A DNA stretch of 54,957 bases, taken from Candidatus Chlorohelix allophototropha. Its GTDB lineage: Bacteria; Chloroflexota; Chloroflexia; Chloroheliales; Chloroheliaceae. How positions within the stretch are numbered: position 1 is the first letter of the stretch; each line of letters opens with the position of its first letter. The position numbers and the translations under genes were made by a program. Below, one piece after another: positions 1-54,957 of the stretch. The notes under the pieces are model-generated. The model was given only the letters and a program-made list of their open reading frames with translations. It was not told where the DNA came from and ran no database searches. Location: contig NZ_CP128403.1 of assembly GCF_030389965.1 (NCBI RefSeq), positions 1-54,957 on the forward strand. The letters are read 5' to 3'.

Positions 1-1848
1 ATGACTATCATTGATATAGCAATTACTCCCGATGAATTCAATCAGGTAGATATTGAGTCAGTCATTAGTCAACTCAGTGAGCGAAACTGTGATTACTATT
101 CTTCTCCTTTTTTTGCTAAATCCGAGGAAGCTAAATCAAATGGCTTGCTTATCGCCAGTGCGGTATTTAGGTTACTTGGAGCGCTCACTGATTTTCACCT
201 TATGAGGTTGGATATACCTGAACAACCTTATGTAGCTAAATATGAAGGGCCAACTGGACGAACAGCAATGCCTGAAGATTTCACGGAAGAAGAGTTGGCA
301 TTATTAGCTCAAACTGCTAAGGATATTCAAGATGCCGATTTAAGAGCAAGAACCGCTGATGTTATTTGGCTTCGAAAGAAAGATTTTCGAATGGCTGGTT
401 TGGCTGTTGAGTCCTATCTGGAATCGGGTACACTTCTTGAACACCCGGAAGACTGGTCACAAAGTGCTGATAGAATAGAACGAGCACTACAGTTAGCCTT
501 AAAAATTAACTCAAAGCCTTTAGTTGATAAAGTTATTAGCCATATAGAAAATGTACTCGCAAAATATGACGGTCAAGACCCTTCTTTTTTAACCATTAAA
601 ATGTTTGAGCTACTAACTAAAAACAATAAAGCTGCTCCAGTTAAATATATCCCCCTTGTTGAGAGGTATGCTAAGGAAAATGAAAATCAAAAAGATTGGA
701 GACGTGCCAGACATTTTTGGGATATTTTAGAACAGCTCTATCGGAAAGAGAAAAATTCTGAAAAAGCAAAAGAGGCATCGATTAATTCTGCCGAAACTCA
801 TTTTAATGAGGGCTTGGAATCTTTAAATATTGTCCCTTCTGAGGCTGACTCTTCCGAAAGAAATTATCCCGTTGCTATTTTTCATTTGCAACAAGCTTAT
901 GAGGCATATACAAAAATTCCAAATGCCAAATCGCGACAGGATGAAATCCACAAGAAAATCCTTGAATATCAAGAAAAATCAGTTGAAGGGCTACCTCGTA
1001 TCTCGACAGATCCCATTGATATCATAGATTTCGTTGAAAATGCCCAAAACTTTGTGCGGGGTAAACCTTTATTTGAAGCTTTATTAGCACTCGCAACAGC
1101 ATCCAAGAGTGAATCAAAAATTGCTTTAAGGCAACAGGTCCTAGATTTATCCGAACAAGCGCCACTGCTTCATATAATTACAACCACAATAATAAACGAA
1201 AAAGGTAAAACAGTCTCTAAAGCGCCTGGAATACTATCAAATGACCCCGAAGAGGTTGATGCTGCAATTACAGCAAATATGTATCGAAATTCTATATACA
1301 ACCGCTCTCTTAAGGTTGCCTCAACAATTGATCCAATGCGTTATCAAATTGATTTAGAGCACAATGTGCGCATACAAGATTTTTATCCGATTGTTTTCAA
1401 TAATCCCTTGATTCCGCCTGGCAGAGAACAACTATACGCTAAAGGCTTATATGAAGGGCTGATTGGAGACTTCCTCACTGCCGCTCATATATTAATTCCC
1501 CAATTGGAAAACTCCATTCGGTATTTGCTATACCGGACTGGAAAAATTACCTCCACCTTTGAAAATGAAGGTATTCAAAATGAATACGACATCAATAAAA
1601 CCTTGAGGATGTCAGAGCTTACAGAAATACTTGGAGAGGATGTAGTTTTTGAATTAAGGGGTTTATTAACAGAACATGCAGGTTCAAATTTAAGAAATCT
1701 ATTTGCGCATGGGCTGCTGGACTACGAAAGGTTTTTTAACACAGAAGTAGAATATGTTTGGTGGCTTACGTTACGCTTACTTTTTATTCCCATTATTCAC
1801 AAATTGCAAGAGGTACAGAATGCCACCGAAGAACAACAAGCAGAATAA
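1..1848 (+). CDS. DUF4209-domain protein of the restriction-modification operon
   Basis: A 615-residue soluble, mostly helical protein. The C-terminal part matches my recollection of DUF4209, with the signature N-L-R-N-L-F-A-H-G at about residues 563-571. R565-x4-H570 also fits the Rx4-6H motif of HEPN nucleases, so a HEPN-like fold is possible (inference). The last 29 bases overlap the methyltransferase start, so the two are translationally coupled. If the molecule is circular, the Res gene stops one base before this ATG and supplies its ribosome binding site (AAGGA, 5 bases before the ATG). It therefore sits between the Res and Mod subunits and may be an accessory or toxic effector of that system. 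Biochemical role unknown. Family call fairly sure; function not. Confidence 0.8.
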   Translation: MTIIDIAITPDEFNQVDIESVISQLSERNCDYYSSPFFAKSEEAKSNGLLIASAVFRLLGALTDFHLMRLDIPEQPYVAKYEGPTGRTAMPEDFTEEELALLAQTAKDIQDADLRARTADVIWLRKKDFRMAGLAVESYLESGTLLEHPEDWSQSADRIERALQLALKINSKPLVDKVISHIENVLAKYDGQDPSFLTIKMFELLTKNNKAAPVKYIPLVERYAKENENQKDWRRARHFWDILEQLYRKEKNSEKAKEASINSAETHFNEGLESLNIVPSEADSSERNYPVAIFHLQQAYEAYTKIPNAKSRQDEIHKKILEYQEKSVEGLPRISTDPIDIIDFVENAQNFVRGKPLFEALLALATASKSESKIALRQQVLDLSEQAPLLHIITTTIINEKGKTVSKAPGILSNDPEEVDAAITANMYRNSIYNRSLKVASTIDPMRYQIDLEHNVRIQDFYPIVFNNPLIPPGREQLYAKGLYEGLIGDFLTAAHILIPQLENSIRYLLYRTGKITSTFENEGIQNEYDINKTLRMSELTEILGEDVVFELRGLLTEHAGSNLRNLFAHGLLDYERFFNTEVEYVWWLTLRLLFIPIIHKLQEVQNATEEQQAE

Positions 1849-4657
1849 CCCCACCCCCGTTGATGCACTCAAGCACAAGGATACGCGGGTGAATATACCC
1901 ACTAACGAGTTGCAGGAGTTTGTGGCAGAGGAAGAGCAGAAGCCGAAGACGCTGCTCTACCCTCGCGACCCTTCGCTTGACCCGCAGTTGGTGTGGAAGG
2001 GCAAGGATGAGCAGGATGCCGCCGCGCTCGAAGTGCCTGCCGTACCAATCTACATTCAGGAGAAGATTCACCCGCAGGCTATAATCGAGGATTTGAGAGC
2101 GGAAGCGCGTAAGGAAACGCCTCAGCAGTTATCGCTATTCTCCGACTTCAACGGGATAGAAAACTTCGAGGATTTGGTGGATTTCTACCAGCATGAGCAG
2201 CACTGGTCTAACCGGATGATTTTGGGCGACTCGCTGTTGGTGATGGCTTCGCTGGCGGAGAAAGAGGGACTGAAGGGCAAGGTGCAGATGATTTACCTTG
2301 ACCCACCCTATGGCATTAAATTTGGTTCAAATTGGCAGACGAGTACCCGCAAGCGTGATGTAAAAGACGGTAAAGCGGAAGATTTAACCCGCCAACCTGA
2401 GCAAATTAAAGCCTTCCGCGACACATGGAAGTTGGGTATCCATAGCTACCTTGCCTATCTGCGTGACCGTCTGATGGTAGCACAAGAGTTGCTAACCGAA
2501 AGTGGCAGCATCTTTGTACAAATCGGTGGTGAGAATGTACATCTGGTGCGTAATTTATTAGATGAAGTTTTTGGAAGCGAGAATTTTGTTTCCTTCATAA
2601 GTTTCCAAAAAACAGGTGGTGTACAAAGTAACTTCTTGCCTTCTTCTGTAGATTATTTGCTTTGGTATGCCAAAGAAAAAATCCAGGCAAGGTCAAAGTT
2701 TAGACAAATATATCAGACTAGAAACCAGGGCGAAACATCGCTTGAAAGATATGACCAAGTAGAAGAAGCAAATGGACTACAGCGGAATTTGACAGTTGAA
2801 GAAAGAAAAAATGGGCTATTGCAACAAGGCGCAAAAAGATATCAACTAGCTCCAATATATTCCGAAGGTGAATCATCTGATACAAAAGAATTTAAATTCC
2901 ATGGTAAGGGGTATAAACTTAGACCAGGGACACATTGGAAAACAACAAGTGACGGGTTGCAAAAACTTTCCTTTTCTGGAAGGTTAGAGGAAATGGGGTC
3001 AGTCATTCGCTATAAAAGATTTGTAGATGATTTTCCTGTTATTCCAATAACTGACCACTGGGAATCGATGCAAATAGGAACCGAAAGAGTTTACGTTGTT
3101 CAAACTTCTTTACTTGTAATCCAACGTTGCCTACTAATGACTACCGACCCCGGCGACCTGATATTTGACCCCACTTGTGGCAGTGGTACAACCGCCTATG
3201 TCGCCGAGCAATGGGGGAGGCGTTGGATTACCTGCGATACCAGCCGGGTATCTCTCGCCCTTGCCCGCACCCGCCTCATGGCTGCCCGCTTCCCCTACTT
3301 TCTGCTCTCCGACTCTCCTGATGGAGTTAAAAAAGAAGCCGATGTTACCGGGCGTATCCCACCCGACTATCCCACCAGCGGCGACATTAGGAAGGGCTTC
3401 GTTTACAAGCGCGTACCTCACGTCACGCTGAAAGCCATTGCCAACAACCAAGAAATTGACACCATCCATGCCAAATATCAGGAAAGGCTTGAAGCGCTGC
3501 GCCAGCAACTCAATTCCCTGCTCCACCACAATTGGGAAGAGTGGCAGATACCACGCGAACCGGACAAAAGCTGGAATGAGCAAGCCTTGAAAGCGCACGA
3601 ACAATGGTGGCAACTCCGCCGCCAGCGTCAGCAAGAGATTGACGCTTCTATTTCCCGCAACGCCGAGGTCGAACTGCTCTACGACCAGCCCTACGAGGAT
3701 AACAAACGCATCCGAGTCAGCGGTCCCTTCACTGTCGAAAGCCTCTCCCCCCATCGCGTAATCAGCGCAGACGAAGAACGCCCCGCTACCGAGCAGGACG
3801 GTCAGAAGCAGCAGAGCGGGGGCGACTTCCTTAACATGGTACTGGACAACCTCAAAAAAGCCGGTGTCCAGAATACCGTCAAAACCGAGCGTCTCAAATT
3901 CGACTTACTTGAACCCTTCGCCGGAGAGTGGCTGCACCTCCACGGGGAATACACCGAACCGGATGGCTCTACCCACCGTGTCGCCGTCTCCATCGGCTCT
4001 CAACATGGCACAGTCGGGTCGGAGCAAATCAAAGGGGCAGCCCGCGAAGCTCTCAAAGGCGCAGGCTTCGACCTGCTACTGGTATGCGGCTTTGCTTTCG
4101 ACCCTTACGCCAGCGAAACAGTCCGCGAATTCAGCCCCTCCCCAGAGGCTACGGGTAAAAACTTCGCCATTGCCGAAGAGCGCAAACAATACGGCAAACT
4201 CCCGGTGCTGCTGGTGCGAATGAACCCCGACCTGCTGATCGGAGAAGACCTACTCAAGAAAACGGGCGCGGGCAATCTATTTATGGTCTTTGGCGAGCCT
4301 GACATCAAAATCGACAAAGATGCTGAAGGGAAACTGGTAGTCACCCTTCAAGGGTTGGACATCTACAACCCCACCACCGGCGAAATAAGCCCCTATTCCA
4401 CCGACAAAATCGCTTGCTGGTTCATTGATACCGCCTATAACGAAGAAAGCTTCTTTGTGCGCCACGCCTACTTCACCGGAGCCGACCAACCCTACGAAAA
4501 GCTGAAACGCGCGCTCAAAGCAGAGGTGGACGAAGCCGCATGGTCATCGCTCTACTCCACCACCAGTCGCCCGTTCGAGCGCCCTGCCAGCGGCAAAATC
4601 GCGGTAAAAGTCATCAATCACTACGGGGACGAGGTGCTGAAGGTTTATCGGGTGTAA
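1820..4657 (+). CDS. Site-specific N6-adenine DNA methyltransferase, type III Mod-like
   Basis: Transfers a methyl group from S-adenosylmethionine to adenine in DNA, protecting it from the partner nuclease. The catalytic DPPY motif is at residues 161-164 and the AdoMet-binding motif D-P-T-C-G-S-G-T-T starts at residue 450. This order (motif IV before motif I) is that of the beta class. The roughly 280 residues between them would hold the target-recognition domain. A long C-terminal extension (about 530-945) is typical of large Mod proteins paired with Res-like helicases. The ATG at 1820 has AAGAGG just upstream and replaces a longer in-frame reading from 1754. Base composition drops towards A+T inside the target-recognition stretch (2560-3120), as seen when specificity domains are swapped. 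Partner: the Res-like gene ending at 54956. Confidence 0.88.
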   Translation: MPPKNNKQNNPTPVDALKHKDTRVNIPTNELQEFVAEEEQKPKTLLYPRDPSLDPQLVWKGKDEQDAAALEVPAVPIYIQEKIHPQAIIEDLRAEARKETPQQLSLFSDFNGIENFEDLVDFYQHEQHWSNRMILGDSLLVMASLAEKEGLKGKVQMIYLDPPYGIKFGSNWQTSTRKRDVKDGKAEDLTRQPEQIKAFRDTWKLGIHSYLAYLRDRLMVAQELLTESGSIFVQIGGENVHLVRNLLDEVFGSENFVSFISFQKTGGVQSNFLPSSVDYLLWYAKEKIQARSKFRQIYQTRNQGETSLERYDQVEEANGLQRNLTVEERKNGLLQQGAKRYQLAPIYSEGESSDTKEFKFHGKGYKLRPGTHWKTTSDGLQKLSFSGRLEEMGSVIRYKRFVDDFPVIPITDHWESMQIGTERVYVVQTSLLVIQRCLLMTTDPGDLIFDPTCGSGTTAYVAEQWGRRWITCDTSRVSLALARTRLMAARFPYFLLSDSPDGVKKEADVTGRIPPDYPTSGDIRKGFVYKRVPHVTLKAIANNQEIDTIHAKYQERLEALRQQLNSLLHHNWEEWQIPREPDKSWNEQALKAHEQWWQLRRQRQQEIDASISRNAEVELLYDQPYEDNKRIRVSGPFTVESLSPHRVISADEERPATEQDGQKQQSGGDFLNMVLDNLKKAGVQNTVKTERLKFDLLEPFAGEWLHLHGEYTEPDGSTHRVAVSIGSQHGTVGSEQIKGAAREALKGAGFDLLLVCGFAFDPYASETVREFSPSPEATGKNFAIAEERKQYGKLPVLLVRMNPDLLIGEDLLKKTGAGNLFMVFGEPDIKIDKDAEGKLVVTLQGLDIYNPTTGEISPYSTDKIACWFIDTAYNEESFFVRHAYFTGADQPYEKLKRALKAEVDEAAWSSLYSTTSRPFERPASGKIAVKVINHYGDEVLKVYRV

Positions 4658-4681
4658 GTACACCACAAGAAGGGGGGAAAT

Positions 4682-5626
4682 ATGGTAGCACATTGGAAGA
4701 TTGGACAGGGTTTTGCTATTCGATACGGTGGACGTGGCAATATCCAGTGGTTTAAAGGCAAAGAATTCGATCAACTTGCGCGTGGCTTTCATCAAGGAGT
4801 AAGCCCTCTTTCTCCGTTTGGACTTGCGCTCGAAGCAGCTAACAGTGCAGTTGGTTTCCTCCAGTGGTGGGAATCACGCAAGTCTAGGCTGCTTCAGGAA
4901 GCACAGTATGAAGAGAGAAGAATTGGCTGGTTAGCCGATATTCTGGAAGTATGGTATCAGGAACTGGATAATGGCGAAATGCGCCGAGATACTATTCATT
5001 ATCTGGATAGGGAAGTTTCCAAACTGGTAGAAAAACTGGAGCAGAATAAGTTAACAGATGTACCTTCTTCCTTTCTACTCCAAGTAGAACGAACTACTGA
5101 GTCTCTTATGCAAATGAATATGAGAATGGATAAAATTCTCAGAGAGTCCGCACCAAATTTTGTGCTACCCGATGTTGATCTACCGCAACGCTATGAGTAT
5201 AAACCCTACTTTGAGGTTCTTGAAAACGAAGAAATATTCAAGAAGTATATAGAGGTAGCCAATAAAATAATTGAGGCAACTTCATTTGTCTTTTTGGGAC
5301 TACAGTTTGCTTCAAAAGCTTTCAGATTAAGCCCCATGGGAATGGTTTTAACCGGAGTTCTATGGACAGCCCCGAAGTTATGGGAACTAGTCAAGAAATT
5401 CAACGATGATAAAAAGAACCAGCGAATCCAGGATTTTATAGCTCTAATTAACTTAATGGTAGAAGTACGAAGTGCAGATGCTTTATTAAGCCTTTTCGTG
5501 AAATTACCACCCGTCACTAGGGTTTACACACTTGAGGAAATGCTGAACAACGGGGAAGGCAGATTATTACCTGCCGAAGACAGCCTCCTTTTATTGGCAG
5601 AACCCGAAGCTGAAAATAATTCCTAG
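4682..5626 (+). CDS. Unknown protein with a central hydrophobic stretch, last gene of the RM operon
   Basis: A 314-residue protein of no family I recognise. It begins 24 bases after the methyltransferase stop, with AAGGGGGG just before its ATG, so it is probably cotranscribed. The N-terminal region carries aromatic and glycine residues. Residues about 75-155 are highly charged and helical, and a hydrophobic segment at about 205-235 could be a membrane helix or a buried hairpin. The C-terminal part is helical with an acidic tail. Position after res-DUF4209-mod suggests an accessory part of the same defence locus, but nothing in the sequence gives an activity. Confidence 0.7.
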   Translation: MVAHWKIGQGFAIRYGGRGNIQWFKGKEFDQLARGFHQGVSPLSPFGLALEAANSAVGFLQWWESRKSRLLQEAQYEERRIGWLADILEVWYQELDNGEMRRDTIHYLDREVSKLVEKLEQNKLTDVPSSFLLQVERTTESLMQMNMRMDKILRESAPNFVLPDVDLPQRYEYKPYFEVLENEEIFKKYIEVANKIIEATSFVFLGLQFASKAFRLSPMGMVLTGVLWTAPKLWELVKKFNDDKKNQRIQDFIALINLMVEVRSADALLSLFVKLPPVTRVYTLEEMLNNGEGRLLPAEDSLLLLAEPEAENNS

Positions 5627-5878
5627 AACTCTGAATTTGGCAATAGAAGCTGTGTGAGCGTCCAACCAAAGAGGGCGCGAAGCCCATCGGGAAACTGAAC
5701 GCTTGTTTACAGGTTGTTAAGAGATTCAGAAACTAGAATCATGGTGAAGTAGTTGCAGAAATAGTACATTCGTTTATAGCTTTATCCCTTGACATTTTCG
5801 CACATACCGAGTCAAGTTGGACAGCTATAGAGGTACCAAAGAGTGCTGATTTAAGAGTAGTACATAGAGGAAAACACT

Positions 5879-6769
5879 ATGGTTATAATAAAACTAATTC
5901 GGTGGCTGGTATTTTGTTTCGTTTATCTACCTTTGGGTATAATCTTTAAATTTCGTGTGTCAGGCTCAAAAAAAAGGGAACGCCATGAGATTATTGAATA
6001 CACCGTATATCGGGTTCTAAAGCTAATTCGTTGGCTGACAATTTGTTCTGTATATATTTTATTGTTTTCTCCTATTTTTTACTTTCTTTCTAAAATCCTA
6101 TCCCAAGAACAAGCTCAGATCGTAAGTGCAGGAATTTTTTTTATCGGAATTCTAGTTATCGCGTTAATTGCTTTAGTTTCCCCATCTTTCTGGATCTTCT
6201 TAAATGGGAAACCGAAACCTAAAACTCTGATACAAGAAATGCCTAGCTATTACGTATCTTTTGAACAAGAGCTTTACCAAATATATTCAAATCGTGATGA
6301 TAATAAGTTAATTAGCACGTTAAAAACTAGGTTGCCATCTTGGGAGTTGAGCAACTCCATTATTGTTACTACTAAGGAACTTCTGCAATTACGCCAGAAT
6401 GTATTAAATGCCTGTACTAAAATCAGCGAGGGATATTTCAACGATTTATTGAACCGCTTAAATAGTGCATCACAAATGATATGGATTTATGCAGATCGCA
6501 TTGCGACCTTCAGGAACGATAAAACAAGTATGAAAGATCCAGGTGGTAAGTCATTTTTAAAACCAGCTAATGAATCAGAAAAGTTTTGGGCAAATCAGAA
6601 TCTGCGTATGCTTAATTTGCGGATTGTTTTACGTAATACACGTCTGTTGTTAGCTGAAACACTTATGTCCAATATTTATCTTACCAATGGTATGGAGCGA
6701 GTACAGATAAGCTTAGAATCCCTTAATCAGGCTACCAAGGAGTTAAATACGGAATGGCACTTGGGGTAG
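5879..6769 (+). CDS. Three-helix membrane protein, 3' end replaced by a MITE
   Basis: A 296-residue protein with hydrophobic helices at about residues 4-22, 50-72 and 83-107, followed by a cytoplasmic helical domain. No family recognised. The last codons and the TAG stop lie inside the left terminal inverted repeat of the MITE that begins at 6763 (Leu, then Gly-stop read from the element). The native C-terminus may therefore be lost and this may be a truncated gene. Start: ATG at 5879 follows AGAGGAAAA. It is AT-rich compared with the methyltransferase upstream, suggesting a separate origin. Confidence 0.6.
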   Translation: MVIIKLIRWLVFCFVYLPLGIIFKFRVSGSKKRERHEIIEYTVYRVLKLIRWLTICSVYILLFSPIFYFLSKILSQEQAQIVSAGIFFIGILVIALIALVSPSFWIFLNGKPKPKTLIQEMPSYYVSFEQELYQIYSNRDDNKLISTLKTRLPSWELSNSIIVTTKELLQLRQNVLNACTKISEGYFNDLLNRLNSASQMIWIYADRIATFRNDKTSMKDPGGKSFLKPANESEKFWANQNLRMLNLRIVLRNTRLLLAETLMSNIYLTNGMERVQISLESLNQATKELNTEWHLG

Positions 6770-7016
6770 CGGGCACAGTGGAACAATTTTGTACGGTTTG
6801 CGTTTTTTTCTGGCTAAACTTGTTATTAGTAGTTAAAAACCGCCAATTTGGGAGTATATTTTCGCGTTATTGGTAGCACAGCATAGTAACAAGTGCCAAT
6901 AATGTCAGTTATTGGTAGTTCGCCCTATTTCAAAAAAGAAATAGAAGAACATGATTTTTAGATTATAGGTTCAATATCGAAAGCGCACAAAAATGTTCCA
7001 CTGTGCCCGCTACCCC
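6763..7016. mobile_element. MITE, 254 bp, perfect 23-bp terminal inverted repeats
   Basis: The left end 6763-6785 begins GGGGTAGCGGGCACAG. The right end 6994-7016 is its exact reverse complement over 23 bases, and imperfect pairing continues about 10 bases inwards. The interior has no coding capacity. No target-site duplication is obvious: the flanks CACTT and ATTAT differ. The left repeat gives a stop codon to the membrane-protein gene; the right repeat gives an ATG and eight codons to the methyltransferase fragment that follows. The size and lack of a transposase gene fit a miniature inverted-repeat element mobilised in trans. Confidence 0.8.
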
Positions 7017-8075
7017 ATTATGCAAGAGGGTGGCTTCGATGTGATTATTGGCAATCCGCCATACCTTGAAATGAGAGAAATAGATTACCAACCGCGTAAC
7101 TTTAAAAGTGTCGAAAGTGGTGCAGTACACGTATTATGTATTGAGCGTGGCTTAAACCTTTTAAAAGCTACGGGAGGTTTAAGTATGATTGTTCCACTTG
7201 CCTTAGTATCTACTCAAAGAATGCAAACTATACAGAATCTTTTGGAGAACAAACGAACAGTATTTTATTCTAATTATTCTTGGAGACCAGGAAAGTTATT
7301 TGATACTGTAAATCGCGCACTTACCATATTTATTGCACACTTCACAAAAGAGTCCAAAACTTTTTCGACTAAATATGAAAAATGGATTTCAGAGACTAGG
7401 AACGGTCTTATTGAACGTATTAGTTATGTAGAAGTGCCTCATCAACGACAGTTATTTTGGGTTCCAAAACTAGGGAGCAATATTGAGCAATCAATTTTGA
7501 ACAAAGTAACTAAGCAAAAATCAACCATTGCTCACTTCAACACTAAAAGTGATTACAAAGTATTTTATAGAACGACTGGTGGTTTATATTGGAAAGTTTT
7601 TACTGACTTTCCCCCTGCTTTCAATGTTGAAGGTAAATCTGGGCATTCTTCGCGGGAAACTTGGTTTTCTCTAAGCAAAAAAGAAATGGTTAAACCTGTT
7701 ATTGCTATTTTAAGTAGTGATATATTCTGGTGGTGGTACACAATTACTACAAACCTACGTGACTTGAACCCATCTGATATCCAAAAATTTCCTATACCAG
7801 AAGATGTTTTAAATGATACAACTTTAGCTAGAGTTGCCGAGACATATCTTAAAGATTTACAACAAAACAGTACGATGTTAATGCGTATTCAGAAGCAAAC
7901 TGGACTTACTGAAACACAATCATTCAAAATACAAAAATCCAAACCCATAATAAACGAAATAGACCGGATTCTGGCGCAGCACTATGGCTTTACAGCCGAA
8001 GAACTGGACTTCATCATCAACTACGACATCAAATACCGCATGGGCAAGAGCAGCGAGGAAGAAGGGGAAGAATGA
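6993..8075 (+). pseudogene. N-terminally truncated Eco57I-type N6-adenine methyltransferase / specificity protein
   Basis: Codons 1-8 come from the MITE right end. The real sequence starts near residue 9 with M-Q-E-G-G-F-D-V-I-I-G-N-P-P-Y, the catalytic motif IV of Eco57I/TaqI-class enzymes. In that class the AdoMet-binding motif I comes before motif IV, and here everything upstream is gone. The remaining roughly 350 residues cover the end of the catalytic domain and a TaqI-like target-recognition domain, with the usual C-terminal helical tail. Without motif I it cannot methylate; at most it could still bind DNA. There is no ribosome binding site before the chimeric ATG. It overlaps the next gene by four bases, showing they were once an operon. 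Confidence 0.8.
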
Positions 8076-8779
8076 AAGCAGAAGACCAAGATTTGATTGA
8101 ACGGTTTGAAATCGCTTACAACAACATTGATAAACAACTTCGTGAAAAACTGGAAGACCAAATAGACGCAACTTTTTCCGTGCTTGTCTGGGAATATGCC
8201 CAAAAGTTTCCCTTTTGGAAATATCAAGCTACTCTACAACAATATGGCAAGTTAAGAAATTCTCTGGTTCACCAACATTACAAAAAGCACGAGTATCTAG
8301 CCGTTCCTCTTCTTGAAACTGTGCTTAATATTGAATTTATCCTAGCCACCTTAGAAAACCCACCACTTGTTTATCCCGATTATCAAGCTGAAGTAATGAG
8401 ATTGAGTATCAACGATAACTTAAAGCGAATTTTTGATTTAATAGCAAACCTTAACTACAGCCAATTTCCGATTTACGATGACTCAGATTTCATTGGCTTA
8501 TTGACCGAAAACGGTCTGTCCAGAGGGTTAGCCCAGTTTCGGCAAGACGACACTATTCAGTTCAGTGATATTAGTATCCGGGATTTGTTGAGTAAGGAAG
8601 AAACTACTAATAATTACGGCTTTATTTCTCGGAGAACTCTATTTGCCGAAGCTGCCCGACTCTTCAGAGAGAATACCAAATTGGAAGCATTGTTCATTAC
8701 CGAAACTGGTCGAAAAACCGAAGGGCTATTAGGTATCATAACTCGGTGGGACATAGTTAACCCAAAGCGCCCTGCATAG
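8072..8779 (+). CDS. HEPN-like domain fused to a CBS domain pair
   Basis: A 235-residue protein. The N-terminal half is helical and carries R62-N-S-L-V-H67, an Rx4H motif like that of HEPN ribonucleases, inside a stretch (Y-G-K-L-R-N-S-L-V-H) that resembles HEPN/DUF4145-type proteins. The C-terminal half (about 120-230) reads as two CBS motifs, ending F-I-T-E-T-G-R-...-L-G-I-I-T-R-W-D-I-V-N, a typical CBS2 end. CBS pairs bind adenine nucleotides, so this may be a nucleotide-gated HEPN effector (inference). ATGA overlap with the truncated methyltransferase upstream suggests it was the guard or effector subunit of that lost system. Confidence 0.7.
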   Translation: MKAEDQDLIERFEIAYNNIDKQLREKLEDQIDATFSVLVWEYAQKFPFWKYQATLQQYGKLRNSLVHQHYKKHEYLAVPLLETVLNIEFILATLENPPLVYPDYQAEVMRLSINDNLKRIFDLIANLNYSQFPIYDDSDFIGLLTENGLSRGLAQFRQDDTIQFSDISIRDLLSKEETTNNYGFISRRTLFAEAARLFRENTKLEALFITETGRKTEGLLGIITRWDIVNPKRPA

Positions 8780-8842
8780 GGCAGCCACACTGAGAAGTAA
8801 GCTCAAGAAGGTTGTGGCTAACGTCAAAATAAAAGGAACTAT

Positions 8843-9793
8843 ATGGAACTAGGATTTCTCGGTCTGGGCAGGATGGGCTTCAATATGTCTCGGCGGTTGC
8901 TTCTGGGCGGTCATTCTGTAGTAGCGCATGATTCCGAGGCACTCAGGACTCAGGAAATAATGGAGCAGGGGGCTATCGGCGCTAGTTCCCATCAGGATAT
9001 GGTGAGCAAGCTCAAACAATCCCCAAAGTGTGTCTGGTTGATGGTGCCAAGCGGTCAAGTGACCGAAAACCTTGTAAATAAAGTTGCGAATTTGCTCAGC
9101 CCTGGCGATATTATAATTGACGGTGGCAACTCTAATTATCACGATACAATCCGCCGTCATACTATACTAAAAGAAAAAGGACTTCATTTTGTAGATGCTG
9201 GCACCAGCGGCGGTATCTGGGGCTTGCAGAACGGTTACGCTCTGATGGTCGGAGGTGACCCAGAACCGGTGAAGTTTTTAGAGCCAATCTTTAAGACCCT
9301 TGCGCCTGAAAACGGCTATCTACACTGCGGAGCAAGCGGGGCAGGACATTTCGTTAAAATGATTCACAACGGCATAGAATATGGAATGCTGGCGGCTTAC
9401 GGGGAGGGTTATGAAATCTTAGAAAAGAGCCGATATCAGCTTGATTTGCTGGCAATCAGCAAGATGTGGCAGAACGGCAGCGTTGTGCGCAGTTGGTTGC
9501 TCGATTTGGCAGTGTTGGCTTTTGAACAGGAGGGCAACAAGCTTGACGGTATCAAAGGTTATATCCAGGATAGTGGAGAAGGTCGTTGGACAGTACAGGA
9601 GGCGCTTGAGCAATCCACCCCTGCGCCGGTTCTTACCCTAGCCTTGCTACAGCGCTTTAGCAGTCGTCAGCCTGAAAGCTTTAGCGCAAAAGTGGTGGCG
9701 GGGCTTCGTAACCAAGTTGAAGGAGATGTCATTTCATCAGGGACAAAACATAGCGACTCTTTTTGTCCAATCAATGTTCCTACACGGCAATAA
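8843..9793 (+). CDS. gnd: 6-phosphogluconate dehydrogenase (decarboxylating), short form, altered C-terminus
   Basis: Oxidises 6-phosphogluconate to ribulose 5-phosphate and CO2 with NAD(P)+, in the pentose phosphate pathway. Evidence: the N-terminal Rossmann loop G-L-G-R-M-G-F-N-M, the signature D-A-G-T-S-G-G-I-W-G-L, and G-H-F-V-K-M-I-H-N-G-I-E-Y-G-M containing the catalytic Lys and the substrate-binding H-N-G-I-E-Y. Length (316) fits the short, roughly 300-residue bacterial subgroup. The normal end of the family (an N-Q-F-G-G-H-like motif) is replaced after L-R-N-Q by about 25 residues encoded in part by a 31-bp repeat also found in noncoding DNA at 13065. The extreme C-terminus is therefore foreign and activity is uncertain. 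RBS AAAGGAA lies upstream. A metabolic gene among defence genes is unusual. Confidence 0.85.
   Translation: MELGFLGLGRMGFNMSRRLLLGGHSVVAHDSEALRTQEIMEQGAIGASSHQDMVSKLKQSPKCVWLMVPSGQVTENLVNKVANLLSPGDIIIDGGNSNYHDTIRRHTILKEKGLHFVDAGTSGGIWGLQNGYALMVGGDPEPVKFLEPIFKTLAPENGYLHCGASGAGHFVKMIHNGIEYGMLAAYGEGYEILEKSRYQLDLLAISKMWQNGSVVRSWLLDLAVLAFEQEGNKLDGIKGYIQDSGEGRWTVQEALEQSTPAPVLTLALLQRFSSRQPESFSAKVVAGLRNQVEGDVISSGTKHSDSFCPINVPTRQ
9754..9784. repeat. 31-bp direct repeat, copy 1 (inside gnd 3' end)
   Basis: The stretch starting CGACTCTTTTTGTCCAA is repeated at 13065-13095 with three mismatches. Copy 1 codes for the odd C-terminus of the dehydrogenase; copy 2 is noncoding. The pair brackets about 3.3 kb (metalloprotease, TIR protein and two small genes), which could mark an inserted segment. 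Confidence 0.7.
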
Positions 9794-9828
9794 GATGAAA
9801 TTCGCACAAATCAGATTAAAGCATCAGA

Positions 9829-10557
9829 ATGAATACTGAAAGCTATCAAATCACCGTCAACGATTTTGTGGTTGACGTGGTTCGCAAGAATATAAAGAAT
9901 GTGCATCTGGCGGTTTATCCCCCCAATGGGCGGGTGCGAATCGCCGTTCCGCTGCGGGTTAATGACGAAGCCGTTCGCCTCTTTACCATCTCCAAAATCG
10001 GTTGGATAAAACGGCAGCAAGCCAAATTTAACCAGCAAGAACGCCAAGCCACCCGCGAATTTGTCTCCGGTGAAAGCCATTACTTTCAAGGAAACCGCTA
10101 CCTACTCAACGTCATTTATCAGGAAGGCACACCCCACGTCAATTTCCAGAGCAAGACCCGTCTTGACCTGATAGTGCGCCCCGGCAGTAGCGCCGCTCAA
10201 CGTGAGCAGGTACTCACTAACTGGTATCGTCAGCAACTCAAGGAAATGATACCCCCGCTCATCGCCAAGTGGGAAACCGAGATAAACGTTAAAGTGGCAG
10301 AATGGGGCGTGAAGCAGATGAAAACCAAGTGGGGCACTTGCAACATACAGGCGCGGCGCATCTGGCTGAATCTGGAGCTTATCAAAAAGCCGGCGCATTG
10401 TATTGAGTACGTGGTCGTACACGAAATGACCCACTTGCTGGAGCGCAAACACAATGAGCGGTTTAGCAAGTACATGAGCGCGTTCCTCCCACAGTGGCGC
10501 TTGTACCGCGAAGAACTGAATCACTCCCCTTTGGGACATGAGGTCTGGGATTACTGA
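9829..10557 (+). CDS. YgjP-like (SprT/WLM-type) zinc metalloprotease
   Basis: A predicted cytoplasmic zinc-dependent peptidase of 242 residues. The signature H-E-M-T-H-L-L-E-R-K-H (HExxH plus a distal His) lies at about residue 203, followed by F-S-K-Y-M-S-A-F-L-P-Q-W, typical of the YgjP/DUF45 family. Upstream, M-K-T-K-W-G-T-C-N is the usual conserved K-x-R/K-W-G-S/T-C motif. Members are often found beside type I and other restriction systems, though their substrate is unknown. Here the gene lies between gnd and a TIR gene. Upstream RBS is weak. Confidence 0.88.
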   Translation: MNTESYQITVNDFVVDVVRKNIKNVHLAVYPPNGRVRIAVPLRVNDEAVRLFTISKIGWIKRQQAKFNQQERQATREFVSGESHYFQGNRYLLNVIYQEGTPHVNFQSKTRLDLIVRPGSSAAQREQVLTNWYRQQLKEMIPPLIAKWETEINVKVAEWGVKQMKTKWGTCNIQARRIWLNLELIKKPAHCIEYVVVHEMTHLLERKHNERFSKYMSAFLPQWRLYREELNHSPLGHEVWDY

Positions 10558-10599
10558 AGGTTGGCTAACGTTCTACTCTTTTGAGAAGGAATCTGACTT

Positions 10600-12237
10600 A
10601 TGACCGTAACAGTTATGACGGTGGTAATATGCGCTCCTAAAGACCAACCCATACGAAATGAACTTCTCAAGTTTTTCTCACCCCTTATCCGACAAGGTGA
10701 TATTACAGTTTGGCCCGAGCTTCAGCTATTCTCGGATATGGCCCAAGTAAAAAAGCTAATTTTAGAGAAGGCACACCAATCTGACCTGCTGGTTCTTATC
10801 GTTAGCCCGGAATTTCTGGATGATGAGTTCTTTTACACTGAACTCATCAAAGGTCTGGTGGCTAGGGACACCTTGCGGATAATTCCTGTAATCCTCAAGG
10901 ATTGCCTCTGGTGGGAAACACCACTTGAAAAGCTGAGCGTCTTGCCGAAAGAAGTCAATCAGAAAAAGGGCGAATTATTACCGGACTATCTGGGCAGAAG
11001 AACAAAACGGGAACGGGTCTTGTGTCAGGTCGGGCTTGACCTGCTGGAAGTAATCAAAGAGATGCGCGTCAGGAAAGCGACGCAACCACCATCCCTACCC
11101 ACCGCCACCGTAACGGAAACCAGACATCTGGATACCGCCCTACCTTCCGAAGTAGAAATGGGTGAGCGGGTTCATATACTGGCGATGTTGCGTACCAAAA
11201 ACTCTCAAGGTTTGCGGGAATACTTATCCGATATTGAAAAGCAAGAGGCTTTCGACCTTAAGCCTGAACAGGTAGTAACACCCGGAAAAATAGAAATAAA
11301 ATACCCCAAGGACTTAGCAGGGCAGGTTTTACCCGTAGAATTACTGGTAAAAGTTAGCAGTATAGATTTTGAGCTTGAAAAGAGCGTGGAACGGGTAACA
11401 CTAACTCTACAAAAGGATTCTATACCCTGTATCTTCCCAATGAAACCGCTAAAGCTTGGAACTCTTGAAGTTAAACTGAAAGTGAGTAGTCTTGATGAAG
11501 CGCTATTCTTTGAAACAACCCTTACAACCGAGTGCGTTGCTAAGGCAGCAAGCACCAGCTATACAATAAAAGCTGTAACTAAAAGGAATACCCGCCCAGA
11601 TATAGTCTTACAAGCTCGCCCAGGCAAACTCGCCCAATATGTAGCCAACCGGGAAGCCGGGCAACTAGACCTTATTCAGAAACTAGACCGGGCATATAAC
11701 CTTGCAAGCGAACTAGACCTCCAATTAGCTCACGCCCACAACTTTGACGTAACCCGCGAGGTAAGCCTTGCACGTAAATTCGCGAGCCAACTAGCCTATG
11801 AACTCAACCACCTCCGTGAACTAAACTACGCAGAACTATTCGGACGCGGTGGCATCTCTACATTTTTCACTCGCGCTTCCGACCGTGCCAGCACCCGCGC
11901 CAGCCTACTCAATAGCATCCGTGAACTCGCCAGCCAACTTGACCCTACCATAACAAGTGAACTCATTATAGCGCGTGAACTCGCCAACCAACTTGTCAGC
12001 AGTATCGACGGTCTACCCTTTCAAAACACACCTGAGTCTGTTATAACCGCTGAGAGCAAACGCTTTTTAATCATAGCGGTGGCTATATTCATAGTTTTTC
12101 TAATAATCGCACTCTCCGTAAACTATTTAGGCGCTAGGGATGCTATGCCCACCAGCATACCGTATGGCACACCAAACTTTACAGTTCAGCTTTCGCCAAG
12201 CCCAGCAAGCTCGTTAACGCCAGCATACTTGCCGTAA
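10600..12237 (+). CDS. TIR-domain protein with beta-sandwich middle, helical repeats and C-terminal membrane anchor
   Basis: A 545-residue protein. Residues 5-150 form a TIR-like domain: a beta strand V-V-I-C-A-P-K-D, then D-L-L-V-L-I-V-S-P-E-F-L-D-D-E, a candidate catalytic Glu at E81, and R-I-I-P-V-I-L-K. TIR domains of bacterial defence cleave NAD+ or make cyclic ADP-ribose signals. A beta-rich middle region (about 205-320) is followed by helical repeats rich in A-R-E-L-A (about 345-470) and one membrane helix near 485-507, so the TIR domain is held at the membrane. The tail is Pro/Ser-rich. RBS GAGAAGGA precedes the ATG. The combination suggests a membrane-tethered defence effector; no trigger is visible. 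Confidence 0.75.
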   Translation: MTVTVMTVVICAPKDQPIRNELLKFFSPLIRQGDITVWPELQLFSDMAQVKKLILEKAHQSDLLVLIVSPEFLDDEFFYTELIKGLVARDTLRIIPVILKDCLWWETPLEKLSVLPKEVNQKKGELLPDYLGRRTKRERVLCQVGLDLLEVIKEMRVRKATQPPSLPTATVTETRHLDTALPSEVEMGERVHILAMLRTKNSQGLREYLSDIEKQEAFDLKPEQVVTPGKIEIKYPKDLAGQVLPVELLVKVSSIDFELEKSVERVTLTLQKDSIPCIFPMKPLKLGTLEVKLKVSSLDEALFFETTLTTECVAKAASTSYTIKAVTKRNTRPDIVLQARPGKLAQYVANREAGQLDLIQKLDRAYNLASELDLQLAHAHNFDVTREVSLARKFASQLAYELNHLRELNYAELFGRGGISTFFTRASDRASTRASLLNSIRELASQLDPTITSELIIARELANQLVSSIDGLPFQNTPESVITAESKRFLIIAVAIFIVFLIIALSVNYLGARDAMPTSIPYGTPNFTVQLSPSPASSLTPAYLP

Positions 12238-12290
12238 TAGAACTACTATTTCGGCTGAATCGGAAAATTGTCAGAAAAGGTATGTTAAAA

Positions 12291-12542
12291 ATGGAATGGG
12301 ATAAAATACCGCTGCGCTTTCAGCGTCTTATGCATATTGCTAGGGAATATGATAGGACATATTTCGAGAAAAACCCGGAGGCTGAAAGTTATATACGCCC
12401 ATATCTGCCCGGCGAAAACTACCCGATGGATTCACTCAGCCGAGCAAACGGGGAGGAAGTCGAGCCTTGCGACTTTTTAATAGTCTATCGAGACAATACT
12501 AGAGAAGCGCTAGACCGTAAAAAAAAGCCGGAAGATTTTTAA
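12291..12542 (+). CDS. Small hypothetical protein
   Basis: An 83-residue acidic protein with no family I recognise. It is rich in Tyr, Arg and Glu and has no membrane segment. The ATG at 12291 is preferred over the one at 12282 because the upstream AAAAGG lies 10 bases away from the former and only one base from the latter. It follows the TIR gene by about 50 bases and may be cotranscribed. Confidence 0.5.
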   Translation: MEWDKIPLRFQRLMHIAREYDRTYFEKNPEAESYIRPYLPGENYPMDSLSRANGEEVEPCDFLIVYRDNTREALDRKKKPEDF

Positions 12543-12660
12543 TTTTTTACGAGTGATTTCAGATTCGGGTAGGAAGACGAGTCGGACAGTCGCTACGGAG
12601 AATTGGCGATGAACCTCTTTCGCCCTAAATCTTTTAAGTACCACACAAAGGAAGGTTAGG

Positions 12661-13002
12661 ATGAACGCCAAAAAACTATCTAGTATTGTTGTAGTTGTAT
12701 TTGTGCTTGCGACCGCTTTCTTGACCAGAATTCCCGATATTGGACCAATTCTCGCGAAACTGGCAGGCTTGATTGGCATCATAGTCGCCCTGTTAGCAAT
12801 CTGGTACCGTAACGCTATGGTAAAACAGATAAAACAGGATTATAAGGAAGAAATTGAAATGAAGCAGGAACTTCAGAAAATTATACAGGAACAGCAAGCC
12901 CAGACTACTACGTCCACTCCCGCATCAGCGGCTACACCAAAGCCACAAGTTCGCCCGACCCGAACTACCAGCCGTTCTAATCTGCGCTCTAAGTTACCTT
13001 AG
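12661..13002 (+). CDS. Small membrane-anchored coiled-coil protein
   Basis: A 113-residue protein with one long or two short hydrophobic segments (about 6-24 and 29-47), then a charged helix rich in Glu, Lys and Gln and a Thr/Pro/Arg tail. A strong AAGGAAGG ribosome binding site supports the start. No known family. Its place after the TIR membrane protein suggests a companion, but this is only positional. Confidence 0.55.
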   Translation: MNAKKLSSIVVVVFVLATAFLTRIPDIGPILAKLAGLIGIIVALLAIWYRNAMVKQIKQDYKEEIEMKQELQKIIQEQQAQTTTSTPASAATPKPQVRPTRTTSRSNLRSKLP

Positions 13003-13064
13003 AGCCTACGCCACTGCGGCTAAAAGACGATTTGAATTCAACGGTAAGTTAAGACAAGGCTTAC

Positions 13065-13095
13065 CGACTCTTTTTGTCCAAGCAGTGTTCCTACC
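13065..13095. repeat. 31-bp direct repeat, copy 2 (intergenic)
   Basis: Same sequence as 9754-9784 with three mismatches. It lies in the 136-bp gap between the small membrane gene and the Uma2 gene. Confidence 0.7.
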
Positions 13096-13138
13096 AGAAA
13101 GGCTGCGAGGAAGAGGATTAGGGCGCTAGCCGACGCAA

Positions 13139-13750
13139 CTACTTTTTTCTGGCTCTCGGTTTTGGTTCCGGCTTTTCTTCAAAAATCACTTTGTGATAGA
13201 TTGTTTCCAGAGATAGTTCTAAATCCAGCGCGGCAATTTCTATACTGCCTTTAAGGTCCTGCTTGAGTTCTAGTAACCATTTCTCGGCATCAAGCCGATG
13301 GTAATACTGGATATAAGGGCTGTACTGGTCAACCAGTAGATAATCTTGCAAACTAGACAGGCTCTTGTATAACCTGAATTTACCTTGCTGGTCATATTTC
13401 ATTGTAGTGGACGAGAGAACTTCAACCACTACGAGGGGATTGGTAATGGTATCATTTCTACCGGGCATAAATAAAGGCTGACCGCAAATAACCGTCACAT
13501 CGGCGTAGGTATATTTTTTAAGCTCCTCGATTTGCAGCCTCATATCACTGCCAAAAACAAAACAGGGCTTTTCCGCCACCGCCCGGCTGAGGGCTGCCAG
13601 AATATTTGAGGCAATCAAATTATGATTAAAGGAGCCGCCCGCCATTGCAAATATAACGCCGTCATAATATTCACTTTTATAATCTGCGGTCTCCTCCATC
13701 GCCAAGTATTCTGCTGGGCTGAAGAAGCGTTTAGATAAAGCGTTGGTCAT
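13139..13750 (-). CDS. Uma2-family (DUF820) predicted endonuclease
   Basis: A 203-residue protein of the Uma2 family, which has a PD-(D/E)XK-like fold and is greatly expanded in Cyanobacteria and Chloroflexota. Visible motifs: S-P-A-E-Y-L-A-M-E near the N-terminus, the family's Y-x-D-V/A (Y-T-Y-A-D-V-T-V-I) at about 77-83, and V-V-V-E-V-L-S holding the acidic active-site Glu at about 109. The usual terminal L-E-L-S-L-E-T-I-Y is present, followed by a basic tail. Cellular role is unknown. It is transcribed against its neighbours. Confidence 0.88.
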   Translation of the reverse strand: MTNALSKRFFSPAEYLAMEETADYKSEYYDGVIFAMAGGSFNHNLIASNILAALSRAVAEKPCFVFGSDMRLQIEELKKYTYADVTVICGQPLFMPGRNDTITNPLVVVEVLSSTTMKYDQQGKFRLYKSLSSLQDYLLVDQYSPYIQYYHRLDAEKWLLELKQDLKGSIEIAALDLELSLETIYHKVIFEEKPEPKPRARKK

Positions 13751-13903
13751 TTCTCCGACCTTTCTCTTTGCGATATAATTATAGCATCAAAAAAGCGAAG
13801 TTCTCTCAGGTCGTAACCCAGAGGCGGGAGCATGTTTCACCCCTTCTACCAAGTAGAAGAATAGCTCTGGTAGGAGTAACGCTCTAAGTTAAGCTTGGTT
13901 TTT

Positions 13904-13969
13904 GCTAAAGAAATTGAGCTAAGTCTGGGCAGTCTGTACGAGGGCATTGCCTTTGAAGAAGATGAATGA
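13904..13969 (+). pseudogene. Remnant of a second Uma2 gene (last 21 codons)
   Basis: On the plus strand, in frame to a TGA at 13967, the DNA reads A-K-E-I-E-L-S-L-G-S-L-Y-E-G-I-A-F-E-E-D-E. This matches the end of Uma2 proteins, including the neighbour's E-L-S-L-E-T-I-Y-H-K-V-I-F-E-E. No body of the gene is present upstream, so only the 3' end survives. Confidence 0.6.
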
Positions 13970-13988
13970 CCATTGAGGAGGCAGCACT

Positions 13989-14305
13989 ATGGCAAGACCA
14001 CCCATCCATCCGGGCGAGATACTGGCAGATGAACTGAAGGAATTGGGCATTAGCGCGGCTGAGCTTGCCCGTTCTTTGCAAGTCAACCGCATCACCCAAA
14101 TTTAAGCGGTAGGCGTTCTATCACAGCGGATACCGCCTTGAGATTAGCCCGGTGGTTTGGTACCAGCGCCGAATTCTGGATAAATTTACAGAAGAATTAC
14201 GAACTCCGCCTTGCCGAGCAAGCAGAAGGGCTGGAAATTGAACGCACTATTATCCCACGACAGCAAACTTCCACGTTGGAGCATACCGTGAGTAACTCGA
14301 ACTAG
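13989..14305 (+). pseudogene. higA: HigA-type antitoxin, frameshifted
   Basis: The Xre-family antitoxin of HigBA-type modules. It begins M-A-R-P-P-I-H-P-G-E-I-L-A-D-E after a GAGGAGG ribosome binding site and reads to N-R-I-T-Q-I, then hits TAA at 14103. Shifting by one base restores G-R-R-S-I-T-A-D-T-A-L-R-L-A-R-W-F-G, the rest of the classic HigA helix-turn-helix protein, to a TAG at 14303. One T is missing from the run AAATTTAAG, where four would give the expected I-L-S. No HigB toxin is present. It is either a real inactivation or a homopolymer sequencing error. Confidence 0.8.
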
Positions 14306-14359
14306 CGTAGGACTTACGATTATTTAAAAGATTCGTACAATTTGAAAGGCTTATAGCAA

Positions 14360-15019
14360 ATGGACAAAGAACTTTGTGTGGTTATCGGGGCAGGCGCTGG
14401 TGTCAGCCAGGGTGTCGCCAAGCGTTTCGGAAAAGAAGGCTTCCGCATAGCCCTTATCGCTCGCCGTGCTGAGTCTGTCGCGGAGTCAGTTTCAGAACTT
14501 GAGAATTTAGGGGTAAAAGCCTTTGGTTTTGTCGCAGATGCCTCCGACTTTAACGCTTTAAAGCAGACCCTAGAGCTTATAAGGCAAAGTCTGGGTGAGA
14601 CAACCGTGCTGGTCTACAATGCCGCTGCAATGAAACCGGGAATTCCTTCCGAGATACCGGTGGAAAGCCTAGTAGAAGATTTCAAAACTAACGTGGCGGG
14701 AGCATTGGTAGCTGCACAGGCGGTAATTCCAAGCATGAGGGCGAAGGGGAAGGGTACAATCCTTTTCACAGGGGGTGGGCTGGCGCTAAGTCCAAACCAT
14801 CAGGTTGCCTCCCTGTCAGTGGGCAAGGCCGCCCTCAGAAACCTTGCTTACTCTCTGGGAGCTGAACTTGAAGTGGAAGGAATCCAAGTAGCTACTGTAA
14901 CCATTGCTGGTTATGTTAAACCTGGAACTCACTTTGACCCTGACCTGATAGCGGAAACATATTGGCAGTTACACACTCAGAAACTAGGTGAGAGGCAAAG
15001 AGAAATTGTCTATAAGTGA
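14360..15019 (+). CDS. Short-chain dehydrogenase/reductase-like protein without the usual YxxxK tyrosine
   Basis: A 219-residue SDR-fold protein. The N-terminal nucleotide-binding loop is G-A-G-A-G-V-S-Q-G-V, the dinucleotide-site strand V-Y-N-A-A-A is present, and the catalytic Ser region is F-T-G-G-G. At the catalytic site it reads A-S-L-S-V-G-K: Lys is kept, but the residue four before it is Leu instead of Tyr. Such variants exist in a subgroup often annotated only as SDR oxidoreductases. It may bind NAD(P)H without normal reductase chemistry. A strong terminator follows at 15101. Confidence 0.8.
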   Translation: MDKELCVVIGAGAGVSQGVAKRFGKEGFRIALIARRAESVAESVSELENLGVKAFGFVADASDFNALKQTLELIRQSLGETTVLVYNAAAMKPGIPSEIPVESLVEDFKTNVAGALVAAQAVIPSMRAKGKGTILFTGGGLALSPNHQVASLSVGKAALRNLAYSLGAELEVEGIQVATVTIAGYVKPGTHFDPDLIAETYWQLHTQKLGERQREIVYK

Positions 15020-15100
15020 GTAGTTACAAGGCTTTCCGCACACATTGGAGAAATTTCGGGCGGTAAGAAAAAGCTGAAAAGGATGTGAACAGCACCTTTC

Positions 15101-15132
15101 AAAGCCTGAGCAGCGTTGTTCAGGCTTTTTTT
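15101..15132 (+). terminator. Rho-independent terminator after the SDR gene
   Basis: Stem AAAGCCTGA / TCAGGCTTT with an 11-base loop, followed by a run of T. The same stem and the preceding AACAGCACC-like lead-in recur at 16894. Confidence 0.88.
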
Positions 15133-15240
15133 GTTACCGCGATATTTTTGTATTACTCACGGAATTAGTGACTACACTACATAGAATTTAGAACAAACGA
15201 TTACTTTGCACTTCCTCGTAGAGCTGCTCAGGTTGGGCCA
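15123..15240. repeat. 118-bp repeat downstream of terminator, copy 1
   Basis: Begins at the terminator T-run and shares GGAATTAGTGA, TAGAACAAACGATTACTTTG and GCTGCTCAGGTTGGGCCA with 16088-16230. The second copy carries an extra 27 bases inside. This is the main content of the 416-bp gap 15020-15435; nothing coding is seen there. Confidence 0.8.
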
Positions 15241-15435
15241 TATTGCTTAAAATTCTTGGCTCTACAAAGCCATAAAACTTGGATATAGAGGGGGGTGCTG
15301 AGTTAATTTAAAATTGGGCTTATATGTGGGGCAACGAACAGACCATCCTATTTAATTACTATATGCTCAGAGAACATTGGAGGCATATATGAGGTTGCAG
15401 TTCAAGTTTTTGCGGAATGAACAGGTAAGGCAATA

Positions 15436-15621
15436 ATGAATCAACCGAAGAAACCTACTAAATATGAAACCGCTGTTGGACTGGGTTTGGCACTTGGGTG
15501 CGGTGTGGGGCTTACCTTCGGAATTATCTTTAATAATATTGCGATGGGCATTGCTTTCGGAGCAGCATTGGGCCTGGTATTTGGAAGTGTGTTTGGAATA
15601 CAAAAGGATGGCACGAAATGA
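15436..15621 (+). CDS. Small glycine-zipper membrane protein
   Basis: A 61-residue protein. Residues 13-55 are one long Gly/Ala/Phe/Leu-rich hydrophobic stretch with G-x3-G spacing, typical of glycine-zipper hairpins that pack in membranes. AAGG lies 6 bases before the ATG. Its stop overlaps the start of the next gene (ATGA at 15618-15621), so the two are translationally coupled. Role unknown. Confidence 0.65.
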   Translation: MNQPKKPTKYETAVGLGLALGCGVGLTFGIIFNNIAMGIAFGAALGLVFGSVFGIQKDGTK

Positions 15622-16019
15622 ACAATTCCACTGGAAACGACCAGAGTTATTTGAATGCCTATCAGGCGGCTGAAAAACGGGTGAAAGCAAAAATTGGGTT
15701 TAAGTGGCATCTTGCCAGTTATCTGGTAGTAAACTCTTTTCTTATTGTCGCTTACCTGTTGAGTTGTTGGGATGGCAGTAACTGGAACTGGTCTTATCCT
15801 TGGTTTGTCTGGACATTAGGTGGTTGGGGTATCGGTGTAATGTTCAATTTCTTGGCAGTATATATTTTCCCGGATAATCACGTTACCAACCAGAAAATGA
15901 TTGGTCAGGAGTTGCAGCGCATGGGTGTAGCGTCTCCGACCTTAGCCCCAACTGCTACCTATTCTCCGAGCGGGCAACCGGTGGCAGCAGTACCACCAAT
16001 ACAAGATACTAACCTGTAA
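15618..16019 (+). CDS. 2TM-domain protein
   Basis: A 133-residue protein matching the 2TM domain pattern: an amphipathic lead A-Y-Q-A-A-E-K-R-V-K-A-K-I-G-F-K-W-H, then two membrane helices (about 29-46 and 60-82) separated by a Trp-rich turn, followed by a cytoplasmic Pro/Thr-rich tail. Such domains occur alone or attached to sensor and HTH proteins. Coupled with the glycine-zipper gene upstream and closed by the terminator at 16061. Confidence 0.75.
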   Translation: MNNSTGNDQSYLNAYQAAEKRVKAKIGFKWHLASYLVVNSFLIVAYLLSCWDGSNWNWSYPWFVWTLGGWGIGVMFNFLAVYIFPDNHVTNQKMIGQELQRMGVASPTLAPTATYSPSGQPVAAVPPIQDTNL

Positions 16020-16060
16020 TCGGCTAGGGTGATTACTCTCCATCGCTAACAATACATTCC

Positions 16061-16096
16061 AAAGCCTAAACCATTCTCTGGTTATAGGCTTTTTTT
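16061..16096 (+). terminator. Rho-independent terminator after the 2TM gene
   Basis: Stem AAAGCCTA-ACCA / TGGT-TAGGCTTT (one unpaired base in each arm) followed by a T-run. Related in sequence to the terminators at 15101 and 16894. Confidence 0.8.
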
Positions 16097-16230
16097 ATGC
16101 CACGATATTTCTGTAGCTATACCCGGAATTAGTGATTACACTACATGAGAATTTAGAACAAACGATTACTTTGCCCATTATTACAGCTATGTTGGGTTTA
16201 CTTCCTCGTAGCGCTGCTCAGGTTGGGCCA
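16088..16230. repeat. Repeat downstream of terminator, copy 2
   Basis: The same block as 15123-15240 with scattered changes and a 27-base insertion before CTTCCTCGTAG. From 16231 to 16590 I see no gene; short open frames there lack ribosome binding sites. Confidence 0.8.
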
Positions 16231-16590
16231 AGTTATGTGTGTTAACTAACAGACGCAGGTCATTAAAATGTTTTAATATTAGTAGGTAAGACCCAGCTAC
16301 CATAGTAGTTGTAGCAAGACAATCCGGTCAAGGATGTCCGGATTTTCCTACCCACAAATAGAAACGCTTACTGCTAGCACTAAACGAGCGTACTTCTGGG
16401 GTAGGGCTGGCAGATTAGTTTGTTCTAACCCTTTTGTGTCTGCCTCCACACTCACCGGACAATTTTTAAGAACCGAAACAAGTTCTCCCCATCGTCATCT
16501 CAATAACCCTCCCTGAATATTTAAAAATATTAGTGTCCAAGAAGGTTATCCGGTAAAGTGTTACCGGGAGAAGAAAGGGGAAATCAACCA

Positions 16591-16881
16591 ATGGTAAGCC
16601 GTTTAACGCTGATGATAGAAGATTTACAAACCAATCTTTACAGTATCACAAATGTGATAACTGCCTTGAGATTGGTGCTGGAAATGGGGAATCCTAGCCC
16701 GGATGGCGTAGTATTTACCAGCGATGAAGTTCGCCAGATGCTCGAAGAACTGGGGGTAGGGGATGACCAGATTGAAGCAGCTCGCACCCATATTAATAGC
16801 TTGCAAGCGATGGTGGTGCGCAGCAACCGCCAGTTTGGAACCGGCGAATTAAACCGCCTGATTGAAAGCGTAGGGCGGTGA
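16591..16881 (+). CDS. Small hypothetical helical protein
   Basis: A 96-residue protein, acidic and helical, with the stretch F-T-S-D-E-V-R-Q-M-L-E-E-L-G-V. No family recognised. The ATG at 16591 has AAAGGGG 10 bases upstream and is preferred over an in-frame GTG at 16558. A strong terminator follows 12 bases after the stop. Confidence 0.65.
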   Translation: MVSRLTLMIEDLQTNLYSITNVITALRLVLEMGNPSPDGVVFTSDEVRQMLEELGVGDDQIEAARTHINSLQAMVVRSNRQFGTGELNRLIESVGR

Positions 16882-16893
16882 ACAGCACATTCC

Positions 16894-16926
16894 AAAGCCT
16901 GAGCCTTACTGTTCAGGCTTTTTTGT
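16894..16926 (+). terminator. Rho-independent terminator
   Basis: Stem AAAGCCTGA / TCAGGCTTT with a 10-base loop and T-run; nearly identical in the stem to 15101. A weak trace of the downstream repeat (ACTAATTTAGTGACTTC) follows. Confidence 0.85.
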
Positions 16927-17054
16927 TGTCACGTTTCTCCTACCGCCTACCACTAATTTAGTGACTTCCCCATAATATCCTATAGAGGATAAAGAGTAAC
17001 TAGGCGCATGAAAAAACCCACAATACCAGGCATGTGAAAGGCTATGAAATATTA

Positions 17055-17162
17055 CCAGCGTTTGCCGAAAATAGCATGTTTTTGAGTCTGACAAAATTGT
17101 TTTAAGCTCAGTTATTCGGCAAAGGGTACTGAAGAAATGTGTAAAGCATCATATGAGCTAGT
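17055..17162. mobile_element. MITE copy related to 22791-22931, left end diverged
   Basis: About 108 bp nearly identical to 22822-22931, including inner inverted repeats TTTGCCGAA / TTCGGCAAA and the right end GCATCATATGAGCTAGT. The left terminal repeat is not recognisable, so this copy is probably partial. Confidence 0.75.
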
Positions 17163-18258
17163 CTGTACTCATGATGTACTGCTTCTCTCTCACAAGGTAA
17201 CGATACGCCGGGATGATGATAAGCCAGATTGGAGCAACTTAACCGTGTTCCATATGGAGGGCAGTTATTGCTAAGTGGATCACACGTTGCTTGGAAAAGT
17301 GATTGCCGGCTATACGTTTGCAGCGTTGGTATGGAAATAGCTAGCTAAACCTCAAAACAATCTAACGGTTTTGGGCAAGCTTCGTTCACGTAGAGCCAAT
17401 TACCCCACCTGACCCATCCCCGGATTTGAACGCAGGATTTGCGACAATTGTATTATAGGCATATCAACCATAAGACAAGTGCATCATATATAAGGGTGGC
17501 GATATGCAATAAAAATATATGGGTGTGAAAGATTCAAATAGTTTTACTCTATAGTGTTTTTTAAAGCTATGAAAGGTTTACATTATCACGATGTGCAATT
17601 AATGTATTAAAAAAGTGGAATTTTGGCATAGCTAGTATGCGTGTTTATAATACAATTCGCTGCTTATTATTTTGACCTTAGTTTAAAATCCTAGGCATGC
17701 TCAAAAGTGAGATGTAAGGTTAATAAGACGGTTGGCTTAGAAAACCCAGAGAAACGTGGCGGCACTTCGCCCTTCTCCAGCACCATTCGCTCTTTTTCAC
17801 TGCTCTCTACCGAGCAACAACCAGAATTGCTATCTATCCCTTCAAAATTAAAGATTATTTTCCCACATGTGTATTTTTGATAGGCAAAATTCTTTGTTTG
17901 GAAGCATAGACCACCAAAGCATTAAAATGCTAAGGGTGTTCCAGTTGGCCCCCACCGAGCAGCTTTAATTGGTAATTCTCACCACCACTACCCTGCCATA
18001 TACCCCATAGGGCTTTTGAGAAAGAGCGACCCGCGAGAATGAACCTGCCCAGAAAATTTTATATATTCGGACTTTTTGAAGTGGTACTTCAATAGCCAGC
18101 TAAGTTTTGGTGGCTGACCCTAAAAGTCCTCGAAGAAACCCAGCTCATAAAAGTGACTTCTGGAAGAAGAAGTGAGAATGGATTAGCAGATAGTTCCAAC
18201 ACTTACACTCTTCTTCCGGTTCCTAGAAATACGTTGTTGCACACAGCAACACTAATAA
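17163..18258. other. Gene-poor, decayed DNA
   Basis: About 1.1 kb with frequent stops in all frames and no convincing start or motif. A T-arm-like stretch at 17410-17440 (minus strand GTTCAAATCCGGGG) does not fold into a tRNA. Probably remains of older genes or mobile elements. Confidence 0.6.
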
Positions 18259-18468
18259 GACTCAGTTAAAGAATTAGTTGTTAATGGTGCTAACGCACCG
18301 GCGGCGGCAAACTCTTCTCAACAGCTTAATCAGCAACCCCCGCTCTTCCCACCTCCAGAACTTAGTGAATCCAATTCCCCTCCCTCTGCCGAGGATAAAA
18401 GTGTGCCGCCTGCGCCGAAGAAGCAGCGTGTGCCTATCAGCCCGGAAGCGGCTTTCAAGAAGGTTTAG
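18259..18468 (+). pseudogene. C-terminal fragment of an unknown Pro/Ser-rich protein
   Basis: Seventy codons open between TAA at 18256 and TAG at 18466, without a start codon. The translation is V-K-E-L-V-V-N-G-A-N-A-P then a Gln/Pro/Ser-rich linker and P-K-K-Q-R-V-P-I-S-P-E-A-A-F-K-K-V. The protein-like composition amid decayed DNA suggests the tail of a lost gene. Confidence 0.35.
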
Positions 18469-18645
18469 AACATAGGATTACTTTGCACACTAGGCCACGT
18501 CACAGCGTGCTTTTGCACTTTCGTCCTTAATTCCCACATCGAAGAACATTTCATCTGCCCACTAAAGCCTCTAAGACAGCCCACAACGCCAGAGGCAGCA
18601 CAATTGCTATTATTCTATTTAACCGCCCCAATTCGCTTTGTGGCC

Positions 18646-19053
18646 TCACTCGTCCTCTTCAAATTCATCAAAGTGCATCTGTATAGCTTGATGCCACAAG
18701 GTGAGAAACTGCTTAACGCTAAGCTCAACAGTATATTCAACCTTTCTAACCTTTTCAAAAGTTTCAAAAGTTATTCTCATGCCATCCTCATAGCCTGTAA
18801 CTTCGTTGACCTTAAACATACCCGTAAGTTCTATCGTACGTGTTACTTTAGAAACTTGAAAAAAATCTAATCTATCAAGTACAAAACCGTTTTTTACAGG
18901 CGTAACATGACCAATTTTGTAATGATTATTCACCATATACATTAGCTCGTTATAATCCGTCTCATTCTTATAGGTTTCGGGTTCATAGCTACTCACGATA
19001 CGCAGTAGCGTGCTAAAAGTCTTCGGGTTCTTAAATCTAATTCTTTCGGGCAT
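18646..19053 (-). CDS. Hypothetical protein
   Basis: A 135-residue protein with a mixed alpha/beta pattern, no Cys, no membrane segment and an acidic end (F-D-E-F-E-E-D-E). No family recognised. AGAGGAGAG before the ATG supports it as real. It stands alone between decayed DNA (17-18.6 kb) and a 570-bp gap. Confidence 0.6.
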   Translation of the reverse strand: MPERIRFKNPKTFSTLLRIVSSYEPETYKNETDYNELMYMVNNHYKIGHVTPVKNGFVLDRLDFFQVSKVTRTIELTGMFKVNEVTGYEDGMRITFETFEKVRKVEYTVELSVKQFLTLWHQAIQMHFDEFEEDE

Positions 19054-19628
19054 CTGTTTCTCTCCTCTGTTACTTGTGAAGTTTTTGCTAAAGTCTTTTT
19101 TGTCCCAGGCAAACTTAAGAAACCCACCCTTGACTGGTAGCGCCCGTTGGAACGGATACTATCCGGTCATAGGGTAGGCTAACGAACTGTGGCAGAAACA
19201 GAAAAAGCAGTTACCCAAGAGTATCCAGAGCCATGGGTAATACTCCAATAGCCACAAGGGCTATGGGATACCACTCAAAACTTTGAATAATATCAGGATA
19301 AGCTGCCGGAAGAGGAGTTACGCTCTGTGAAAAACAGAACGTGGTGTGATAAAATCGCGACAGCCCTATCCTGCCAGAACCAGGAATGGGTTAGTGGTGC
19401 GCCGATGTTACTAGCATCTGCGTGCCACGCTACTTTTGTTCTATTTGCTCAGTGGTACTTTACAGCCTGACATTTCGCTTGTCAAGAGTCTTGGATTTAC
19501 CCCCAATCAGCCCAGATTGCATAACCTTGTGTAATGATAATACCTCCAAATACCGCCATGCTGGCGGTATTGTACTACGCAGCTACCGGAAGGGCTTTTC
19601 GTACACAGTTGAGAGAATTTAGTGGCTT
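19054..19628. other. Intergenic region with a strong hairpin
   Basis: No gene seen. The perfect stem AATACCGCCA / TGGCGGTATT with a 3-base loop at 19549-19571 has no T-run on either side and could be a regulatory or protein-binding site. The rest is decayed sequence. Confidence 0.6.
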
Positions 19629-19629
19629 T

Positions 19630-19811
19630 TATACCACGCGCCAATAAGCTGACTACCTCTTTTTGGAGCGGCGCTTCGCGCTTTCGGAATTCTCTTTACT
19701 CCTTACCCCTTTGACCTTTCCCTACCCCTAGTTCTTTGGGTTAGTTAATTTAGAGGAAAGAGCGCCAGAGACTCAGAGTTCAGAGGATTCAGAGTTCAGA
19801 GGGGCGCATAG
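19630..19811 (-). repeat. VR-downstream element, copy next to VR2
   Basis: On the minus strand, about 180 bp right after VR2 is nearly the same as 38645-38828 after VR1. Both share CTCTGAA heptamer repeats, GGCGCTCTT, AATTAACTAACCCAAAGAACT, GGTAAGGAGTAAAGAGAATT, a GCGCGAAGCGC hairpin and AGCTTATTGGC. Known DGRs need structured DNA just downstream of the VR for target recognition, and this may serve that purpose. The first 23 bases are still coding. Confidence 0.8.
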
Positions 19812-22632
19812 AGGACGACACCACCACCCGAAAACCAAAATAGTCGTAATCGTTGACAGGGTTGAAGTTGACGCGGAACACACAGGACGCAATAGCTACA
19901 TTGGAGTTGAAAGACCCGCCCCGCAGCACTCGACTATCTCCGCTACCATCCACCACCACTTCCGAAGGCTTCCCATACTTGTTCAAGCACCACTCCCACA
20001 AGTTTCCGCTCATATCCAACGCCCCGCATTTCGCCGCCCCTTGCGGGTACATGCCCACGCCCACCGCCCGGTTCAGCCCCGCCTCTGCGGTATTGGCATA
20101 GCCTTCTCGCCACTCCTCGCCCCATGGGTACTCCCGCGCTTCCGCGCCCCCCTGCGCCGCCCACTGCCATTCCCATTCCGTAGGCAGCCGTATCTGCGCG
20201 TTTTCACCTACTACTAAAAGCTTGCCCTGAGAATCGCCCACATCCGGAAATTGCCAGCCCCTATACCGCTTATTCAACCACCGCCCATATGCTACGCTCT
20301 GATACCACGAGATAGTATCGCGCGGGTTGTTCCACGCTTTGGTGCGCGGTTCATCCAGCTGGTAATCCTTGGGAAAGCCTTGCCACCACTCCCGGTTCTG
20401 GTAGCCGTCCGCCGCTTTCACAAACGCCTCATACTGGGCATAGGTTATCTGGTATTGCCCGATGTAAAACGGCGCTACCTTGAAACTCTCCTTCTCTATT
20501 TCCAGCTTCCCGCCCGGCGCTACCGCCATCCACGCTATCTCCGGCGTGCCGTCTTCTCGCACTCCTATCCCCCTCCGCGTGTCCCCGATTACACTCAATC
20601 TTCGCCCTATCTCATCCCGGCGCAGATGGCTGGTTCGCAACAGATTTGTTTCTCGCAGCAATCGCTCCTGCTCAGGCTCAATGAAATCTTCTTCGAGCGG
20701 GTTAGGTTTCCATTTCAACCGTTCCTGCATCGCATATACCATCAACAACCGCTCCTGTGACCAGCGCCACGCCTCCGGTTTGCCCTGCCACACCCAGTCT
20801 GCCGCTCCGTTCTGCACCTGCCGCCTCAGAATCAGGTCATCTTGGTATTCCTCTATCCATTTCTGCAACCGCCCCCAACTCCTGAACAAAGTCTCGTGCG
20901 CTACCTCAACCTGAGTTTCGTCCTTCACCAGCAACCGCGCCTGCGTAAAAGCCTCCACCAGCGCCAATTCCTCTGCCCCAAAACAGTCGTGCCGTACCCG
21001 CTGCCGCGTTGCCGCAAACTGTCCTTTCACTTCTTCCACTGTCACCAGTTCCCGGAATACCTGCCCCAACAACCGTGTTTTTCCCGCTTCCTCGCCCGGT
21101 AGCTTCTCGAAAACTTGCTCTGCCCTCTTCCCAATTGCCCCTTCTACCTTTCCTAACGCCTCGTAATCCGCATAGGTCAGGCGGTTGTCCCCTCGCGTCA
21201 TCGCTATCTTGTACAACTCATCCAAAAGATATGCCAACAATGCCAGCGAGCCTGCCTCACTCCCGGTGTCTCGTAAAATCAGTGAGGGTAGTCCTCGTTC
21301 AAATTCCAGAGTCGCCATTTCCGCCGGGCGTTCTATCATCTGCAACAATGCACCCGGATTTGGCGCAGACAGGTAGAAAGTACCCTTGTTCAACAGTTCA
21401 GCCAGTATGGGATTTTCGATGGCGCGATGTACAAAGTCGTGCCTTATTGTTACCAACACCCGCATGCTGGGATGCTCCGCCAATTCGCTTAGCATCTGAA
21501 TAAAAGGTTCAATCGTATCTTTCTGTGACAGCGTAAACAATTCCTCGAATTGGTCTATGAACAGCAGCACTTCCGCCCATTCCGGTGCTTTGGCGCTCTC
21601 CAGTGCGGTATTGAGCAGCTTACCTAACGTTGCCGGATTGCGGGTTATTTCTTCCACGAAGGCTTGCTTGTCCTTGGGCAAGGGCGCAAAGCTCTTGTTG
21701 ATGCCATCGAATAAAGCATCAAACGGCTCTTTTCCCGGCGTGAACTGCACCACCCGCCAGTCCTTGCTACCCGGAATAGCGTTCGTTTCCAGTCGTGGCA
21801 ATAGCCCTGCCCCCACCAGCGATGATTTCCCACTCCCAGATGCCCCCACCACCGCTACAAAGCGGCTCTCCACCACCTTCCGCACCAACGCATCGGTTTC
21901 CGCTTCTCGCCCGAAGAAGATGGGCGCATCGGTTCTCTTGAAGGAACGTAGTCCCGGAAAGGGCGAGCCTTCCCACTTCTTAGTGGCTATAATCTGCGTT
22001 TCAGGTGCAAGATTTGGGGATAGAATTGACAGTGGCTGAGCAGCCTGACGTTCCAGCAGTTTCAGCACGGTACTTTCGAGGTCGGTTTCAAATTGTTTCT
22101 TGAAGTCGGCAGGACTCTTGTATTTGTTGACCCCGCGCCGGATTTGTCCGGTAGCGGAATCATAGAACAGGTCGCTCTTGAAAAAACTCTTTACCTTCTT
22201 ATCTTGGGCGATACCTTCATCATCGTCAGAATCAAACAGCTTTTTCTCGGTGCGGCGATAGATGAGTGGGTAGGTCTGGGGATTGTTCAGCGCGTTCAGC
22301 AGTTCGTAATGAGTACCGGAAAGATAATCTACTCCTTTATAACTAAAAGGGGTACCCATCCTCGACCACAATATCACCACCACAATGTCACATTCAGAGG
22401 GTTTGGGTAGCCCAGCGTCAATCGCTTCTTGCGGAGTCATTCTGGCATCCATCGGCACACCTGCACCCGGCTTGTCCCATGCCACCGGACGGAAACTCAG
22501 TTTTTCACGGAACACAGGGCGGTTCAGCAGCCATTCCAGCACTTCCAGCACAGCTTGTCGTTCTTCTGGCACATCGCCGGGTGAGGATACGAACACTCTG
22601 AAAAGAGGTGGTGGTGGTAACTTTTCTGGCAT
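19789..22632 (-). CDS. DUF4062 - nSTAND1 NTPase - FGE-sulfatase protein, DGR target
   Basis: A 947-residue signalling NTPase. Residues 8-100 are DUF4062 (L-F-R-V-F-V-S-S-P-G-D-V-P-E-E-R, a TIR-like fold). The nSTAND1 module opens with W-E-G-S-P-F-P-G-L-R-S-F and has Walker A G-A-S-G-S-G-K-S-S with K269, then Walker B L-L-F-I-D-Q-F-E-E-L-F. A winged helix/linker region follows, then a C-terminal FGE-sulfatase domain (about 690-947) with L-P-T-E-W-E-W-Q-W-A and D-M-S-G-N-L-W-E-W-C. Residues 903-941 are encoded by variable repeat 2. Likely a ligand-sensing, ATP-switched conflict protein. The ATG at 22632 follows GGAGAAGG. It is a tandem paralogue of the gene at 22881. Confidence 0.9.
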   Translation of the reverse strand: MPEKLPPPPLFRVFVSSPGDVPEERQAVLEVLEWLLNRPVFREKLSFRPVAWDKPGAGVPMDARMTPQEAIDAGLPKPSECDIVVVILWSRMGTPFSYKGVDYLSGTHYELLNALNNPQTYPLIYRRTEKKLFDSDDDEGIAQDKKVKSFFKSDLFYDSATGQIRRGVNKYKSPADFKKQFETDLESTVLKLLERQAAQPLSILSPNLAPETQIIATKKWEGSPFPGLRSFKRTDAPIFFGREAETDALVRKVVESRFVAVVGASGSGKSSLVGAGLLPRLETNAIPGSKDWRVVQFTPGKEPFDALFDGINKSFAPLPKDKQAFVEEITRNPATLGKLLNTALESAKAPEWAEVLLFIDQFEELFTLSQKDTIEPFIQMLSELAEHPSMRVLVTIRHDFVHRAIENPILAELLNKGTFYLSAPNPGALLQMIERPAEMATLEFERGLPSLILRDTGSEAGSLALLAYLLDELYKIAMTRGDNRLTYADYEALGKVEGAIGKRAEQVFEKLPGEEAGKTRLLGQVFRELVTVEEVKGQFAATRQRVRHDCFGAEELALVEAFTQARLLVKDETQVEVAHETLFRSWGRLQKWIEEYQDDLILRRQVQNGAADWVWQGKPEAWRWSQERLLMVYAMQERLKWKPNPLEEDFIEPEQERLLRETNLLRTSHLRRDEIGRRLSVIGDTRRGIGVREDGTPEIAWMAVAPGGKLEIEKESFKVAPFYIGQYQITYAQYEAFVKAADGYQNREWWQGFPKDYQLDEPRTKAWNNPRDTISWYQSVAYGRWLNKRYRGWQFPDVGDSQGKLLVVGENAQIRLPTEWEWQWAAQGGAEAREYPWGEEWREGYANTAEAGLNRAVGVGMYPQGAAKCGALDMSGNLWEWCLNKYGKPSEVVVDGSGDSRVLRGGSFNSNVAIASCVFRVNFNPVNDYDYFGFRVVVSSSMRPSEL
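19812..19926 (-). repeat. DGR variable repeat 2 (VR2)
   Basis: 115 bp, gap-free against the template at 38873-38987. Of 21 differences, 15 fall on template adenines. The frame gives G-G-S-F-N-S-N-V-A-I-A-S-C-V-F-R and then V-N-F-N-P-V-N-D-Y-D-Y-F-G-F-R. The first 21 bases are identical to the template. Confidence 0.88.
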
Positions 22633-22678
22633 CAACCTTCTCCAATGTAAAGTTTAGTGGTAACGCAACTGCGGTTTA

Positions 22679-22684
22679 ATTATA
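22679..22684 (-). promoter_or_regulatory. -10 box TATAAT of the first nSTAND gene
   Basis: Perfect TATAAT on the minus strand 47 bases before the ATG, inside a roughly 70-bp stretch that is conserved upstream of both nSTAND paralogues (compare 25822). The -35 region is weak. Confidence 0.5.
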
Positions 22685-22737
22685 GCGCACGCTCAAAGCC
22701 TTTTCCATTTCGCCTTAGCCAAGCCGCTCCTGCAAGA

Positions 22738-22777
22738 ACGCCAGAGGCTCAGAATTCAGAGATTTCAGAGTACCGCC
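22738..22777 (-). repeat. Displaced fragment of the VR-downstream element
   Basis: The minus strand reads ACTCTGAAATCTCTGAATTCTG then AGCCTCTGGCG, matching the start of the element that directly follows VR1 and VR2. Here it is separated from VR3 by the MITE 22791-22931, so it is the original VR3 downstream region pushed away. The rest of the element is not recognisable. Confidence 0.65.
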
Positions 22778-22790
22778 TACACAACATCAG

Positions 22791-22931
22791 ACTAGCTCAC
22801 AACATACTTTACATATATCTTCACCAGCGTTTGCCGAAAATAGCATGTTTTTGAGGCTAATAAAATTGTTTTTAGCTCAGTTATTCGGCAAATAGTACTG
22901 AAGGAATGTGTAAAGCATCATATGAGCTAGT
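22791..22931. mobile_element. 141-bp MITE inserted at the 3' boundary of VR3
   Basis: Ends: ACTAGCTCACAACATACTTT at 22791 and the reverse complement ACTAGCTCATATGATGCTTT at 22931, imperfect inverted repeats that extend inward about 50 bp through TTTGCCGAA / TTCGGCAAA. ACACAACA occurs just outside both ends (22779-22786 and 22935-22942), a possible target duplication. The insertion replaces the end of the FGE gene with 16 codons from the element. Confidence 0.75.
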
Positions 22932-25775
22932 TTCACACAACACCACCCGAAAACCGAAACCGCTGAGACCGCTGTCCGCGCCGCTGCTACCGCGGTACAC
23001 ACAGGACGCAAGGGCAAGAGTGCTGCCGAAAGAGCCACCTCGCACCACTCGAGAGTCGTCACTATCGTCCACCGCCACTTCCTCCGGCTTCTGGTACTTG
23101 TTCAAGCACCACTCGCGCAAGTTCCCGCTCATATCTAACGCCCCGCATTTCGCCGCTCCCTGCGGATACATTCCCACTGCCGTTACTCGGTTCAAGCCCG
23201 CTCCCTCGGTATTAGCGTAACCCTCTTGCCACCCACCCCACGGGTATTTGCGTTCTTCCTCGCCACCTTGCGCTGCCCACTGCCACTCCCACTCGGTCGG
23301 CAGCCGTATCTGCGCGTTTCCTCCCACCACTAAAGGCTTGCTCCCACCGCCCGGTTGTGCCAATTCCAGACCGCGCAGACGACTATTCACCCAGCGCGTA
23401 AACGCCACGCTCTGATACCACGAAATAGTATCGCGTGGGTAGTTCGTCAAGCGGGTACTTTGGTTGCGTAACTCTTGAGGCTGGTATTTCTTCGGAAAGC
23501 CCTGCCACCACTCCGGGTTCTGATATCCGCCCGGTGCTTGTACGAAAGCCCTGTACTGAGCATAGGTTACTTGGTATTGAGCAATATAGAAAGGTTCTAC
23601 CTTGAAACTTTCTTTTTTGTATTCTATTTTCACTTCCCCACCCGGCGCAACGGGCAGCCACACTATAGCGGGTGTGCCATCTTCCCGCACACCCACTCCC
23701 TGCCGCGTGTCGCCTATAACCCCCAACCGCCGCCCAATCTCATCTCGGCGGTCGTGTGTGGTAGTCAGCTTGTCTTTTTCCCGCAAAAGTCGCGCCTGTT
23801 CCGGCTCGATGAAGGCAAGCTCGGTTGCTTCCGGGGTCCACTCCAACCGTTTCTGCATCGCATACACTGGCTCTAGCCGTTCGTTCAGCCACAACCACGA
23901 GTCGGGTTTGCCCCGCCTTGCCCACTCCGCCGCTCCGTTCTGCACCTGCCGCCGCAGTAGCAAATCATCCCGATAATCCTCTATCCATTTTTTCAACTGC
24001 TCCCAGCTTCGGAACAACTCTTCGTGCGCTACTTCCACCTGCGCTTTGTCCATTACCAGCAATCGTGCTTTGGTAAATGCCTCTACCAGCGCCATTTCCT
24101 CTGCCCCAAAACGGTCATACCCGGCGCGTTGGCGGGTGGCAGTGCCGCGCTCATCCACCTCCACCAGTTCCCGGAAGACCTGACCCAGCAACTGCTTTTT
24201 GGCTTCTTCCTGGCCCGGCAACTTCTCGAAAGTCTGCTCCGCTCGCCTGCCGATTGCGCCCTTTACTCCACCCAGCGCGTTGTAATCCGCATAAGTCAGG
24301 CAACGGTCGTGTCGGGTGTCTGCAACCTTATACAGTTCGTCCAGCAGGTACGCCAGCAACGCCAACGAACCCGCATCGCTGCCCATATCATGCAATATAT
24401 CGGCGCGTAGTCCGGGCGCAAATTCCAGCGCGGCTATTTCCGCCGGACGCTCAATCATCAGAGACAAAGCAGCATGGGTGGGCGCAGAGAGATAAAATGT
24501 ACCCTGATTGAGTAACTCCGCCAGCAGGGGGTTTTCAACGGCGCGATGCACAAAGTCATGGCGTATTGTAACCACCACCCGTAAGCGAGGCTGCTCAGCC
24601 AAGGCGCTTAACATCCGGGCAAAGGGTTCCACCGAATCTTTCTGTGTCGGAGCAAACAGTTCCTCGAACTGGTCAATGAACAGCAATATCTCCGCCCATT
24701 CCGGCTTATCCGCCAGCACCCGTAGCAACTGCTTTACAGCTTCCTGTGGCGATTGCACTAACTTCTGCGCCAACGGGTGAGGCTCTTCGTCCAACAGCGG
24801 GGCAAGCTTCACCGCCAGCGCCAGAAAGGGGTCATTGCCCAGCTCTCCGGGTGTAAAGCGCAACCCGTTCCAACCCTTGCCCTGCTCATAATCGGGCAGC
24901 AACCAGTCCTTACTTCCGGTATCGGCATCACTGATAGCGTTCGCGGCTAAGCGAGGCAACAAGCCTGCTCCCACCAACGATGATTTGCCGCTGCCCGATG
25001 CGCCCACCACTGCCACGAAGCGGCTCTCTTTTACCCGCTTGACCAGTGCATCGGTTTCCGTCTCACGTCCGAAGAAGATGGGGGTATCGGCTCGCCGGAA
25101 AGCGCGTAAGCCGGGAAAGGGCGAACCTTCCCACTTTTTAGTGGTGATGACAGGCTCATTCGGCTTTATAACAGGCGCAACCGGACGCTCAGGCGGACGC
25201 TCCAACAAGCGTTTTACGATGTCTTCTAGGTCGGTCTCAAATTCTTTTTTGAACTTAGCAGGGCTGGCGTATTTTTTCACGCTGCGCCGAATTTGTCTGA
25301 TGGCGGGATTTTTGAACAATTCACTGTCGAAGAAGTTTTGTACCTTCTTGTATTGCGCTATGCCTTCATCATCGTCAGCCTCAAATAGCTTTTTCTCGTC
25401 ACGGCGGTAGATTAGTGTAAAGGTCTGGGGGTTGCTTAGGGCATCTAGCAGTTCGTAATGAGTGCCGGAGAGGTAATCCACCCCATCGTTATGCTTATAA
25501 GGCGTTCCCATTCGCGACCACAGAATTACCACCACAATGTCGCATTCAGAGGGTTTGGGTAGCCCGGCGTTAATCGCTTCCTGTGGAGACATATTGGCAG
25601 GCATAGCCGTACCAGCTCCTGGCTTGTCCCATGCCACCACTCGAAAGTTCACCTTTTCACGTAAAAGGGGACGGTTGGGCAGACCCTCCACTACTTCCAG
25701 TACAGCCTGTCGTTCTTCCGGCACATCTCCGGGTGAGGATACAAATACTCTGAAAAGAGGTGGGTTTTCTGGCAT
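22881..25775 (-). CDS. DUF4062 - nSTAND1 NTPase - FGE-sulfatase protein, paralogue with MITE-derived tail
   Basis: A 964-residue paralogue of the protein at 19789 with the same order: DUF4062 (5-105), nSTAND1 with Walker A G-A-S-G-S-G-K-S-S (K264) and L-L-F-I-D-Q-F-E-E-L-F, linker, then FGE-sulfatase (about 700-947). Variable repeat 3 encodes residues 911-947. The last 17 residues are E then T-S-S-Y-D-A-L-H-I-P-S-V-L-F-A-E, read from the MITE. The ATG at 25775 is preferred over 25781 because GGAGA lies 7 bases before it. The promoter region is duplicated together with the gene, so the pair arose by tandem duplication of the whole unit. Confidence 0.9.
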   Translation of the reverse strand: MPENPPLFRVFVSSPGDVPEERQAVLEVVEGLPNRPLLREKVNFRVVAWDKPGAGTAMPANMSPQEAINAGLPKPSECDIVVVILWSRMGTPYKHNDGVDYLSGTHYELLDALSNPQTFTLIYRRDEKKLFEADDDEGIAQYKKVQNFFDSELFKNPAIRQIRRSVKKYASPAKFKKEFETDLEDIVKRLLERPPERPVAPVIKPNEPVITTKKWEGSPFPGLRAFRRADTPIFFGRETETDALVKRVKESRFVAVVGASGSGKSSLVGAGLLPRLAANAISDADTGSKDWLLPDYEQGKGWNGLRFTPGELGNDPFLALAVKLAPLLDEEPHPLAQKLVQSPQEAVKQLLRVLADKPEWAEILLFIDQFEELFAPTQKDSVEPFARMLSALAEQPRLRVVVTIRHDFVHRAVENPLLAELLNQGTFYLSAPTHAALSLMIERPAEIAALEFAPGLRADILHDMGSDAGSLALLAYLLDELYKVADTRHDRCLTYADYNALGGVKGAIGRRAEQTFEKLPGQEEAKKQLLGQVFRELVEVDERGTATRQRAGYDRFGAEEMALVEAFTKARLLVMDKAQVEVAHEELFRSWEQLKKWIEDYRDDLLLRRQVQNGAAEWARRGKPDSWLWLNERLEPVYAMQKRLEWTPEATELAFIEPEQARLLREKDKLTTTHDRRDEIGRRLGVIGDTRQGVGVREDGTPAIVWLPVAPGGEVKIEYKKESFKVEPFYIAQYQVTYAQYRAFVQAPGGYQNPEWWQGFPKKYQPQELRNQSTRLTNYPRDTISWYQSVAFTRWVNSRLRGLELAQPGGGSKPLVVGGNAQIRLPTEWEWQWAAQGGEEERKYPWGGWQEGYANTEGAGLNRVTAVGMYPQGAAKCGALDMSGNLREWCLNKYQKPEEVAVDDSDDSRVVRGGSFGSTLALASCVYRGSSGADSGLSGFGFRVVLCETSSYDALHIPSVLFAE
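22931..23045 (-). repeat. DGR variable repeat 3 (VR3), degenerate
   Basis: Gap-free alignment to the template, with 23 changes at template adenines but also about 14 at other bases plus a lost end (template TCC reads GAA, then the MITE starts). It gives G-G-S-F-G-S-T-L-A-L-A-S-C-V-Y-R. The excess of non-adenine changes suggests it has not been rewritten for a long time. Confidence 0.75.
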
Positions 25776-25821
25776 TAACATTCTCCAGCATGAAGTTTAG
25801 CTGTAACGCAACTGCGGTTTA

Positions 25822-25827
25822 ATTATA
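25822..25827 (-). promoter_or_regulatory. -10 box TATAAT of the second nSTAND gene
   Basis: TATAAT on the minus strand in the same context (GCGCTATAATTAAACCGCAG on minus) as at 22679, 47 bases before the ATG. Confidence 0.5.
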
Positions 25828-25889
25828 GCGCAAGCTCAAAGTCTTTTCTACTACTCCAAACGCCTTTATCAGCTTGCCAGCAAAGTAAA

Positions 25890-26837
25890 CTAAAGCTGTG
25901 GTGCGTAACCATGCGTTTCCGGTACAAACTGCCCTCTGTCCTCTCCTAGCAACGGCGTTTCCGTAACCCTTGCCCTCGTCAGGTAGGCGTATTTGCCGGT
26001 GGTGTACTTGGAAAAATCTATAGCCGTTGGACTCTTAGATTGGCTCTTACGCGCTAGGCTCTCTTTGACCGGCTTGCTCTCCTTTGCGGGCATCGGCTCA
26101 GCCTCGTTCAGCAGCATATAGCGAATATAACCGGGGGGGTTGTGGATACCGGATACTTGGCTTGCCTGTACTATGCGCCTGACATACTCAACACCCCGAT
26201 TCTTGCTGGTCACGAATACTGCTAACTCTTGGATAAGGCTTTCTGACAAACCGGAGGGTGCCAATAAAGCTCTAATCTCACTCGTTTCCTCTGTGGGGTC
26301 AGGAAACGAAACTTCCGGTAAAGGAGTGGCATACTCTGGTTGAGTGTCTTCGATTTCGCTAAAAGCGATTTCAGAAAGTGGCTCTTCACACACATGTTTT
26401 AAATCATATATATCAGCGGAAGTATATTTCCTATCCCCCCGGCATTTTTCTTCCTCACCCCGGAAATATATTTCCGGTTGTACAACCCTTAGTGGTTGCT
26501 TCTTCACCCTATGCTTATCCACGTAATAGGTGTTGGTAGCGCCGGTGTGATGTGCCACCGTTATCAGCCCTTCGTCTGTTAGTTCTTTCAACAGGTCGCG
26601 TACCCGTCTTTCAGTGATGTGCATTTCCTCCGCCAGACGAGCCTGAGAGGGCCATGCACAGGATTTAGCGCCGCAGTAAGCCATCAGCACCAAATAAAGC
26701 TTGAGAGCTGCCGGAGTGATATTCGGGTTCGCAATTATATTGACCGGAATTTGTACAAAGTGTTCTGATTGAGAAGAGGTCGGTTCAAAAGTATCCTCAG
26801 CGTCAGACTGAGCCTGTATTTTCTGTGAAAAAGGCAT
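25890..26837 (-). CDS. Winged-helix plasmid replication initiator-like protein (RepA-like)
   Basis: A 315-residue protein. Residues about 28-110 form a winged helix like plasmid initiators and DnaD-like/helix_turn_helix_36 proteins: I-T-P-A-A-L-K-L-Y-L-V-L-M-A-Y-C-G then W-P-S-Q-A-R-L-A-E-E-M-H-I-T-E-R-R-V-R-D-L-L-K-E-L. The middle is acidic and the C-terminal half has a DnaD-like helical segment ending L-N-E-A. Next to parA and a small partner gene, it is the best candidate for the active initiator now that the CyRepA1 gene is broken. AAGGAGAA precedes the ATG. A divergent promoter and terminator pair in its leader suggest antisense RNA control. Confidence 0.7.
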   Translation of the reverse strand: MPFSQKIQAQSDAEDTFEPTSSQSEHFVQIPVNIIANPNITPAALKLYLVLMAYCGAKSCAWPSQARLAEEMHITERRVRDLLKELTDEGLITVAHHTGATNTYYVDKHRVKKQPLRVVQPEIYFRGEEEKCRGDRKYTSADIYDLKHVCEEPLSEIAFSEIEDTQPEYATPLPEVSFPDPTEETSEIRALLAPSGLSESLIQELAVFVTSKNRGVEYVRRIVQASQVSGIHNPPGYIRYMLLNEAEPMPAKESKPVKESLARKSQSKSPTAIDFSKYTTGKYAYLTRARVTETPLLGEDRGQFVPETHGYAPQL

Positions 26838-26856
26838 AAAAAATTCTCCTTAGCTC

Positions 26857-26886
26857 TTGACATTGGAGAACCCCTTATGCTATCCT
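26857..26886 (+). promoter_or_regulatory. Promoter firing against the rep leader
   Basis: -35 TTGACA at 26857-26862, 18-base spacer, -10 TATCCT at 26881-26886, on the plus strand, opposite to the rep gene that starts at 26837. Confidence 0.5.
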
Positions 26887-26892
26887 CCTAAT

Positions 26893-27040
26893 GTCACTAA
26901 TGTGAAAAGCATTAGAAAGAAAATAAAGTTCTCCCTGTGAGGGCTATGACTTGTTTGGAAATCCCCAGTGCTTGCAGGCGTGGAGGGGATTTTCTGTTTT
27001 TATAGAGTTTTTAGAGTCCGGTCACTGACCGACTTTTTTT
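26893..27040 (+). ncRNA. Candidate antisense RNA over the rep leader
   Basis: Predicted from the promoter at 26857-26886 and two downstream plus-strand hairpins: AAATCCCC / GGGGATTT (26959-26992, then TCTGTTTTT) and GTCCGGTC-ACT-GACCGAC (27016-27033, then seven T). No plus-strand gene lies upstream to need these terminators. The RNA of about 110-150 nt would be complementary to the 5' leader of the minus-strand rep mRNA, like copy-number control RNAs of other plasmids. Inference only. Confidence 0.45.
27016..27040 (+). terminator. Rho-independent terminator on the plus strand
   Basis: GC-rich stem GTC(C)GGTC / GACCGAC with a 3-base loop followed by TTTTTTT; would end the candidate antisense RNA. 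Confidence 0.6.
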
Positions 27041-27095
27041 GTTTCTTTCGTTTACATCCTATAGATATAGAAAATAGCGTCACCCAGAATTCTGG

Positions 27096-27154
27096 GCAAC
27101 AAGAATTCAAGAAATCTTGTTTTCTTGATTTCCAGAAAACTTGTTAACCAGAAA
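27096..27154. repeat. Partition-site-like repeats at the parB-like 3' end
   Basis: Several copies of CAAGAA/TTCTTG half sites and CCAGAAAACTTG, partly inside the last codons of the small partition gene. Related motifs lie at 27363-27422 and 28624-28705. Confidence 0.55.
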
Positions 27155-27550
27155 ACTTGAATCTCCGTTTTCGGTTAAATCTCGATAAGCGGCTAAAACA
27201 GCCTCTTCTACCACTTCTTCAAGAAGAATTTTCCCCTTATACTTGCGGCGTATGATGCGTTTAATGTCTTCTATAGCTTCTACAGCTTCCGGGCTTAATC
27301 TGTAAGTCGCTTTCGGATAAGACGCTCGGATAGCAGCCTTTTCCTGCTCAGCTTTCCTAGCAGCATTTTCTTGATTTCCAGAAATCTTGTTTTCTTGATT
27401 TATGGAATTCTTGAAATCTTGAACCGTCTCGAAGCCTTCATCTATGAGTTCGTTATCTGCGGCGATTTCTGCAGGAGAGCGCAAAATGGCGTTCTTGCCT
27501 TTTGGTTTCTCTAACTCATTAAATATTACCGGTGGTCGCTTATTAGCCAT
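27107..27550 (-). CDS. Small ParB-like partner of ParA
   Basis: A 147-residue protein, start overlapping the parA stop by 8 bases, so one operon. The C-terminal part (T-Y-R-L-S-P-E-A-V-E-A-I-E-D-I-K-R-I-I-R-R-K-Y) looks like a ribbon-helix-helix or short helical DNA-binding domain used by small centromere-binding proteins. The peptide N-Q-E-N-(K-I-S) occurs twice plus once shortened (about 50-62 and at the very end), because centromere-like DNA repeats run through the coding sequence. Probable role: bind the centromere and contact ParA. Confidence 0.7.
   Translation of the reverse strand: MANKRPPVIFNELEKPKGKNAILRSPAEIAADNELIDEGFETVQDFKNSINQENKISGNQENAARKAEQEKAAIRASYPKATYRLSPEAVEAIEDIKRIIRRKYKGKILLEEVVEEAVLAAYRDLTENGDSSFLVNKFSGNQENKIS
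27363..27422. repeat. Partition-site-like repeats inside the parB-like gene
   Basis: TTTTCTTGATTTCCAGAAA, then ATCTTGTTTTCTTGATTT and GGAATTCTTGAAATCTTGAA. Shares CTTGTTTTCTTGATTTCCAG with 27116-27135. Encodes the N-Q-E-N-K-I-S repeats. Confidence 0.55.
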
Positions 27551-28484
27551 TTATTATTTCCTGTGCTACCAACTGGTAAGCTTTCGCGCCATCTAGTTCA
27601 GGGTGCATGTTGACTAATGGCTTGGCATATCTGGGTGATTCAATGAAACGGACTGATGAATTGACCACTGGCTCAAACATCCGAATGTTTTCTCGCTTGC
27701 ACAATGCCTGTAAGTATTCGAGTATCTCTCGACTATTTAGGGTGCGGGCATCATATTTAGTGGCAAGTATGCCGGTGATATTCAGGTTCGGGTTGGTAGC
27801 TGCCCGGACGTTTGAGATGGTGTCAAACAGCATTTTAAGCCCCCGTAGCGCCATATATTCACAAGCTACTGGAATAAGCACGGTATCGGCAGCGGTGAGC
27901 GCATTAACGGTTAGAATACCTAGGCTAGGAGGACAGTCAATAATGATGTAATCGTAGCTGTTCCGAATGGATTCCATCCGACGCTTTAAGATTCCTTCCC
28001 TTGAAAGAATTTGCATAAGCTCTACTTCCGCTCCGGCTAGGTCAATATTAGATGGAGCCAATTCAAAGCGGTAGTCTGTTTCCATTATTATTTTGGAAAT
28101 ATCAAGGTCTCTTTTTACCAGCACATCGTAGATGGTCAGGTTAAGCTCGGAAGTATCCAACCCTAAACTGACGGCACAGCCACCTTGCGGGTCAAGGTCC
28201 ACCAATAGCGTCTTCTTGCCCTCTTTACCCAGACTTGCCGCTAAGTTGACCGATGTGGTGGTTTTGGTTGCGCCACCCTTCTGGTTTGCAACTGCTATCA
28301 CCAAAGCACCGGTATGTGGCGCTGGACCGTCCCCAATAAAGGCTAATAAGACCCTTTCTTTAATTCGGTACTCTTTGCCAACTCTTGCGGCTGGCAGCTT
28401 GCCATCTTTTATAAAGCGCAATACTGTGTTAACATGCACATTAAGACGTTCTGCAACCTGCTCGGTGGTGAGAAGCTTATCCAT
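27543..28484 (-). CDS. parA: ParA ATPase with N-terminal excisionase-type HTH
   Basis: A 313-residue plasmid partition ATPase. Residues 1-52 are a MerR/excisionase-type helix-turn-helix (L-L-T-T-E-Q-V-A-E-R-L-N-V-H-V-N-T-V-L-R), probably for autoregulation. The ParA domain follows with deviant Walker A N-Q-K-G-G-A-T-K-T-T-T, where the usual V-G before Lys reads A-T, then D-L-D-P-Q-G-G and I-I-I-D-C-P-P-S-L-G. AAAGGGA precedes the ATG. An inverted-repeat cluster upstream (28624-28705) is the likely centromere or operator. First of three ParA cassettes on the plasmid. Confidence 0.88.
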   Translation of the reverse strand: MDKLLTTEQVAERLNVHVNTVLRFIKDGKLPAARVGKEYRIKERVLLAFIGDGPAPHTGALVIAVANQKGGATKTTTSVNLAASLGKEGKKTLLVDLDPQGGCAVSLGLDTSELNLTIYDVLVKRDLDISKIIMETDYRFELAPSNIDLAGAEVELMQILSREGILKRRMESIRNSYDYIIIDCPPSLGILTVNALTAADTVLIPVACEYMALRGLKMLFDTISNVRAATNPNLNITGILATKYDARTLNSREILEYLQALCKRENIRMFEPVVNSSVRFIESPRYAKPLVNMHPELDGAKAYQLVAQEIING

Positions 28485-28623
28485 AATCCCTTTCTTAGTC
28501 GTAAATAGACACTATTATCACCAGTATAAAGACATGTCTCTTAACCTGTCAATAGGGAAACCGAGCAAGTATTCTGCCAATATTTTGTCTGCTAAAAGCC
28601 TTCTAAATTTCTAGATAATAAAA

Positions 28624-28705
28624 TTCAAGAATTCTTGAAATAAACAAATAAAGAATTATTGTTTTCTGGAATTCAAGAATTATTGAAAAGAATAATTCCA
28701 GAAAA
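28624..28705. repeat. Palindrome cluster upstream of parA (candidate centromere/operator)
   Basis: TTCAAGAATTCTTGAA (28624-28639) is a perfect 16-bp palindrome. TTTTCTGGAATT (28662-28673) and AATTCCAGAAAA (28694-28705) form a perfect 12-bp inverted repeat with further CAAGAATTATTG motifs between. The same words occur around and in the parB-like gene. The rest of the 443-bp gap 28485-28927 shows no gene. Confidence 0.65.
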
Positions 28706-28927
28706 TGAGGCTAGCGGTTGTAATGTGCATTTCGATTATTCTTCGAACAGCGACAATTGAGAACCCCGCCTCCGCCGCTTTTCCTCTTTCGCCTGTAACT
28801 GCTTGATACTCTCTTTGGGAGTAGGTAGGTTTTCGGGGAGAGTGCTACATGGAGGGTATTTGTACAGAAGCCCCTCCCCTATCGCCCATATGTCTCCAGA
28901 AAGCCCCTAAATACCGCACACACACAC

Positions 28928-29539
28928 TCACACAAGGTCACTCACGCTCAATTCTGCTTTAGCCTTGCGGACCTGCCACACGCTTAATCCGGTCGCTGCG
29001 GACACCTGCATAAGACTTAGCCCGGTGTTTAACAGGTGCTTTGCTGCTACTTCGGGTGTCGGTTCTGGCTCCGGTGATGGCAATACTGATGCTGGTTGCT
29101 GTAGTTGTGCCGATTCCTCAAAGTTGAAATTTCCTTCTTCTGTATCGGCTTCGGGTGGTTCGCCCTCTGCCGGATGGGTAGCAGGCTTCAACCAGCTATT
29201 GATTTGTATTGAACGCTGGTCTGCTCCAGCTCCCCCCACATTCAAAGGCTTGCCGTTCAGGGTGGTGGTGGTGTGTGGCGCATAGTGCGTGAGTGCAGGG
29301 TACTGTGGCGCTGAGTTGCCAGCCGGTGCGGTTAAGATTCGCTTCTCCTCTGGCAGGTATATGCCGGGTAGATTGCCTAAAGCATCCCTTGCAAGGGTAT
29401 AGACCTCGGCTTGTGTCTTTAGCATATCCTTAGCGCGAATATGGGCTTGTTGTCGGGTGTAGTCCATGAGGAATATCAATCCGGCTCCAGCAGCCAAAAC
29501 AAGGGGTAGGCTCAGCAAAATAGCGGTGATTTCAAACAT
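28928..29539 (-). CDS. Membrane-anchored protein with C-terminal helix-turn-helix
   Basis: A 203-residue protein. The start at 29539 (M-F-E-I-T-A-I-L-L-S-L) is chosen because a membrane helix begins there and AAAAGAG lies upstream; a TTG 75 bases earlier gives a polar extension. One membrane helix (about 3-25), a long charged and Pro-rich linker, then H-L-L-N-T-G-L-S-L-M-Q-V-S-A-A-T-G-L-S-V-W-Q-V-R-K, a helix-turn-helix near the end. It could tether DNA to the membrane (inference). A decayed copy of its 3' end exists at 35213-35385. Confidence 0.6.
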   Translation of the reverse strand: MFEITAILLSLPLVLAAGAGLIFLMDYTRQQAHIRAKDMLKTQAEVYTLARDALGNLPGIYLPEEKRILTAPAGNSAPQYPALTHYAPHTTTTLNGKPLNVGGAGADQRSIQINSWLKPATHPAEGEPPEADTEEGNFNFEESAQLQQPASVLPSPEPEPTPEVAAKHLLNTGLSLMQVSAATGLSVWQVRKAKAELSVSDLV

Positions 29540-29703
29540 ATAGTGACTCTTTTCTGCTAAAATGAACCTATGCCCGGTTTGGTGACTCTTTCCGGGCTGT
29601 GGGGTAGTGTCCAAAGCACTGCCCTTAAATTTTAGTATAGCACAGTTCCATGGTTTTTTGCCATTTTCACTACCACAACATGGTAAAACAAGGTGTATGA
29701 GTT

Positions 29704-30225
29704 ATGGATATGCGCCGATTGACTTTCACAGAAGCCGCAAAGGAAGCTGGTATTCATCCGAATAGCATCAGGAATTGGAATAAGGCTGGAAAGCTGACTA
29801 CAGTCCGCTCCGACATTATTCGTAATCAGCAAACTTGGACGGTGGAAATGTGGGAAGTGCTACAGATTGCCAGCGCTGGAGGTCTAACAAACTCCGATAA
29901 CCCTAACAATAACAATGGTAATCAAAGCGCGATAGTGGCGGTAATCGAAGGGCAGCGAGCAGCTATTACAAAACTAGAGGAAGAACGAGAGGGTTTGTTA
30001 GTCCGTATTGATGGACTCCAAGAAGGGCGGGCTACGGACCGCCAAGAGATAGGACAATTAACCGGACAACTCCAGCAGGTGGAAAAGAGAATAGCCACAT
30101 TAGAGAATGACAAAGCCAGTTTGCAAGGGGATTTAAGACGCACTAATCGTTGGATAGCAATACTTATAGCAACTGTGCTATTTCTGGCGCTGGTGGCTGC
30201 CTTGGTGGCGCTAGTGGTCAGATAG
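29704..30225 (+). CDS. HTH, coiled-coil and tail-anchor membrane protein
   Basis: A 173-residue protein. Residues 6-55 are a MerR/HTH_17-like DNA-binding region (L-T-F-T-E-A-A-K-E-A-G-I-H-P-N-S-I-R-N-W-N-K-A-G-K-L). An Asn-rich linker follows, then a coiled coil of about 60 residues, then a single membrane helix at the C-terminus (about 148-171). It could link DNA to the membrane and is divergent from the HTH membrane protein at 28928. Role in plasmid maintenance is only suggested by position. Confidence 0.65.
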   Translation: MDMRRLTFTEAAKEAGIHPNSIRNWNKAGKLTTVRSDIIRNQQTWTVEMWEVLQIASAGGLTNSDNPNNNNGNQSAIVAVIEGQRAAITKLEEEREGLLVRIDGLQEGRATDRQEIGQLTGQLQQVEKRIATLENDKASLQGDLRRTNRWIAILIATVLFLALVAALVALVVR

Positions 30226-30346
30226 CCATAGGCTAATGCAATATAGCGTTTTGTGTAATAGTTCCTCTGCTTTATTGGAATCGCGTTGTTTATTCCGATA
30301 TTAGTGACTATTTGTTGTAGCTTTAGTTCTTAGCAGGTAGGGGAAT

Positions 30347-31633
30347 ATGGCGAACGAAGAACATCTAAGCATCTTAAAGCAAGGCGTTGAAACTTGGAAT
30401 AAGTGGAGAGAAGAAAAACGAGATATTCGACCTGACCTGAGAAAGGCTATCCTGAGCAGGGCTAGCCTGAGAAAAGCCATCCTGAGTGGAGCTGACCTAG
30501 AAGGGTCTGCCTTGAGAAATACAGACCTCAGAGATGCAGACCTGAGCGGTGCTGTCCTGAGTTTGGCAGACCTGAGCGGTGCTGTCCTGAGTTTGGCAGA
30601 CCTGAGCGGTGCAGACCTGAGAGATGCAGACCTGCGCAGGGCTAGCCTGAGCTATGCTGACCTGAGCATGGATACAAACCTGAGCGGTGCTATCCTAATT
30701 GGTGCTTATTTGGGAAATGCTAACTTGCGCGGGGCTGACCTACGTGATGCTAACTTGAGCGGTGCTAACCTGAGCAGTGCTAACCTGAACTTTGTTAACC
30801 TGCGTGGCGCTAACTTGAGCGGTGCTATCCTGAGCGGTGCTAGCTTAGAATGGGCTAACTTGAGCGGTGCTATCCTGAGCGGTGCTGACCTACAGAGTTG
30901 TGATTTAGTAGGAACAAATCTAGAAAACGCAACTCTAACTGGATGTAAAATTTATGGTGTAAACTGCTGGGATGTAAAACTTTCAGGTGCAGAACAATCA
31001 GGGCTTATTATTAGCAAGCACAACGAGCCAATTATTACTGTTGACGGACTAGAAGTAGCTCAATTCATTTACCTGATGCTCAATAACGAAAAAATCCGCG
31101 ATGTTATTAACACTATAGGTAAAAAAGCAGTGTTGATACTAGGTAGATTTAATCTGCCTGAGAGAAAAGCTGTGTTAAATGCGCTTCGGGAAAAGCTTAC
31201 CAGACTTGGTTTTCTACCAATAGTATTCGATTTCGAACGCCCCACCGACAGAGACTTCACTGAGACTATCAAAACTCTGGCGGGAATGTGCCGCTTCATT
31301 ATCGCGGATATAACCAACCCAAAATCTACGCCTCTTGAGTTACAAGCACTGGTACCGGATTATATGATACCCTTCGCTCCTATCATCCAAAAGGGTTACG
31401 ATGAGCAAGGCAGACAAGAAAAGCCTTTTGCGATGCTCGCTGACTTACAAAATAAATATCGCTGGATACTAGATGTTATAGAGTACGATACACAGGAAAA
31501 GCTCATTGCTAATCTAGAAAAAGCCATCATAGAACCTGCTATCAAGAAACACAATGAGTTAATTGAGACAAAGGCTCAGCGAATGCCAGTGAAAAGTATT
31601 GACGAGTTTGCGAATCAGGATAATGGTTTGTAA
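30347..31633 (+). CDS. Pentapeptide-repeat protein with C-terminal TIR-like domain
   Basis: A 428-residue protein. About residues 28-210 are tandem A-(D/N/I)-L-S-x pentapeptide repeats that fold as a right-handed beta helix. A 30-bp unit at 30536-30595 is exactly duplicated. The C-terminal part (about 258-400) begins K-A-V-L-I-L-G-R-F-N, has V-F-D-F-E-R-P-T-D-R-D-F-T-E-T, then C-R-F-I-I-A-D-I-T-N-P-K-S-T-P-L-E-L-Q. This resembles the TIR-like domain found after pentapeptide repeats in many bacteria, with the E in L-E-L-Q at the position of the TIR glutamate. Probably a sensor/scaffold joined to a nucleotide-cleaving effector. Confidence 0.75.
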   Translation: MANEEHLSILKQGVETWNKWREEKRDIRPDLRKAILSRASLRKAILSGADLEGSALRNTDLRDADLSGAVLSLADLSGAVLSLADLSGADLRDADLRRASLSYADLSMDTNLSGAILIGAYLGNANLRGADLRDANLSGANLSSANLNFVNLRGANLSGAILSGASLEWANLSGAILSGADLQSCDLVGTNLENATLTGCKIYGVNCWDVKLSGAEQSGLIISKHNEPIITVDGLEVAQFIYLMLNNEKIRDVINTIGKKAVLILGRFNLPERKAVLNALREKLTRLGFLPIVFDFERPTDRDFTETIKTLAGMCRFIIADITNPKSTPLELQALVPDYMIPFAPIIQKGYDEQGRQEKPFAMLADLQNKYRWILDVIEYDTQEKLIANLEKAIIEPAIKKHNELIETKAQRMPVKSIDEFANQDNGL

Positions 31634-31636
31634 TAG

Positions 31637-31873
31637 TTACTCTTCCAGCGCCTTTATCGCAGTATGTTGTACCCAACTACTACGGCTCAAACCAGAACGC
31701 CTCGCCTCAGCGTCGACCCGCTCCAATACTTCTGGGTCGAAATAGACCATAAACCCTACCTTCTTGGCTCTGGCTTCCTTCTTCGGCTTTCCTGAACCCC
31801 CTATAAATTCTTCCTCTGCCAGTTCTTTGCTTGTAACTTTGCTGCCAGCTCCCGGTCTTTTCGCAATTGCCAT
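31637..31873 (-). CDS. Ribbon-helix-helix partner of ParA (second cassette)
   Basis: A 78-residue basic protein. The C-terminal half (F-M-V-Y-F-D-P-E-V-L-E-R-V-D-A-E-A-R-R-S-G-L-S-R-S-S-W-V-Q) is a clear ribbon-helix-helix DNA-binding fold as in CopG/ParG-type centromere binders, with a flexible basic N-terminus. It follows the ParA gene at 31929 by 55 bases. ATGATATT motifs between and before the two genes are likely sites. Confidence 0.8.
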   Translation of the reverse strand: MAIAKRPGAGSKVTSKELAEEEFIGGSGKPKKEARAKKVGFMVYFDPEVLERVDAEARRSGLSRSSWVQHTAIKALEE

Positions 31874-31917
31874 ATGCTATTACTCCACAATTATTATGAT
31901 ATTTATAAGCTATCACT

Positions 31918-31928
31918 ATGATATTGTT
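31918..31928. promoter_or_regulatory. Candidate centromere/operator motif, second par cassette
   Basis: ATGATATTGTT here is found inverted at 32606-32616, upstream of this parA. Shorter ATGATATT copies lie at 31896 and 32563. Both copies flank the same ParA gene. Confidence 0.5.
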
Positions 31929-32564
31929 TTAATTGTAAATTGCCCTTATAACAGCCTGTAGTTCCTCTACCGCCTTCGCATCCTTTGGAGATTGCTCCAG
32001 TACAGAACGACCAGCCGCAGCAGCGTTTGGGAAAGCCTTGCGCCTGCCAATAGTCACACCCAGCATTTGCAGCCCTTCAATCTCTCGGACTGCCTCCAGT
32101 GCTTCCTCGTTATCACGCCCTTGTGAGTCGGCAATATTCAAAAGCGCTAGAGCTGCCAAATCGGTATTCAATTCACGGGCTTCCTTCACCAGTTCGGCAA
32201 CTTGGTACATTGCCCACAAATCAAAGGAACGAGGTTGCACTGGTACTAGCAACTTGTGAGTAACCAGCAGAGCCGCTCGGATACTACCGGTATCCCTGCC
32301 ACCCACATCAATCACAATGTCGTCATATTTGCTGGCAAGCTGGCGCACTTGGGTGCGTATAGCTCCCCCTTGAAGGCTCACTGCGGTATAACCCGGCTCG
32401 CCCAGCTTCTCGGTGCGTAGTTCGGTGAAAGCTACGGAAGTGCCTTGCTCATCGCCATCCACCAGCAGCACATCACTACCGGCCAACGCTCTGGCAATAG
32501 CGATATTCACGGCAAGAGTAGTTTTACCTACCCCACCTTTGGTATTACCAACGGTCAGTATCAT
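31929..32564 (-). CDS. parA: ParA-family ATPase (second cassette)
   Basis: A 211-residue compact ParA/ParF-type ATPase. Walker A N-T-K-G-G-V-G-K-T-T, then L-L-V-D-G-D-E-Q-G-T-S and D-D-I-V-I-D-V-G-G-R-D-T-G-S. No N-terminal HTH, so repression is left to the ribbon-helix-helix partner downstream, as in ParF/ParG systems. About 53% of positions look shared with the ParA at 33163 by eye. Confidence 0.9.
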   Translation of the reverse strand: MILTVGNTKGGVGKTTLAVNIAIARALAGSDVLLVDGDEQGTSVAFTELRTEKLGEPGYTAVSLQGGAIRTQVRQLASKYDDIVIDVGGRDTGSIRAALLVTHKLLVPVQPRSFDLWAMYQVAELVKEARELNTDLAALALLNIADSQGRDNEEALEAVREIEGLQMLGVTIGRRKAFPNAAAAGRSVLEQSPKDAKAVEELQAVIRAIYN

Positions 32565-32605
32565 GATATTATCCTTATATTAAAACAGTATTGAATAGAT
32601 ATGAT

Positions 32606-32616
32606 AACAATATCAT
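32606..32616. promoter_or_regulatory. Candidate centromere/operator motif, inverted copy
   Basis: AACAATATCAT, the exact reverse complement of 31918-31928, 42 bases upstream of the second parA start. Confidence 0.5.
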
Positions 32617-32796
32617 TGTAATAGTTCTATGCTATTGTTGTCAACTTTATTACAGTGGGCTTTCCTTACTGAAGTGGTGGGGTATAATCAATTACATTGG
32701 GGGTTTTTGCATAACCCCCAGATAGTAACAGGTAGCTTACACGGGCTACCTGTTATCCCTCAGCTTGCATCCGTTATTTCCCGCGTTGCACTGGGG

Positions 32797-33072
32797 TCAT
32801 AGGTCTTTTTCTTCCATATCCAACATACGACTGGCAGCGTATTGTATCCACGCGCTACGGCTAAGTCCACGCCGTTTGGCGGCTGCATCTATCTTTTTCA
32901 AAATCTGTTTATTGTAGCGTACAAGTACCGGCGTGCGACCTTCTTCCTCTTCCTCTGCTGCTGGGGTATTACCTGCATTGGAAATAAAAGCATCTGCCAG
33001 CTTGGCGCGTTTTTCTTCATCTTGCTGGGTGGTTTTATTCTGATTACTGGGAGTTCTTTCTCGGATTGCCAT
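32797..33072 (-). CDS. Ribbon-helix-helix partner of ParA (third cassette)
   Basis: A 91-residue protein with an acidic middle and C-terminal V-R-Y-N-K-Q-I-L-K-K-I-D-A-A-A-K-R-R-G-L-S-R-S-A-W-I-Q-Y-A, a ribbon-helix-helix fold close to that of the protein at 31637. ATG at 33072 is chosen over GTG at 33081 because GGAG sits 8 bases before it. A 20-bp palindrome lies in the gap between this gene and its parA. Confidence 0.8.
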   Translation of the reverse strand: MAIRERTPSNQNKTTQQDEEKRAKLADAFISNAGNTPAAEEEEEGRTPVLVRYNKQILKKIDAAAKRRGLSRSAWIQYAASRMLDMEEKDL

Positions 33073-33124
33073 TGTTTCCACTCCATTCTTAAAGATTGCG
33101 TTTGTATATCGCTTAGCATAATTA

Positions 33125-33144
33125 TGTATATCATTTGATATACA
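33125..33144. promoter_or_regulatory. 20-bp palindrome between parA and its RHH partner
   Basis: TGTATATCATTTGATATACA: perfect 9-bp arms around TT. An identical copy is at 33891-33910. A half-like TTTGTATATCG is at 33103. Likely binding site of the ribbon-helix-helix protein, acting as centromere and operator. Confidence 0.65.
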
Positions 33145-33162
33145 TTAGATTACTTTTGTAAA

Positions 33163-33816
33163 TTAAACCTTTGCATTTTCTTTGATGTATAAAAGCTCAA
33201 TCAGGCGTTGTAATTCTTCGATGGCTTGGGTGTCACTTGGCTTATATTCCGTCACAGCTCGACCATAACTGAGAGCATCAGAAAACACCTTGCGGTTTCC
33301 TATGGTGAGGTTTAGCAACTCGACCGCTTCCCGCTTTTGAACCACTTTGGCGGTTTCCTTGTTGTCCTTTCCGCGTGCGTCTGCTGCGTTGATAACAACG
33401 AGGGCACGTAAGTTAGGATTAGGTAGTCGGGCTTCTTCTATTAGCGGAGTAATATCATCAAGTGCCCATAAATCCGGGCTGCGTGGTCTGATAGGAATAA
33501 GGAGAATATCAGAAACGGTTAGGGCTGCTCGTAAGCTGCCGGTATCACGTCCTCCCACATCTATAATGATGTCGTCATACTTGGGAGCGAATTTCTGCAC
33601 CTGGTCGCGCAATGCTTTACCGCGCAAGCTGGCAACGGTATAACCAGTGCTGCCCAGTTCCTCGGCGCGGGTATCGCTGAAAATGGTTGCTGTAGCCTGC
33701 TCGTCTCCATCTACCAGTAGAACATCATAGCCAGCAGCGGCACGCGCTACAGCAAGATTGACAGCTAGTGTGGATTTTCCTACACCACCTTTTGTGTTGC
33801 CAACGGTCAGAATCAT
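33163..33816 (-). CDS. parA: ParA-family ATPase (third cassette)
   Basis: A 217-residue ParA/ParF-type ATPase, paralogue of the one at 31929. Walker A N-T-K-G-G-V-G-K-S-T, then L-L-V-D-G-D-E-Q-A-T and D-D-I-I-I-D-V-G-G-R-D-T-G-S. It lies between two identical 20-bp palindromes, one 75 bases before its start and one just after its stop, so the cassette carries its own sites. Two such cassettes back to back suggest duplication and divergence of specificity. Confidence 0.9.
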   Translation of the reverse strand: MILTVGNTKGGVGKSTLAVNLAVARAAAGYDVLLVDGDEQATATIFSDTRAEELGSTGYTVASLRGKALRDQVQKFAPKYDDIIIDVGGRDTGSLRAALTVSDILLIPIRPRSPDLWALDDITPLIEEARLPNPNLRALVVINAADARGKDNKETAKVVQKREAVELLNLTIGNRKVFSDALSYGRAVTEYKPSDTQAIEELQRLIELLYIKENAKV

Positions 33817-33890
33817 GTAGAAATCTCCTATAATGTGGAATAGCGATTATATATCTTAACGCTGTCTTTTGTATTTCTAACAATATCTAA

Positions 33891-33910
33891 TGTATATCAT
33901 TTGATATACA
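33891..33910. promoter_or_regulatory. 20-bp palindrome upstream of the third parA
   Basis: Identical to 33125-33144 (TGTATATCA-TT-TGATATACA). From 33911 to 34189 no gene is seen; the stretch holds the inverted repeat 33997-34029 and a minus-strand terminator. Confidence 0.65.
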
Positions 33911-33996
33911 AATTATACAAGCACATTATTAATCGTCAAGGGGTTATTTTCTTGGGATTTCAAAACCTTTCGGTCATTCTCAGGATGCCAACGGTG

Positions 33997-34029
33997 GGGA
34001 ACTTACGAGATTTCGGGGAAAAGCGGTTC
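33997..34029. repeat. Inverted repeat arm 1 around the small-gene cassette
   Basis: GGGAACTTACGAGATTTC then GGGGAAAAGCGGTTC. Its imperfect reverse complement is at 35172-35207. The pair encloses about 1.2 kb holding three small genes. Confidence 0.55.
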
Positions 34030-34125
34030 ATCGCCAATTTATGCGGTACGAATGTCAGACTAAAGCTGTTAATCAAATCTGTAGACTCAAGAGAAGCTTG
34101 GTTCTGAAAGGCTACCACATAAAAT

Positions 34126-34144
34126 GAAGAAGAACCACTTCTTC
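34126..34144 (-). terminator. Weak terminator of the three-gene cassette
   Basis: On the minus strand GAAGAAG-TGGTT-CTTCTTC followed by ATTTTATG; a 7-bp stem without much G+C, 69 bases after the last stop. The word ACATAAAATGAAGAAGAACC that contains one arm is repeated at 35157-35176. Confidence 0.45.
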
Positions 34145-34189
34145 CCGGCTGCGGTAAATGACCCAAACTTGTCTTTATTGAGTTTCCTT

Positions 34190-34217
34190 CCTCAATCGGA
34201 ATTAGGCTCAATCTAAC
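34190..34217. repeat. 28-bp direct repeat flanking the small-gene cassette, copy 1
   Basis: CTCAATCGGAATTAGGCTCA then ATCTAAC; the same words occur at 35077-35104 with two changes. It overlaps the last codons of the gene at 34213. Confidence 0.6.
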
Positions 34218-34473
34218 CTTCAAGGCGCTTGATGTACTCGGTGTCCTGATGCCATTCCTCCCCGTCATTGTGGGATACGATGCGCCAGCCCATATGCCCT
34301 TCTTCGAAATACATGAAAGATGGTACAGGGTCTACCTCCCACTGCCCTTCTACACATCGAACGGCAATGCGCATCTTGTGGTGACGGTTCATCTTGGTGT
34401 TGTAACGGTGCTGACCGGCGTAGATAGCGGCTCCAATCGTATCGAATTTCTTCTTCAGCATTACGCCAATCAT
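34213..34473 (-). CDS. Hypothetical protein, third of a three-gene cassette
   Basis: An 86-residue protein (M-I-G-V-M-L-K-K-K-F-D-T). The ATG at 34473 overlaps the previous stop as ATGA and has GGGGGAG 7 bases before it, so it is preferred over a longer reading from 34518. Rich in His, Trp, Met and charged residues; no family recognised. Similar Trp/His-rich composition in the gene before suggests related small proteins. Confidence 0.6.
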   Translation of the reverse strand: MIGVMLKKKFDTIGAAIYAGQHRYNTKMNRHHKMRIAVRCVEGQWEVDPVPSFMYFEEGHMGWRIVSHNDGEEWHQDTEYIKRLEG

Positions 34474-34763
34474 TTTGGTAGCTCCCCCATATCTTCGTTT
34501 GGAAATAGGCATGTCCATGTCCAGCGGTCACGGTGAAAGTATGCGACGACCTCCCACACCGGTTCATAATGCTCGTACTGCTCGTCGGTTACAACGGGTG
34601 GGTCACCGAAGCTAAAGGTCATCATCATCCAAGTGCTTTTGCCCGGCACGCGATGAACGGCGACGAATATCCGGTTCTTGTGGTAGTAGTCAATACTGTG
34701 TTCGGTGGTAGCGACACGGATAGCCTCTTTAAGTGTGGGGAAGGCTCTCGCTTCGCTCTGCAT
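34470..34763 (-). CDS. Hypothetical protein, second of a three-gene cassette
   Basis: A 97-residue protein. It holds F-P-T-L-K-E-A-I-R-V-A-T-T-E-H-S, then a beta-rich Trp/Met/Tyr part. No family recognised. It starts one base after the stop of the gene at 34765 and overlaps the next start by four bases, so all three genes are one translationally coupled unit. Confidence 0.6.
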   Translation of the reverse strand: MQSEARAFPTLKEAIRVATTEHSIDYYHKNRIFVAVHRVPGKSTWMMMTFSFGDPPVVTDEQYEHYEPVWEVVAYFHRDRWTWTCLFPNEDMGELPK

Positions 34764-34764
34764 A

Positions 34765-35031
34765 TCACACCTCGGCGTAAGGTTGCTCAGGAATATGGGT
34801 TGGTATTGGCAGGGCAGTTTTGGGCGGTGGTGCTAACCCCTGTCGTTGAATTGTCTGTGTCTTTTTGTACGCTACCAGTTCAGGACAGTCAGATGCGAAG
34901 GGGCAGTAGTTACGGTGCAGACAGATACCCCGATGCAATTCCGCTTCGGCGCGTATCTCCTTCCTGACCGCCAGTTCCAAGCTGGTAGCTCGACTTAGTT
35001 CTTTCTGCTGATACTCGTAATCAGCCGGCAC
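34765..35031 (-). CDS. Hypothetical protein with four cysteines, first of a three-gene cassette
   Basis: An 88-residue protein starting at a GTG. Residues 34-49 read R-G-I-C-L-H-R-N-Y-C-P-F-A-S-D-C, a compact Cys/His cluster that may bind zinc or an iron-sulfur cluster. The C-terminal part is Pro-rich. No family recognised. The exact start is uncertain because no good ribosome binding site is seen. Confidence 0.55.
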   Translation of the reverse strand: MPADYEYQQKELSRATSLELAVRKEIRAEAELHRGICLHRNYCPFASDCPELVAYKKTQTIQRQGLAPPPKTALPIPTHIPEQPYAEV

Positions 35032-35076
35032 AAGGTATTCGAGACTCTGCTATATGTTGTCCCGGTTGTTTCAATT

Positions 35077-35104
35077 TCTCAATGGGAATTAGGCTCAATC
35101 TGAC
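35077..35104. repeat. 28-bp direct repeat flanking the small-gene cassette, copy 2
   Basis: CTCAATGGGAATTAGGCTCA then ATCTGAC; same orientation as 34190-34217. Confidence 0.6.
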
Positions 35105-35171
35105 TTTTATCTGAGAAGGATTATACATCATGGAAGATTTAGGTTTCAATTCCTCAACATAAAATGAAGAA

Positions 35172-35207
35172 GAACCGCTTTTTCCTGAAATCTCTCGTAA
35201 GTTTCCC
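35172..35207. repeat. Inverted repeat arm 2 around the small-gene cassette
   Basis: GAACCGCTTTTTCCTGAAA then TCTCTCGTAAGTTTCCC, the imperfect reverse complement of 33997-34029. Confidence 0.55.
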
Positions 35208-35212
35208 AAGTA

Positions 35213-35385
35213 GTAGCAAACCATTTGCTCACCAGTGGATTATCTTTGATGTAGGTGTCCGTAGCGAGCGGATTAAGCGTGTGGCAACTCCGCAGACCAA
35301 CTGAGCGTGTGTGAGTGCGAATATCCGCACACACAAGCATTTTGACAGGGGCAAAGGGGCGATAGGGGAGGGTACAGTGCGCATA
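35213..35385 (+). pseudogene. Decayed copy of the HTH end of the 28928-type membrane protein
   Basis: Plus-strand reading V-A-N-H-L-L-T-S-G-L-S-L-M-stop-V-S-V-A-S-G-L-S-V-W-Q-L-R-R-P matches A-K-H-L-L-N-T-G-L-S-L-M-Q-V-S-A-A-T-G-L-S-V-W-Q-V-R-K of the gene at 28928; CAG has become TAG. The homology continues into the downstream noncoding DNA (GCGATAGGGGAGGG in both). A fragment left by duplication. 35386-35499 holds nothing else recognised. Confidence 0.7.
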
Positions 35386-35499
35386 GATTTCATTGATTTT
35401 AAGCGTCTTTTTTGATACCTTTGGTATATCAGGAATGCCACACTCGGAATCAGTAATAACTCAACCTTTAAAGCTAATAATCGAAAACAACGAGAAACT

Positions 35500-38400
35500 A
35501 TGCCAACCCTTTTCATCTCATACAAACGGGGAACAACCGTAGTCGCGCCCTTGATGGAGAAGTTGAAAGAAACTGGCTACCGCCTGTGGTTCGACCGGGA
35601 GGACATTCATCTGGGCGACCCAAGCTGGAAGGCTAGAATTGACGCAGGATTGGAGCAATGCGAAGGGGTAATTCTGTGTATCTCTCCGGCAGCGTGTCAG
35701 TCCGAGCCTATAAGGTACGAAGTGTGCAAGGCATTGGAATTTAAGAAGCCTATATTCCCAATAATCTTGGAGAAAGTGGAGAGCGCCAGCGCCGCAATAG
35801 CGGATTTGGGACTACCGGGGGAACAGCACTTAGAAGATTTCACGGATGTGACGCGCTGGCAGGAAAATCTGGAGAAGCTGCGGAAGGGTCTGGAAGCGCA
35901 GGGCTTGCGGGTAACACGGCACGACCGTCGTAAGGAGCGCAATACACAGGAATACGCCCTGCACCAGCGCTACCTGAAAAAGCTGGCAGAGCGGGTAGGG
36001 CTGCTGAACTTGGCGCACGTAAACGAGGCAGAGAAGCGTGGCATCGAACTGGAGAAAGTGTACGTGGACTCGCCCACAGCTTTGAGTATCAGCCTAGAGG
36101 TGAAGGATTGGCGGGTGATTGACTGGTGGCTCTCGCGAAGTGACCAGCCTGCACGCGAGTTGCCGGGTGAGGACAAAGCGCCGAAGCGCACCAGAGTGGA
36201 GGAAATGGGCTACGAACGCTCTCCCTTTGAGGTTCTAATCGGGGGAGTGGATGAAGAGATAGCACGCTATCGGGAAGAAAACCCTCATGCAAAACCTGAT
36301 GAGAAATATTCTTGGAATAATCCTTGGAACAACGGGGTCAAAGAAAACCAGACCCATTTGCACCTGACGCATTTAGCGGCAGGGTGTGACCGGTTGGTAA
36401 TCTTGGGAGCGCCGGGCAGCGGGAAAAGCACCTTCGTGAAGTATCTGGCATTGTGCTTGGCAGGGGCGGGGATTGAGGGCTGGAATCGGGCTGCCAATCT
36501 GAACTCGCTAGAGAACTGGACACACGGGGCATTAACGCCGGTGTACGTTGAACTGCGCCGCTTTGTGGCATCAACCTACTTTCCCTCGAAGATAAGCGAA
36601 CCGGCAACCGCCCAACACCTATGGAAATACATCGAAGGGGAGCTATTGGGCGAGGGATTGGAAACCTATGCCTCTGAGCTTGAATATGACTTGGAACAAG
36701 GACACGCCCTGCTAATACTGGACGGGCTGGACGAAGTACCCTACCCGGAAGGCAAACTCAAAGAACGGCAGACGCAAATAATCAACTTGGCGCAGAGTTT
36801 GCACACTCGCTTTGCAGGCAGCCGGGTAATCGTCGCCAGCCGCCCTTATGCCTATCAGGGTTGGAGCTTGCCCGACTATGAGGCGGTGACAATAAGCGAA
36901 TTTGAAGAAGAACACCGGATAGAATTAGCCAGCCGCCTATATCGAGCAATGGGCTTGAGTGAGGAAGAAGCGCAGGCAAAGGCGGAGGCGCTGAACGAGC
37001 AGCTAGAAGAAATAGATGATGAGTTGAAAGACCGCCCCTTGTTCGTGACTTTGATGGCAACCTTGTATCTGAAGGGTGGAGAAGACGGGTTGCCAAGTCG
37101 AAAGGGGGCATTGTACCGGGAGAGCATCCTGCTGCTGTTGGAACGGTGGGGCAAGAGCAAACCGGGTTCACCATCACTGGTGGAGATACTGGGGGATAAA
37201 AGCGTAGCGGACTTATACGGGCGATTGGCAGCCTTGGCATATGCAGTGCAGGGGAGTAGCGAAGGAAGGGAACAAGCGGCAGAGATAGATGAAAGCTTGT
37301 TGTACAAACATCTCAAACCATTGGGACGAGAGGTAGCGGCGGAACTAATCCCATATTTGTGCGAAAACGCAGGGGTGCTGGTAGCGCCGGGACAGCGAGG
37401 AGAAGAAGAAATCTTTCACTATGCCCACCGAAGCTTTCAAGAGTATCTAGCGGCGGTACATCTGGTGAAGCTATGTCGGGACAGCGATAGCTTCAAGCCG
37501 GTGCAGGCACAGCTATTGGAAAAGCCGGAAACGTGGCGAGTAGTGTGCTGTTTTGTGGGGGATGTGCTGGCGGATACGAAGAAGAAAAGTGAGATTTGGT
37601 TACTACTGGCAGATTTGTTGGAAGAAGAAGAAATACCTGAAAAAAGGGAAGACCTGCGCTGGTGGCTAATATGGCTGGCAGCAACGATAGCGCAGGAGCA
37701 GGAAATCTGTGGGCTGGAAAAAGCCAAACGCAGCAATGACCGAAGCACCCTAAAAAAGATGGTGGAATGGCTGAAAGCTTTGCTGGGAACGGTACAGGCG
37801 TTGGGAGCGGTGGAACGAGCGGAGTGCGGACGGGCATTGGGCTTGTTGGGAGACCTGCGCAAAGGGGTGGGGACGAAGCCGTATAAATTGGCAGGACGGG
37901 AGGTAGAACTGCCAGAACTAGAATGGTGCGACATAGGAGCGTCGGAAGGTGGGAAGTTTGTGATGGGTTCAGATGACTGGGAAGATAACCCGCGCCGGGA
38001 AATGGAGTTGGGGTACAGCTACCGAATGACGAAGTACCTAATCACATACGGGCAGTATCAGACATTTGCGGAGAGTGGAGAATACGAGCAGGCGGAATGG
38101 TGGGAGGGTTTCCCAGAGGAATATCAGCCGCAGAAGCTAGACCAGGACTATATGAAAGAGAACAACCGACCGCGAGACTATGTAAGTTGGTATCAGTCGG
38201 TGGCGTTTACGCGATGGTTGACGGTGAAATACCGAGCAGCGGGAGAGATAGGGGTAAACGAAGAAATACGGCTGCCAACGGAGGCAGAATGGGAGTATGC
38301 GGCAAGGGGAGTTGACGAGCGGAAGTACCCCTATGGGAACGAGTTTGATGGGACGAAGGGAAATACAGATGAAACGGGGATAGGGGCAACGAGCGCGGTG

Positions 38401-38667
38401 GGGAGCTTCCCGGATGGGGCATCGCCATTTGGGGTGCTGGATATGAGTGGGAACGTGTGGGAGTGGTGCTTGAATAAGTACAAAGAGCCGGAGGAAGTGG
38501 GGGTGGACGAGAGCGGGGACAATCGAGTGCTGCGGGGCGGTTCTTGCCTCGACGATGGAGCTCGTGCGTCCTGTGTGTTCCGCAACTACGACTACCCTTA
38601 CGGCGATGACTACTTTATTGGTTTTCGGTTGGTGGTGTGTTCCGCTATGCGCCACTCTGAACTCTGA
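35500..38667 (+). CDS. TIR - NACHT NTPase - FGE-sulfatase protein, DGR target
   Basis: A 1055-residue immune-type sensor. Residues 1-130 are a TIR domain (T-L-F-I-S-Y-K-R, L-W-F-D-R-E-D, C-I-S-P-A-A, with E74 in R-Y-E-V-C at the NADase glutamate position). The NACHT-type NTPase has Walker A G-A-P-G-S-G-K-S-T (K309) and Walker B L-L-I-L-D-G-L-D-E-V (D408), then S-R-P-Y-A, and H-R-S-F-Q-E-Y-L-A-A, typical of NACHT proteins. A helical region follows, then FGE-sulfatase (about 800-1055) with L-P-T-E-A-E-W-E-Y-A and D-M-S-G-N-V-W-E-W-C. Residues 1011-1049 are variable repeat 1. The expected mode is ligand binding by the variable FGE face, NTP-driven assembly, then TIR cleavage of NAD+ (inference from family). 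Confidence 0.9.
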   Translation: MPTLFISYKRGTTVVAPLMEKLKETGYRLWFDREDIHLGDPSWKARIDAGLEQCEGVILCISPAACQSEPIRYEVCKALEFKKPIFPIILEKVESASAAIADLGLPGEQHLEDFTDVTRWQENLEKLRKGLEAQGLRVTRHDRRKERNTQEYALHQRYLKKLAERVGLLNLAHVNEAEKRGIELEKVYVDSPTALSISLEVKDWRVIDWWLSRSDQPARELPGEDKAPKRTRVEEMGYERSPFEVLIGGVDEEIARYREENPHAKPDEKYSWNNPWNNGVKENQTHLHLTHLAAGCDRLVILGAPGSGKSTFVKYLALCLAGAGIEGWNRAANLNSLENWTHGALTPVYVELRRFVASTYFPSKISEPATAQHLWKYIEGELLGEGLETYASELEYDLEQGHALLILDGLDEVPYPEGKLKERQTQIINLAQSLHTRFAGSRVIVASRPYAYQGWSLPDYEAVTISEFEEEHRIELASRLYRAMGLSEEEAQAKAEALNEQLEEIDDELKDRPLFVTLMATLYLKGGEDGLPSRKGALYRESILLLLERWGKSKPGSPSLVEILGDKSVADLYGRLAALAYAVQGSSEGREQAAEIDESLLYKHLKPLGREVAAELIPYLCENAGVLVAPGQRGEEEIFHYAHRSFQEYLAAVHLVKLCRDSDSFKPVQAQLLEKPETWRVVCCFVGDVLADTKKKSEIWLLLADLLEEEEIPEKREDLRWWLIWLAATIAQEQEICGLEKAKRSNDRSTLKKMVEWLKALLGTVQALGAVERAECGRALGLLGDLRKGVGTKPYKLAGREVELPELEWCDIGASEGGKFVMGSDDWEDNPRREMELGYSYRMTKYLITYGQYQTFAESGEYEQAEWWEGFPEEYQPQKLDQDYMKENNRPRDYVSWYQSVAFTRWLTVKYRAAGEIGVNEEIRLPTEAEWEYAARGVDERKYPYGNEFDGTKGNTDETGIGATSAVGSFPDGASPFGVLDMSGNVWEWCLNKYKEPEEVGVDESGDNRVLRGGSCLDDGARASCVFRNYDYPYGDDYFIGFRLVVCSAMRHSEL
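38530..38644 (+). repeat. DGR variable repeat 1 (VR1)
   Basis: 115 bp without gaps against the template 229 bases downstream. 22 differences: 18 at template adenines (to G, T or C) and 4 elsewhere. Asn codons of the template become Leu, Asp, Arg, Tyr, Gly and Phe. The last 16 bases, TTGGTGGTGTGTTCCG, are identical and mark the initiation end. Closest VR to the template. Confidence 0.92.
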
Positions 38668-38828
38668 ATTCTCTGAACTCTGAGCCTCTGGCGCTCTTTT
38701 CTCTAAATTAACTAACCCAAAGAACTGGGGAAAGGGTAAAGTCAAGGGGGTAAGGAGTAAAGAGAATTCCGAAAGCGCGAAGCGCCGCCCGAAAAAGGGG
38801 TAGTCAGCTTATTGGCTCGTGATATAAT
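38645..38828 (+). repeat. VR-downstream element, copy next to VR1
   Basis: About 184 bp shared with the region after VR2 (19630-19811, minus). Contains four CTCTGAA-type heptamers, GGCGCTCTT, a GCGCGAAGCGC mini-hairpin, and ends at TATAAT. Only the first 23 bases are coding. Confidence 0.8.
38823..38828 (+). promoter_or_regulatory. -10 box TATAAT before the template repeat
   Basis: A perfect TATAAT 45 bases before the template, followed by hairpin CCCGGT-CAGGCT-ACCGGG (38849-38866). It could drive the noncoding template RNA; the -35 region is not convincing. Confidence 0.4.
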
Positions 38829-38872
38829 GGGGTTGCTGGGTTTATTAGCCCGGTCAGGCTACCGGGAAGGTT

Positions 38873-38987
38873 CTGCGGGGCGGGTCTTTCAACAACAATG
38901 AAGCTAATGCGTCCTGTGCGTACCGCAACAACAACAACCCTAACAACGATAACAACAATATTGGGTTTCGGTTGGTGGTGTGTTCCG
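38873..38987 (+). repeat. DGR template repeat (TR)
   Basis: Reads, in the frame of the FGE domains, G-G-S-F-N-N-N-E-A-N-A-S-C-A-Y-R, then N-N-N-N-P-N-N-D-N-N-N, then I-G-F-R-L-V-V. It has 15 AAC/AAT codons, with no start codon and no gene of its own. AAY codons at variable positions are the standard template design of DGRs, since adenine changes there reach many residues but never a stop. No RT or Avd gene follows: 38988-39241 is noncoding. Confidence 0.93.
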
Positions 38988-39241
38988 ATGACCTGCCTAC
39001 CCTTCAGAGGGCGCAACCTTCAGGGGTTGAGCTTGCTTCCAGAAATGTCGTGCGATTACGGTTTCACGTCCGAGGAGAAGGCGGCAGGATAGCGCCGGTG
39101 GGTCTGGTCTGCGCGTGCAAACGCCAGGCACATATCTAATAACGGGCGCAGCCTGGATTCGCTCCCGCTGGGCCTTTACTCTTTCTCAAGCCTTGGAAGG
39201 TTATAAAAGCAGACAGGCTCCATGCGCGCTAAGGAGTGGTG
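38988..39241. other. Noncoding stretch after the template repeat
   Basis: 254 bases where a DGR would usually carry its RT gene or template-RNA spacer. No RT motif is present. It includes the direct repeat 39174-39206 and the RBS of the DUF433 gene. It may be the spacer part of the template RNA. Confidence 0.5.
39174..39206. repeat. Direct repeat flanking the DUF433/DUF5615 module, copy 1
   Basis: CTTTACTCTTTCTCAAGCCT then TGGAAGGTT; repeated at 39831-39863 with a few changes. Copy 2 includes the stop codon of the SLOG-SLATT gene, so copy 1 looks like a duplicate of that gene's end. Confidence 0.65.
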
Positions 39242-39475
39242 ATGAGTTTATTGCTAGAGCGGATTACAATTAATCCTGAGATTAATCACGGACAACCCTG
39301 TATTCGTGGGCTGCGTTATCCGGTGGAATTATTGCTGGAATTGCTGAGTTCCGGGATGAGTTACGAAGAAATCCTGTCAGATTACCCAGACCTTGAACGG
39401 GAAGATATACTCGCCGCGCTGGAATTTGCCACGCACCTCAGTCGCACCAAACGCATTTTTACCGACATCTCATGA
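39242..39475 (+). CDS. DUF433 antitoxin-type protein
   Basis: A 77-residue protein of the DUF433 family: I-T-I-N-P-E-I-N-H-G-Q-P-C-I-R-G, then L-L-E-L-L-S-S-G-M-S-Y-E-E-I-L-S-D-Y-P-D-L-E-R-E-D-I, the standard helix-turn-helix-like layout. It pairs with the DUF5615 protein whose start overlaps its stop (ATGA). The ATG at 39242 is chosen from AAGGAG five bases upstream; an in-frame GTG lies six bases earlier. Confidence 0.9.
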   Translation: MSLLLERITINPEINHGQPCIRGLRYPVELLLELLSSGMSYEEILSDYPDLEREDILAALEFATHLSRTKRIFTDIS

Positions 39476-39825
39476 ATTTTCTGGTTGATGCTCATCTACC
39501 GCGCCGAGTGGCGTACTGGCTTAAAGCGGCAGGGCACCAAGCAATCCACACCCTTGATTTGCCTGAAGGCAATCGCACTACCGACGCTGCGTTAAACAGC
39601 CTCTCGCTAGAGAACCAGGCAATCCTTGTGACCAAAGACTCAGACTTTGTAAACTCATTCATTCTACAGCGTCAGCCCTATAAGCTGCTGCTCATTTCTA
39701 CCGGAAATGTGACTAATAACGTGTTGGAAAGCCTAATTCAGCACAATTTGGCTTTATTGGTCAATCTTTTTGAGAGTCATAATTTCCTAGAACTGACCAG
39801 AGATGGGCTGGTTTTACACTCCTGA
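39472..39825 (+). CDS. DUF5615 PIN-like protein (toxin partner)
   Basis: A 117-residue PIN-like protein: M-N-F-L-V-D-A-H-L-P-R-R-V-A, an acidic D6 at the first active-site position, then T-D-A-A-L-N and V-T-K-D-S-D-F carrying the central acidic residues (D62, D64). PIN domains are metal-dependent ribonucleases; DUF433-DUF5615 pairs are common toxin-antitoxin-like modules in Cyanobacteria and Chloroflexota. Coupled to the gene upstream by a 4-base overlap. Confidence 0.9.
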   Translation: MNFLVDAHLPRRVAYWLKAAGHQAIHTLDLPEGNRTTDAALNSLSLENQAILVTKDSDFVNSFILQRQPYKLLLISTGNVTNNVLESLIQHNLALLVNLFESHNFLELTRDGLVLHS

Positions 39826-39830
39826 AATCT

Positions 39831-39863
39831 CTTTGCTACTCTTTCTCAGGCATTGGAAGGTTC
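39831..39863. repeat. Direct repeat flanking the DUF433/DUF5615 module, copy 2
   Basis: CTTTGCTACTCTTTCTCAGGC then ATTGGAAGGTT; see 39174-39206. Confidence 0.65.
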
Positions 39864-41723
39864 TGAACCAACCGTTTCAGGCTTGCCACCCTGAGCGGAA
39901 GAACCTTTGCCTCTCTGTTGCCCGTTTGCGCTGGAGTTACCCGTTTTGGCAGCATCGGAGTTATCCTCCCCCTTCTCGGCTTGGTGCTTCTGCAAATCAG
40001 ATAGCGCAGTTTGCATCTGTTGCACCCACCCAATCTGTTCGGACTGAAGCGTGTTCTCAGTAATATCCACCAGTTTGTCAATATTAACCTGTTCCGCCTG
40101 CTGGTCTGGGGTTAAAGCCACCCACCAATCCCGGATATTCTCCAAACTCTGAGCAGCCCGGTTATACTGCTTGAGGGTATTAGTGACCTGCATATATTCC
40201 AAATACGTAGTGATAGCGCCCACCAAGGCGGTTATCACCGGAATAAGCAACTCCTTACTGATTGCCGCTATGACGGTACTGGTTCCACTAAATAAGAAAA
40301 TAGCCCATTGCAACCTGAAGCGCAGCCTGTCCAGTCCCTTAGCCTTCTTGCGGTAATAAATGCGCTGGTTCTCCAGCCTGAACTCTAGGTATTCTTCTGG
40401 CGTGAGGAAGCTAACCCCATCATCGGTGGCGCTGGCTTTCTCCTCCGGCTTTTTCTTCTTCACCTTCGTCTTATCCGGTTCTTGCAAGGAGGAAGTGGTA
40501 ACCTCGCTCTCCAGCCACTTATGACTAATAGCCTCCAGCATATTTGAGAGATACATCTCAGGAGTAGTGCCGTCCTTCTTTGCTCTCTTGAGACTATAAG
40601 AACCGGAGCGAGTGCGGTAGCGGAACATCTCGCGTTTGACCGCATCGGTAGCCGCTCTGACCAATACCCACTTGGAACCCATATTGAAGAAATTTGCCCC
40701 GGCAATTAATACCGTCACAATCGCAGGCACTCCCAATACCAGAAAATACAAAGTATCGGTAACCCAACTATCCCACTTGACCTGTTTGGCGAAAGTCTGC
40801 AACACTGCAAAGCCTGCCCCAAACACCCCCAATATCAGGATAGCCAATTGCAATAGCTGAAACCTGTTCTTGAAGCGCTCGGCGTTATGGCTGTAGAGCT
40901 TGTAACGTTCTTTGGCTTTTTGGATAATCTTCTCTCTGGAAGAGTTTAACTGGAGCATAATTTGCCGTCCGAACTCTTCCGGTGTTTCGGTTAGGTTGAA
41001 GAAATGCAAATTACCGTCTGCCACAATCTCCGCTAGCATAGGGTCTTCCACGAAATCCGGTTCGGACTCGACCAGCTCGACCAGCTTGTCCGCTAAATCG
41101 CCGCTCCCCTTCACCACAATAATCGGATAGTCGCGCCGGGTGCAAGCCAGAATCTCTCGTTTGGCTATATCATCTCCGCCCACCAAAATTGCCAGCGGCT
41201 GCGCCTTATCGGATAAAGTCGCTACCAGATTAATCCGGCTGGCACTCTCATCCCCAGCATTAGCCCCTTTTACCAGAACGAAATGGGAATGGTTGGGTTC
41301 GAGCGGCCATTTTCCGTCTTGTGGGGCAGCAATAGGCGGGAGCAGCGCCCTGCCTTCAGGCGCGATACCGAGCATAGGGATTTTGACATTCCGGTCGGCG
41401 AAACTTCTGCCCAACAAATCAACCAGCGTGGAAGCAATACCTTCATCCACCAGCGTAACGGACTTACCGGCTGAGAGTTGTGCTACTACACGGGCAAACC
41501 CTCGACTGAATAACTGAAACAGGCGCGATTCCAATTGGGGGATAGCCAGGTCGGCATTTCCGAGAACAAGAATAACGTTTGAAGGTGGGTTCAGACTCAA
41601 AGCTTCCAGAACCTTGCCCGGTTCATCACCGGGGGTCATTGACAGCAGGAGCGCTTTATTACCGTTGGGAAAAGCAATCGTCTGTGCCGTGCCGGCAGGT
41701 GGCGGAGTCTGAGTATCACTCAT
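39846..41723 (-). CDS. SLOG (TRPM/LSDAT-type) protein with two SLATT/DUF4231 membrane modules
   Basis: A 625-residue protein. Residues about 15-240 form a Rossmann-like SLOG domain of the LSDAT type (V-I-L-V-L-G-N-A-D, S-V-T-L-V-D-E-G-I-A-S-T-L, P-I-I-V-V-K-G-S-G-D-L-A), which senses or processes nucleotides. Two membrane modules follow, helices at about 300-320 and 333-355 and at about 490-530, each with the R-Y-x-x-R / Y-Y-R-K-K-A-linked layout of SLATT/DUF4231. SLOG-SLATT proteins are predicted conflict systems in which a nucleotide signal opens a membrane pore. ATG at 41723 is preferred over 41798: GAGG lies 9 bases upstream. Confidence 0.82.
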   Translation of the reverse strand: MSDTQTPPPAGTAQTIAFPNGNKALLLSMTPGDEPGKVLEALSLNPPSNVILVLGNADLAIPQLESRLFQLFSRGFARVVAQLSAGKSVTLVDEGIASTLVDLLGRSFADRNVKIPMLGIAPEGRALLPPIAAPQDGKWPLEPNHSHFVLVKGANAGDESASRINLVATLSDKAQPLAILVGGDDIAKREILACTRRDYPIIVVKGSGDLADKLVELVESEPDFVEDPMLAEIVADGNLHFFNLTETPEEFGRQIMLQLNSSREKIIQKAKERYKLYSHNAERFKNRFQLLQLAILILGVFGAGFAVLQTFAKQVKWDSWVTDTLYFLVLGVPAIVTVLIAGANFFNMGSKWVLVRAATDAVKREMFRYRTRSGSYSLKRAKKDGTTPEMYLSNMLEAISHKWLESEVTTSSLQEPDKTKVKKKKPEEKASATDDGVSFLTPEEYLEFRLENQRIYYRKKAKGLDRLRFRLQWAIFLFSGTSTVIAAISKELLIPVITALVGAITTYLEYMQVTNTLKQYNRAAQSLENIRDWWVALTPDQQAEQVNIDKLVDITENTLQSEQIGWVQQMQTALSDLQKHQAEKGEDNSDAAKTGNSSANGQQRGKGSSAQGGKPETVGSEPSNA

Positions 41724-41996
41724 GGGTTTAGCCTCGCTCTGCAACAAATTGATGCTTTGAAGCGTTGTATGCTGTTTACGCCGAGTAATGGCTGGCATAC
41801 AAGCAAAAGTTTAATCACCATACTGCTCGACTTTAATATTATGCAAGCGATTCTAGTTTATTGCAACCCGTCAGTTGTACCAAATAAGGTTTTGTGGGAG
41901 TAGAAACCTTTACTATACCTCAAGCCATTTATTGACATATAGCGAAGAATACCATAATATGCCGATAGATACCATTTTAGTATGGAGGCACATATT

Positions 41997-42341
41997 ATGG
42001 AATTGATGAACTTAAAACAGGCGTGCGATTATCTAGGGGTTACATTGGTAACCCTAAGAAAGTTAATTAACACCGGCAAACTGACCGCTATTCCAGACGA
42101 ATTGGATAGCAGACAGAAACTCATTAAAAAAAGCGAGTTGGATACATTTTTAGCAAAACGTGGAGGAGCGGAAGCCTATCATCCCGTTTCGGAGGAATTA
42201 GAGGGCGTGCTGAAGGCTGCCACCGAAAGTGAAGCCGAGAAATTAATAGACACACACACCTATATGGAAGACATTAAACGCATGGCGGCTGAGATTCTAG
42301 CTCAAAAAGAATTTAACCAGCGCCAAAGGGCAAGCGCCTAA
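41997..42341 (+). CDS. Excisionase-type HTH antitoxin
   Basis: A 114-residue protein: L-K-Q-A-C-D-Y-L-G-V-T-L-V-T-L-R-K-L-I-N-T-G-K-L is a MerR/excisionase-type helix-turn-helix. The acidic helical C-terminus would bind the toxin. It lies two bases before a ParE/RelE-type gene, so it is likely the antitoxin and autorepressor. ATG at 41997 has GGAGG 10 bases upstream. Confidence 0.75.
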   Translation: MELMNLKQACDYLGVTLVTLRKLINTGKLTAIPDELDSRQKLIKKSELDTFLAKRGGAEAYHPVSEELEGVLKAATESEAEKLIDTHTYMEDIKRMAAEILAQKEFNQRQRASA

Positions 42342-42343
42342 TA

Positions 42344-42919
42344 ATGCCGCCTATCGTTGACTTTACCAACCGCGCCAAAGAAGACCTACGCCAAATTTTT
42401 GAGCATTGGGTAAGAAAATACGAATCGGACACCTATGCCCGGTTATCCGGCACGCTACTAAAGGAAATTGAAAAACTAGCTGAAAACCCAATGTTGAAGC
42501 GGAATGTGGAAGGCGCCCCTGAATACATCAAAATGTGGGCTATCATGAACGGAAGCTTTAGGGTCTATTTCGAGCGAATGGACAAAAACGCCATCAAAGT
42601 TCTGAGAGTTTACAGCGCTAAACGCATGGAACTACCCCCAGAGGAAATTACCAAACCACTTAGTACCGCCGACTTTACGGCATCAGCGCCGCCGCCCAAA
42701 CCGCGAAAACCGCAATCTTTCGAGGCTGTGCTAGGCGAAGCGCCGGTCAACAGCGTAGAATACCAGCTATGGCAAGGCGAGGGTATTTTAAGCAGTAGCA
42801 TAGAGAGCCGGGTAGAATACCTTCAGAACCGCGCCAAACGGACATTATCAGCCGATTACAAGCGGTTGGCGATAGCTTACCTTCAGGACGAACTGGGCAA
42901 GCGTAGAAGGGGCGAATAA
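42344..42919 (+). CDS. ParE/RelE-type toxin with long C-terminal extension
   Basis: A 191-residue protein. Residues 1-95 fit the ParE/RelE fold (V-D-F-T-N-R-A-K-E-D-L-R-Q-I-F-E-H-W, then G-S-F-R-V-Y-F-E-R and I-K-V-L-R-V-Y-S-A-K-R), acting on gyrase or mRNA in known members. Residues 96-191 are an unusual extra part with a Pro-rich linker and a helical end. Pairs with the HTH gene just upstream. Confidence 0.72.
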   Translation: MPPIVDFTNRAKEDLRQIFEHWVRKYESDTYARLSGTLLKEIEKLAENPMLKRNVEGAPEYIKMWAIMNGSFRVYFERMDKNAIKVLRVYSAKRMELPPEEITKPLSTADFTASAPPPKPRKPQSFEAVLGEAPVNSVEYQLWQGEGILSSSIESRVEYLQNRAKRTLSADYKRLAIAYLQDELGKRRRGE

Positions 42920-42957
42920 CAGTTATTAGCCGCTCAAGTAGTGAGGAAACGTGAAGT

Positions 42958-43518
42958 ATGGCAATGCGAGCAGGGGCTGAAAGGCTCTACAGTGTAGAAG
43001 AATTCGAGAAGTTACCGGAATTTGATAACGGCTACGAATTGCTGGAGGGGAGGCTGGTAAAACTACCGCTGACACACATTAATCACGGGCGTATTATCCG
43101 CCGCCTTATTGTCGCGTATTATAACTTTGACCCTAAAGAGCAAATCGGGGAAATGCTAACTGGCGAAGTAAACGTGCGGTTAAGCGATAACCACGCCCCT
43201 GCACCGGATATAGCCTTCTGGAAGAGAGAGAACAAACCCGCAGATTCGCTGGGAGCAGCGCCCCGTCCAGATATGGTAGCCGAAGTGTGGTCATCTTCTG
43301 ATTGGGAGCATCCCACCCAAGCCCGCGCCAAAGCCAAACGCTATATCGAAGCTGGGGTGTTGCTGGTGTGGCTCATAAACCCTAAGCAGCAAAATGCCGA
43401 AGTGTACCGACCGGGACAACCGGTGGTGACTATTGGGGAGCAGGGAGAGCTAGACGGTGGGGAGGTAATACCCGGCTTTAGTGTTTCTTTAGTGCCGCTG
43501 TTTGAGAATAGGGGCTGA
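42958..43518 (+). CDS. Uma2-family (DUF820) predicted endonuclease
   Basis: A 186-residue Uma2 protein: Y-S-V-E-E-F-E-K-L-P, Y-E-L-L-E-G-R-L-V, P-A-P-D-I-A-F with the metal-site Asp at about 80, M-V-A-E-V-W-S holding the Glu, and A-K-A-K-R-Y-I-E-A-G-V-L-L-V-W-L-I-N-P. Distinct from the Uma2 at 13139. Role unknown. Confidence 0.9.
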   Translation: MAMRAGAERLYSVEEFEKLPEFDNGYELLEGRLVKLPLTHINHGRIIRRLIVAYYNFDPKEQIGEMLTGEVNVRLSDNHAPAPDIAFWKRENKPADSLGAAPRPDMVAEVWSSSDWEHPTQARAKAKRYIEAGVLLVWLINPKQQNAEVYRPGQPVVTIGEQGELDGGEVIPGFSVSLVPLFENRG

Positions 43519-43540
43519 GCAGGAATGAGGAGTAATCACT

Positions 43541-43876
43541 ATGGCATCCCGGCAAAGTACCGTTGATTACATCATCGAACAAATTGCAGCCGCCGGAACA
43601 GTCTATGCCAAAAAGATGTTTGGCGAATATGGCATATTTTATGAGGGAAAGATGGTGGCGCTGGTTTGTGACGACCAACTTTTTGTCAAACCTACTGCTG
43701 CCGGAAAAGCCTATATCGGTGAATTTGTAGAAGGGATACCGTATCCCGGCGCAAAAGCCTGTCTGCTTATCAGCGGTGACAAATGGGATGACCGTGACTG
43801 GTTAGTGCAGCTAATACAAATCACCGCTCCAGCATTACCGCTACCAAAAAAGAAACTCAAGAGACCTAAAGAGTGA
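43541..43876 (+). CDS. TfoX N-terminal domain protein
   Basis: A 111-residue protein matching the TfoX/Sxy N-terminal domain: V-Y-A-K-K-M-F-G-E-Y-G-I-F-Y-E-G-K-M-V-A-L-V-C-D, then L-F-V-K-P-T. Stand-alone TfoX-N proteins are widespread; a role in competence is known only for full-length TfoX in gamma-proteobacteria. GAGGAG precedes the ATG. Confidence 0.88.
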   Translation: MASRQSTVDYIIEQIAAAGTVYAKKMFGEYGIFYEGKMVALVCDDQLFVKPTAAGKAYIGEFVEGIPYPGAKACLLISGDKWDDRDWLVQLIQITAPALPLPKKKLKRPKE

Positions 43877-43918
43877 GCGCTATTGGAACAAATGGCTGTG
43901 GGGTAAGAGAAGGGGCGA

Positions 43919-44878
43919 ATGATGGACAACCTACTGGTAACAATCGAAGCAGACAAATGGGCGGAAGCCGCCATAAGGTGGCTGGAAGCAGCCGAAGCGC
44001 GCCGGGGCAGCAAACGCACCAGAAACGAATACGAGGCAAACATGCGCCTGTTCATGGCTTCGGTGAGCAAACACCCCGCTCAGATAACCGGCTCAGATTG
44101 CCAGCGCTGGGCGAGTGAGATGCACCAAGCCGGACTGGCCAATGCCACCATCAAAGCTAGACTGGCAGCCGTCTCCAGCTTCTACCGCTTCGCCCAAAGA
44201 TATGAGGTAACCCCCGGACAATACCTGCACAGCTTCAACCCTGCCAGCGCCGTACAGCGCCCCCATGTCAACCCCTACGAACATGCCCAAGGACTAACCC
44301 CCGAACAAGCCAAGGCCCTGCTAAAAGCTTGCGACCGCGCCACCATCAAAGGGTTAAGAGATTACGCCCTACTGGCTTTCTACCTCTACACCGGAAGAAG
44401 AAGAAGTGAAATAGCCCGACTGTGCTGGCAAGATATACGACCGGGCAGCGAAGCGGGCAAACTGGAATATCACTACACCGGCAAGGGACACAAAAGCGCT
44501 TGGCGCGAAATCCCGCCCCCGGTGTGGAGCGCCCTCCAAAACTACCTCAAAGCGGCGGGTAGACTAGAAACCATGCGCCCCGACAGCCCCCTCTTCGTCG
44601 CCACCCAACATCAAGCCGCCGAGGAACGCCCCATCGCCCCCATCACCATCAACCAGATAGTTGACCGCGCCGCTAAGCTGGCCGGACTGGAGCATATAAA
44701 AGTACATTCACTCCGGCATACCGCTGCCAAGCTGAGAAGAAGGTCGGGAGCAGACTTGGAAGAGGTCAGCCAATTCCTCGACCATTCCAGCATTGCCACC
44801 ACCCAGATATATATCAACAGTTTAGAGGCGGTAAAAGACGTCAGTTGGCAGGGGGTAGAGGCGCTAATTGGGGGCTAA
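43919..44878 (+). CDS. Tyrosine recombinase / integrase
   Basis: A 319-residue tyrosine recombinase. Core-binding domain about 10-105; catalytic domain about 120-319 with Arg in Y-T-G-R-R-R-S-E-I, a Lys in the beta hairpin (G-K-G-H-K-S-A-W), H-S-L-R-H, L-D-H-S-S and the nucleophile Tyr in T-T-Q-I-Y-I-N. All catalytic residues are present. It could resolve plasmid dimers or integrate cassettes. No attachment site was recognised. A terminator follows at 44943. Confidence 0.9.
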   Translation: MMDNLLVTIEADKWAEAAIRWLEAAEARRGSKRTRNEYEANMRLFMASVSKHPAQITGSDCQRWASEMHQAGLANATIKARLAAVSSFYRFAQRYEVTPGQYLHSFNPASAVQRPHVNPYEHAQGLTPEQAKALLKACDRATIKGLRDYALLAFYLYTGRRRSEIARLCWQDIRPGSEAGKLEYHYTGKGHKSAWREIPPPVWSALQNYLKAAGRLETMRPDSPLFVATQHQAAEERPIAPITINQIVDRAAKLAGLEHIKVHSLRHTAAKLRRRSGADLEEVSQFLDHSSIATTQIYINSLEAVKDVSWQGVEALIGG

Positions 44879-44942
44879 AAGTATATAACTAATTAGCGTT
44901 TGTTTCATACTTCTATAGCCCTCCATGCTTCAGTAATAAAGA

Positions 44943-44972
44943 GCCGGGACCAGCACCCGGCCTTTTCTTTTT
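44943..44972 (+). terminator. Rho-independent terminator after the recombinase
   Basis: GCCGGG-ACCAGCA-CCCGGC followed by CTTTTCTTTTT; it also abuts the stop of the convergent gene at 44971. Confidence 0.85.
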
Positions 44973-45189
44973 AAAAACCGTTTTTTATTTTGTTTGTATA
45001 TGTGATGGTAGCCTCCCAGCATTCAGGGTGATAATAGACGTATAACAATGCAGCGGTACCATCCTCAGATTTACAGTGTGTTTCTAGGCAGATTGAAGCT
45101 TCTTCACAAATGATATTCTGGTTACAACCATAACAATCTACCGTTTCTAACAGTTTACCCGGTGGTATTTTCCTAATAACCGTCACCAA
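44971..45189 (-). CDS. Small Cys-rich hypothetical protein
   Basis: A 72-residue protein starting at GTG with AAGGAGG about 10 bases upstream. Four to six Cys (D-C-Y-G-C-N-Q, I-I-C, I-C-L, H-C, P-E-C-W) suggest a metal-binding knuckle. No family recognised. Confidence 0.6.
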   Translation of the reverse strand: MVTVIRKIPPGKLLETVDCYGCNQNIICEEASICLETHCKSEDGTAALLYVYYHPECWEATITYTNKIKNGF

Positions 45190-45289
45190 GAGTAGCCTCC
45201 TTTGACAGTAAACCTTATTTGGGCTTAGTTCTAATGACGGTATAATCAGCGCCGGTTACAAAGCCACCGGCAAAGCTGATAAAAGTTGG

Positions 45290-45484
45290 TTAACTAGCTT
45301 GTGTCAGCCTAAACACCGGCTTGAAGTGCGCTAATATATCGAACGCTTTATTTTCTTTGTTAGTCCACTGCTCAACGATTACGTTGCTTTTGCAAACGGG
45401 GCAACTTGAAGGGGGTTCTTGTCTAGGTTTGCCATCTTGACGGGTCTGGCAACGGCTCGACGGGCTGTTAATACTTTGATACAA
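45290..45484 (-). CDS. Possible small zinc-ribbon-like protein
   Basis: 64 residues from a TTG with no good ribosome binding site. S-C-P-V-C-K-S-N-V-I-V-E-Q-W looks like half of a zinc ribbon. May be a fragment. The rest of 45190-45656 has no other candidate gene. Confidence 0.3.
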   Translation of the reverse strand: MYQSINSPSSRCQTRQDGKPRQEPPSSCPVCKSNVIVEQWTNKENKAFDILAHFKPVFRLTQAS

Positions 45485-45656
45485 GTATGGAATAAATCAA
45501 AAGTTTTTTCCTCACCCTCCCGGATGATTTTTATATTGAAATCCAATCCAGGTGCAGTTTGTCCTATAAGCTGAATTTCTATGCTTGTCCACCCTTATCT
45601 ATCGTCTAAGAGCCACATCACAAGGTTTTTTATTGGGGAGGTGTTGCTAACCACTA

Positions 45657-45902
45657 TCATGCTTGCCCCAAAACTCTCAAGTTTCGCAAATCTTCTTCCA
45701 AGTCAGCCGTGTCGTAATGAACCGGGATTTGGCGACTGGCGAGTAGATGCTGAAACTGCATGCGGTTAAGCTGTGCTAAATGGGCAGCTTGGGCAAGGGT
45801 TAATTTGCCCTTCTGGAAAAGCAATATAGCTATTTCCTGCGCCATTTCTGCTTCGCTCATTCCGGTGGCGCGTATCAGCTCATCGGATATTTCAATGCTC
45901 AT
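45657..45902 (-). CDS. UPF0175-family antitoxin-like protein
   Basis: An 81-residue UPF0175 protein: M-S-E-A-E-M-A-Q-E-I-A-I-L-L-F-Q-K-G-K-L-T-L-A-Q-A-A-H-L-A-Q-L, then I-P-V-H-Y, the usual end motif with the D-L-E-E-D tail. Members pair with PIN-type toxins; no toxin partner is found next to it here. AGAGGTAA precedes the ATG. Confidence 0.88.
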   Translation of the reverse strand: MSIEISDELIRATGMSEAEMAQEIAILLFQKGKLTLAQAAHLAQLNRMQFQHLLASRQIPVHYDTADLEEDLRNLRVLGQA

Positions 45903-46661
45903 TTCCGTTTACCTCTTCTCTACTTCCTTTGAGTGGCATCCTGCCTTTATATGGTAAGACCTGCGTTAGTTGCCGTCAATGCCCCTCCACCAGCGCGATT
46001 CCCTCATCCGTCTTCAGAGAATAACTCTTTCAAGCAGTTCCAGTTTTGTTGCATATTTTGAAATTTCTTTAACATTTAACTTGCTTAAAACTGTTTCGCC
46101 TAACCTATTGAAAAACACTTTGACATAACTTACAATCTATTATAGTACATTAATTCTCATGATTCGTATTTAAGGAAATACGATGGTTTTTCTCGTAAAT
46201 GTGACTTGTCTGGTGAAAACACCGCCAGAAATAAATAGGAATAAGAAAATATTTTGAACCAGGCACTCCTAACCGAGTAGCACCTTTTTTTGTATATTTT
46301 TGATGAGTTGAAAACTTTGGATTAGTAAAAGGTCTTCTTGAGAATTGGAACCTATATTGCTTTGGCAAGTAATATCAGTTTATGAAGCAAATCAGCGTAT
46401 AGTATAAACCTAGATTCCACAAAGTGTTCTGTTCAAGCTGATAAGTAACTGCATTATAAAACAATAGCCCTTTAAAAGGGGGGCTAATCTATTTCATACG
46501 TGGACCAATTCTCTAGTCTATCTAAATACTGGAAAAAACCGCTGACTTATAGTTCGAAATTTTGTCAACGGTTATTGATATTAAGTGGACTTTGGGGTTA
46601 TTATACAATACTCAAATATTGAATACAATCCTCAAAGCCTTCAAAATATATGGAGGTCGTG
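45903..46661. other. AT-rich region upstream of the CyRepA1 gene
   Basis: About 760 bases without a convincing gene (a 72-codon minus frame at 46150-46368 has no RBS). Holds the hairpin TAGCCC...GGGCTA at 46465-46486. Location before a replication gene and high A+T make it a candidate old origin, but no iterons are visible. Confidence 0.4.
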
Positions 46662-47978
46662 ATGGAAGGAAATTACAATGCCGCTTTATTCAAGAGCCAT
46701 CTTGCTTTTCTGGGTCTGCCAGAAGACTATAATAGACATTTTAAGAAGTGGACACCCTTAGATCCCCAAACTGGTTGCCCCAAATTGGATAGCACAGGCA
46801 ACGTCAAAACCGCGCTATGTGTAGCAAAACCGCATACCGCCAGTGTACATGCCGAGGCAGTCTGGACCCAAATTAACCAGAGTTCTGAACTGAATAAGAG
46901 CGGCAATCCCAAAAAGCCATTTAACAAATCAATCGAAGTTGTTTCGAACCTGCAAATTGACTTCGAAGACCCTAAAAACCCAGAAAAAGTAAAAGAATTC
47001 GGACTTGCTTTTGGCAAGAAAGTATCTGCCTTATTGGGCTATCCCGAAGAGTTGCCGGTTTTGGATTCCGGCGCTGGTTGTCATATTGAATTCCCGATTA
47101 ATTCGATTATCACGGCTGATTTTTGCGGTGGTGACTTGGTTAATCAGGCGGTAAGGCAAGTAATCGAAAAACTCATAAAGCCCCTCTTTGACGAAACGGC
47201 ACAGGAGTTTTGTTTGACCGGAACTATAAAGTTGGAAGGCTTTGATATTTCACGTATTCTATCTTTAGCTGGAACATTCCGCCCACCTAACCCAAAGAAG
47301 GATATCGAGGGCAGGGCCTTTCTGGCGCAAGGCTACGCTCGTAAATGGCTTAACTATGACGAAACCAACCCGCCGAAACGCTGGGAGAATGAACAGCTTA
47401 CCCGCTTAATCCTGGAAGAAATCGAGGAAATCAAACGCGAAGAAAGCCAGAAACAAGCCCAAAAGGAAACTCGAAAAAAGGCCGATGTGACCAGTGCTAG
47501 TGGTATAGTTGGACTTCACACAAAAGACTTGAAATACTTTCTGGCTTGGCTACAGAAGCAAGCCGCAACTATGCCAATAACCGGCGATAGGTCAAAGAAC
47601 TTCTATCGGCTTATAGATAGAGCGTGGAGAGCAACCCAAAACGAAGCTTTGATAGGTGAAAACGCCGACTTTATAGACCAATTGACCGGTGGTAAATACA
47701 CCTCGCAGAGGTCTAATACAGAGGTTGAGGTTAAAAGAGCGCTTCAACGGATTGTAGCAAGCTGGAAAGCAAAGAAACATAAAGAAGCACGTGCCAGACT
47801 AGATACGCTGGCAGGGGTGAAAGTTGATAAACGTTATAATACTGCCTTTATGCCAGATATTGAACTTACTAAAGCTGTGACTATGCTTAAATCTGGCAAG
47901 GGAACTGGTAAGACTGAAGCTGCTGCTCGGTTAATAGCCAGTTTGCCAAAAACTGCCAAGGTTCTTTGTATTTCACAT
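46662..47978 (+). pseudogene. CyRepA1-family plasmid replication protein, 5' part
   Basis: The first 439 codons of a large replication protein. The N-terminal half resembles a primase-like/archaeo-eukaryotic domain (D-F-E-D-P-K-N-P, L-D-S-G-A-G-C-H-I-E-F-P, R-P-P-N-P-K-K); the helicase part begins with Walker A K-S-G-K-G-T-G-K-T-E and ends V-L-C-I-S-H at the insertion. ATG at 46662 with GGAGG before it. Split by the IS at 47979; the reading resumes exactly at 49204 after the 9-bp target duplication. Confidence 0.85.
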
Positions 47979-49194
47979 TTGCTACCGTACACAATTAGAA
48001 ATCCTCTAAAAGAAAAGGGATAAAGGCGACTGGTAAGGGTAAATGTTCATTCAAAAAATGCTCAAGCAGGTTCAAACCTAAATTGAACAGGCTCAAATCC
48101 AGTCGTTCGGTGCGATGAATGACCCGGTTCCAGCCTTCAGCTAAAGCTATCGTACCCAGATGTACAATCCAAAGATAAGCCAGACAAGCCGCTAACAATA
48201 ACCTTTCTAGCCGTTTAGGGTCATCCAAATGGCTCTTGTCCAGCCGAAACCCTCGGCTCTTGCTATCGGAAAAGAAGGTTTCAATCCTAAACCTCTTTTT
48301 GTAGTACCGGATTGCTTCCTGGGCTAGAGCCAAATTACTCACCAGATAAAGTGGCTCACGGTAAGGCTTTTGCCAGACCGCTATGACCAGTACTGGTCCG
48401 TACTCGTGTTTGCTGAATGCTACGCCGCTCTGACTCACTACCTGACCAGGCTGAACCCCTAACTTACTGATGGCATAATGAGCTTGTTCATCCAACCAGA
48501 CCTGGCTATTTTTAGCAGTACGACAGACATACTGCCAACCGTAATAATCTAACCGTCTTAACAAACGACAGCCATCGAATTCACCATCACCCAAAAAGAC
48601 TACTTGGCTACCAGACGGAACCAACGAGTGAACTTGCTTTAACAATCTGATGTGCAAAGCTTGAGCTAAATGTCCCTTTTTAGCCTTAACCACCAACCAA
48701 CCCAAAGGTAAAGCCCGCCCCTGATATACTACACTGATTACTAAGCCCATTCCACCAGCACCAACCTGACTGCCATCTATCACCAGTACCAGTGGACAAT
48801 GACACAGGCTACTCAGCAATTGTTTGGCGAAAGGAGCATACACCACTTTTTGGTTAAAGTTATCATTTTTGAGCAATCGGCGCATTCGGATGATGCGGCT
48901 TTCCCGTTTAGTTTTATCTGGCACTTTGGCGGCGATATTAGGCAACGCACTATGCCGACTACCTACAATCCCACTGATCACCATCGCTAGAATTGTTAAA
49001 TATTGTAATTCGCGCCCCTGCGCTTGTGGGTGGAGTTGCAACAATTGCTGTTTTATGGCACGATGTCGGCGAAGGTTGTCACTCATTTTGGTATCCTTTT
49101 GCTTTCTACTTTGGTCGGTAAGAAAACTACAGTTTACCACTCTGCCTCAACCTTCTCCTCCTTTTCCTCTCCTTTATATCTGTACGGTAGCAAA
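47979..49194 (-). mobile_element. IS4-like insertion sequence, about 1.2 kb
   Basis: Terminal inverted repeats TTGCTACCGTACA (47979-47991) and TGTACGGTAGCAA (49181-49193). ATTTCACAT lies on both sides (47970-47978 and 49195-49203): a 9-bp target duplication. It carries one transposase gene filling most of the element. Inserted in the CyRepA1 gene. Confidence 0.92.
47995..49086 (-). CDS. IS4-family DDE transposase
   Basis: A 363-residue DDE transposase. First Asp in L-V-I-D-G-S-Q-V, second in F-L-G-D-G-E-F-D-G, and Glu in Y-Y-K-K-R-F-R-I-E-T-F-F-S-D-S-K-S-R-G-F, the Y-(2)-R-(3)-E-(6)-K signature of the IS4 family. ATG at 49086 (M-S-D-N-L-R-R-H-R) after AAGGAT; a longer frame to 49140 lacks an RBS. 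Looks intact, so the element may be recent. Confidence 0.92.
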   Translation of the reverse strand: MSDNLRRHRAIKQQLLQLHPQAQGRELQYLTILAMVISGIVGSRHSALPNIAAKVPDKTKRESRIIRMRRLLKNDNFNQKVVYAPFAKQLLSSLCHCPLVLVIDGSQVGAGGMGLVISVVYQGRALPLGWLVVKAKKGHLAQALHIRLLKQVHSLVPSGSQVVFLGDGEFDGCRLLRRLDYYGWQYVCRTAKNSQVWLDEQAHYAISKLGVQPGQVVSQSGVAFSKHEYGPVLVIAVWQKPYREPLYLVSNLALAQEAIRYYKKRFRIETFFSDSKSRGFRLDKSHLDDPKRLERLLLAACLAYLWIVHLGTIALAEGWNRVIHRTERLDLSLFNLGLNLLEHFLNEHLPLPVAFIPFLLEDF

Positions 49195-51045
49195 ATTTCA
49201 CATAGGGTTATTCTTACTCAAGAACTAAGCCGCCGGTTTGGTCTGGAGAATTATCTAGATTTCCGAGAAGAGGGTATTATGCAACAGCGCGAATTATCTG
49301 ACGCGCCTCGCTTGTCAATCACGGTTGATAGCCTCCAGCATTTAATCAATTTGGGTTCTTCCAGAGATTTGCTTATCCTTGACGAAGTAACACAAATTCT
49401 CAGGTATTTAACGTTTTCCAAAACACTTTCTAAGTCGCGCCGAATCGTCCGGGTAGCCTTTGAAGCCTTAATAAGAAATGCTCATAAGGTGCTGGTTATG
49501 GATGCCGACCTTGACAAAGTAACTTATGACTACCTTTGTGGATTGAAGGGAAAAAAAAATATTGAGGTCGTGGTAAATGACTTCGTGCCTGAAAAGAATA
49601 TTCCGCTTTACTCTTTTGAGAAGAAAACCGAGTTGTTATCCCATATGTGCCATATCTTAAGGATTGGTGGCAAGATTTACTTTGCCTGTAATTCAAAGAG
49701 TGAAGTTGTCATACAAACCGCAATTATTAAAGCACAATTCCCGAACTTGCGGGTAATGTCTATCACTAGCGACAACTCAAATGAAGAAGCAATTCGAGAG
49801 TTTGCAAAAAACCTGAATGAGAATGTAATTGATTACGATATTCTTTTAGCCTCACCAAGCATTGGAACTGGCTGTGATATTTCGGTAGAGCATTTTGATT
49901 ATACCTTCGTAATAGGAGCAAGGCGGTCCACTAATCACCGTGATTTATTGCAGCATATGAGCCGTAATCGGAAGGCAAAGGCTATTTTTTGCTGGATAGA
50001 TCCGACTGAAGAAAACCACCCAATCGACCCCGAATACTACCGCAAAGAGTGTGTTGAAAGAGCCGTAGATACTGGCTTGATTGTCGGTTACGATGTTCAA
50101 GGCAGACGAATACCCGCCGCTATAGAACAGCGTCAGCTCAAACTATACGGTGCGTATAAGGCGCAGGATGCTATCAGCCACAACAAACTTGCTGAAAACT
50201 TTTATCTCCAGGCAGAACTCGAAGGCTACCAGGTAAAAGAGTGCACTGCCGAAGTCGAAACGCTTGAATACTCTAAAGCCCGAACTCAGACCAAGGGAAT
50301 CATAAAAGAGAAGGGAATCCAGGCTGTTCTTGACGCGCCGGACCTTGAAATGAGGGATGTCCAGAAACTAAAACGTAGGGAAAACGGTCTGTCCAGAAGC
50401 GAACGTGTTACTTTGGAAAGAAACAAGATAAAAGACTTTTACAAAGAAACACCGACTAAGGATTTGCTTGAATATGACCGAGAGGGCAAAACTCGCATTT
50501 CGATTTTCAATCTTGCCTTACTGCTTGGCTACCGAGACTCCTTAGAACTTGATGATAAAGATATGTTGAATACTGACAGGCTGATTACAGATTTTACTGG
50601 CTATACGCTTGCAACATACCGGCGAATTGAAATATTAAAGCAATTTTGTGTTTTAGACGATGACGGTTATTTTACTTTCGATAAAGAATTTTGTGCTAAA
50701 GACTTGTCCCAAGCGGTGCGCTGGACACTCAAAAATAAGCTTCTAATCCGGCGCGACCTAGGGCTATATCTACACCGCGATTTTCCAGATAAGCCAGTGC
50801 AATTTCTAGCAGAAGTATTACAGCAGGTAGGAATAAAGCTAAAACACCGGAGGTTTGGCAAGCGTGGCAAGCAGGTTTATTACTACAGGTTGGACAGGGA
50901 AAGTTTCGATAAAGCTTTGAAGTATGCCGAGAGGCTACAATTAGAGGCACAGCGTGATTGCGCTAGCAGCACACATACCTGTGTAGTCGACCCTTATGTA
51001 TATATATATAATAATCGTGTTGACTACAAAAGAGACACAGCGTGA
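49195..51045 (+). pseudogene. CyRepA1-family plasmid replication protein, 3' part
   Basis: Continues S-H-R-V-I-L-T-Q-E-L-S-R-R-F-G after the IS. Helicase motifs: Walker B L-L-I-L-D-E-V-T-Q, V-M-D-A-D-L, and A-S-P-S-I-G-T-G-C-D-I-S followed by D-L-L-Q-H-M-S-R-N-R (motif VI position). The C-terminal domain is helical and charged. Removing the IS and one 9-bp copy restores a single frame of more than 1000 codons. The extreme C-terminus has been changed by an 88-bp tandem duplication. An internal restart is possible but would lack the primase-like half. Confidence 0.85.
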
Positions 51046-51124
51046 TTGCGCTAGCAGCACACATACCTGTGTAGTCGACCCTTATGTATATATATATAAT
51101 AATCGTGTTGACTACAAAAGAGAC
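50949..51124. repeat. Two tandem copies of an 88-bp unit
   Basis: 50949-51036 and 51037-51124 are identical by eye. Each contains the near-perfect inverted repeat TGTAGTCGAC / GTTGACTACA around an AT-rich TATATATATATAATAATC. 88 is not a multiple of three, so the duplication shifts the frame and the CyRepA1 gene now stops early in unit 2 instead of reading on to 51179. Confidence 0.9.
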
Positions 51125-51921
51125 ACAGGTCAACTTTGCCTCGCTGAGACAAGACTACCAGCATGTACAGCACGCTTATAGACACACCTAGGTGTTACTC
51201 AGGCGCCCCCGCGTTTTGACTTATGCTTGAGACTGGCGAGCATCTGGAAATCAAACAATCTCAACTCCAGCACGATTGTTGGTGTTTGAGATTGTTTGCA
51301 TCATTTTTGCATATGCCATTACCCCCGAACAGATTCAGTTCGTGTTAAAGCCTGCCAGAAGACACTAAGACAATACAACCTAGAATTTATGATGTACTTA
51401 AAAGCTTATTCAACTCTAATTAGAAGTAATTGTCATTGTAATGTTTTAATGTTAAATTGTTAGCATACCAAAAGGCTAATCTTCTGTAACATGCCAGAAG
51501 TATCCCCAATATAGCCTATCCCTGAGTGAAGCTGGTTAAATCGGGTTTGCAGTAAAAGTTGTAATGTTGGCGATTTAGCGTTGAACAGAAGGATAGCCCG
51601 TGCCCAAAGTCTTTGATAACATCGAACTACATCTTGACCGTCCTTACGCGACACTTTTGCATCCATTCCAAAAGCCTTCAGAGCAGATTTTTGGGTGTGC
51701 TAATTCCAACATGCAAATTAGTGTGTAGTGCTACCCTATAACGAGTTGTGCAACAAAATTCCCCTGAAATTCATGGCGAACTTTGTTGTGTCAGTGGGAA
51801 TATTATTTAATAGAGGATGAGCCTCTTTTCCAAGAGGCTCATAAACAGATTCATAGAAACTACCAACATGTTGAAAAACGGTTTTGCTATTTACACACTA
51901 CGAGTCTTACAACCTGAAAGA
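51125..51921. other. Intergenic region with two inverted repeats
   Basis: About 800 bases upstream of the Res gene. CAAACAATCTCAA (51252-51264) and TTGAGATTGTTTG (51286-51298) form a perfect 13-bp inverted repeat. ATGAGCCTCTT-TTCC-AAGAGGCTCAT (51817-51842) is a perfect 11-bp hairpin with no T-run. A 68-codon minus frame at 51460-51666 has no known family or RBS. The hairpin may be a regulator of the restriction operon. Confidence 0.5.
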
Positions 51922-51960
51922 ATGAAACTAAACAATTGCACAGGAATCCAGCCGCGATGA
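51922..51960 (+). CDS. Possible 12-codon leader peptide before the Res gene
   Basis: ATG at 51922 reads M-K-L-N-N-C-T-G-I-Q-P-R and stops at TGA 51958-51960, which overlaps the Res start as ATGA. GAAAG precedes it. The exact overlap would allow coupled translation; could be chance. Confidence 0.25.
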   Translation: MKLNNCTGIQPR

Positions 51961-54956
51961 AGCAAGTTGTAATCGAGAATCCTATCCTCAATTCCCCTTT
52001 CTCCGAGCCGAAGCGCCACTTTAGGTTCGACGAACGCGGTATCACCGACGAAATTTTAGAAAAGCGCCGCCCCAGTTCCTACTTCATCCCTATCCCCAAG
52101 CCCAAAGGTAAGGCTAAAGGACAGACCTCTATGGATTACATGGAGGGTTGGATTGAAGAGCGCGAAAAGAAGAACGACAATATCAATCGCTTGCGAGAGC
52201 GGGTGAAGATATGGCGACAGGGGAACTACACCGGCGTTACGGCTACCACTCGCCGCTTGCTGGAATACTGGACTAACCCAGACCGCGAGAAAAAACTCTT
52301 TTTCTGCCAGATTGAAGCGCTGGAGACTGCCATCTATATCGCCGAAGTTGCCACTAAATACGGTGATAGTTGGGTGGTTGAGCAGTGGCTTAAAGAGCAG
52401 AACGCCGTAGCTAACCCCAAGCTGTTCCGTCTCGCTTTCAAAATGGCTACCGGTAGCGGAAAGACGGTGGTGATGGGAATGCTCATTAGCTGGCAAGCGC
52501 TTAATAAGCTCGCTAACCCACAGGATAGCCGATTCTCTGACACCTTCCTGATTGTCACGCCTGGTATCACCATCAAAGACCGCTTGCGGGTATTGCTACC
52601 CAACGATCCGCAGAACTACTACCGACAACGCGATTTACTCCCCCCTGACCTGATGGAGCAGTTGCACAAAGCCAAGTTGGTAATCACCAACTTCCACTCC
52701 TTCAAGCTGAGAGAACACACCGATGCTGGAGCGCTCACCAAGAGCATTCTCAAGCAGGGGCAGGCGAGCAGCCCCTTCACCGAAACACCCGATCAGATGG
52801 TGCGAAGGGTTTGCCGGGAGCTTGGCACCAAAAAGAATGTCATCGTTATCAACGACGAGGCACACCACTGTTACCGCCGTAAGCCGGATGATGGGGGCGA
52901 AGCTCTAAAGGGCGATGAGAGAAAAGAGGCAGAGAAACGCGAAGAGGAAGCCCGTATCTGGATTTCAGGGCTGGAAGCTGTGAAAGAGAAGCTGGGCGTG
53001 AAGATGGTGTACGACCTCTCCGCTACCCCCTTCTTTCTGAAAGGTTCGGGCTACCCGGAGGGCACACTCTTTGGTTGGGTGGTTTCGGACTTCTCGCTGA
53101 TTGATGCAATCGAATGCGGGATTGTGAAAGTGCCGAGGGTGCCGGTAGCGGACGACTCAATGACCGGTGAGCAGCCGACCTATCGTGACCTCTGGCTACG
53201 CATCCGAGAGGGGCTGCCCAAGAAGGGGCGTGGCACTCGCGATGAGAGCGAAGGGGCTGACCCGATTCTGCCGCTGGAACTGGAAGGGGCGCTGCAAAGC
53301 CTCTATACCAACTACGAAAAGTATTACGCCTTGTGGAAAGCAGCGGAAGGGGCTGACCAGACTCCCCCGGTGATGATTGTGGTCTGCAATAACACTAACG
53401 TTTCCAAACTGGTGTACGACAAAATAGCCGGTTACGAGAAAACCCTACCCAACGGGCAGAAGGCGCTGGTGCCGGGCAAGTACGCGATTTTCAGCAATGT
53501 TTCGGACGAACGCTGGTTGGCACGCCCCAACACCATCCTGATTGATAGTGAGCAACTGGAGTCGGGTGAGGCGATGAGCGCCGACTTCAAGAAGATTGCC
53601 AGTCGTGAGATTGAGGAGTTCAAGGAAGATTATCGCCAGCGCTTCCCAGGACGCAATGCCGATGAGTTGACCGATGAAGATTTGCTGCGGGAAGTGATGA
53701 ATACGGTGGGTAAGCCCGGCAAGTTGGGCGAGCAGGTCAAATGTGTGATATCGGTTTCGATGCTGACAGAGGGATGGGATGCCAACACTGTAACCCATAT
53801 TCTGGGAGTGCGGGCTTTCGGGACGCAACTTTTGTGTGAGCAGGTGGTGGGGCGAGGCTTGCGCCGCCGCAGTTACCAGACTAATGCGGAAGGCTTTTTC
53901 GAGCCGGAATACGCCGAGGTTTACGGTGTGCCATTCTCCTTTATTCCCTGTGCCGGAACCGAGCAGGTTGTCCAGAGTGGCAAAACTGTCACTCGTGTGC
54001 GGGCGTTAGAGAATCGGCTAGAGTGCGAAATCTCTTTCCCGCGACTGACCGGCTACCGATACGCCATAGCCACCGAAAAGCTGAAATACAAGTTCAGTGA
54101 GGACTCGGCGATGGCGCTTTCCACTGCCGATGTACCCACCAAAACCGAGATGCAGTCCATTGTGGGCGAAAGCGAAGTTCACAATCTCGATCCTCTACTA
54201 AAACGTCGGGAGCAAGAGGTTGTCTTTAAGTTAGCTCACGAAGTATTGAGACACTATTTTCCGGCAGATAAAGAGGAAAGCAACTTATCGGTTAAATTCT
54301 GGCTGTTTCCGCAACTGCTGGAAATAACCCGCCACTGGCTGAAAGAATGTGTCCATTTCAAAGCCAATACCTTCCCTCAGCTACTTTTGCTGGATCAGCA
54401 TTCTTACAATGCCCGCGACAAAATCTATCAGGCAATTGTGGGGGCTGAGGAGGGCGAGAAGCAGCTTCAGCCGGTGTTGCGCCCTTACGATACGGTTAGC
54501 TCTACCCGCTACGTGGATTTTGACACCACTCGCCCGGTTTACGCCACCCACCCCCAGAAGTGCCACATCTCGCATGTGGTCTGCGACACCCAAAGCTGGG
54601 AGCAGAAATTGGCGCAGGTGCTGGAAGATATGCCGGAGGTGGTGTGCTACGTCAAGAATCAGGGTTTGAACTTCACTATTCCCTATACCATTGACGGGGT
54701 AGAGCGGCAATATCTACCCGATTTCGTGGTGCACTATAACGACCGGAATAACCCACAGGATTTGCTGAACCTGATACTGGAAGTATCCGGGGAACCGCGT
54801 AAGGATAAAGCCGCCAAAGTAGCGACTGCTCGTAACCTGTGGGTTCCGGCAGTAAATAATCACGGTGGCTATGGACGCTGGGCTTTTATCCAGATTACCG
54901 ACCCTTGGGATGCTGAGAATACCATTCGATCAGTGTTTAAGTTAGAGAAGGAATAA
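51957..54956 (+). CDS. Res-like superfamily 2 helicase / restriction endonuclease
   Basis: A 999-residue DNA translocase and predicted nuclease, partner of the Mod-like methyltransferase. Walker A A-T-G-S-G-K-T (164-170), DEAH box D300-E-A-H, motif III L-S-A-T-P-F, and motif VI E-Q-V-V-G-R-G-L-R-R. The C-terminal region has Y-L-P-D922-F and L-I-L-E942-V-S, the position of a PD-(D/E)XK site, with Ser where Lys is common, then W-V-P-A-V-N-N-H-G-G-Y-G-R-W-A-F, a hallmark of this family. ATG at 51957 is preferred to a TTG at 51936 (AGGA upstream). On a circular molecule the next gene is the DUF4209 gene at position 1, one base later. Confidence 0.88.
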   Translation: MKQVVIENPILNSPFSEPKRHFRFDERGITDEILEKRRPSSYFIPIPKPKGKAKGQTSMDYMEGWIEEREKKNDNINRLRERVKIWRQGNYTGVTATTRRLLEYWTNPDREKKLFFCQIEALETAIYIAEVATKYGDSWVVEQWLKEQNAVANPKLFRLAFKMATGSGKTVVMGMLISWQALNKLANPQDSRFSDTFLIVTPGITIKDRLRVLLPNDPQNYYRQRDLLPPDLMEQLHKAKLVITNFHSFKLREHTDAGALTKSILKQGQASSPFTETPDQMVRRVCRELGTKKNVIVINDEAHHCYRRKPDDGGEALKGDERKEAEKREEEARIWISGLEAVKEKLGVKMVYDLSATPFFLKGSGYPEGTLFGWVVSDFSLIDAIECGIVKVPRVPVADDSMTGEQPTYRDLWLRIREGLPKKGRGTRDESEGADPILPLELEGALQSLYTNYEKYYALWKAAEGADQTPPVMIVVCNNTNVSKLVYDKIAGYEKTLPNGQKALVPGKYAIFSNVSDERWLARPNTILIDSEQLESGEAMSADFKKIASREIEEFKEDYRQRFPGRNADELTDEDLLREVMNTVGKPGKLGEQVKCVISVSMLTEGWDANTVTHILGVRAFGTQLLCEQVVGRGLRRRSYQTNAEGFFEPEYAEVYGVPFSFIPCAGTEQVVQSGKTVTRVRALENRLECEISFPRLTGYRYAIATEKLKYKFSEDSAMALSTADVPTKTEMQSIVGESEVHNLDPLLKRREQEVVFKLAHEVLRHYFPADKEESNLSVKFWLFPQLLEITRHWLKECVHFKANTFPQLLLLDQHSYNARDKIYQAIVGAEEGEKQLQPVLRPYDTVSSTRYVDFDTTRPVYATHPQKCHISHVVCDTQSWEQKLAQVLEDMPEVVCYVKNQGLNFTIPYTIDGVERQYLPDFVVHYNDRNNPQDLLNLILEVSGEPRKDKAAKVATARNLWVPAVNNHGGYGRWAFIQITDPWDAENTIRSVFKLEKE

Positions 54957-54957
54957 T

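Follow-up and report, generated by a model that had tools for sequence, protein, structure and literature searches.

In the Bordetella phage BPP-1 system, a stem-loop downstream of the target is needed for efficient retrohoming (PMC3240598), and removal of the stem-loop in a tested DGR caused a severe but incomplete loss of homing (PMC12875486). The degradation of DGR parts by MITE-like elements has already been described: in Thiohalocapsa PB-PSB1, MITE-like repeats and transposons have replaced parts of the RT or of the template (PMC10907252). The closed genome of Ca. Chlorohelix allophototropha L227-S17 comprises two chromosomes (2.96 and 2.45 Mb), a 375-kb chromid and two plasmids of 241 and 55 kb (PMC10972752). 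Here, we analyse contig C5 of this genome (54,957 bp, referred to as the window; five contigs totalling 6.09 Mb), in which a MITE-like element occupies the 3′ end of a target repeat, VR3. We consider it probable (roughly 0.7) that the element was a late hit on an already diverged VR3, the RT having been lost independently and all VRs probably being frozen.

Searching the genome with the template sequence as query yielded 14 VR-like matches, of which 13, including VR3, are gap-free, and the approximately fourteen VRs are carried by FGE-domain genes. VR3 and its relevant counterparts in the window are as follows:

22881..25781, minus strand: VR3 target gene, 966 aa, with a DUF4062, an nSTAND1 NTPase and a C-terminal FGE-sulfatase (C-type-lectin-like) domain that contains the VR (Pfam scan, translation)
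22935..23045, minus strand: VR3, homologous to TR columns 38873-38983 (template alignment, A-directed excess)
19818..19929, minus strand: VR of the tandem paralogue of the VR3 gene (gene 19789-22635; Pfam scan, alignment to TR)
38527..38644, plus strand: VR of a TIR-NACHT-FGE gene (35500-38667; Pfam scan, alignment to TR)
38747..39138, plus strand: stand-alone template block with a TATAAT-type promoter-like site (38801-38828), the TR (~38870-38988) and a conserved 3′ spacer (sequence comparison)

The VR3 gene and its neighbour (19789-22635) are tandem paralogues within 19789-25781 on the minus strand, sharing 67% amino-acid identity. At the position where the FGE motif GN(L/V)WEW usually has Trp, the VR3 gene alone has Arg, and a few paralogues have Leu or Glu. 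Outside the VR, no acceleration of the FGE domain of the VR3 gene was seen (relative-rate chi2 <= 1.1). No related plasmids with or without the MITE were found, all plasmid matches having less than 60% identity and none covering 80% of the query; the nearest genome homologues (54% and 51% amino-acid identity) are in L227-5C. An Rfam scan of the window gave zero matches.

VR3 is, as the initial annotation had proposed, a template copy that has diverged, with 67% identity to the TR (~38870-38988) over 110 bp (template match 38866-38993). Its changes fall on 23 of 31 template A sites and on 13 of 77 non-A sites (Fisher p = 2.7e-8), and because they concentrate at template adenines, we regard VR3 as a DGR target, now or formerly. 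Counted on the 110-column core of the template common to the thirteen gap-free VRs, VR3 differs at 14 non-A sites from the plasmid template (TR5) and at 14 from the second template (TR2), with 13 explained by neither TR. In VR3, as in most VRs here, the non-A positions are not identical to those of a present template; since they match neither template in the genome, we file VR3 as a former target. G at template-A columns dominates three VRs (VR3, 15/31; C2:2145694-2145801, 21/31; C2:2147223-2147337, 15/31), which give Gly/Ser-rich loops; most other VRs favour T.

The difference counts agree with those reported before, about 14 for VR3 against 4 and 6 for the other two VRs of the window: on the core, VR3 has 14 and the 38.5-kb and 19.8-kb VRs have 4 and 4, the latter reaching 6 if extended to the TTCCG end. 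The VR3 count is not exceptional, however. Across the 13 gap-free VRs, the counts of non-A differences relative to the plasmid template run 4, 4, 6, 7, 9, 9, 10, 11, 11, 12, 14, 14 and 15, VR3 being one of the 14s, and two of the 12 others (14 and 15) equal or exceed VR3 without carrying a MITE. When differences from both templates are considered, VR3, at 13, is second only to a VR with 15. The central tract (38885-38963) holds 6 of its non-A differences, a mid-range number (0-12), and about half of the total falls at the two repeat ends. The VR at C1:2541 kb has 12 non-A differences despite an intact, directly adjacent hairpin and no MITE.

Most of the VR3 differences are, moreover, shared. 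Eleven of the 13 core non-A differences are found identically in at least one other VR and two are private, a level of sharing that has a binomial p of 2e-6 under random private changes, or 0.002 with the count restricted to variable columns, both values assuming independent VRs in a small sample. At column 38900, ten VRs including VR3 have C, and both TRs and three VRs have G; G at 38941 and C at 38962 are likewise non-template bases that recur in several VRs. The non-A distance between VRs does not correlate with the distance between their flanks (Mantel rho -0.02, p = 0.57, the VRs again being treated as independent), which is what overwriting of VRs from templates would produce. As VR similarity does not track flank similarity, simple descent explains the shared bases poorly, whereas an older or lost template would explain them.

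A transposed element separates VR3 from its downstream structure, as had been recognized, leaving a target duplication on both sides and a remnant of that structure beyond:

22787..22934, no strand assigned: MITE-like element, 148 bp, near-palindromic, of non-coding type, with TIRs (T)CAGACTAGCTCA / GAAACTAGCTCA (DNA fold z = -5.5)
22935..22942, no strand assigned: 8-bp target-site duplication, VR3-side copy, ACACAACA (direct repeat)
22779..22786, no strand assigned: 8-bp target-site duplication, remnant-side copy, ACACAACA (direct repeat)
17054..17165, no strand assigned: second MITE copy, left-truncated, 94% identical over 109 bp (17054-17162; 7/109 differences)

The duplication ACACAACA is perfect (8/8) and abuts both ends of the element, and these ends are thereby fixed at 22787-22934. 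The palindromic MITE-like element proposed at the 3′ end of VR3 is thus present, but it measures 148 bp rather than 141 bp ending at 22931, and the duplication places its insertion point not at the VR boundary but within the TR-homologous 3′ end of VR3 (IMH-like tract; GGTGTTGTGT). The VR3 gene does end in MITE-derived sequence, which contributes the last 17 codons (GAA to GAA) plus the stop TAA instead of 16 codons. The 148-bp near-palindrome, the flanking 8-bp repeat and the sister copies together are good evidence of transposition. Further copies from the genome search are a 78% copy on C3 and a terminal-only copy on C1 (C1:2806640-2806680), in which both ends are joined and the interior is absent; copy number is low, with approximately four recognizable copies, mostly partial. 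Among 60 relatives, the only match was one of 51 bp (81%) in one genome. Although the TIRs and palindromic fold, the target-site duplication and the multiple copies are those of a MITE, we use the label ‘MITE-like’ because no longer element sharing these ends, as a parent or autonomous partner, was seen in the genome search or in the 60 relatives; the parent may be absent or diverged.

Beyond the element lies what remains of the hairpin that follows other VRs:

38648..38694, plus strand: intact downstream hairpin (GCGCC...GGCGC) behind the 38527-38644 VR (fold z = -5.2, no shuffle as good)
22734..22778, minus strand: remnant of the VR-downstream hairpin element at VR3 (alignment, fold z = -1.2)

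The element downstream of the 19.8-kb VR also folds as a hairpin closed by GCGCC/GGCGC. At VR3, 38 bp (22734-22771) match the element behind the 38.5-kb VR at 92% identity, confirming the remnant of the initial annotation. The remnant is damaged: the segment with the left arm (GCGCC) is deleted, the right arm reads GGCGT instead of GGCGC (C-to-T), and the fold is no longer significant (z = -1.2). The 3′ signal of VR3 is therefore not intact, its IMH-like tract being split by the MITE and a hairpin arm being deleted. For these two reasons VR3 is probably a poor target, and because the hairpin has also lost an arm, targeting would not necessarily return if only the MITE were removed. The palindromic repeat GGGCGTATTCAAATACGCCC occurs in exact or near-exact copies just downstream of four VRs with a truncated or missing hairpin element. 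It has 24 exact copies, all within C2:1779295-2353679, and, being a general repeat, was rejected as a substitute hairpin behind chromosomal VRs.

Across the genome, non-A differences are fewer in the five VRs whose hairpin is intact than in the other eight (one-sided Mann-Whitney p = 0.038, with hairpin classes assigned by eye from sequences and folds and much of the trend driven by two plasmid VRs). The trend has p = 0.060 without VR3 and 0.061 in the central tract. The general idea of a role for the hairpin signal thus survives weakly, as a suggestion only.

The sister copy of the MITE offers a yardstick for what could have accumulated after the insertion. On the assumption of similar mutation rates, and taking the full distance to one sister copy, its divergence of 7/109 predicts at most ~5 changes in 77 columns (P(>=13) = 0.001), and the two private changes of VR3 fit this expectation. 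Because this divergence is too small for 13 changes, the differences would be older than the insertion, and the MITE looks younger than the non-A differences of VR3, an age estimate based on a single sister copy and the 8-bp duplication.

The templates persist in the genome apart from any recognizable enzyme. The plasmid template block is 93% identical over 395 bp to a second block at C2:643582-643976 (TR2 match C2:643703-643828), and no third template was found in a genome search. The template 3′ spacer is conserved (74%) also downstream of the DGR RT gene of a relative, G002, whose complete cassette contains an FGE target, an Avd-like ORF, an RT with LPIGNLTSQ, a homologous TR and the conserved spacer; this cassette fits the Ca. 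Chloroheliaceae MAG L227-5C, JACAUC010000130.1 (15,243 bp). In L227-S17, an RVT_1 profile search of the genome returned only RTs of 561 and 623 residues, whose length, HNH domain and QGTAQGGVISP-type motif led us to read them as group II intron RTs. Queries with RVT_1, BPP-1 bRT and G002 RT revealed no DGR RT, the latter two queries matching the same RT proteins, and none of the three genome-wide matches to a GNLTSQ-type motif lies in an RT-like frame. The G002 Avd-like ORF had no match in the genome, in a search run without a positive control. The G002 RT query did give an 18-residue match, GFVVYPDYRRLKRRNTVN, 78% identical, at C2:639898-639951 on the minus strand (L062 5898-5951), with an E value of 0.003 locally and 0.026 genome-wide. 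The match lies 3.7 kb from template 2, next to a fragment of a transposase and with stops close on both sides, and is a probable relic of a DGR reverse transcriptase. The genome would most likely represent a DGR that lost its enzyme, with all VRs frozen, the absence of the RT being based on a sequence search of a closed genome. VR3 therefore provides no contrast with active VRs, as no RT was found and rewriting may have stopped everywhere. The ‘natural experiment’ that had been seen in VR3 lacks its active control, and its hairpin is broken besides being displaced.

How, then, did VR3 come to differ so much from the template? The history first proposed, in which rewriting stopped once the MITE had separated VR3 from its 3′ signal and the repeat then drifted to 14 non-adenine differences, seems unlikely to us. 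The MITE with its target duplication inside the 3′ end of VR3 and the displaced and broken hairpin fit it, as do the importance of the downstream stem-loop for homing (PMC3240598, PMC12875486) and the somewhat higher non-A differences of hairpin-less VRs. Drift caused by the separation is not supported, however, by the differences themselves, as only 2 of the 13-14 are private to VR3, 11 of 13 being shared with MITE-free VRs, and about half lie at the repeat ends, outside the central tract. The divergence of the MITE is too low for such a count, the hairpin-bearing VR at C1:2541 kb reaches 12 differences, and no RT was found, so there are no active VRs with which to contrast VR3. Less probable still is that the region was never a DGR target and is the loop of an FGE paralogue whose resemblance to the template stems solely from descent. 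In favour of this reading, the identity between VR3 and the TR is just 67%, and FGE proteins naturally carry a loop similar to that of VR3; against it, the changes are strongly concentrated at template adenines (p = 2.7e-8), and an IMH-like tract and a downstream hairpin remnant are present.

A possibility that we rate at somewhat below even odds, and that is compatible with a late MITE hit, is that VR3 is the fossil of a different, lost template and that the MITE is incidental. Identical non-template bases turn up in many VRs (C at 38900 in ten, G at 38941 and C at 38962 in several), the distances between VRs do not follow those between their flanks, and the persistence of two slightly different templates indicates that templates do diverge; against it, no third template was found in the genome, and the sharing could stem in part from common descent or convergent constraint on the FGE fold. 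In the reading that we prefer, with the MITE as a late hit on an already diverged repeat, a DGR would have diversified approximately fourteen FGE-gene VRs in trans and VR3 would have been heavily rewritten in the past. VR3, like most VRs, would last have been rewritten from, or be descended from, an older template state rather than the present plasmid template. Later, the MITE would have inserted into the IMH-like 3′ end, and the hairpin would have lost an arm, in either order; either damage would probably disable VR3 as a target. The DGR RT would have been lost independently, with two template blocks and a small relic remaining. The MITE would thus be a late disabling hit on one target and not the cause of its divergence. 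We infer the older template state, for which no template carrying the shared non-A bases was found, as well as the losses of target function and of activity.

Both the MITE and the loss of the signal at VR3 are nevertheless real and merit recording. A dispersed hypermutation system may decay piecemeal, with target signals and enzyme lost separately, and non-adenine difference counts against one template are no clock for the end of rewriting. Comparing VRs with and without a downstream hairpin in one genome is more useful than VR3 alone. It is doubtful, although conceivable, that the approximately fourteen VRs and two template RNAs (one promoter-like site) are usable by an RT in trans, for example from an incoming plasmid, while mobile elements and repeats strip 3′ signals VR by VR.

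The element at VR3 resembles bacterial MITEs in being short, non-coding and palindromic, with TIRs, an 8-bp target duplication and more than one copy; unlike them, it has approximately four recognizable copies, most of them partial, and no autonomous partner with the same ends was found. As in the BPP-1 target (PMC3240598), a TR-like 3′ end is followed by a hairpin-forming inverted repeat, which here consists of a GC outer stem of 5-6 bp, an inner stem with imperfect pairing and a longer loop region, in contrast to the 8-bp stem and 4-nt loop of BPP-1 (PMC3240598); also unlike BPP-1, neither RT nor Avd adjoins the template. The G002 cassette shares the host family, an FGE target, a homologous TR and the conserved 3′ spacer (74%) but, in contrast to the genome studied here, keeps together the Avd-like ORF, the LPIGNLTSQ-bearing RT and the TR. 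The DGR loci of Thiohalocapsa PB-PSB1 similarly have many targets per genome, some apparently diversified in trans (PMC10907252), with FGE/C-type-lectin domains fused to nSTAND1/NACHT sensors (PMC10907252). Unlike L227-S17, Thiohalocapsa keeps RT genes, and its diversification is seen in metagenomes (PMC10907252); and whereas mobile elements there have struck RT or template parts (PMC10907252), here the MITE has struck the 3′ end of a target VR.

What the first reader, a model, noticed from the sequence alone, without database searches (positions are those of the whole stretch)
35500..38667. Immune-type sensors with a hypervariable FGE tip: TIR-NACHT-FGE and DUF4062-nSTAND1-FGE
All three targets share one logic: an N-terminal TIR or TIR-like DUF4062 domain, a STAND/NACHT NTPase switch and a C-terminal FGE domain whose last 40 residues are the variable repeat. 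In known STAND proteins the C-terminus senses the trigger. A targeted-mutation system acting on the sensor face of several NTPases would be a prokaryotic counterpart of a diversifying receptor. DGR-linked conflict NTPases have been proposed before; an RT-less plasmid set using two different NTPase types is the new element here.
Basis: partly seen in the sequence, partly recalled or inferred. Interest (0 to 1): 0.9.

Follow-up and report, generated by a model that had tools for sequence, protein, structure and literature searches.

The report
Frozen hypermutation repertoire of immune-like sensors
A filamentous green bacterium carries sixteen immune-receptor-like proteins whose tips were rewritten by a targeted-mutation system, but the enzyme that does the rewriting is missing from its closed genome, so the repertoire now looks frozen.

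Summary
ORF 35500-38667 is TIR-NACHT-FGE, and the plasmid has two DUF4062-nSTAND1-FGE genes. Each ends in a variable repeat (VR) derived from a template repeat (TR) at 38870-38986. Across 15 VRs in the genome, 60% of template-adenine sites differ against 15% of other sites (p=9e-72). Third codon bases are kept. This is the signature of a diversity-generating retroelement (DGR).

The window is the whole 55-kb plasmid of 'Ca. Chlorohelix allophototropha' (contig sizes match the closed genome). That genome has 17 such FGE domains in 16 proteins and two TR copies, but no DGR reverse transcriptase (RT). Only a 21-residue RT fragment remains, beside a transposase. A same-family relative keeps the intact cassette.

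Best reading: effector-switch-sensor proteins of immune type, diversified until recently, whose mutator has been lost. DGR-diversified NACHT/nSTAND1 sensors in multicellular bacteria are already published (PMC10907252), as are RT-less remnants. What is added is a closed genome with many targets, an autonomous TR RNA gene on a plasmid and no RT. Defence function and current activity are untested.

The parts
35500..38667 (+). TIR-NACHT-FGE target protein (1055 aa); TIR 5-127, NACHT 298-481 (Walker A GAPGSGKS 303-310, Walker B LLILDGLDE), FGE 816-1045
   Evidence: Pfam; motifs; catalytic-type Glu aligned to AbTIR and related TIRs
38527..38643 (+). Variable repeat (VR) of TIR-NACHT-FGE; 18/31 template-A sites changed, 5/86 others
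38801..38828 (+). Promoter-like site (TAGTCA-16-TATAAT with extended -10) upstream of the TR; a TACAAT-type -10 sits at the same place in relative G002
   Evidence: consensus only; 0.4 expected by chance; alignment
38870..38986 (+). Template repeat TR1, with AAC/AAT codons at the variable positions
38987..39166 (+). Conserved spacer of the template RNA downstream of TR1; 73% with same-family relative G002 over TR plus spacer, 8 compensatory pairs among 3 sequences
19789..22635 (-). DUF4062-nSTAND1-FGE target protein A (948 aa)
   Evidence: Pfam; motifs
19813..19929 (-). VR of target A
22881..25781 (-). DUF4062-nSTAND1-FGE target protein B (966 aa)
   Evidence: Pfam; motifs
22932..23048 (-). 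VR of target B

Best explanation
These are single-chain immune-type receptors of a filamentous Chloroflexota bacterium. Inferred mechanism: the FGE (C-type-lectin-fold) tip binds an invader molecule, the NACHT or nSTAND1 module oligomerises, and the N-terminal TIR or TIR-like DUF4062 domain depletes NAD+ and kills the infected cell. Shown by sequence: the tips were diversified by a DGR. A template RNA made from TR1 was copied with errors at adenines, and the copies replaced the VRs of many dispersed targets in trans. Shown: the enzyme for this (the DGR RT) is absent from the closed genome, while a same-family relative keeps the full cassette. Inferred: the RT was lost recently, through deletion between target and TR and IS insertion, leaving a standing repertoire that can no longer be rewritten unless an RT returns.
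For: DGR signature over 15 VRs: A sites 277/465 changed vs 194/1290 others, odds ratio 8.3, p 9e-72. At AAN template codons in 13 VRs, 134/169 had a changed first or second base but 154/169 kept the third base. No DGR RT by Pfam RVT_1, by the relative's RT or by an 11-sequence DGR-RT profile; the RTs that ring carry QG..SP group II motifs, not IGN.TSQ. RT fragment at chromosome 2 639897-639968, 14/21 identical to the relative's RT with an in-frame stop, next to a transposase and 3.6 kb from the second TR. Relative G002: target, RT, TR and spacer in order. Recency: the plasmid VR and a chromosome 1 VR are preceded by 200 nt with 0 differences, yet differ at 28/117 sites inside. TR2-specific non-A bases T41 and A56 occur in 0 of 15 VRs, so the plasmid TR is the better template. 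Effector and switch motifs intact. FGE model pLDDT 93.9, Foldseek match to TvpA. DUF4062 antiphage NADase precedent (PMC13174449).
Against: No functional data on defence, NAD+ cleavage or ligand binding. Several targets are TIR-FGE, DUF4062-FGE or kinase-FGE without a NTPase, so a broader signalling role is possible. Absence of RT is for one isolate; other cells may keep it. The RT fragment is short, and its genome-wide E-values are weak (0.03 to 0.1).
Confidence: 0.6

Rival explanations
1. The system is alive: the RT acts in trans from cells, plasmids or phages of the same population and was simply not in the sequenced isolate, as seen for degraded DGR loci in Thiohalocapsa PB-PSB1.
For: TR1 is intact with promoter-like site and a spacer showing compensatory changes; VR divergence next to identical flanks looks recent; PB-PSB1 populations mix intact and IS-broken RT loci (PMC10907252).
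Against: Closed genome lacks RT; RT remnant suggests decay; TR2 is already truncated and unused; no match to the spacer in viral contigs.
Confidence: 0.25
2. The variable FGE tips serve environmental or developmental signalling (kinase-FGE, TIR-FGE adaptors) and not antiviral defence.
For: At least three targets are protein kinases with FGE and one carries TPR repeats; cyanobacterial DGR targets have been read as regulatory (PMC7517822).
Against: Most targets carry TIR or DUF4062, families with demonstrated antiphage NADases (PMC13174449); NACHT and nSTAND1 precedents in defence (PMC10907252).
Confidence: 0.3
3. VR diversity arose by ordinary divergence or gene conversion among FGE paralogues, with no retroelement.
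For: Paralogues share flanks, and sequence sharing between replicons clearly happens.
Against: Changes concentrate at template adenines with third bases preserved; the upstream control shows no such bias; a same-family genome has a full DGR with matching TR and spacer.
Confidence: 0.02
4. A group II intron RT in the same genome services the orphan TR in trans.
For: Four intact group II-type RT copies are present.
Against: I know of no such case; they lack DGR-type motifs, and the relative uses a dedicated RT.
Confidence: 0.03

Closest known systems
DGRs diversifying CLec + STAND NTPase sensors, RT clade 5D of Dore et al. 2024 (PMC10907252)
   Same: C-terminal VR in FGE/CLec domain, central NACHT or nSTAND1, sometimes TIR at the N-terminus, multicellular hosts including filamentous Chloroflexi, trans targets, IS-degraded loci
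   Different: Here no RT anywhere in a closed genome, 17 FGE target domains in one genome matched by a single TR lineage, TR as a stand-alone plasmid locus, DUF4062 as N-terminal domain
Treponema denticola TvpA DGR (PMC4891356; structure 2Y3C)
   Same: FGE-type CLec variable proteins, dispersed remote VRs, strains with leftover targets
   Different: T. denticola targets are mostly surface lipoproteins, 2-7 per isolate; RT-less strains there also lack the TR
Swarozyc (DUF4062 TIR-like NADase defence; PMC13174449)
   Same: DUF4062 TIR-like domain with a conserved Glu
   Different: The text of that report has no mention of nSTAND or formylglycine domains; here DUF4062 is fused to nSTAND1 and a variable FGE tip
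Antiviral STAND (Avs) and bacterial NACHT proteins (as described in PMC10907252)
   Same: N-effector, STAND switch, C-terminal sensor
   Different: Sensor is a DGR-variable FGE domain, not TPR-type repeats; activity untested
Bordetella phage BPP-1 DGR
   Same: TR to VR, adenine mutagenesis
   Different: No RT here, no linked Avd gene, immune-type rather than tail-fibre target

Membership tests
Diversity-generating retroelement | TR/VR pair with adenine-specific differences | tested here: met
   277/465 A vs 194/1290 non-A over 15 VRs, p 9e-72; third codon base kept
Diversity-generating retroelement | DGR-type reverse transcriptase | tested here: not met
   None in the closed genome; short fragment only. 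It is a DGR-derived locus, not a complete DGR
Diversity-generating retroelement | VR at the C-terminal end of a CLec/FGE domain | tested here: met
   model and TvpA match
Diversity-generating retroelement | Accessory protein Avd (PF05635 family) at the locus | tested here: not met
   Two PF05635 genes exist, but on contigs C3 and C4, not near a TR; relative G002 shows no separate ORF of 120 aa or more between target and RT
Diversity-generating retroelement | Mutagenic homing observed | not testable with these tools
   Needs reads or an experiment
Antiviral STAND / bacterial NACHT | Effector - STAND NTPase with Walker A and B - C-terminal sensor | tested here: met
   that the tip senses anything is inferred
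Antiviral STAND / bacterial NACHT | Phage protection | not testable with these tools
   No experiment; PADLOC gives only partial domain hits
TIR NADase | Catalytic Glu in the conserved position | tested here: met
   Glu74 aligns with the YE motif of solved bacterial TIRs, including AbTIR; that this is the catalytic Glu is from memory; activity untested
DUF4062 TIR-like NADase (Swarozyc) | DUF4062 with conserved Glu | tested here: inconclusive
   DUF4062 Pfam hits E 2e-6 to 7e-4; GTHYE Glu invariant in 4 of 4; not aligned to KpSwz E97 directly
Formylglycine-generating enzyme | Conserved catalytic cysteine pair | tested here: not met
   In the alignment to 6s07 the FLCHESYC segment falls in VR codons that the TR encodes mainly as Asn; that these are the catalytic cysteines is from memory

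The most novel reading that the evidence does not exclude
The template RNA is now an autonomous plasmid-borne gene that is kept without its own RT, and the sensor repertoire is re-diversified only when an RT arrives from elsewhere (another plasmid, phage or subpopulation). That would be a split, conditional hypermutation system for an immune receptor repertoire.
Probability: 0.15. Interest if true: 0.85.

Novelty: new variant of a known kind. Interest (0 to 1): 0.55.

Why it matters
If right, this is a closed genome in which an adaptive-style receptor repertoire can be seen after its mutator has gone: many effector-switch-sensor and effector-sensor proteins, each with a different tip, all traceable to one template. 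It allows direct tests of whether DGR-diversified FGE tips recognise phage, and of what happens to such a repertoire once the mutator is lost. It also supplies NACHT and nSTAND1 proteins with NADase-type effectors and a VR in one chain, suitable for reconstitution.

Tried and rejected
2) The RT hits on C1, C2 and C4 were first considered as DGR RTs; motifs show group II type. 3) Ordinary divergence of FGE paralogues was rejected by the upstream control. 4) A first FGE model from 17 sequences had low confidence in the VR (pLDDT under 50) and was replaced by a 41-sequence model. 5) Solvent exposure of VR residues could not be computed because no coordinates are released. 6) Search for the template-RNA spacer in viral contigs found nothing; in 400 Chloroflexota genomes only the own genome plus one 3-mismatch hit, probably chance, since the backward control pattern also hit two genomes once each. 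7) The plasmid collection gave only distant partial matches, none above 60% identity. 8) A genome-contig scan gave one relative, an Anaerolineae MAG with 56% identity whose protein stops just before the VR, with no TR or RT on the contig.

Full report
Identity of the sequence. The window is contig C5 of a five-contig genome. The window is therefore taken to be the complete 55-kb plasmid.

Observation. Pfam confirms TIR-NACHT-FGE at 35500-38667 and two DUF4062-nSTAND1-FGE genes at 19789-22635 and 22881-25781 on the minus strand. A direct repeat pairs the 3' end of the first gene (38527-38644) with an intergenic copy (38870-38987) rich in AAC codons. Measured against this TR, 15 VRs in the genome differ at 277 of 465 adenine positions and 194 of 1290 other positions (odds ratio 8.3, p 9e-72). 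In 13 VRs, AAN template codons have a changed first or second base in 134 of 169 cells, but the third base is kept in 154 of 169. The 117 nt just upstream in the same genes show no adenine bias and change most at codon position 3. This is the DGR signature and not ordinary divergence.

Scale. The genome has 18 FGE domains over the Pfam cut-off. Seventeen belong to this family, in 16 proteins; one (C1:948906) does not carry the pattern. Fifteen of the 17 VRs align to the TR without gaps and were counted; the other two have small indels. Architectures: TIR-NACHT-FGE (1), DUF4062-nSTAND1-FGE (3), DUF4062-FGE (1), TIR-FGE (6), TIR-FGE-FGE (1), kinase-FGE (3) and TPR-FGE next to a kinase gene (1). 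C2:1979220 (TIR-FGE) and C1:621965 (kinase-FGE) were assigned by reading the translation, not by Pfam.

Template RNA gene. A second TR copy on chromosome 2 matches window 38747-39138 at 93% over 395 bp. It lacks the 3' end of the spacer that TR1 shares with the relative, and its private non-A bases T41 and A56 appear in none of 15 VRs, so the plasmid copy is the better template. TR1 has a promoter-like site and a downstream spacer with eight compensatory pairs among three sequences. Three sequences are few, and this is only suggestive.

Where is the enzyme? In a genome of the same family (G002), a target with VR, an RT with the DGR motif IGNLTSQ, a TR and the same spacer follow each other. Searches of the own genome with RVT_1, with the G002 RT and with an 11-sequence profile find only group II-type RTs (motifs). 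One exception is a fragment on chromosome 2 (639897-639968) with 14 of 21 residues identical to the G002 RT, an in-frame stop and a transposase at its edge, 3.6 kb from TR2. I read it as an RT remnant; its genome-wide E-values (0.03 to 0.1) are weak on their own, and the pairwise E of 1e-8 is for a single chosen pair. Among 158 genomes of the class, 28 have a DGR RT.

Timing. The VR of plasmid target A and that of a chromosome 1 homologue are preceded by 200 nt with no difference, then differ at 28 of 117 VR sites (18 of 31 at template A), then at 4 of 60. The simplest reading is that the flanks were shared recently and the VRs were rewritten afterwards. Rewriting was therefore recent, and RT loss more recent still, or the RT sits in other members of the population.

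Function. TIR Glu74 aligns with the catalytic region of solved bacterial TIRs. The NACHT and nSTAND1 proteins have Walker A and B motifs, and the DUF4062 GTHYE glutamate is invariant in four proteins. DUF4062 domains are antiphage NADases elsewhere (PMC13174449, a preprint). The FGE domain was modelled with mean pLDDT 93.9 and matches TvpA (TM 0.65) and formylglycine enzymes. DGR variable proteins of this fold display their variable residues on the surface (PMC6328139). I could not compute exposure here. The enzyme's cysteine segment falls within the VR, so catalysis is unlikely. The defence role remains inference.

Comparison with what is known. Dore et al. (PMC10907252) already describe DGR-diversified CLec domains on NACHT and nSTAND1 proteins, some with TIR, in multicellular bacteria including filamentous Chloroflexi, and IS-damaged loci served in trans. 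Remote DGR targets are common in cyanobacteria (PMC7517822), and the FGE-type domain is linked to DGRs in ternary conflict systems (PMC7159879). T. denticola strains with leftover targets but no RT or TR are known (PMC4891356). The general idea is therefore published. New here are the extent of the repertoire, the stand-alone plasmid TR, the RT-less closed genome with an RT fragment, and the DUF4062-nSTAND1-FGE combination, for which I found no prior description in the passages read.

Noticed in passing
window 39849-41798 (-): SLOG (LSDAT_prok) - SLATT_1 - DUF4231 protein close to TR1, a predicted membrane effector of nucleotide-signal defence.
   Followed up: no
window 39236-39825 (+): Two small ORFs resembling a DUF433/DUF5615 toxin-antitoxin pair between the TR and the SLOG gene (judged from the translations, not run against Pfam).
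   Followed up: no
window 1-4657 (+): DUF7380/DUF4209 gene overlapping an N6_N4 DNA methylase, possibly a modification-based defence system.
   Followed up: no
window 50943-51118: Tandem of an 88-nt unit (99% identical) at the end of a Herpes_ori_bp helicase-like ORF.
   Followed up: no
L108:280-3330: Anaerolineae MAG orthologue of TIR-NACHT-FGE (56% identity) whose reading frame stops just before the VR; no TR or DGR RT on the 10.5-kb contig.
   Followed up: partly
L052:353-3889: G002 target with EAD2-TIR-kinase-TPR-FGE in one chain, FGE 57-58% identical to that of the window's TIR-NACHT-FGE.
   Followed up: partly
window 47977-48725: 749 bp identical to chromosome 2 (start of L035), probably a copy of an insertion sequence.
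   Followed up: no
G000 C1:989525, C1:2156863, C2:668623: Three group II intron RT copies with the same scores and frame length, so apparently recently mobile in this genome.
   Followed up: no

Follow-up and report, generated by a model that had tools for sequence, protein, structure and literature searches.

The window analysed here, i.e., the whole stretch of 54,957 bp, carries the template RNA and three targets of a diversity-generating retroelement (DGR), a system that deliberately mutates chosen genes. This is a real DGR, which very probably has been without its enzyme since a fairly recent loss of the reverse transcriptase (RT). The explanation that we favor, and hold with good confidence, is that the window represents the plasmid part of a dispersed DGR, that RT-Avd acted in trans and was lost to IS insertion/deletion, and that the repertoire of targets is now frozen. 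The window is contig C5 in an assembly of five contigs with 6,086,194 bases. As published, the genome of Ca. Chlorohelix allophototropha L227-S17 is closed and comprises two chromosomes, a 375-kb chromid, and plasmids of 241 kb and 55 kb, all five replicons being circular (PMC10972752). The window corresponds to a plasmid of this genome, which bears out the earlier view that it is a complete replicon.

Table 1. Features of the DGR on the plasmid (window coordinates).
Feature	Position	Strand	Basis or remark
Target gene 1, 1055 aa: TIR - NACHT - C-terminal FGE-sulfatase (C-type-lectin-like) holding the VR	35500..38667	+	Pfam TIR_2, NACHT, FGE-sulfatase
VR of target 1, 18/31 template adenines changed	38527..38644	+	
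Post-VR segment ACTCTGAACTCTGA...TCTCTGAACTCTGAGCCTCTGGCGCTC	38653..38697	+	
Promoter-like site of the template RNA, TAGTCA-16-TATAAT, TG before second hexamer	38801..38828	+	consensus match only
Conserved leader of the template RNA, with a predicted long-range pairing to the RNA core beyond TR	38835..38869	+	
Template repeat (TR), non-coding, 13 AAY codons	38870..38987	+	
Structured RNA 3' of TR (spacer-like), five helices	38999..39145	+	covariation
Terminal hairpin with GCCTGGATTCGCTCCC motif	39148..39177	+	kept in relatives, absent from C2 copy
Target gene 2, 948 aa: DUF4062 - nSTAND1 - FGE	19789..22635	-	Pfam
VR of target 2, 15/31 template adenines changed	19815..19929	-	
Target gene 3, 966 aa: DUF4062 - nSTAND1 - FGE	22881..25781	-	Pfam
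VR of target 3, of the older C30/G71 template type, 23/31 template adenines changed	22935..23044	-	

A preliminary description of the window had aligned nucleotides 38873-38987 with 38530-38644 over 115 bp without gaps, and an exact recheck agreed with its count of 22 differences, 18 of which are at template adenines (Fisher p = 5e-9 for the adenine bias over 117 bp). The 15 adenine changes among 21 in a second plasmid copy were likewise reproduced, with the gene end at 19789. For the third copy, in the gene ending at 22881, the 23 adenine changes stood, while the total is 41 over 117 bp instead of about 37 (p = 2e-7), and a recount of the AAY codons in the template gave 13 and not 15. A search of the genome with the template revealed a second template on chromosome 2 (C2:643695-643825, 92% to the plasmid template) and 14 VRs in 13 genes on four replicons (C1, C2, C3, and C5), 11 of them on C1, C2, and C3 in addition to the three on the plasmid. 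Within a 70-bp core, the pooled comparison of 13 VRs with the plasmid TR, from which the poorly aligned copy at C2:2086656 was omitted, showed changes in 236 of 403 template-adenine cells (59%) versus 64 of 507 others (13%), and the mismatch rates at template C, G, and T were alike (12-14% each). The adenine excess persisted inside the first codon positions (119/182 changed at A versus 17/130 at non-A) and the second codon positions (113/208 versus 14/91), and therefore codon position does not explain it. The pooled p value of 4e-50 is descriptive only, because the VRs share ancestry; for single VRs the p values range from 7e-4 to 6e-10, the poorly aligned copy excepted. The near-repeat of TR and VR with substitutions at template adenines is thus that of a DGR, and together with the RT-linked homologues of the template RNA described below, this pattern strongly supports the original interpretation as DGR template and targets.

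All 13 VR genes have FGE-sulfatase domain matches and end shortly past the VR, and all VR-bearing reading frames are open. The fusion partners of the FGE domain are TIR-NACHT, DUF4062-nSTAND1, nSTAND1, TIR, protein kinase, or TPR, and one gene has an FGE match only. As in other DGRs, the VRs are thus located at gene 3' ends within a C-type-lectin/FGE-like domain, with the exception of one internal VR. The latter is found in a TIR gene at C2:2086.6-2089.3 kb, which contains two FGE domains with a VR in each, one internal and the other at the 3' end. At the 3' end, where a DGR may carry a distinct homing-initiation sequence, most VRs have GGTTTTCGG where both TRs have GGGTTTCGG. The post-VR segment ACTCTGAACTCTGA...TCTCTGAACTCTGAGCCTCTGGCGCTC recurs behind most VRs of the genome and behind those of Anaerolineae CFX9, and it is a possible cis signal for homing. 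The fusions with TIR, NACHT, nSTAND1, kinase, and TPR probably act as sensors in conflict or defence. STAND/TIR proteins with FGE-type domains have reportedly been proposed as diversified sensors in the diversifying NTP-dependent conflict systems of multicellular bacteria. These systems are a class of targets and not of retroelements, and a sensor function would be assigned here by likeness. It has been proposed that targets of this kind serve as antigen sensors of anti-phage conflict systems (PMC10907252), and they may do so here as well.

The template units of the plasmid and of chromosome 2 resemble each other over a stretch that begins about 70 bp ahead of the template and reaches some 150 nt past it, in surroundings that are otherwise unrelated. 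In the five-helix RNA 3' of the template, 97.8% of the cells are paired and 12 pairs have compensatory changes, as judged from six sequences with the structure drawn from the same alignment; none of 500 shuffles was as good, and sliding the partners abolished the pairing. Folding of the single sequence was not above shuffles (z = -0.15), and therefore covariation was needed to recognize the structure. The pairing predicted between the leader and the RNA core around the template is invariant, a TATA-like box is present at the corresponding place in homologous template RNA units, and the terminal hairpin is the probable 3' end of the template RNA. Both template RNAs of the genome retain the fold. 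By analogy, the structured RNA has a putative role in recruiting RT-Avd.

Among 400 genomes of the phylum, the RNA model R1 has exactly two copies in this genome and one in genome G372, with strict filters under which weak matches may be lost. In G372, in Ca. Chloroheliaceae L227-5C (G086), and in CFX9 (G159) the homologous RNA accompanies a DGR RT and a divergent, overlapping Avd gene, which ties the RNA of the window to DGRs; a covarying fold that flanks the TR is thus common to RT-linked units. A scan of Rfam with the template RNA yielded no known family, and a weak match to RNase P (E = 2.3) was dismissed as chance. Scans with the TR and the RNA core found nothing in viral contigs and one weak Nostoc match in plasmids; an exact 40-nt RNA pattern found nothing in GTDB genomes, and a shorter core found four loci there, in collections of which some may omit records near this genome. 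The idea that three Anaerolineae loci might be stand-alone template units without RT was dropped, because the CFX9 contig also carries an RT and an Avd gene and because the contigs of the other two loci stop within the target gene. The absence of a DGR RT match in G158 and G160, which have the template RNA, is not conclusive, because their contigs stop in the target gene. Template RNA units in the Anaerolineae bins MAG-262 and MAG-264 were seen in the same situation, with no DGR RT match and contigs that stop in the target gene.

The preliminary description had found no RT or Avd gene on the plasmid, and this was confirmed. Its suggestion that the plasmid relies on an RT of the chromosome finds no support in this genome, because neither a DGR RT nor Avd was found on the five replicons searched. 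Searches of these replicons with RVT_1, BPP-1 Brt, and a profile of seven DGR RT sequences did not find an intact DGR RT and matched just group II maturases, one short remnant next to a CRISPR-like repeat, and a DGR RT stub of 18 codons. The best score of the DGR RT profile was 78 bits, for a group II maturase, versus 470-650 bits for full-length DGR RTs of the class. Two models for Avd (PF22296 and profile A3) found none in the genome, and PF22296 has matches, some of them weak, in 12 of 13 other genomes compared. The four intact group II RT genes of the genome have maturase and HNH domains and the motif QG-x-x-x-SP, not IGNLTSQ, which shows that the resident RTs are group II and not DGR RTs. 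The degenerate RT remnant at C1:992.3-993.2 kb was rejected as a candidate DGR fossil; it adjoins a CRISPR-like repeat (CACCTAATCCTCGGAAG...), the flanking translation is Cas6-like by eye, and this suggests a dead Cas6-RT(-Cas1) gene.

The RT stub (GFVVYPDYRRLKRRNTVN; C2:639898-639951, minus strand, 54 nt) lies 3.7 kb from the chromosomal template. Sixteen of its 18 residues are identical to the RT of CFX9, compared with a best identity of 10/18 for shuffled sequence of the region, and 4 of its codons are identical, 12 synonymous, and 2 nonsynonymous. The stub stops exactly at the start of an IS256-type terminus, which is repeated (7/35 mismatches) at a second Mutator-family copy nearby. In CFX9, whose gene order is read like that of the other relatives from draft contigs, the TR-RNA is followed by the target, Avd, and the RT. 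The RT and the TR are divergently transcribed there, and the stub and the chromosomal TR have the same mutual orientation. As a genome-wide profile match the stub is weak (E = 0.1), and therefore codon pattern and position carry the case. The region adjoining the stub (C2:638.7-639.9 kb) contains nested Mutator/IS256-type and other transposase remnants. Upstream of the target gene beside the plasmid TR no RT or Avd remnant was found, and thus we infer which locus served the plasmid. The earlier notion of a fossil system is apt for the enzyme, the RT stub being cut at an IS terminus near the second template, but not otherwise, as the RNA folds are kept and the frames are open. Lacking RT and Avd, the system falls outside the complete DGRs and is classed as an enzyme-less DGR, by loss.

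Two core positions that are not template adenines, 30 and 71, divide the VRs into three groups, C30/G71 (n = 6), C30/T71 (n = 4), and G30/T71 (n = 3), the last of which is the state of both extant templates; G30/G71 is not found among the VRs, and the poorly aligned copy has A30/G71. These groups appear to form three nested template epochs, with the two freshest VRs on the plasmid, and their nesting indicates that retrohoming probably went on as the template evolved. The C30/G71 group is probably the oldest, because the Anaerolineae templates have C30 and CCG, although the polarity has few outgroups behind it and the template of G086, unlike those of the Anaerolineae, has G30, which runs counter to this order. 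Among the members of the youngest group are the plasmid VRs at 19815-19929 and 38527-38644, which differ from the plasmid TR at a single non-adenine core position, index 49, where they have the base of the chromosomal TR; every non-adenine base of their core is thus present in one of the two extant templates. The lack of foreign bases at these sites argues for activity that is recent on an evolutionary scale, and since there are 78 such sites in all, the age of these VRs is bounded loosely.

These results are consistent with the following course of events. The self-contained template RNA (promoter-like site, leader, TR, and structured 3' RNA) would have been copied by a DGR RT-Avd complex that miscopied adenines, and the cDNA would have been written into sensor genes with FGE/C-type-lectin-like domains on four replicons, in place of their 3' end. 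An RT-Avd pair, probably that encoded at the chromosome 2 locus or else a similar one, would have served the plasmid in trans, until IS insertion and deletion destroyed it after the youngest homing events. The strain would thus no longer diversify its sensors and would keep a frozen repertoire.

The loss of the enzyme has its counterpoints, as an RT may persist in a small part of the population or in an element missing from the assembly, and the near-zero change at non-adenine sites in two plasmid VRs could mean that homing is still going on. The system might thus still be active in trans, with RT-Avd supplied by a lost or rare plasmid or prophage, by an RT-plus subpopulation, or by an RT-plus host, such as L227-5C, through which the plasmid passes. 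This sister species comes from the same lake and possesses RT and Avd as well as a homologous template RNA, and for Thiohalocapsa PB-PSB1 both trans action and RT-intact variants beside transposon-broken ones have been described (PMC10907252). However, the template RNA of L227-5C is just 74% identical, the pristine core of the two VRs bounds their age loosely, and the genome in which RT and Avd were not found has been published as closed (PMC10972752), so that we regard ongoing activity as unlikely. Also unlikely is the idea that the plasmid is an RT-free DGR "half-element", with a self-contained template RNA and targets that are diversified only on meeting a compatible RT-Avd in a different cell or element. 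If true, template and enzyme would be modules that can exist apart, and cells lacking the enzyme would inherit frozen sensors until re-supplied.

That one of the four intact group II RTs has taken over the copying of the template RNA is very improbable in view of their domains and motif, the lack of a detectable Avd in the genome, and a mutation pattern that shows no alteration between template epochs. FGE-domain genes do form families in this genome, and a family under positive selection, with the template as a truncated gene copy, would dispense with a retroelement altogether. Yet template adenines are changed in 59% of the cells and each of the three other bases in 12-14%, with the excess seen even within one codon position, and the non-coding copy is conserved elsewhere beside RT and Avd and with the covarying RNA, which leaves this explanation with next to no probability.

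A dispersed DGR that has lost its enzyme can be compared with several known systems. The complete DGRs of Chloroflexota (Ca. Chloroheliaceae L227-5C, G086:C36; Anaerolineae CFX9; G372) have a TR, a leader, and a covarying RNA homologous to those of the window, and the targets are also alike, FGE-type in G086 and a TIR-STAND protein with a VR tail in CFX9; in contrast to the genome of the window, they have an RT and a divergent, overlapping Avd gene. Thiohalocapsa PB-PSB1 shares STAND/NACHT/TIR targets with FGE/CLec VRs, degenerate loci without machinery, a transposon-broken RT, and a proposed action in trans, but it has kept a complete locus per DGR class (PMC10907252), whereas no RT or Avd was found here. 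Cyanobacterial DGRs with remote variable proteins likewise have many dispersed CLec targets at gene 3' ends, and some are on plasmids, but the RT is present (PMC7517822). The DGR of Bordetella phage BPP-1 (mtd/avd/TR/brt) shows the same adenine-specific transfer from TR to VR and a structured RNA flanking the 3' side of the TR (spacer; PMC12875486), a likeness by position; unlike the dispersed system, it is a compact single-target cassette with RT and Avd.

Dispersed targets, trans action, and transposon-broken RT genes are therefore already known (PMC10907252, PMC7517822). A literature search found no report of a closed genome that combines numerous VRs and intact template RNAs with the lack of any DGR RT. 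The DGR surveys compared take the RT as their starting point and thus overlook genomes that lack the enzyme but retain intact template RNAs and many targets. The closed genome displays a probable loss event, the RT stub at an IS terminus, together with the surviving parts and a layered VR record of template versions. It makes testable what becomes of diversified immune-like sensors once diversification stops, and whether it resumes when RT and Avd are supplied again. The covarying RNA beside the TR, which matched no Rfam family, offers a new model with which to search Chloroflexota for DGR template RNAs.

Several other features of the plasmid were observed. Defence-like genes are located at 1-4657, 39846-41798, and 51936-54956; they include a PDC-S39 candidate, a type III methyltransferase, a SLOG/SLATT protein, and a gene with weak matches to type III restriction enzymes. 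Directly 3' of the template RNA (39243-39825) is a small gene pair that by eye resembles a DUF433 antitoxin and a DUF5615 PIN-like toxin. About 80 bp preceding the template RNA (38748-38830, including the promoter-like site) recur at 19629-19720 after target gene 2, with no template following; perhaps a template has been lost at that site, or else the segment spreads independently.
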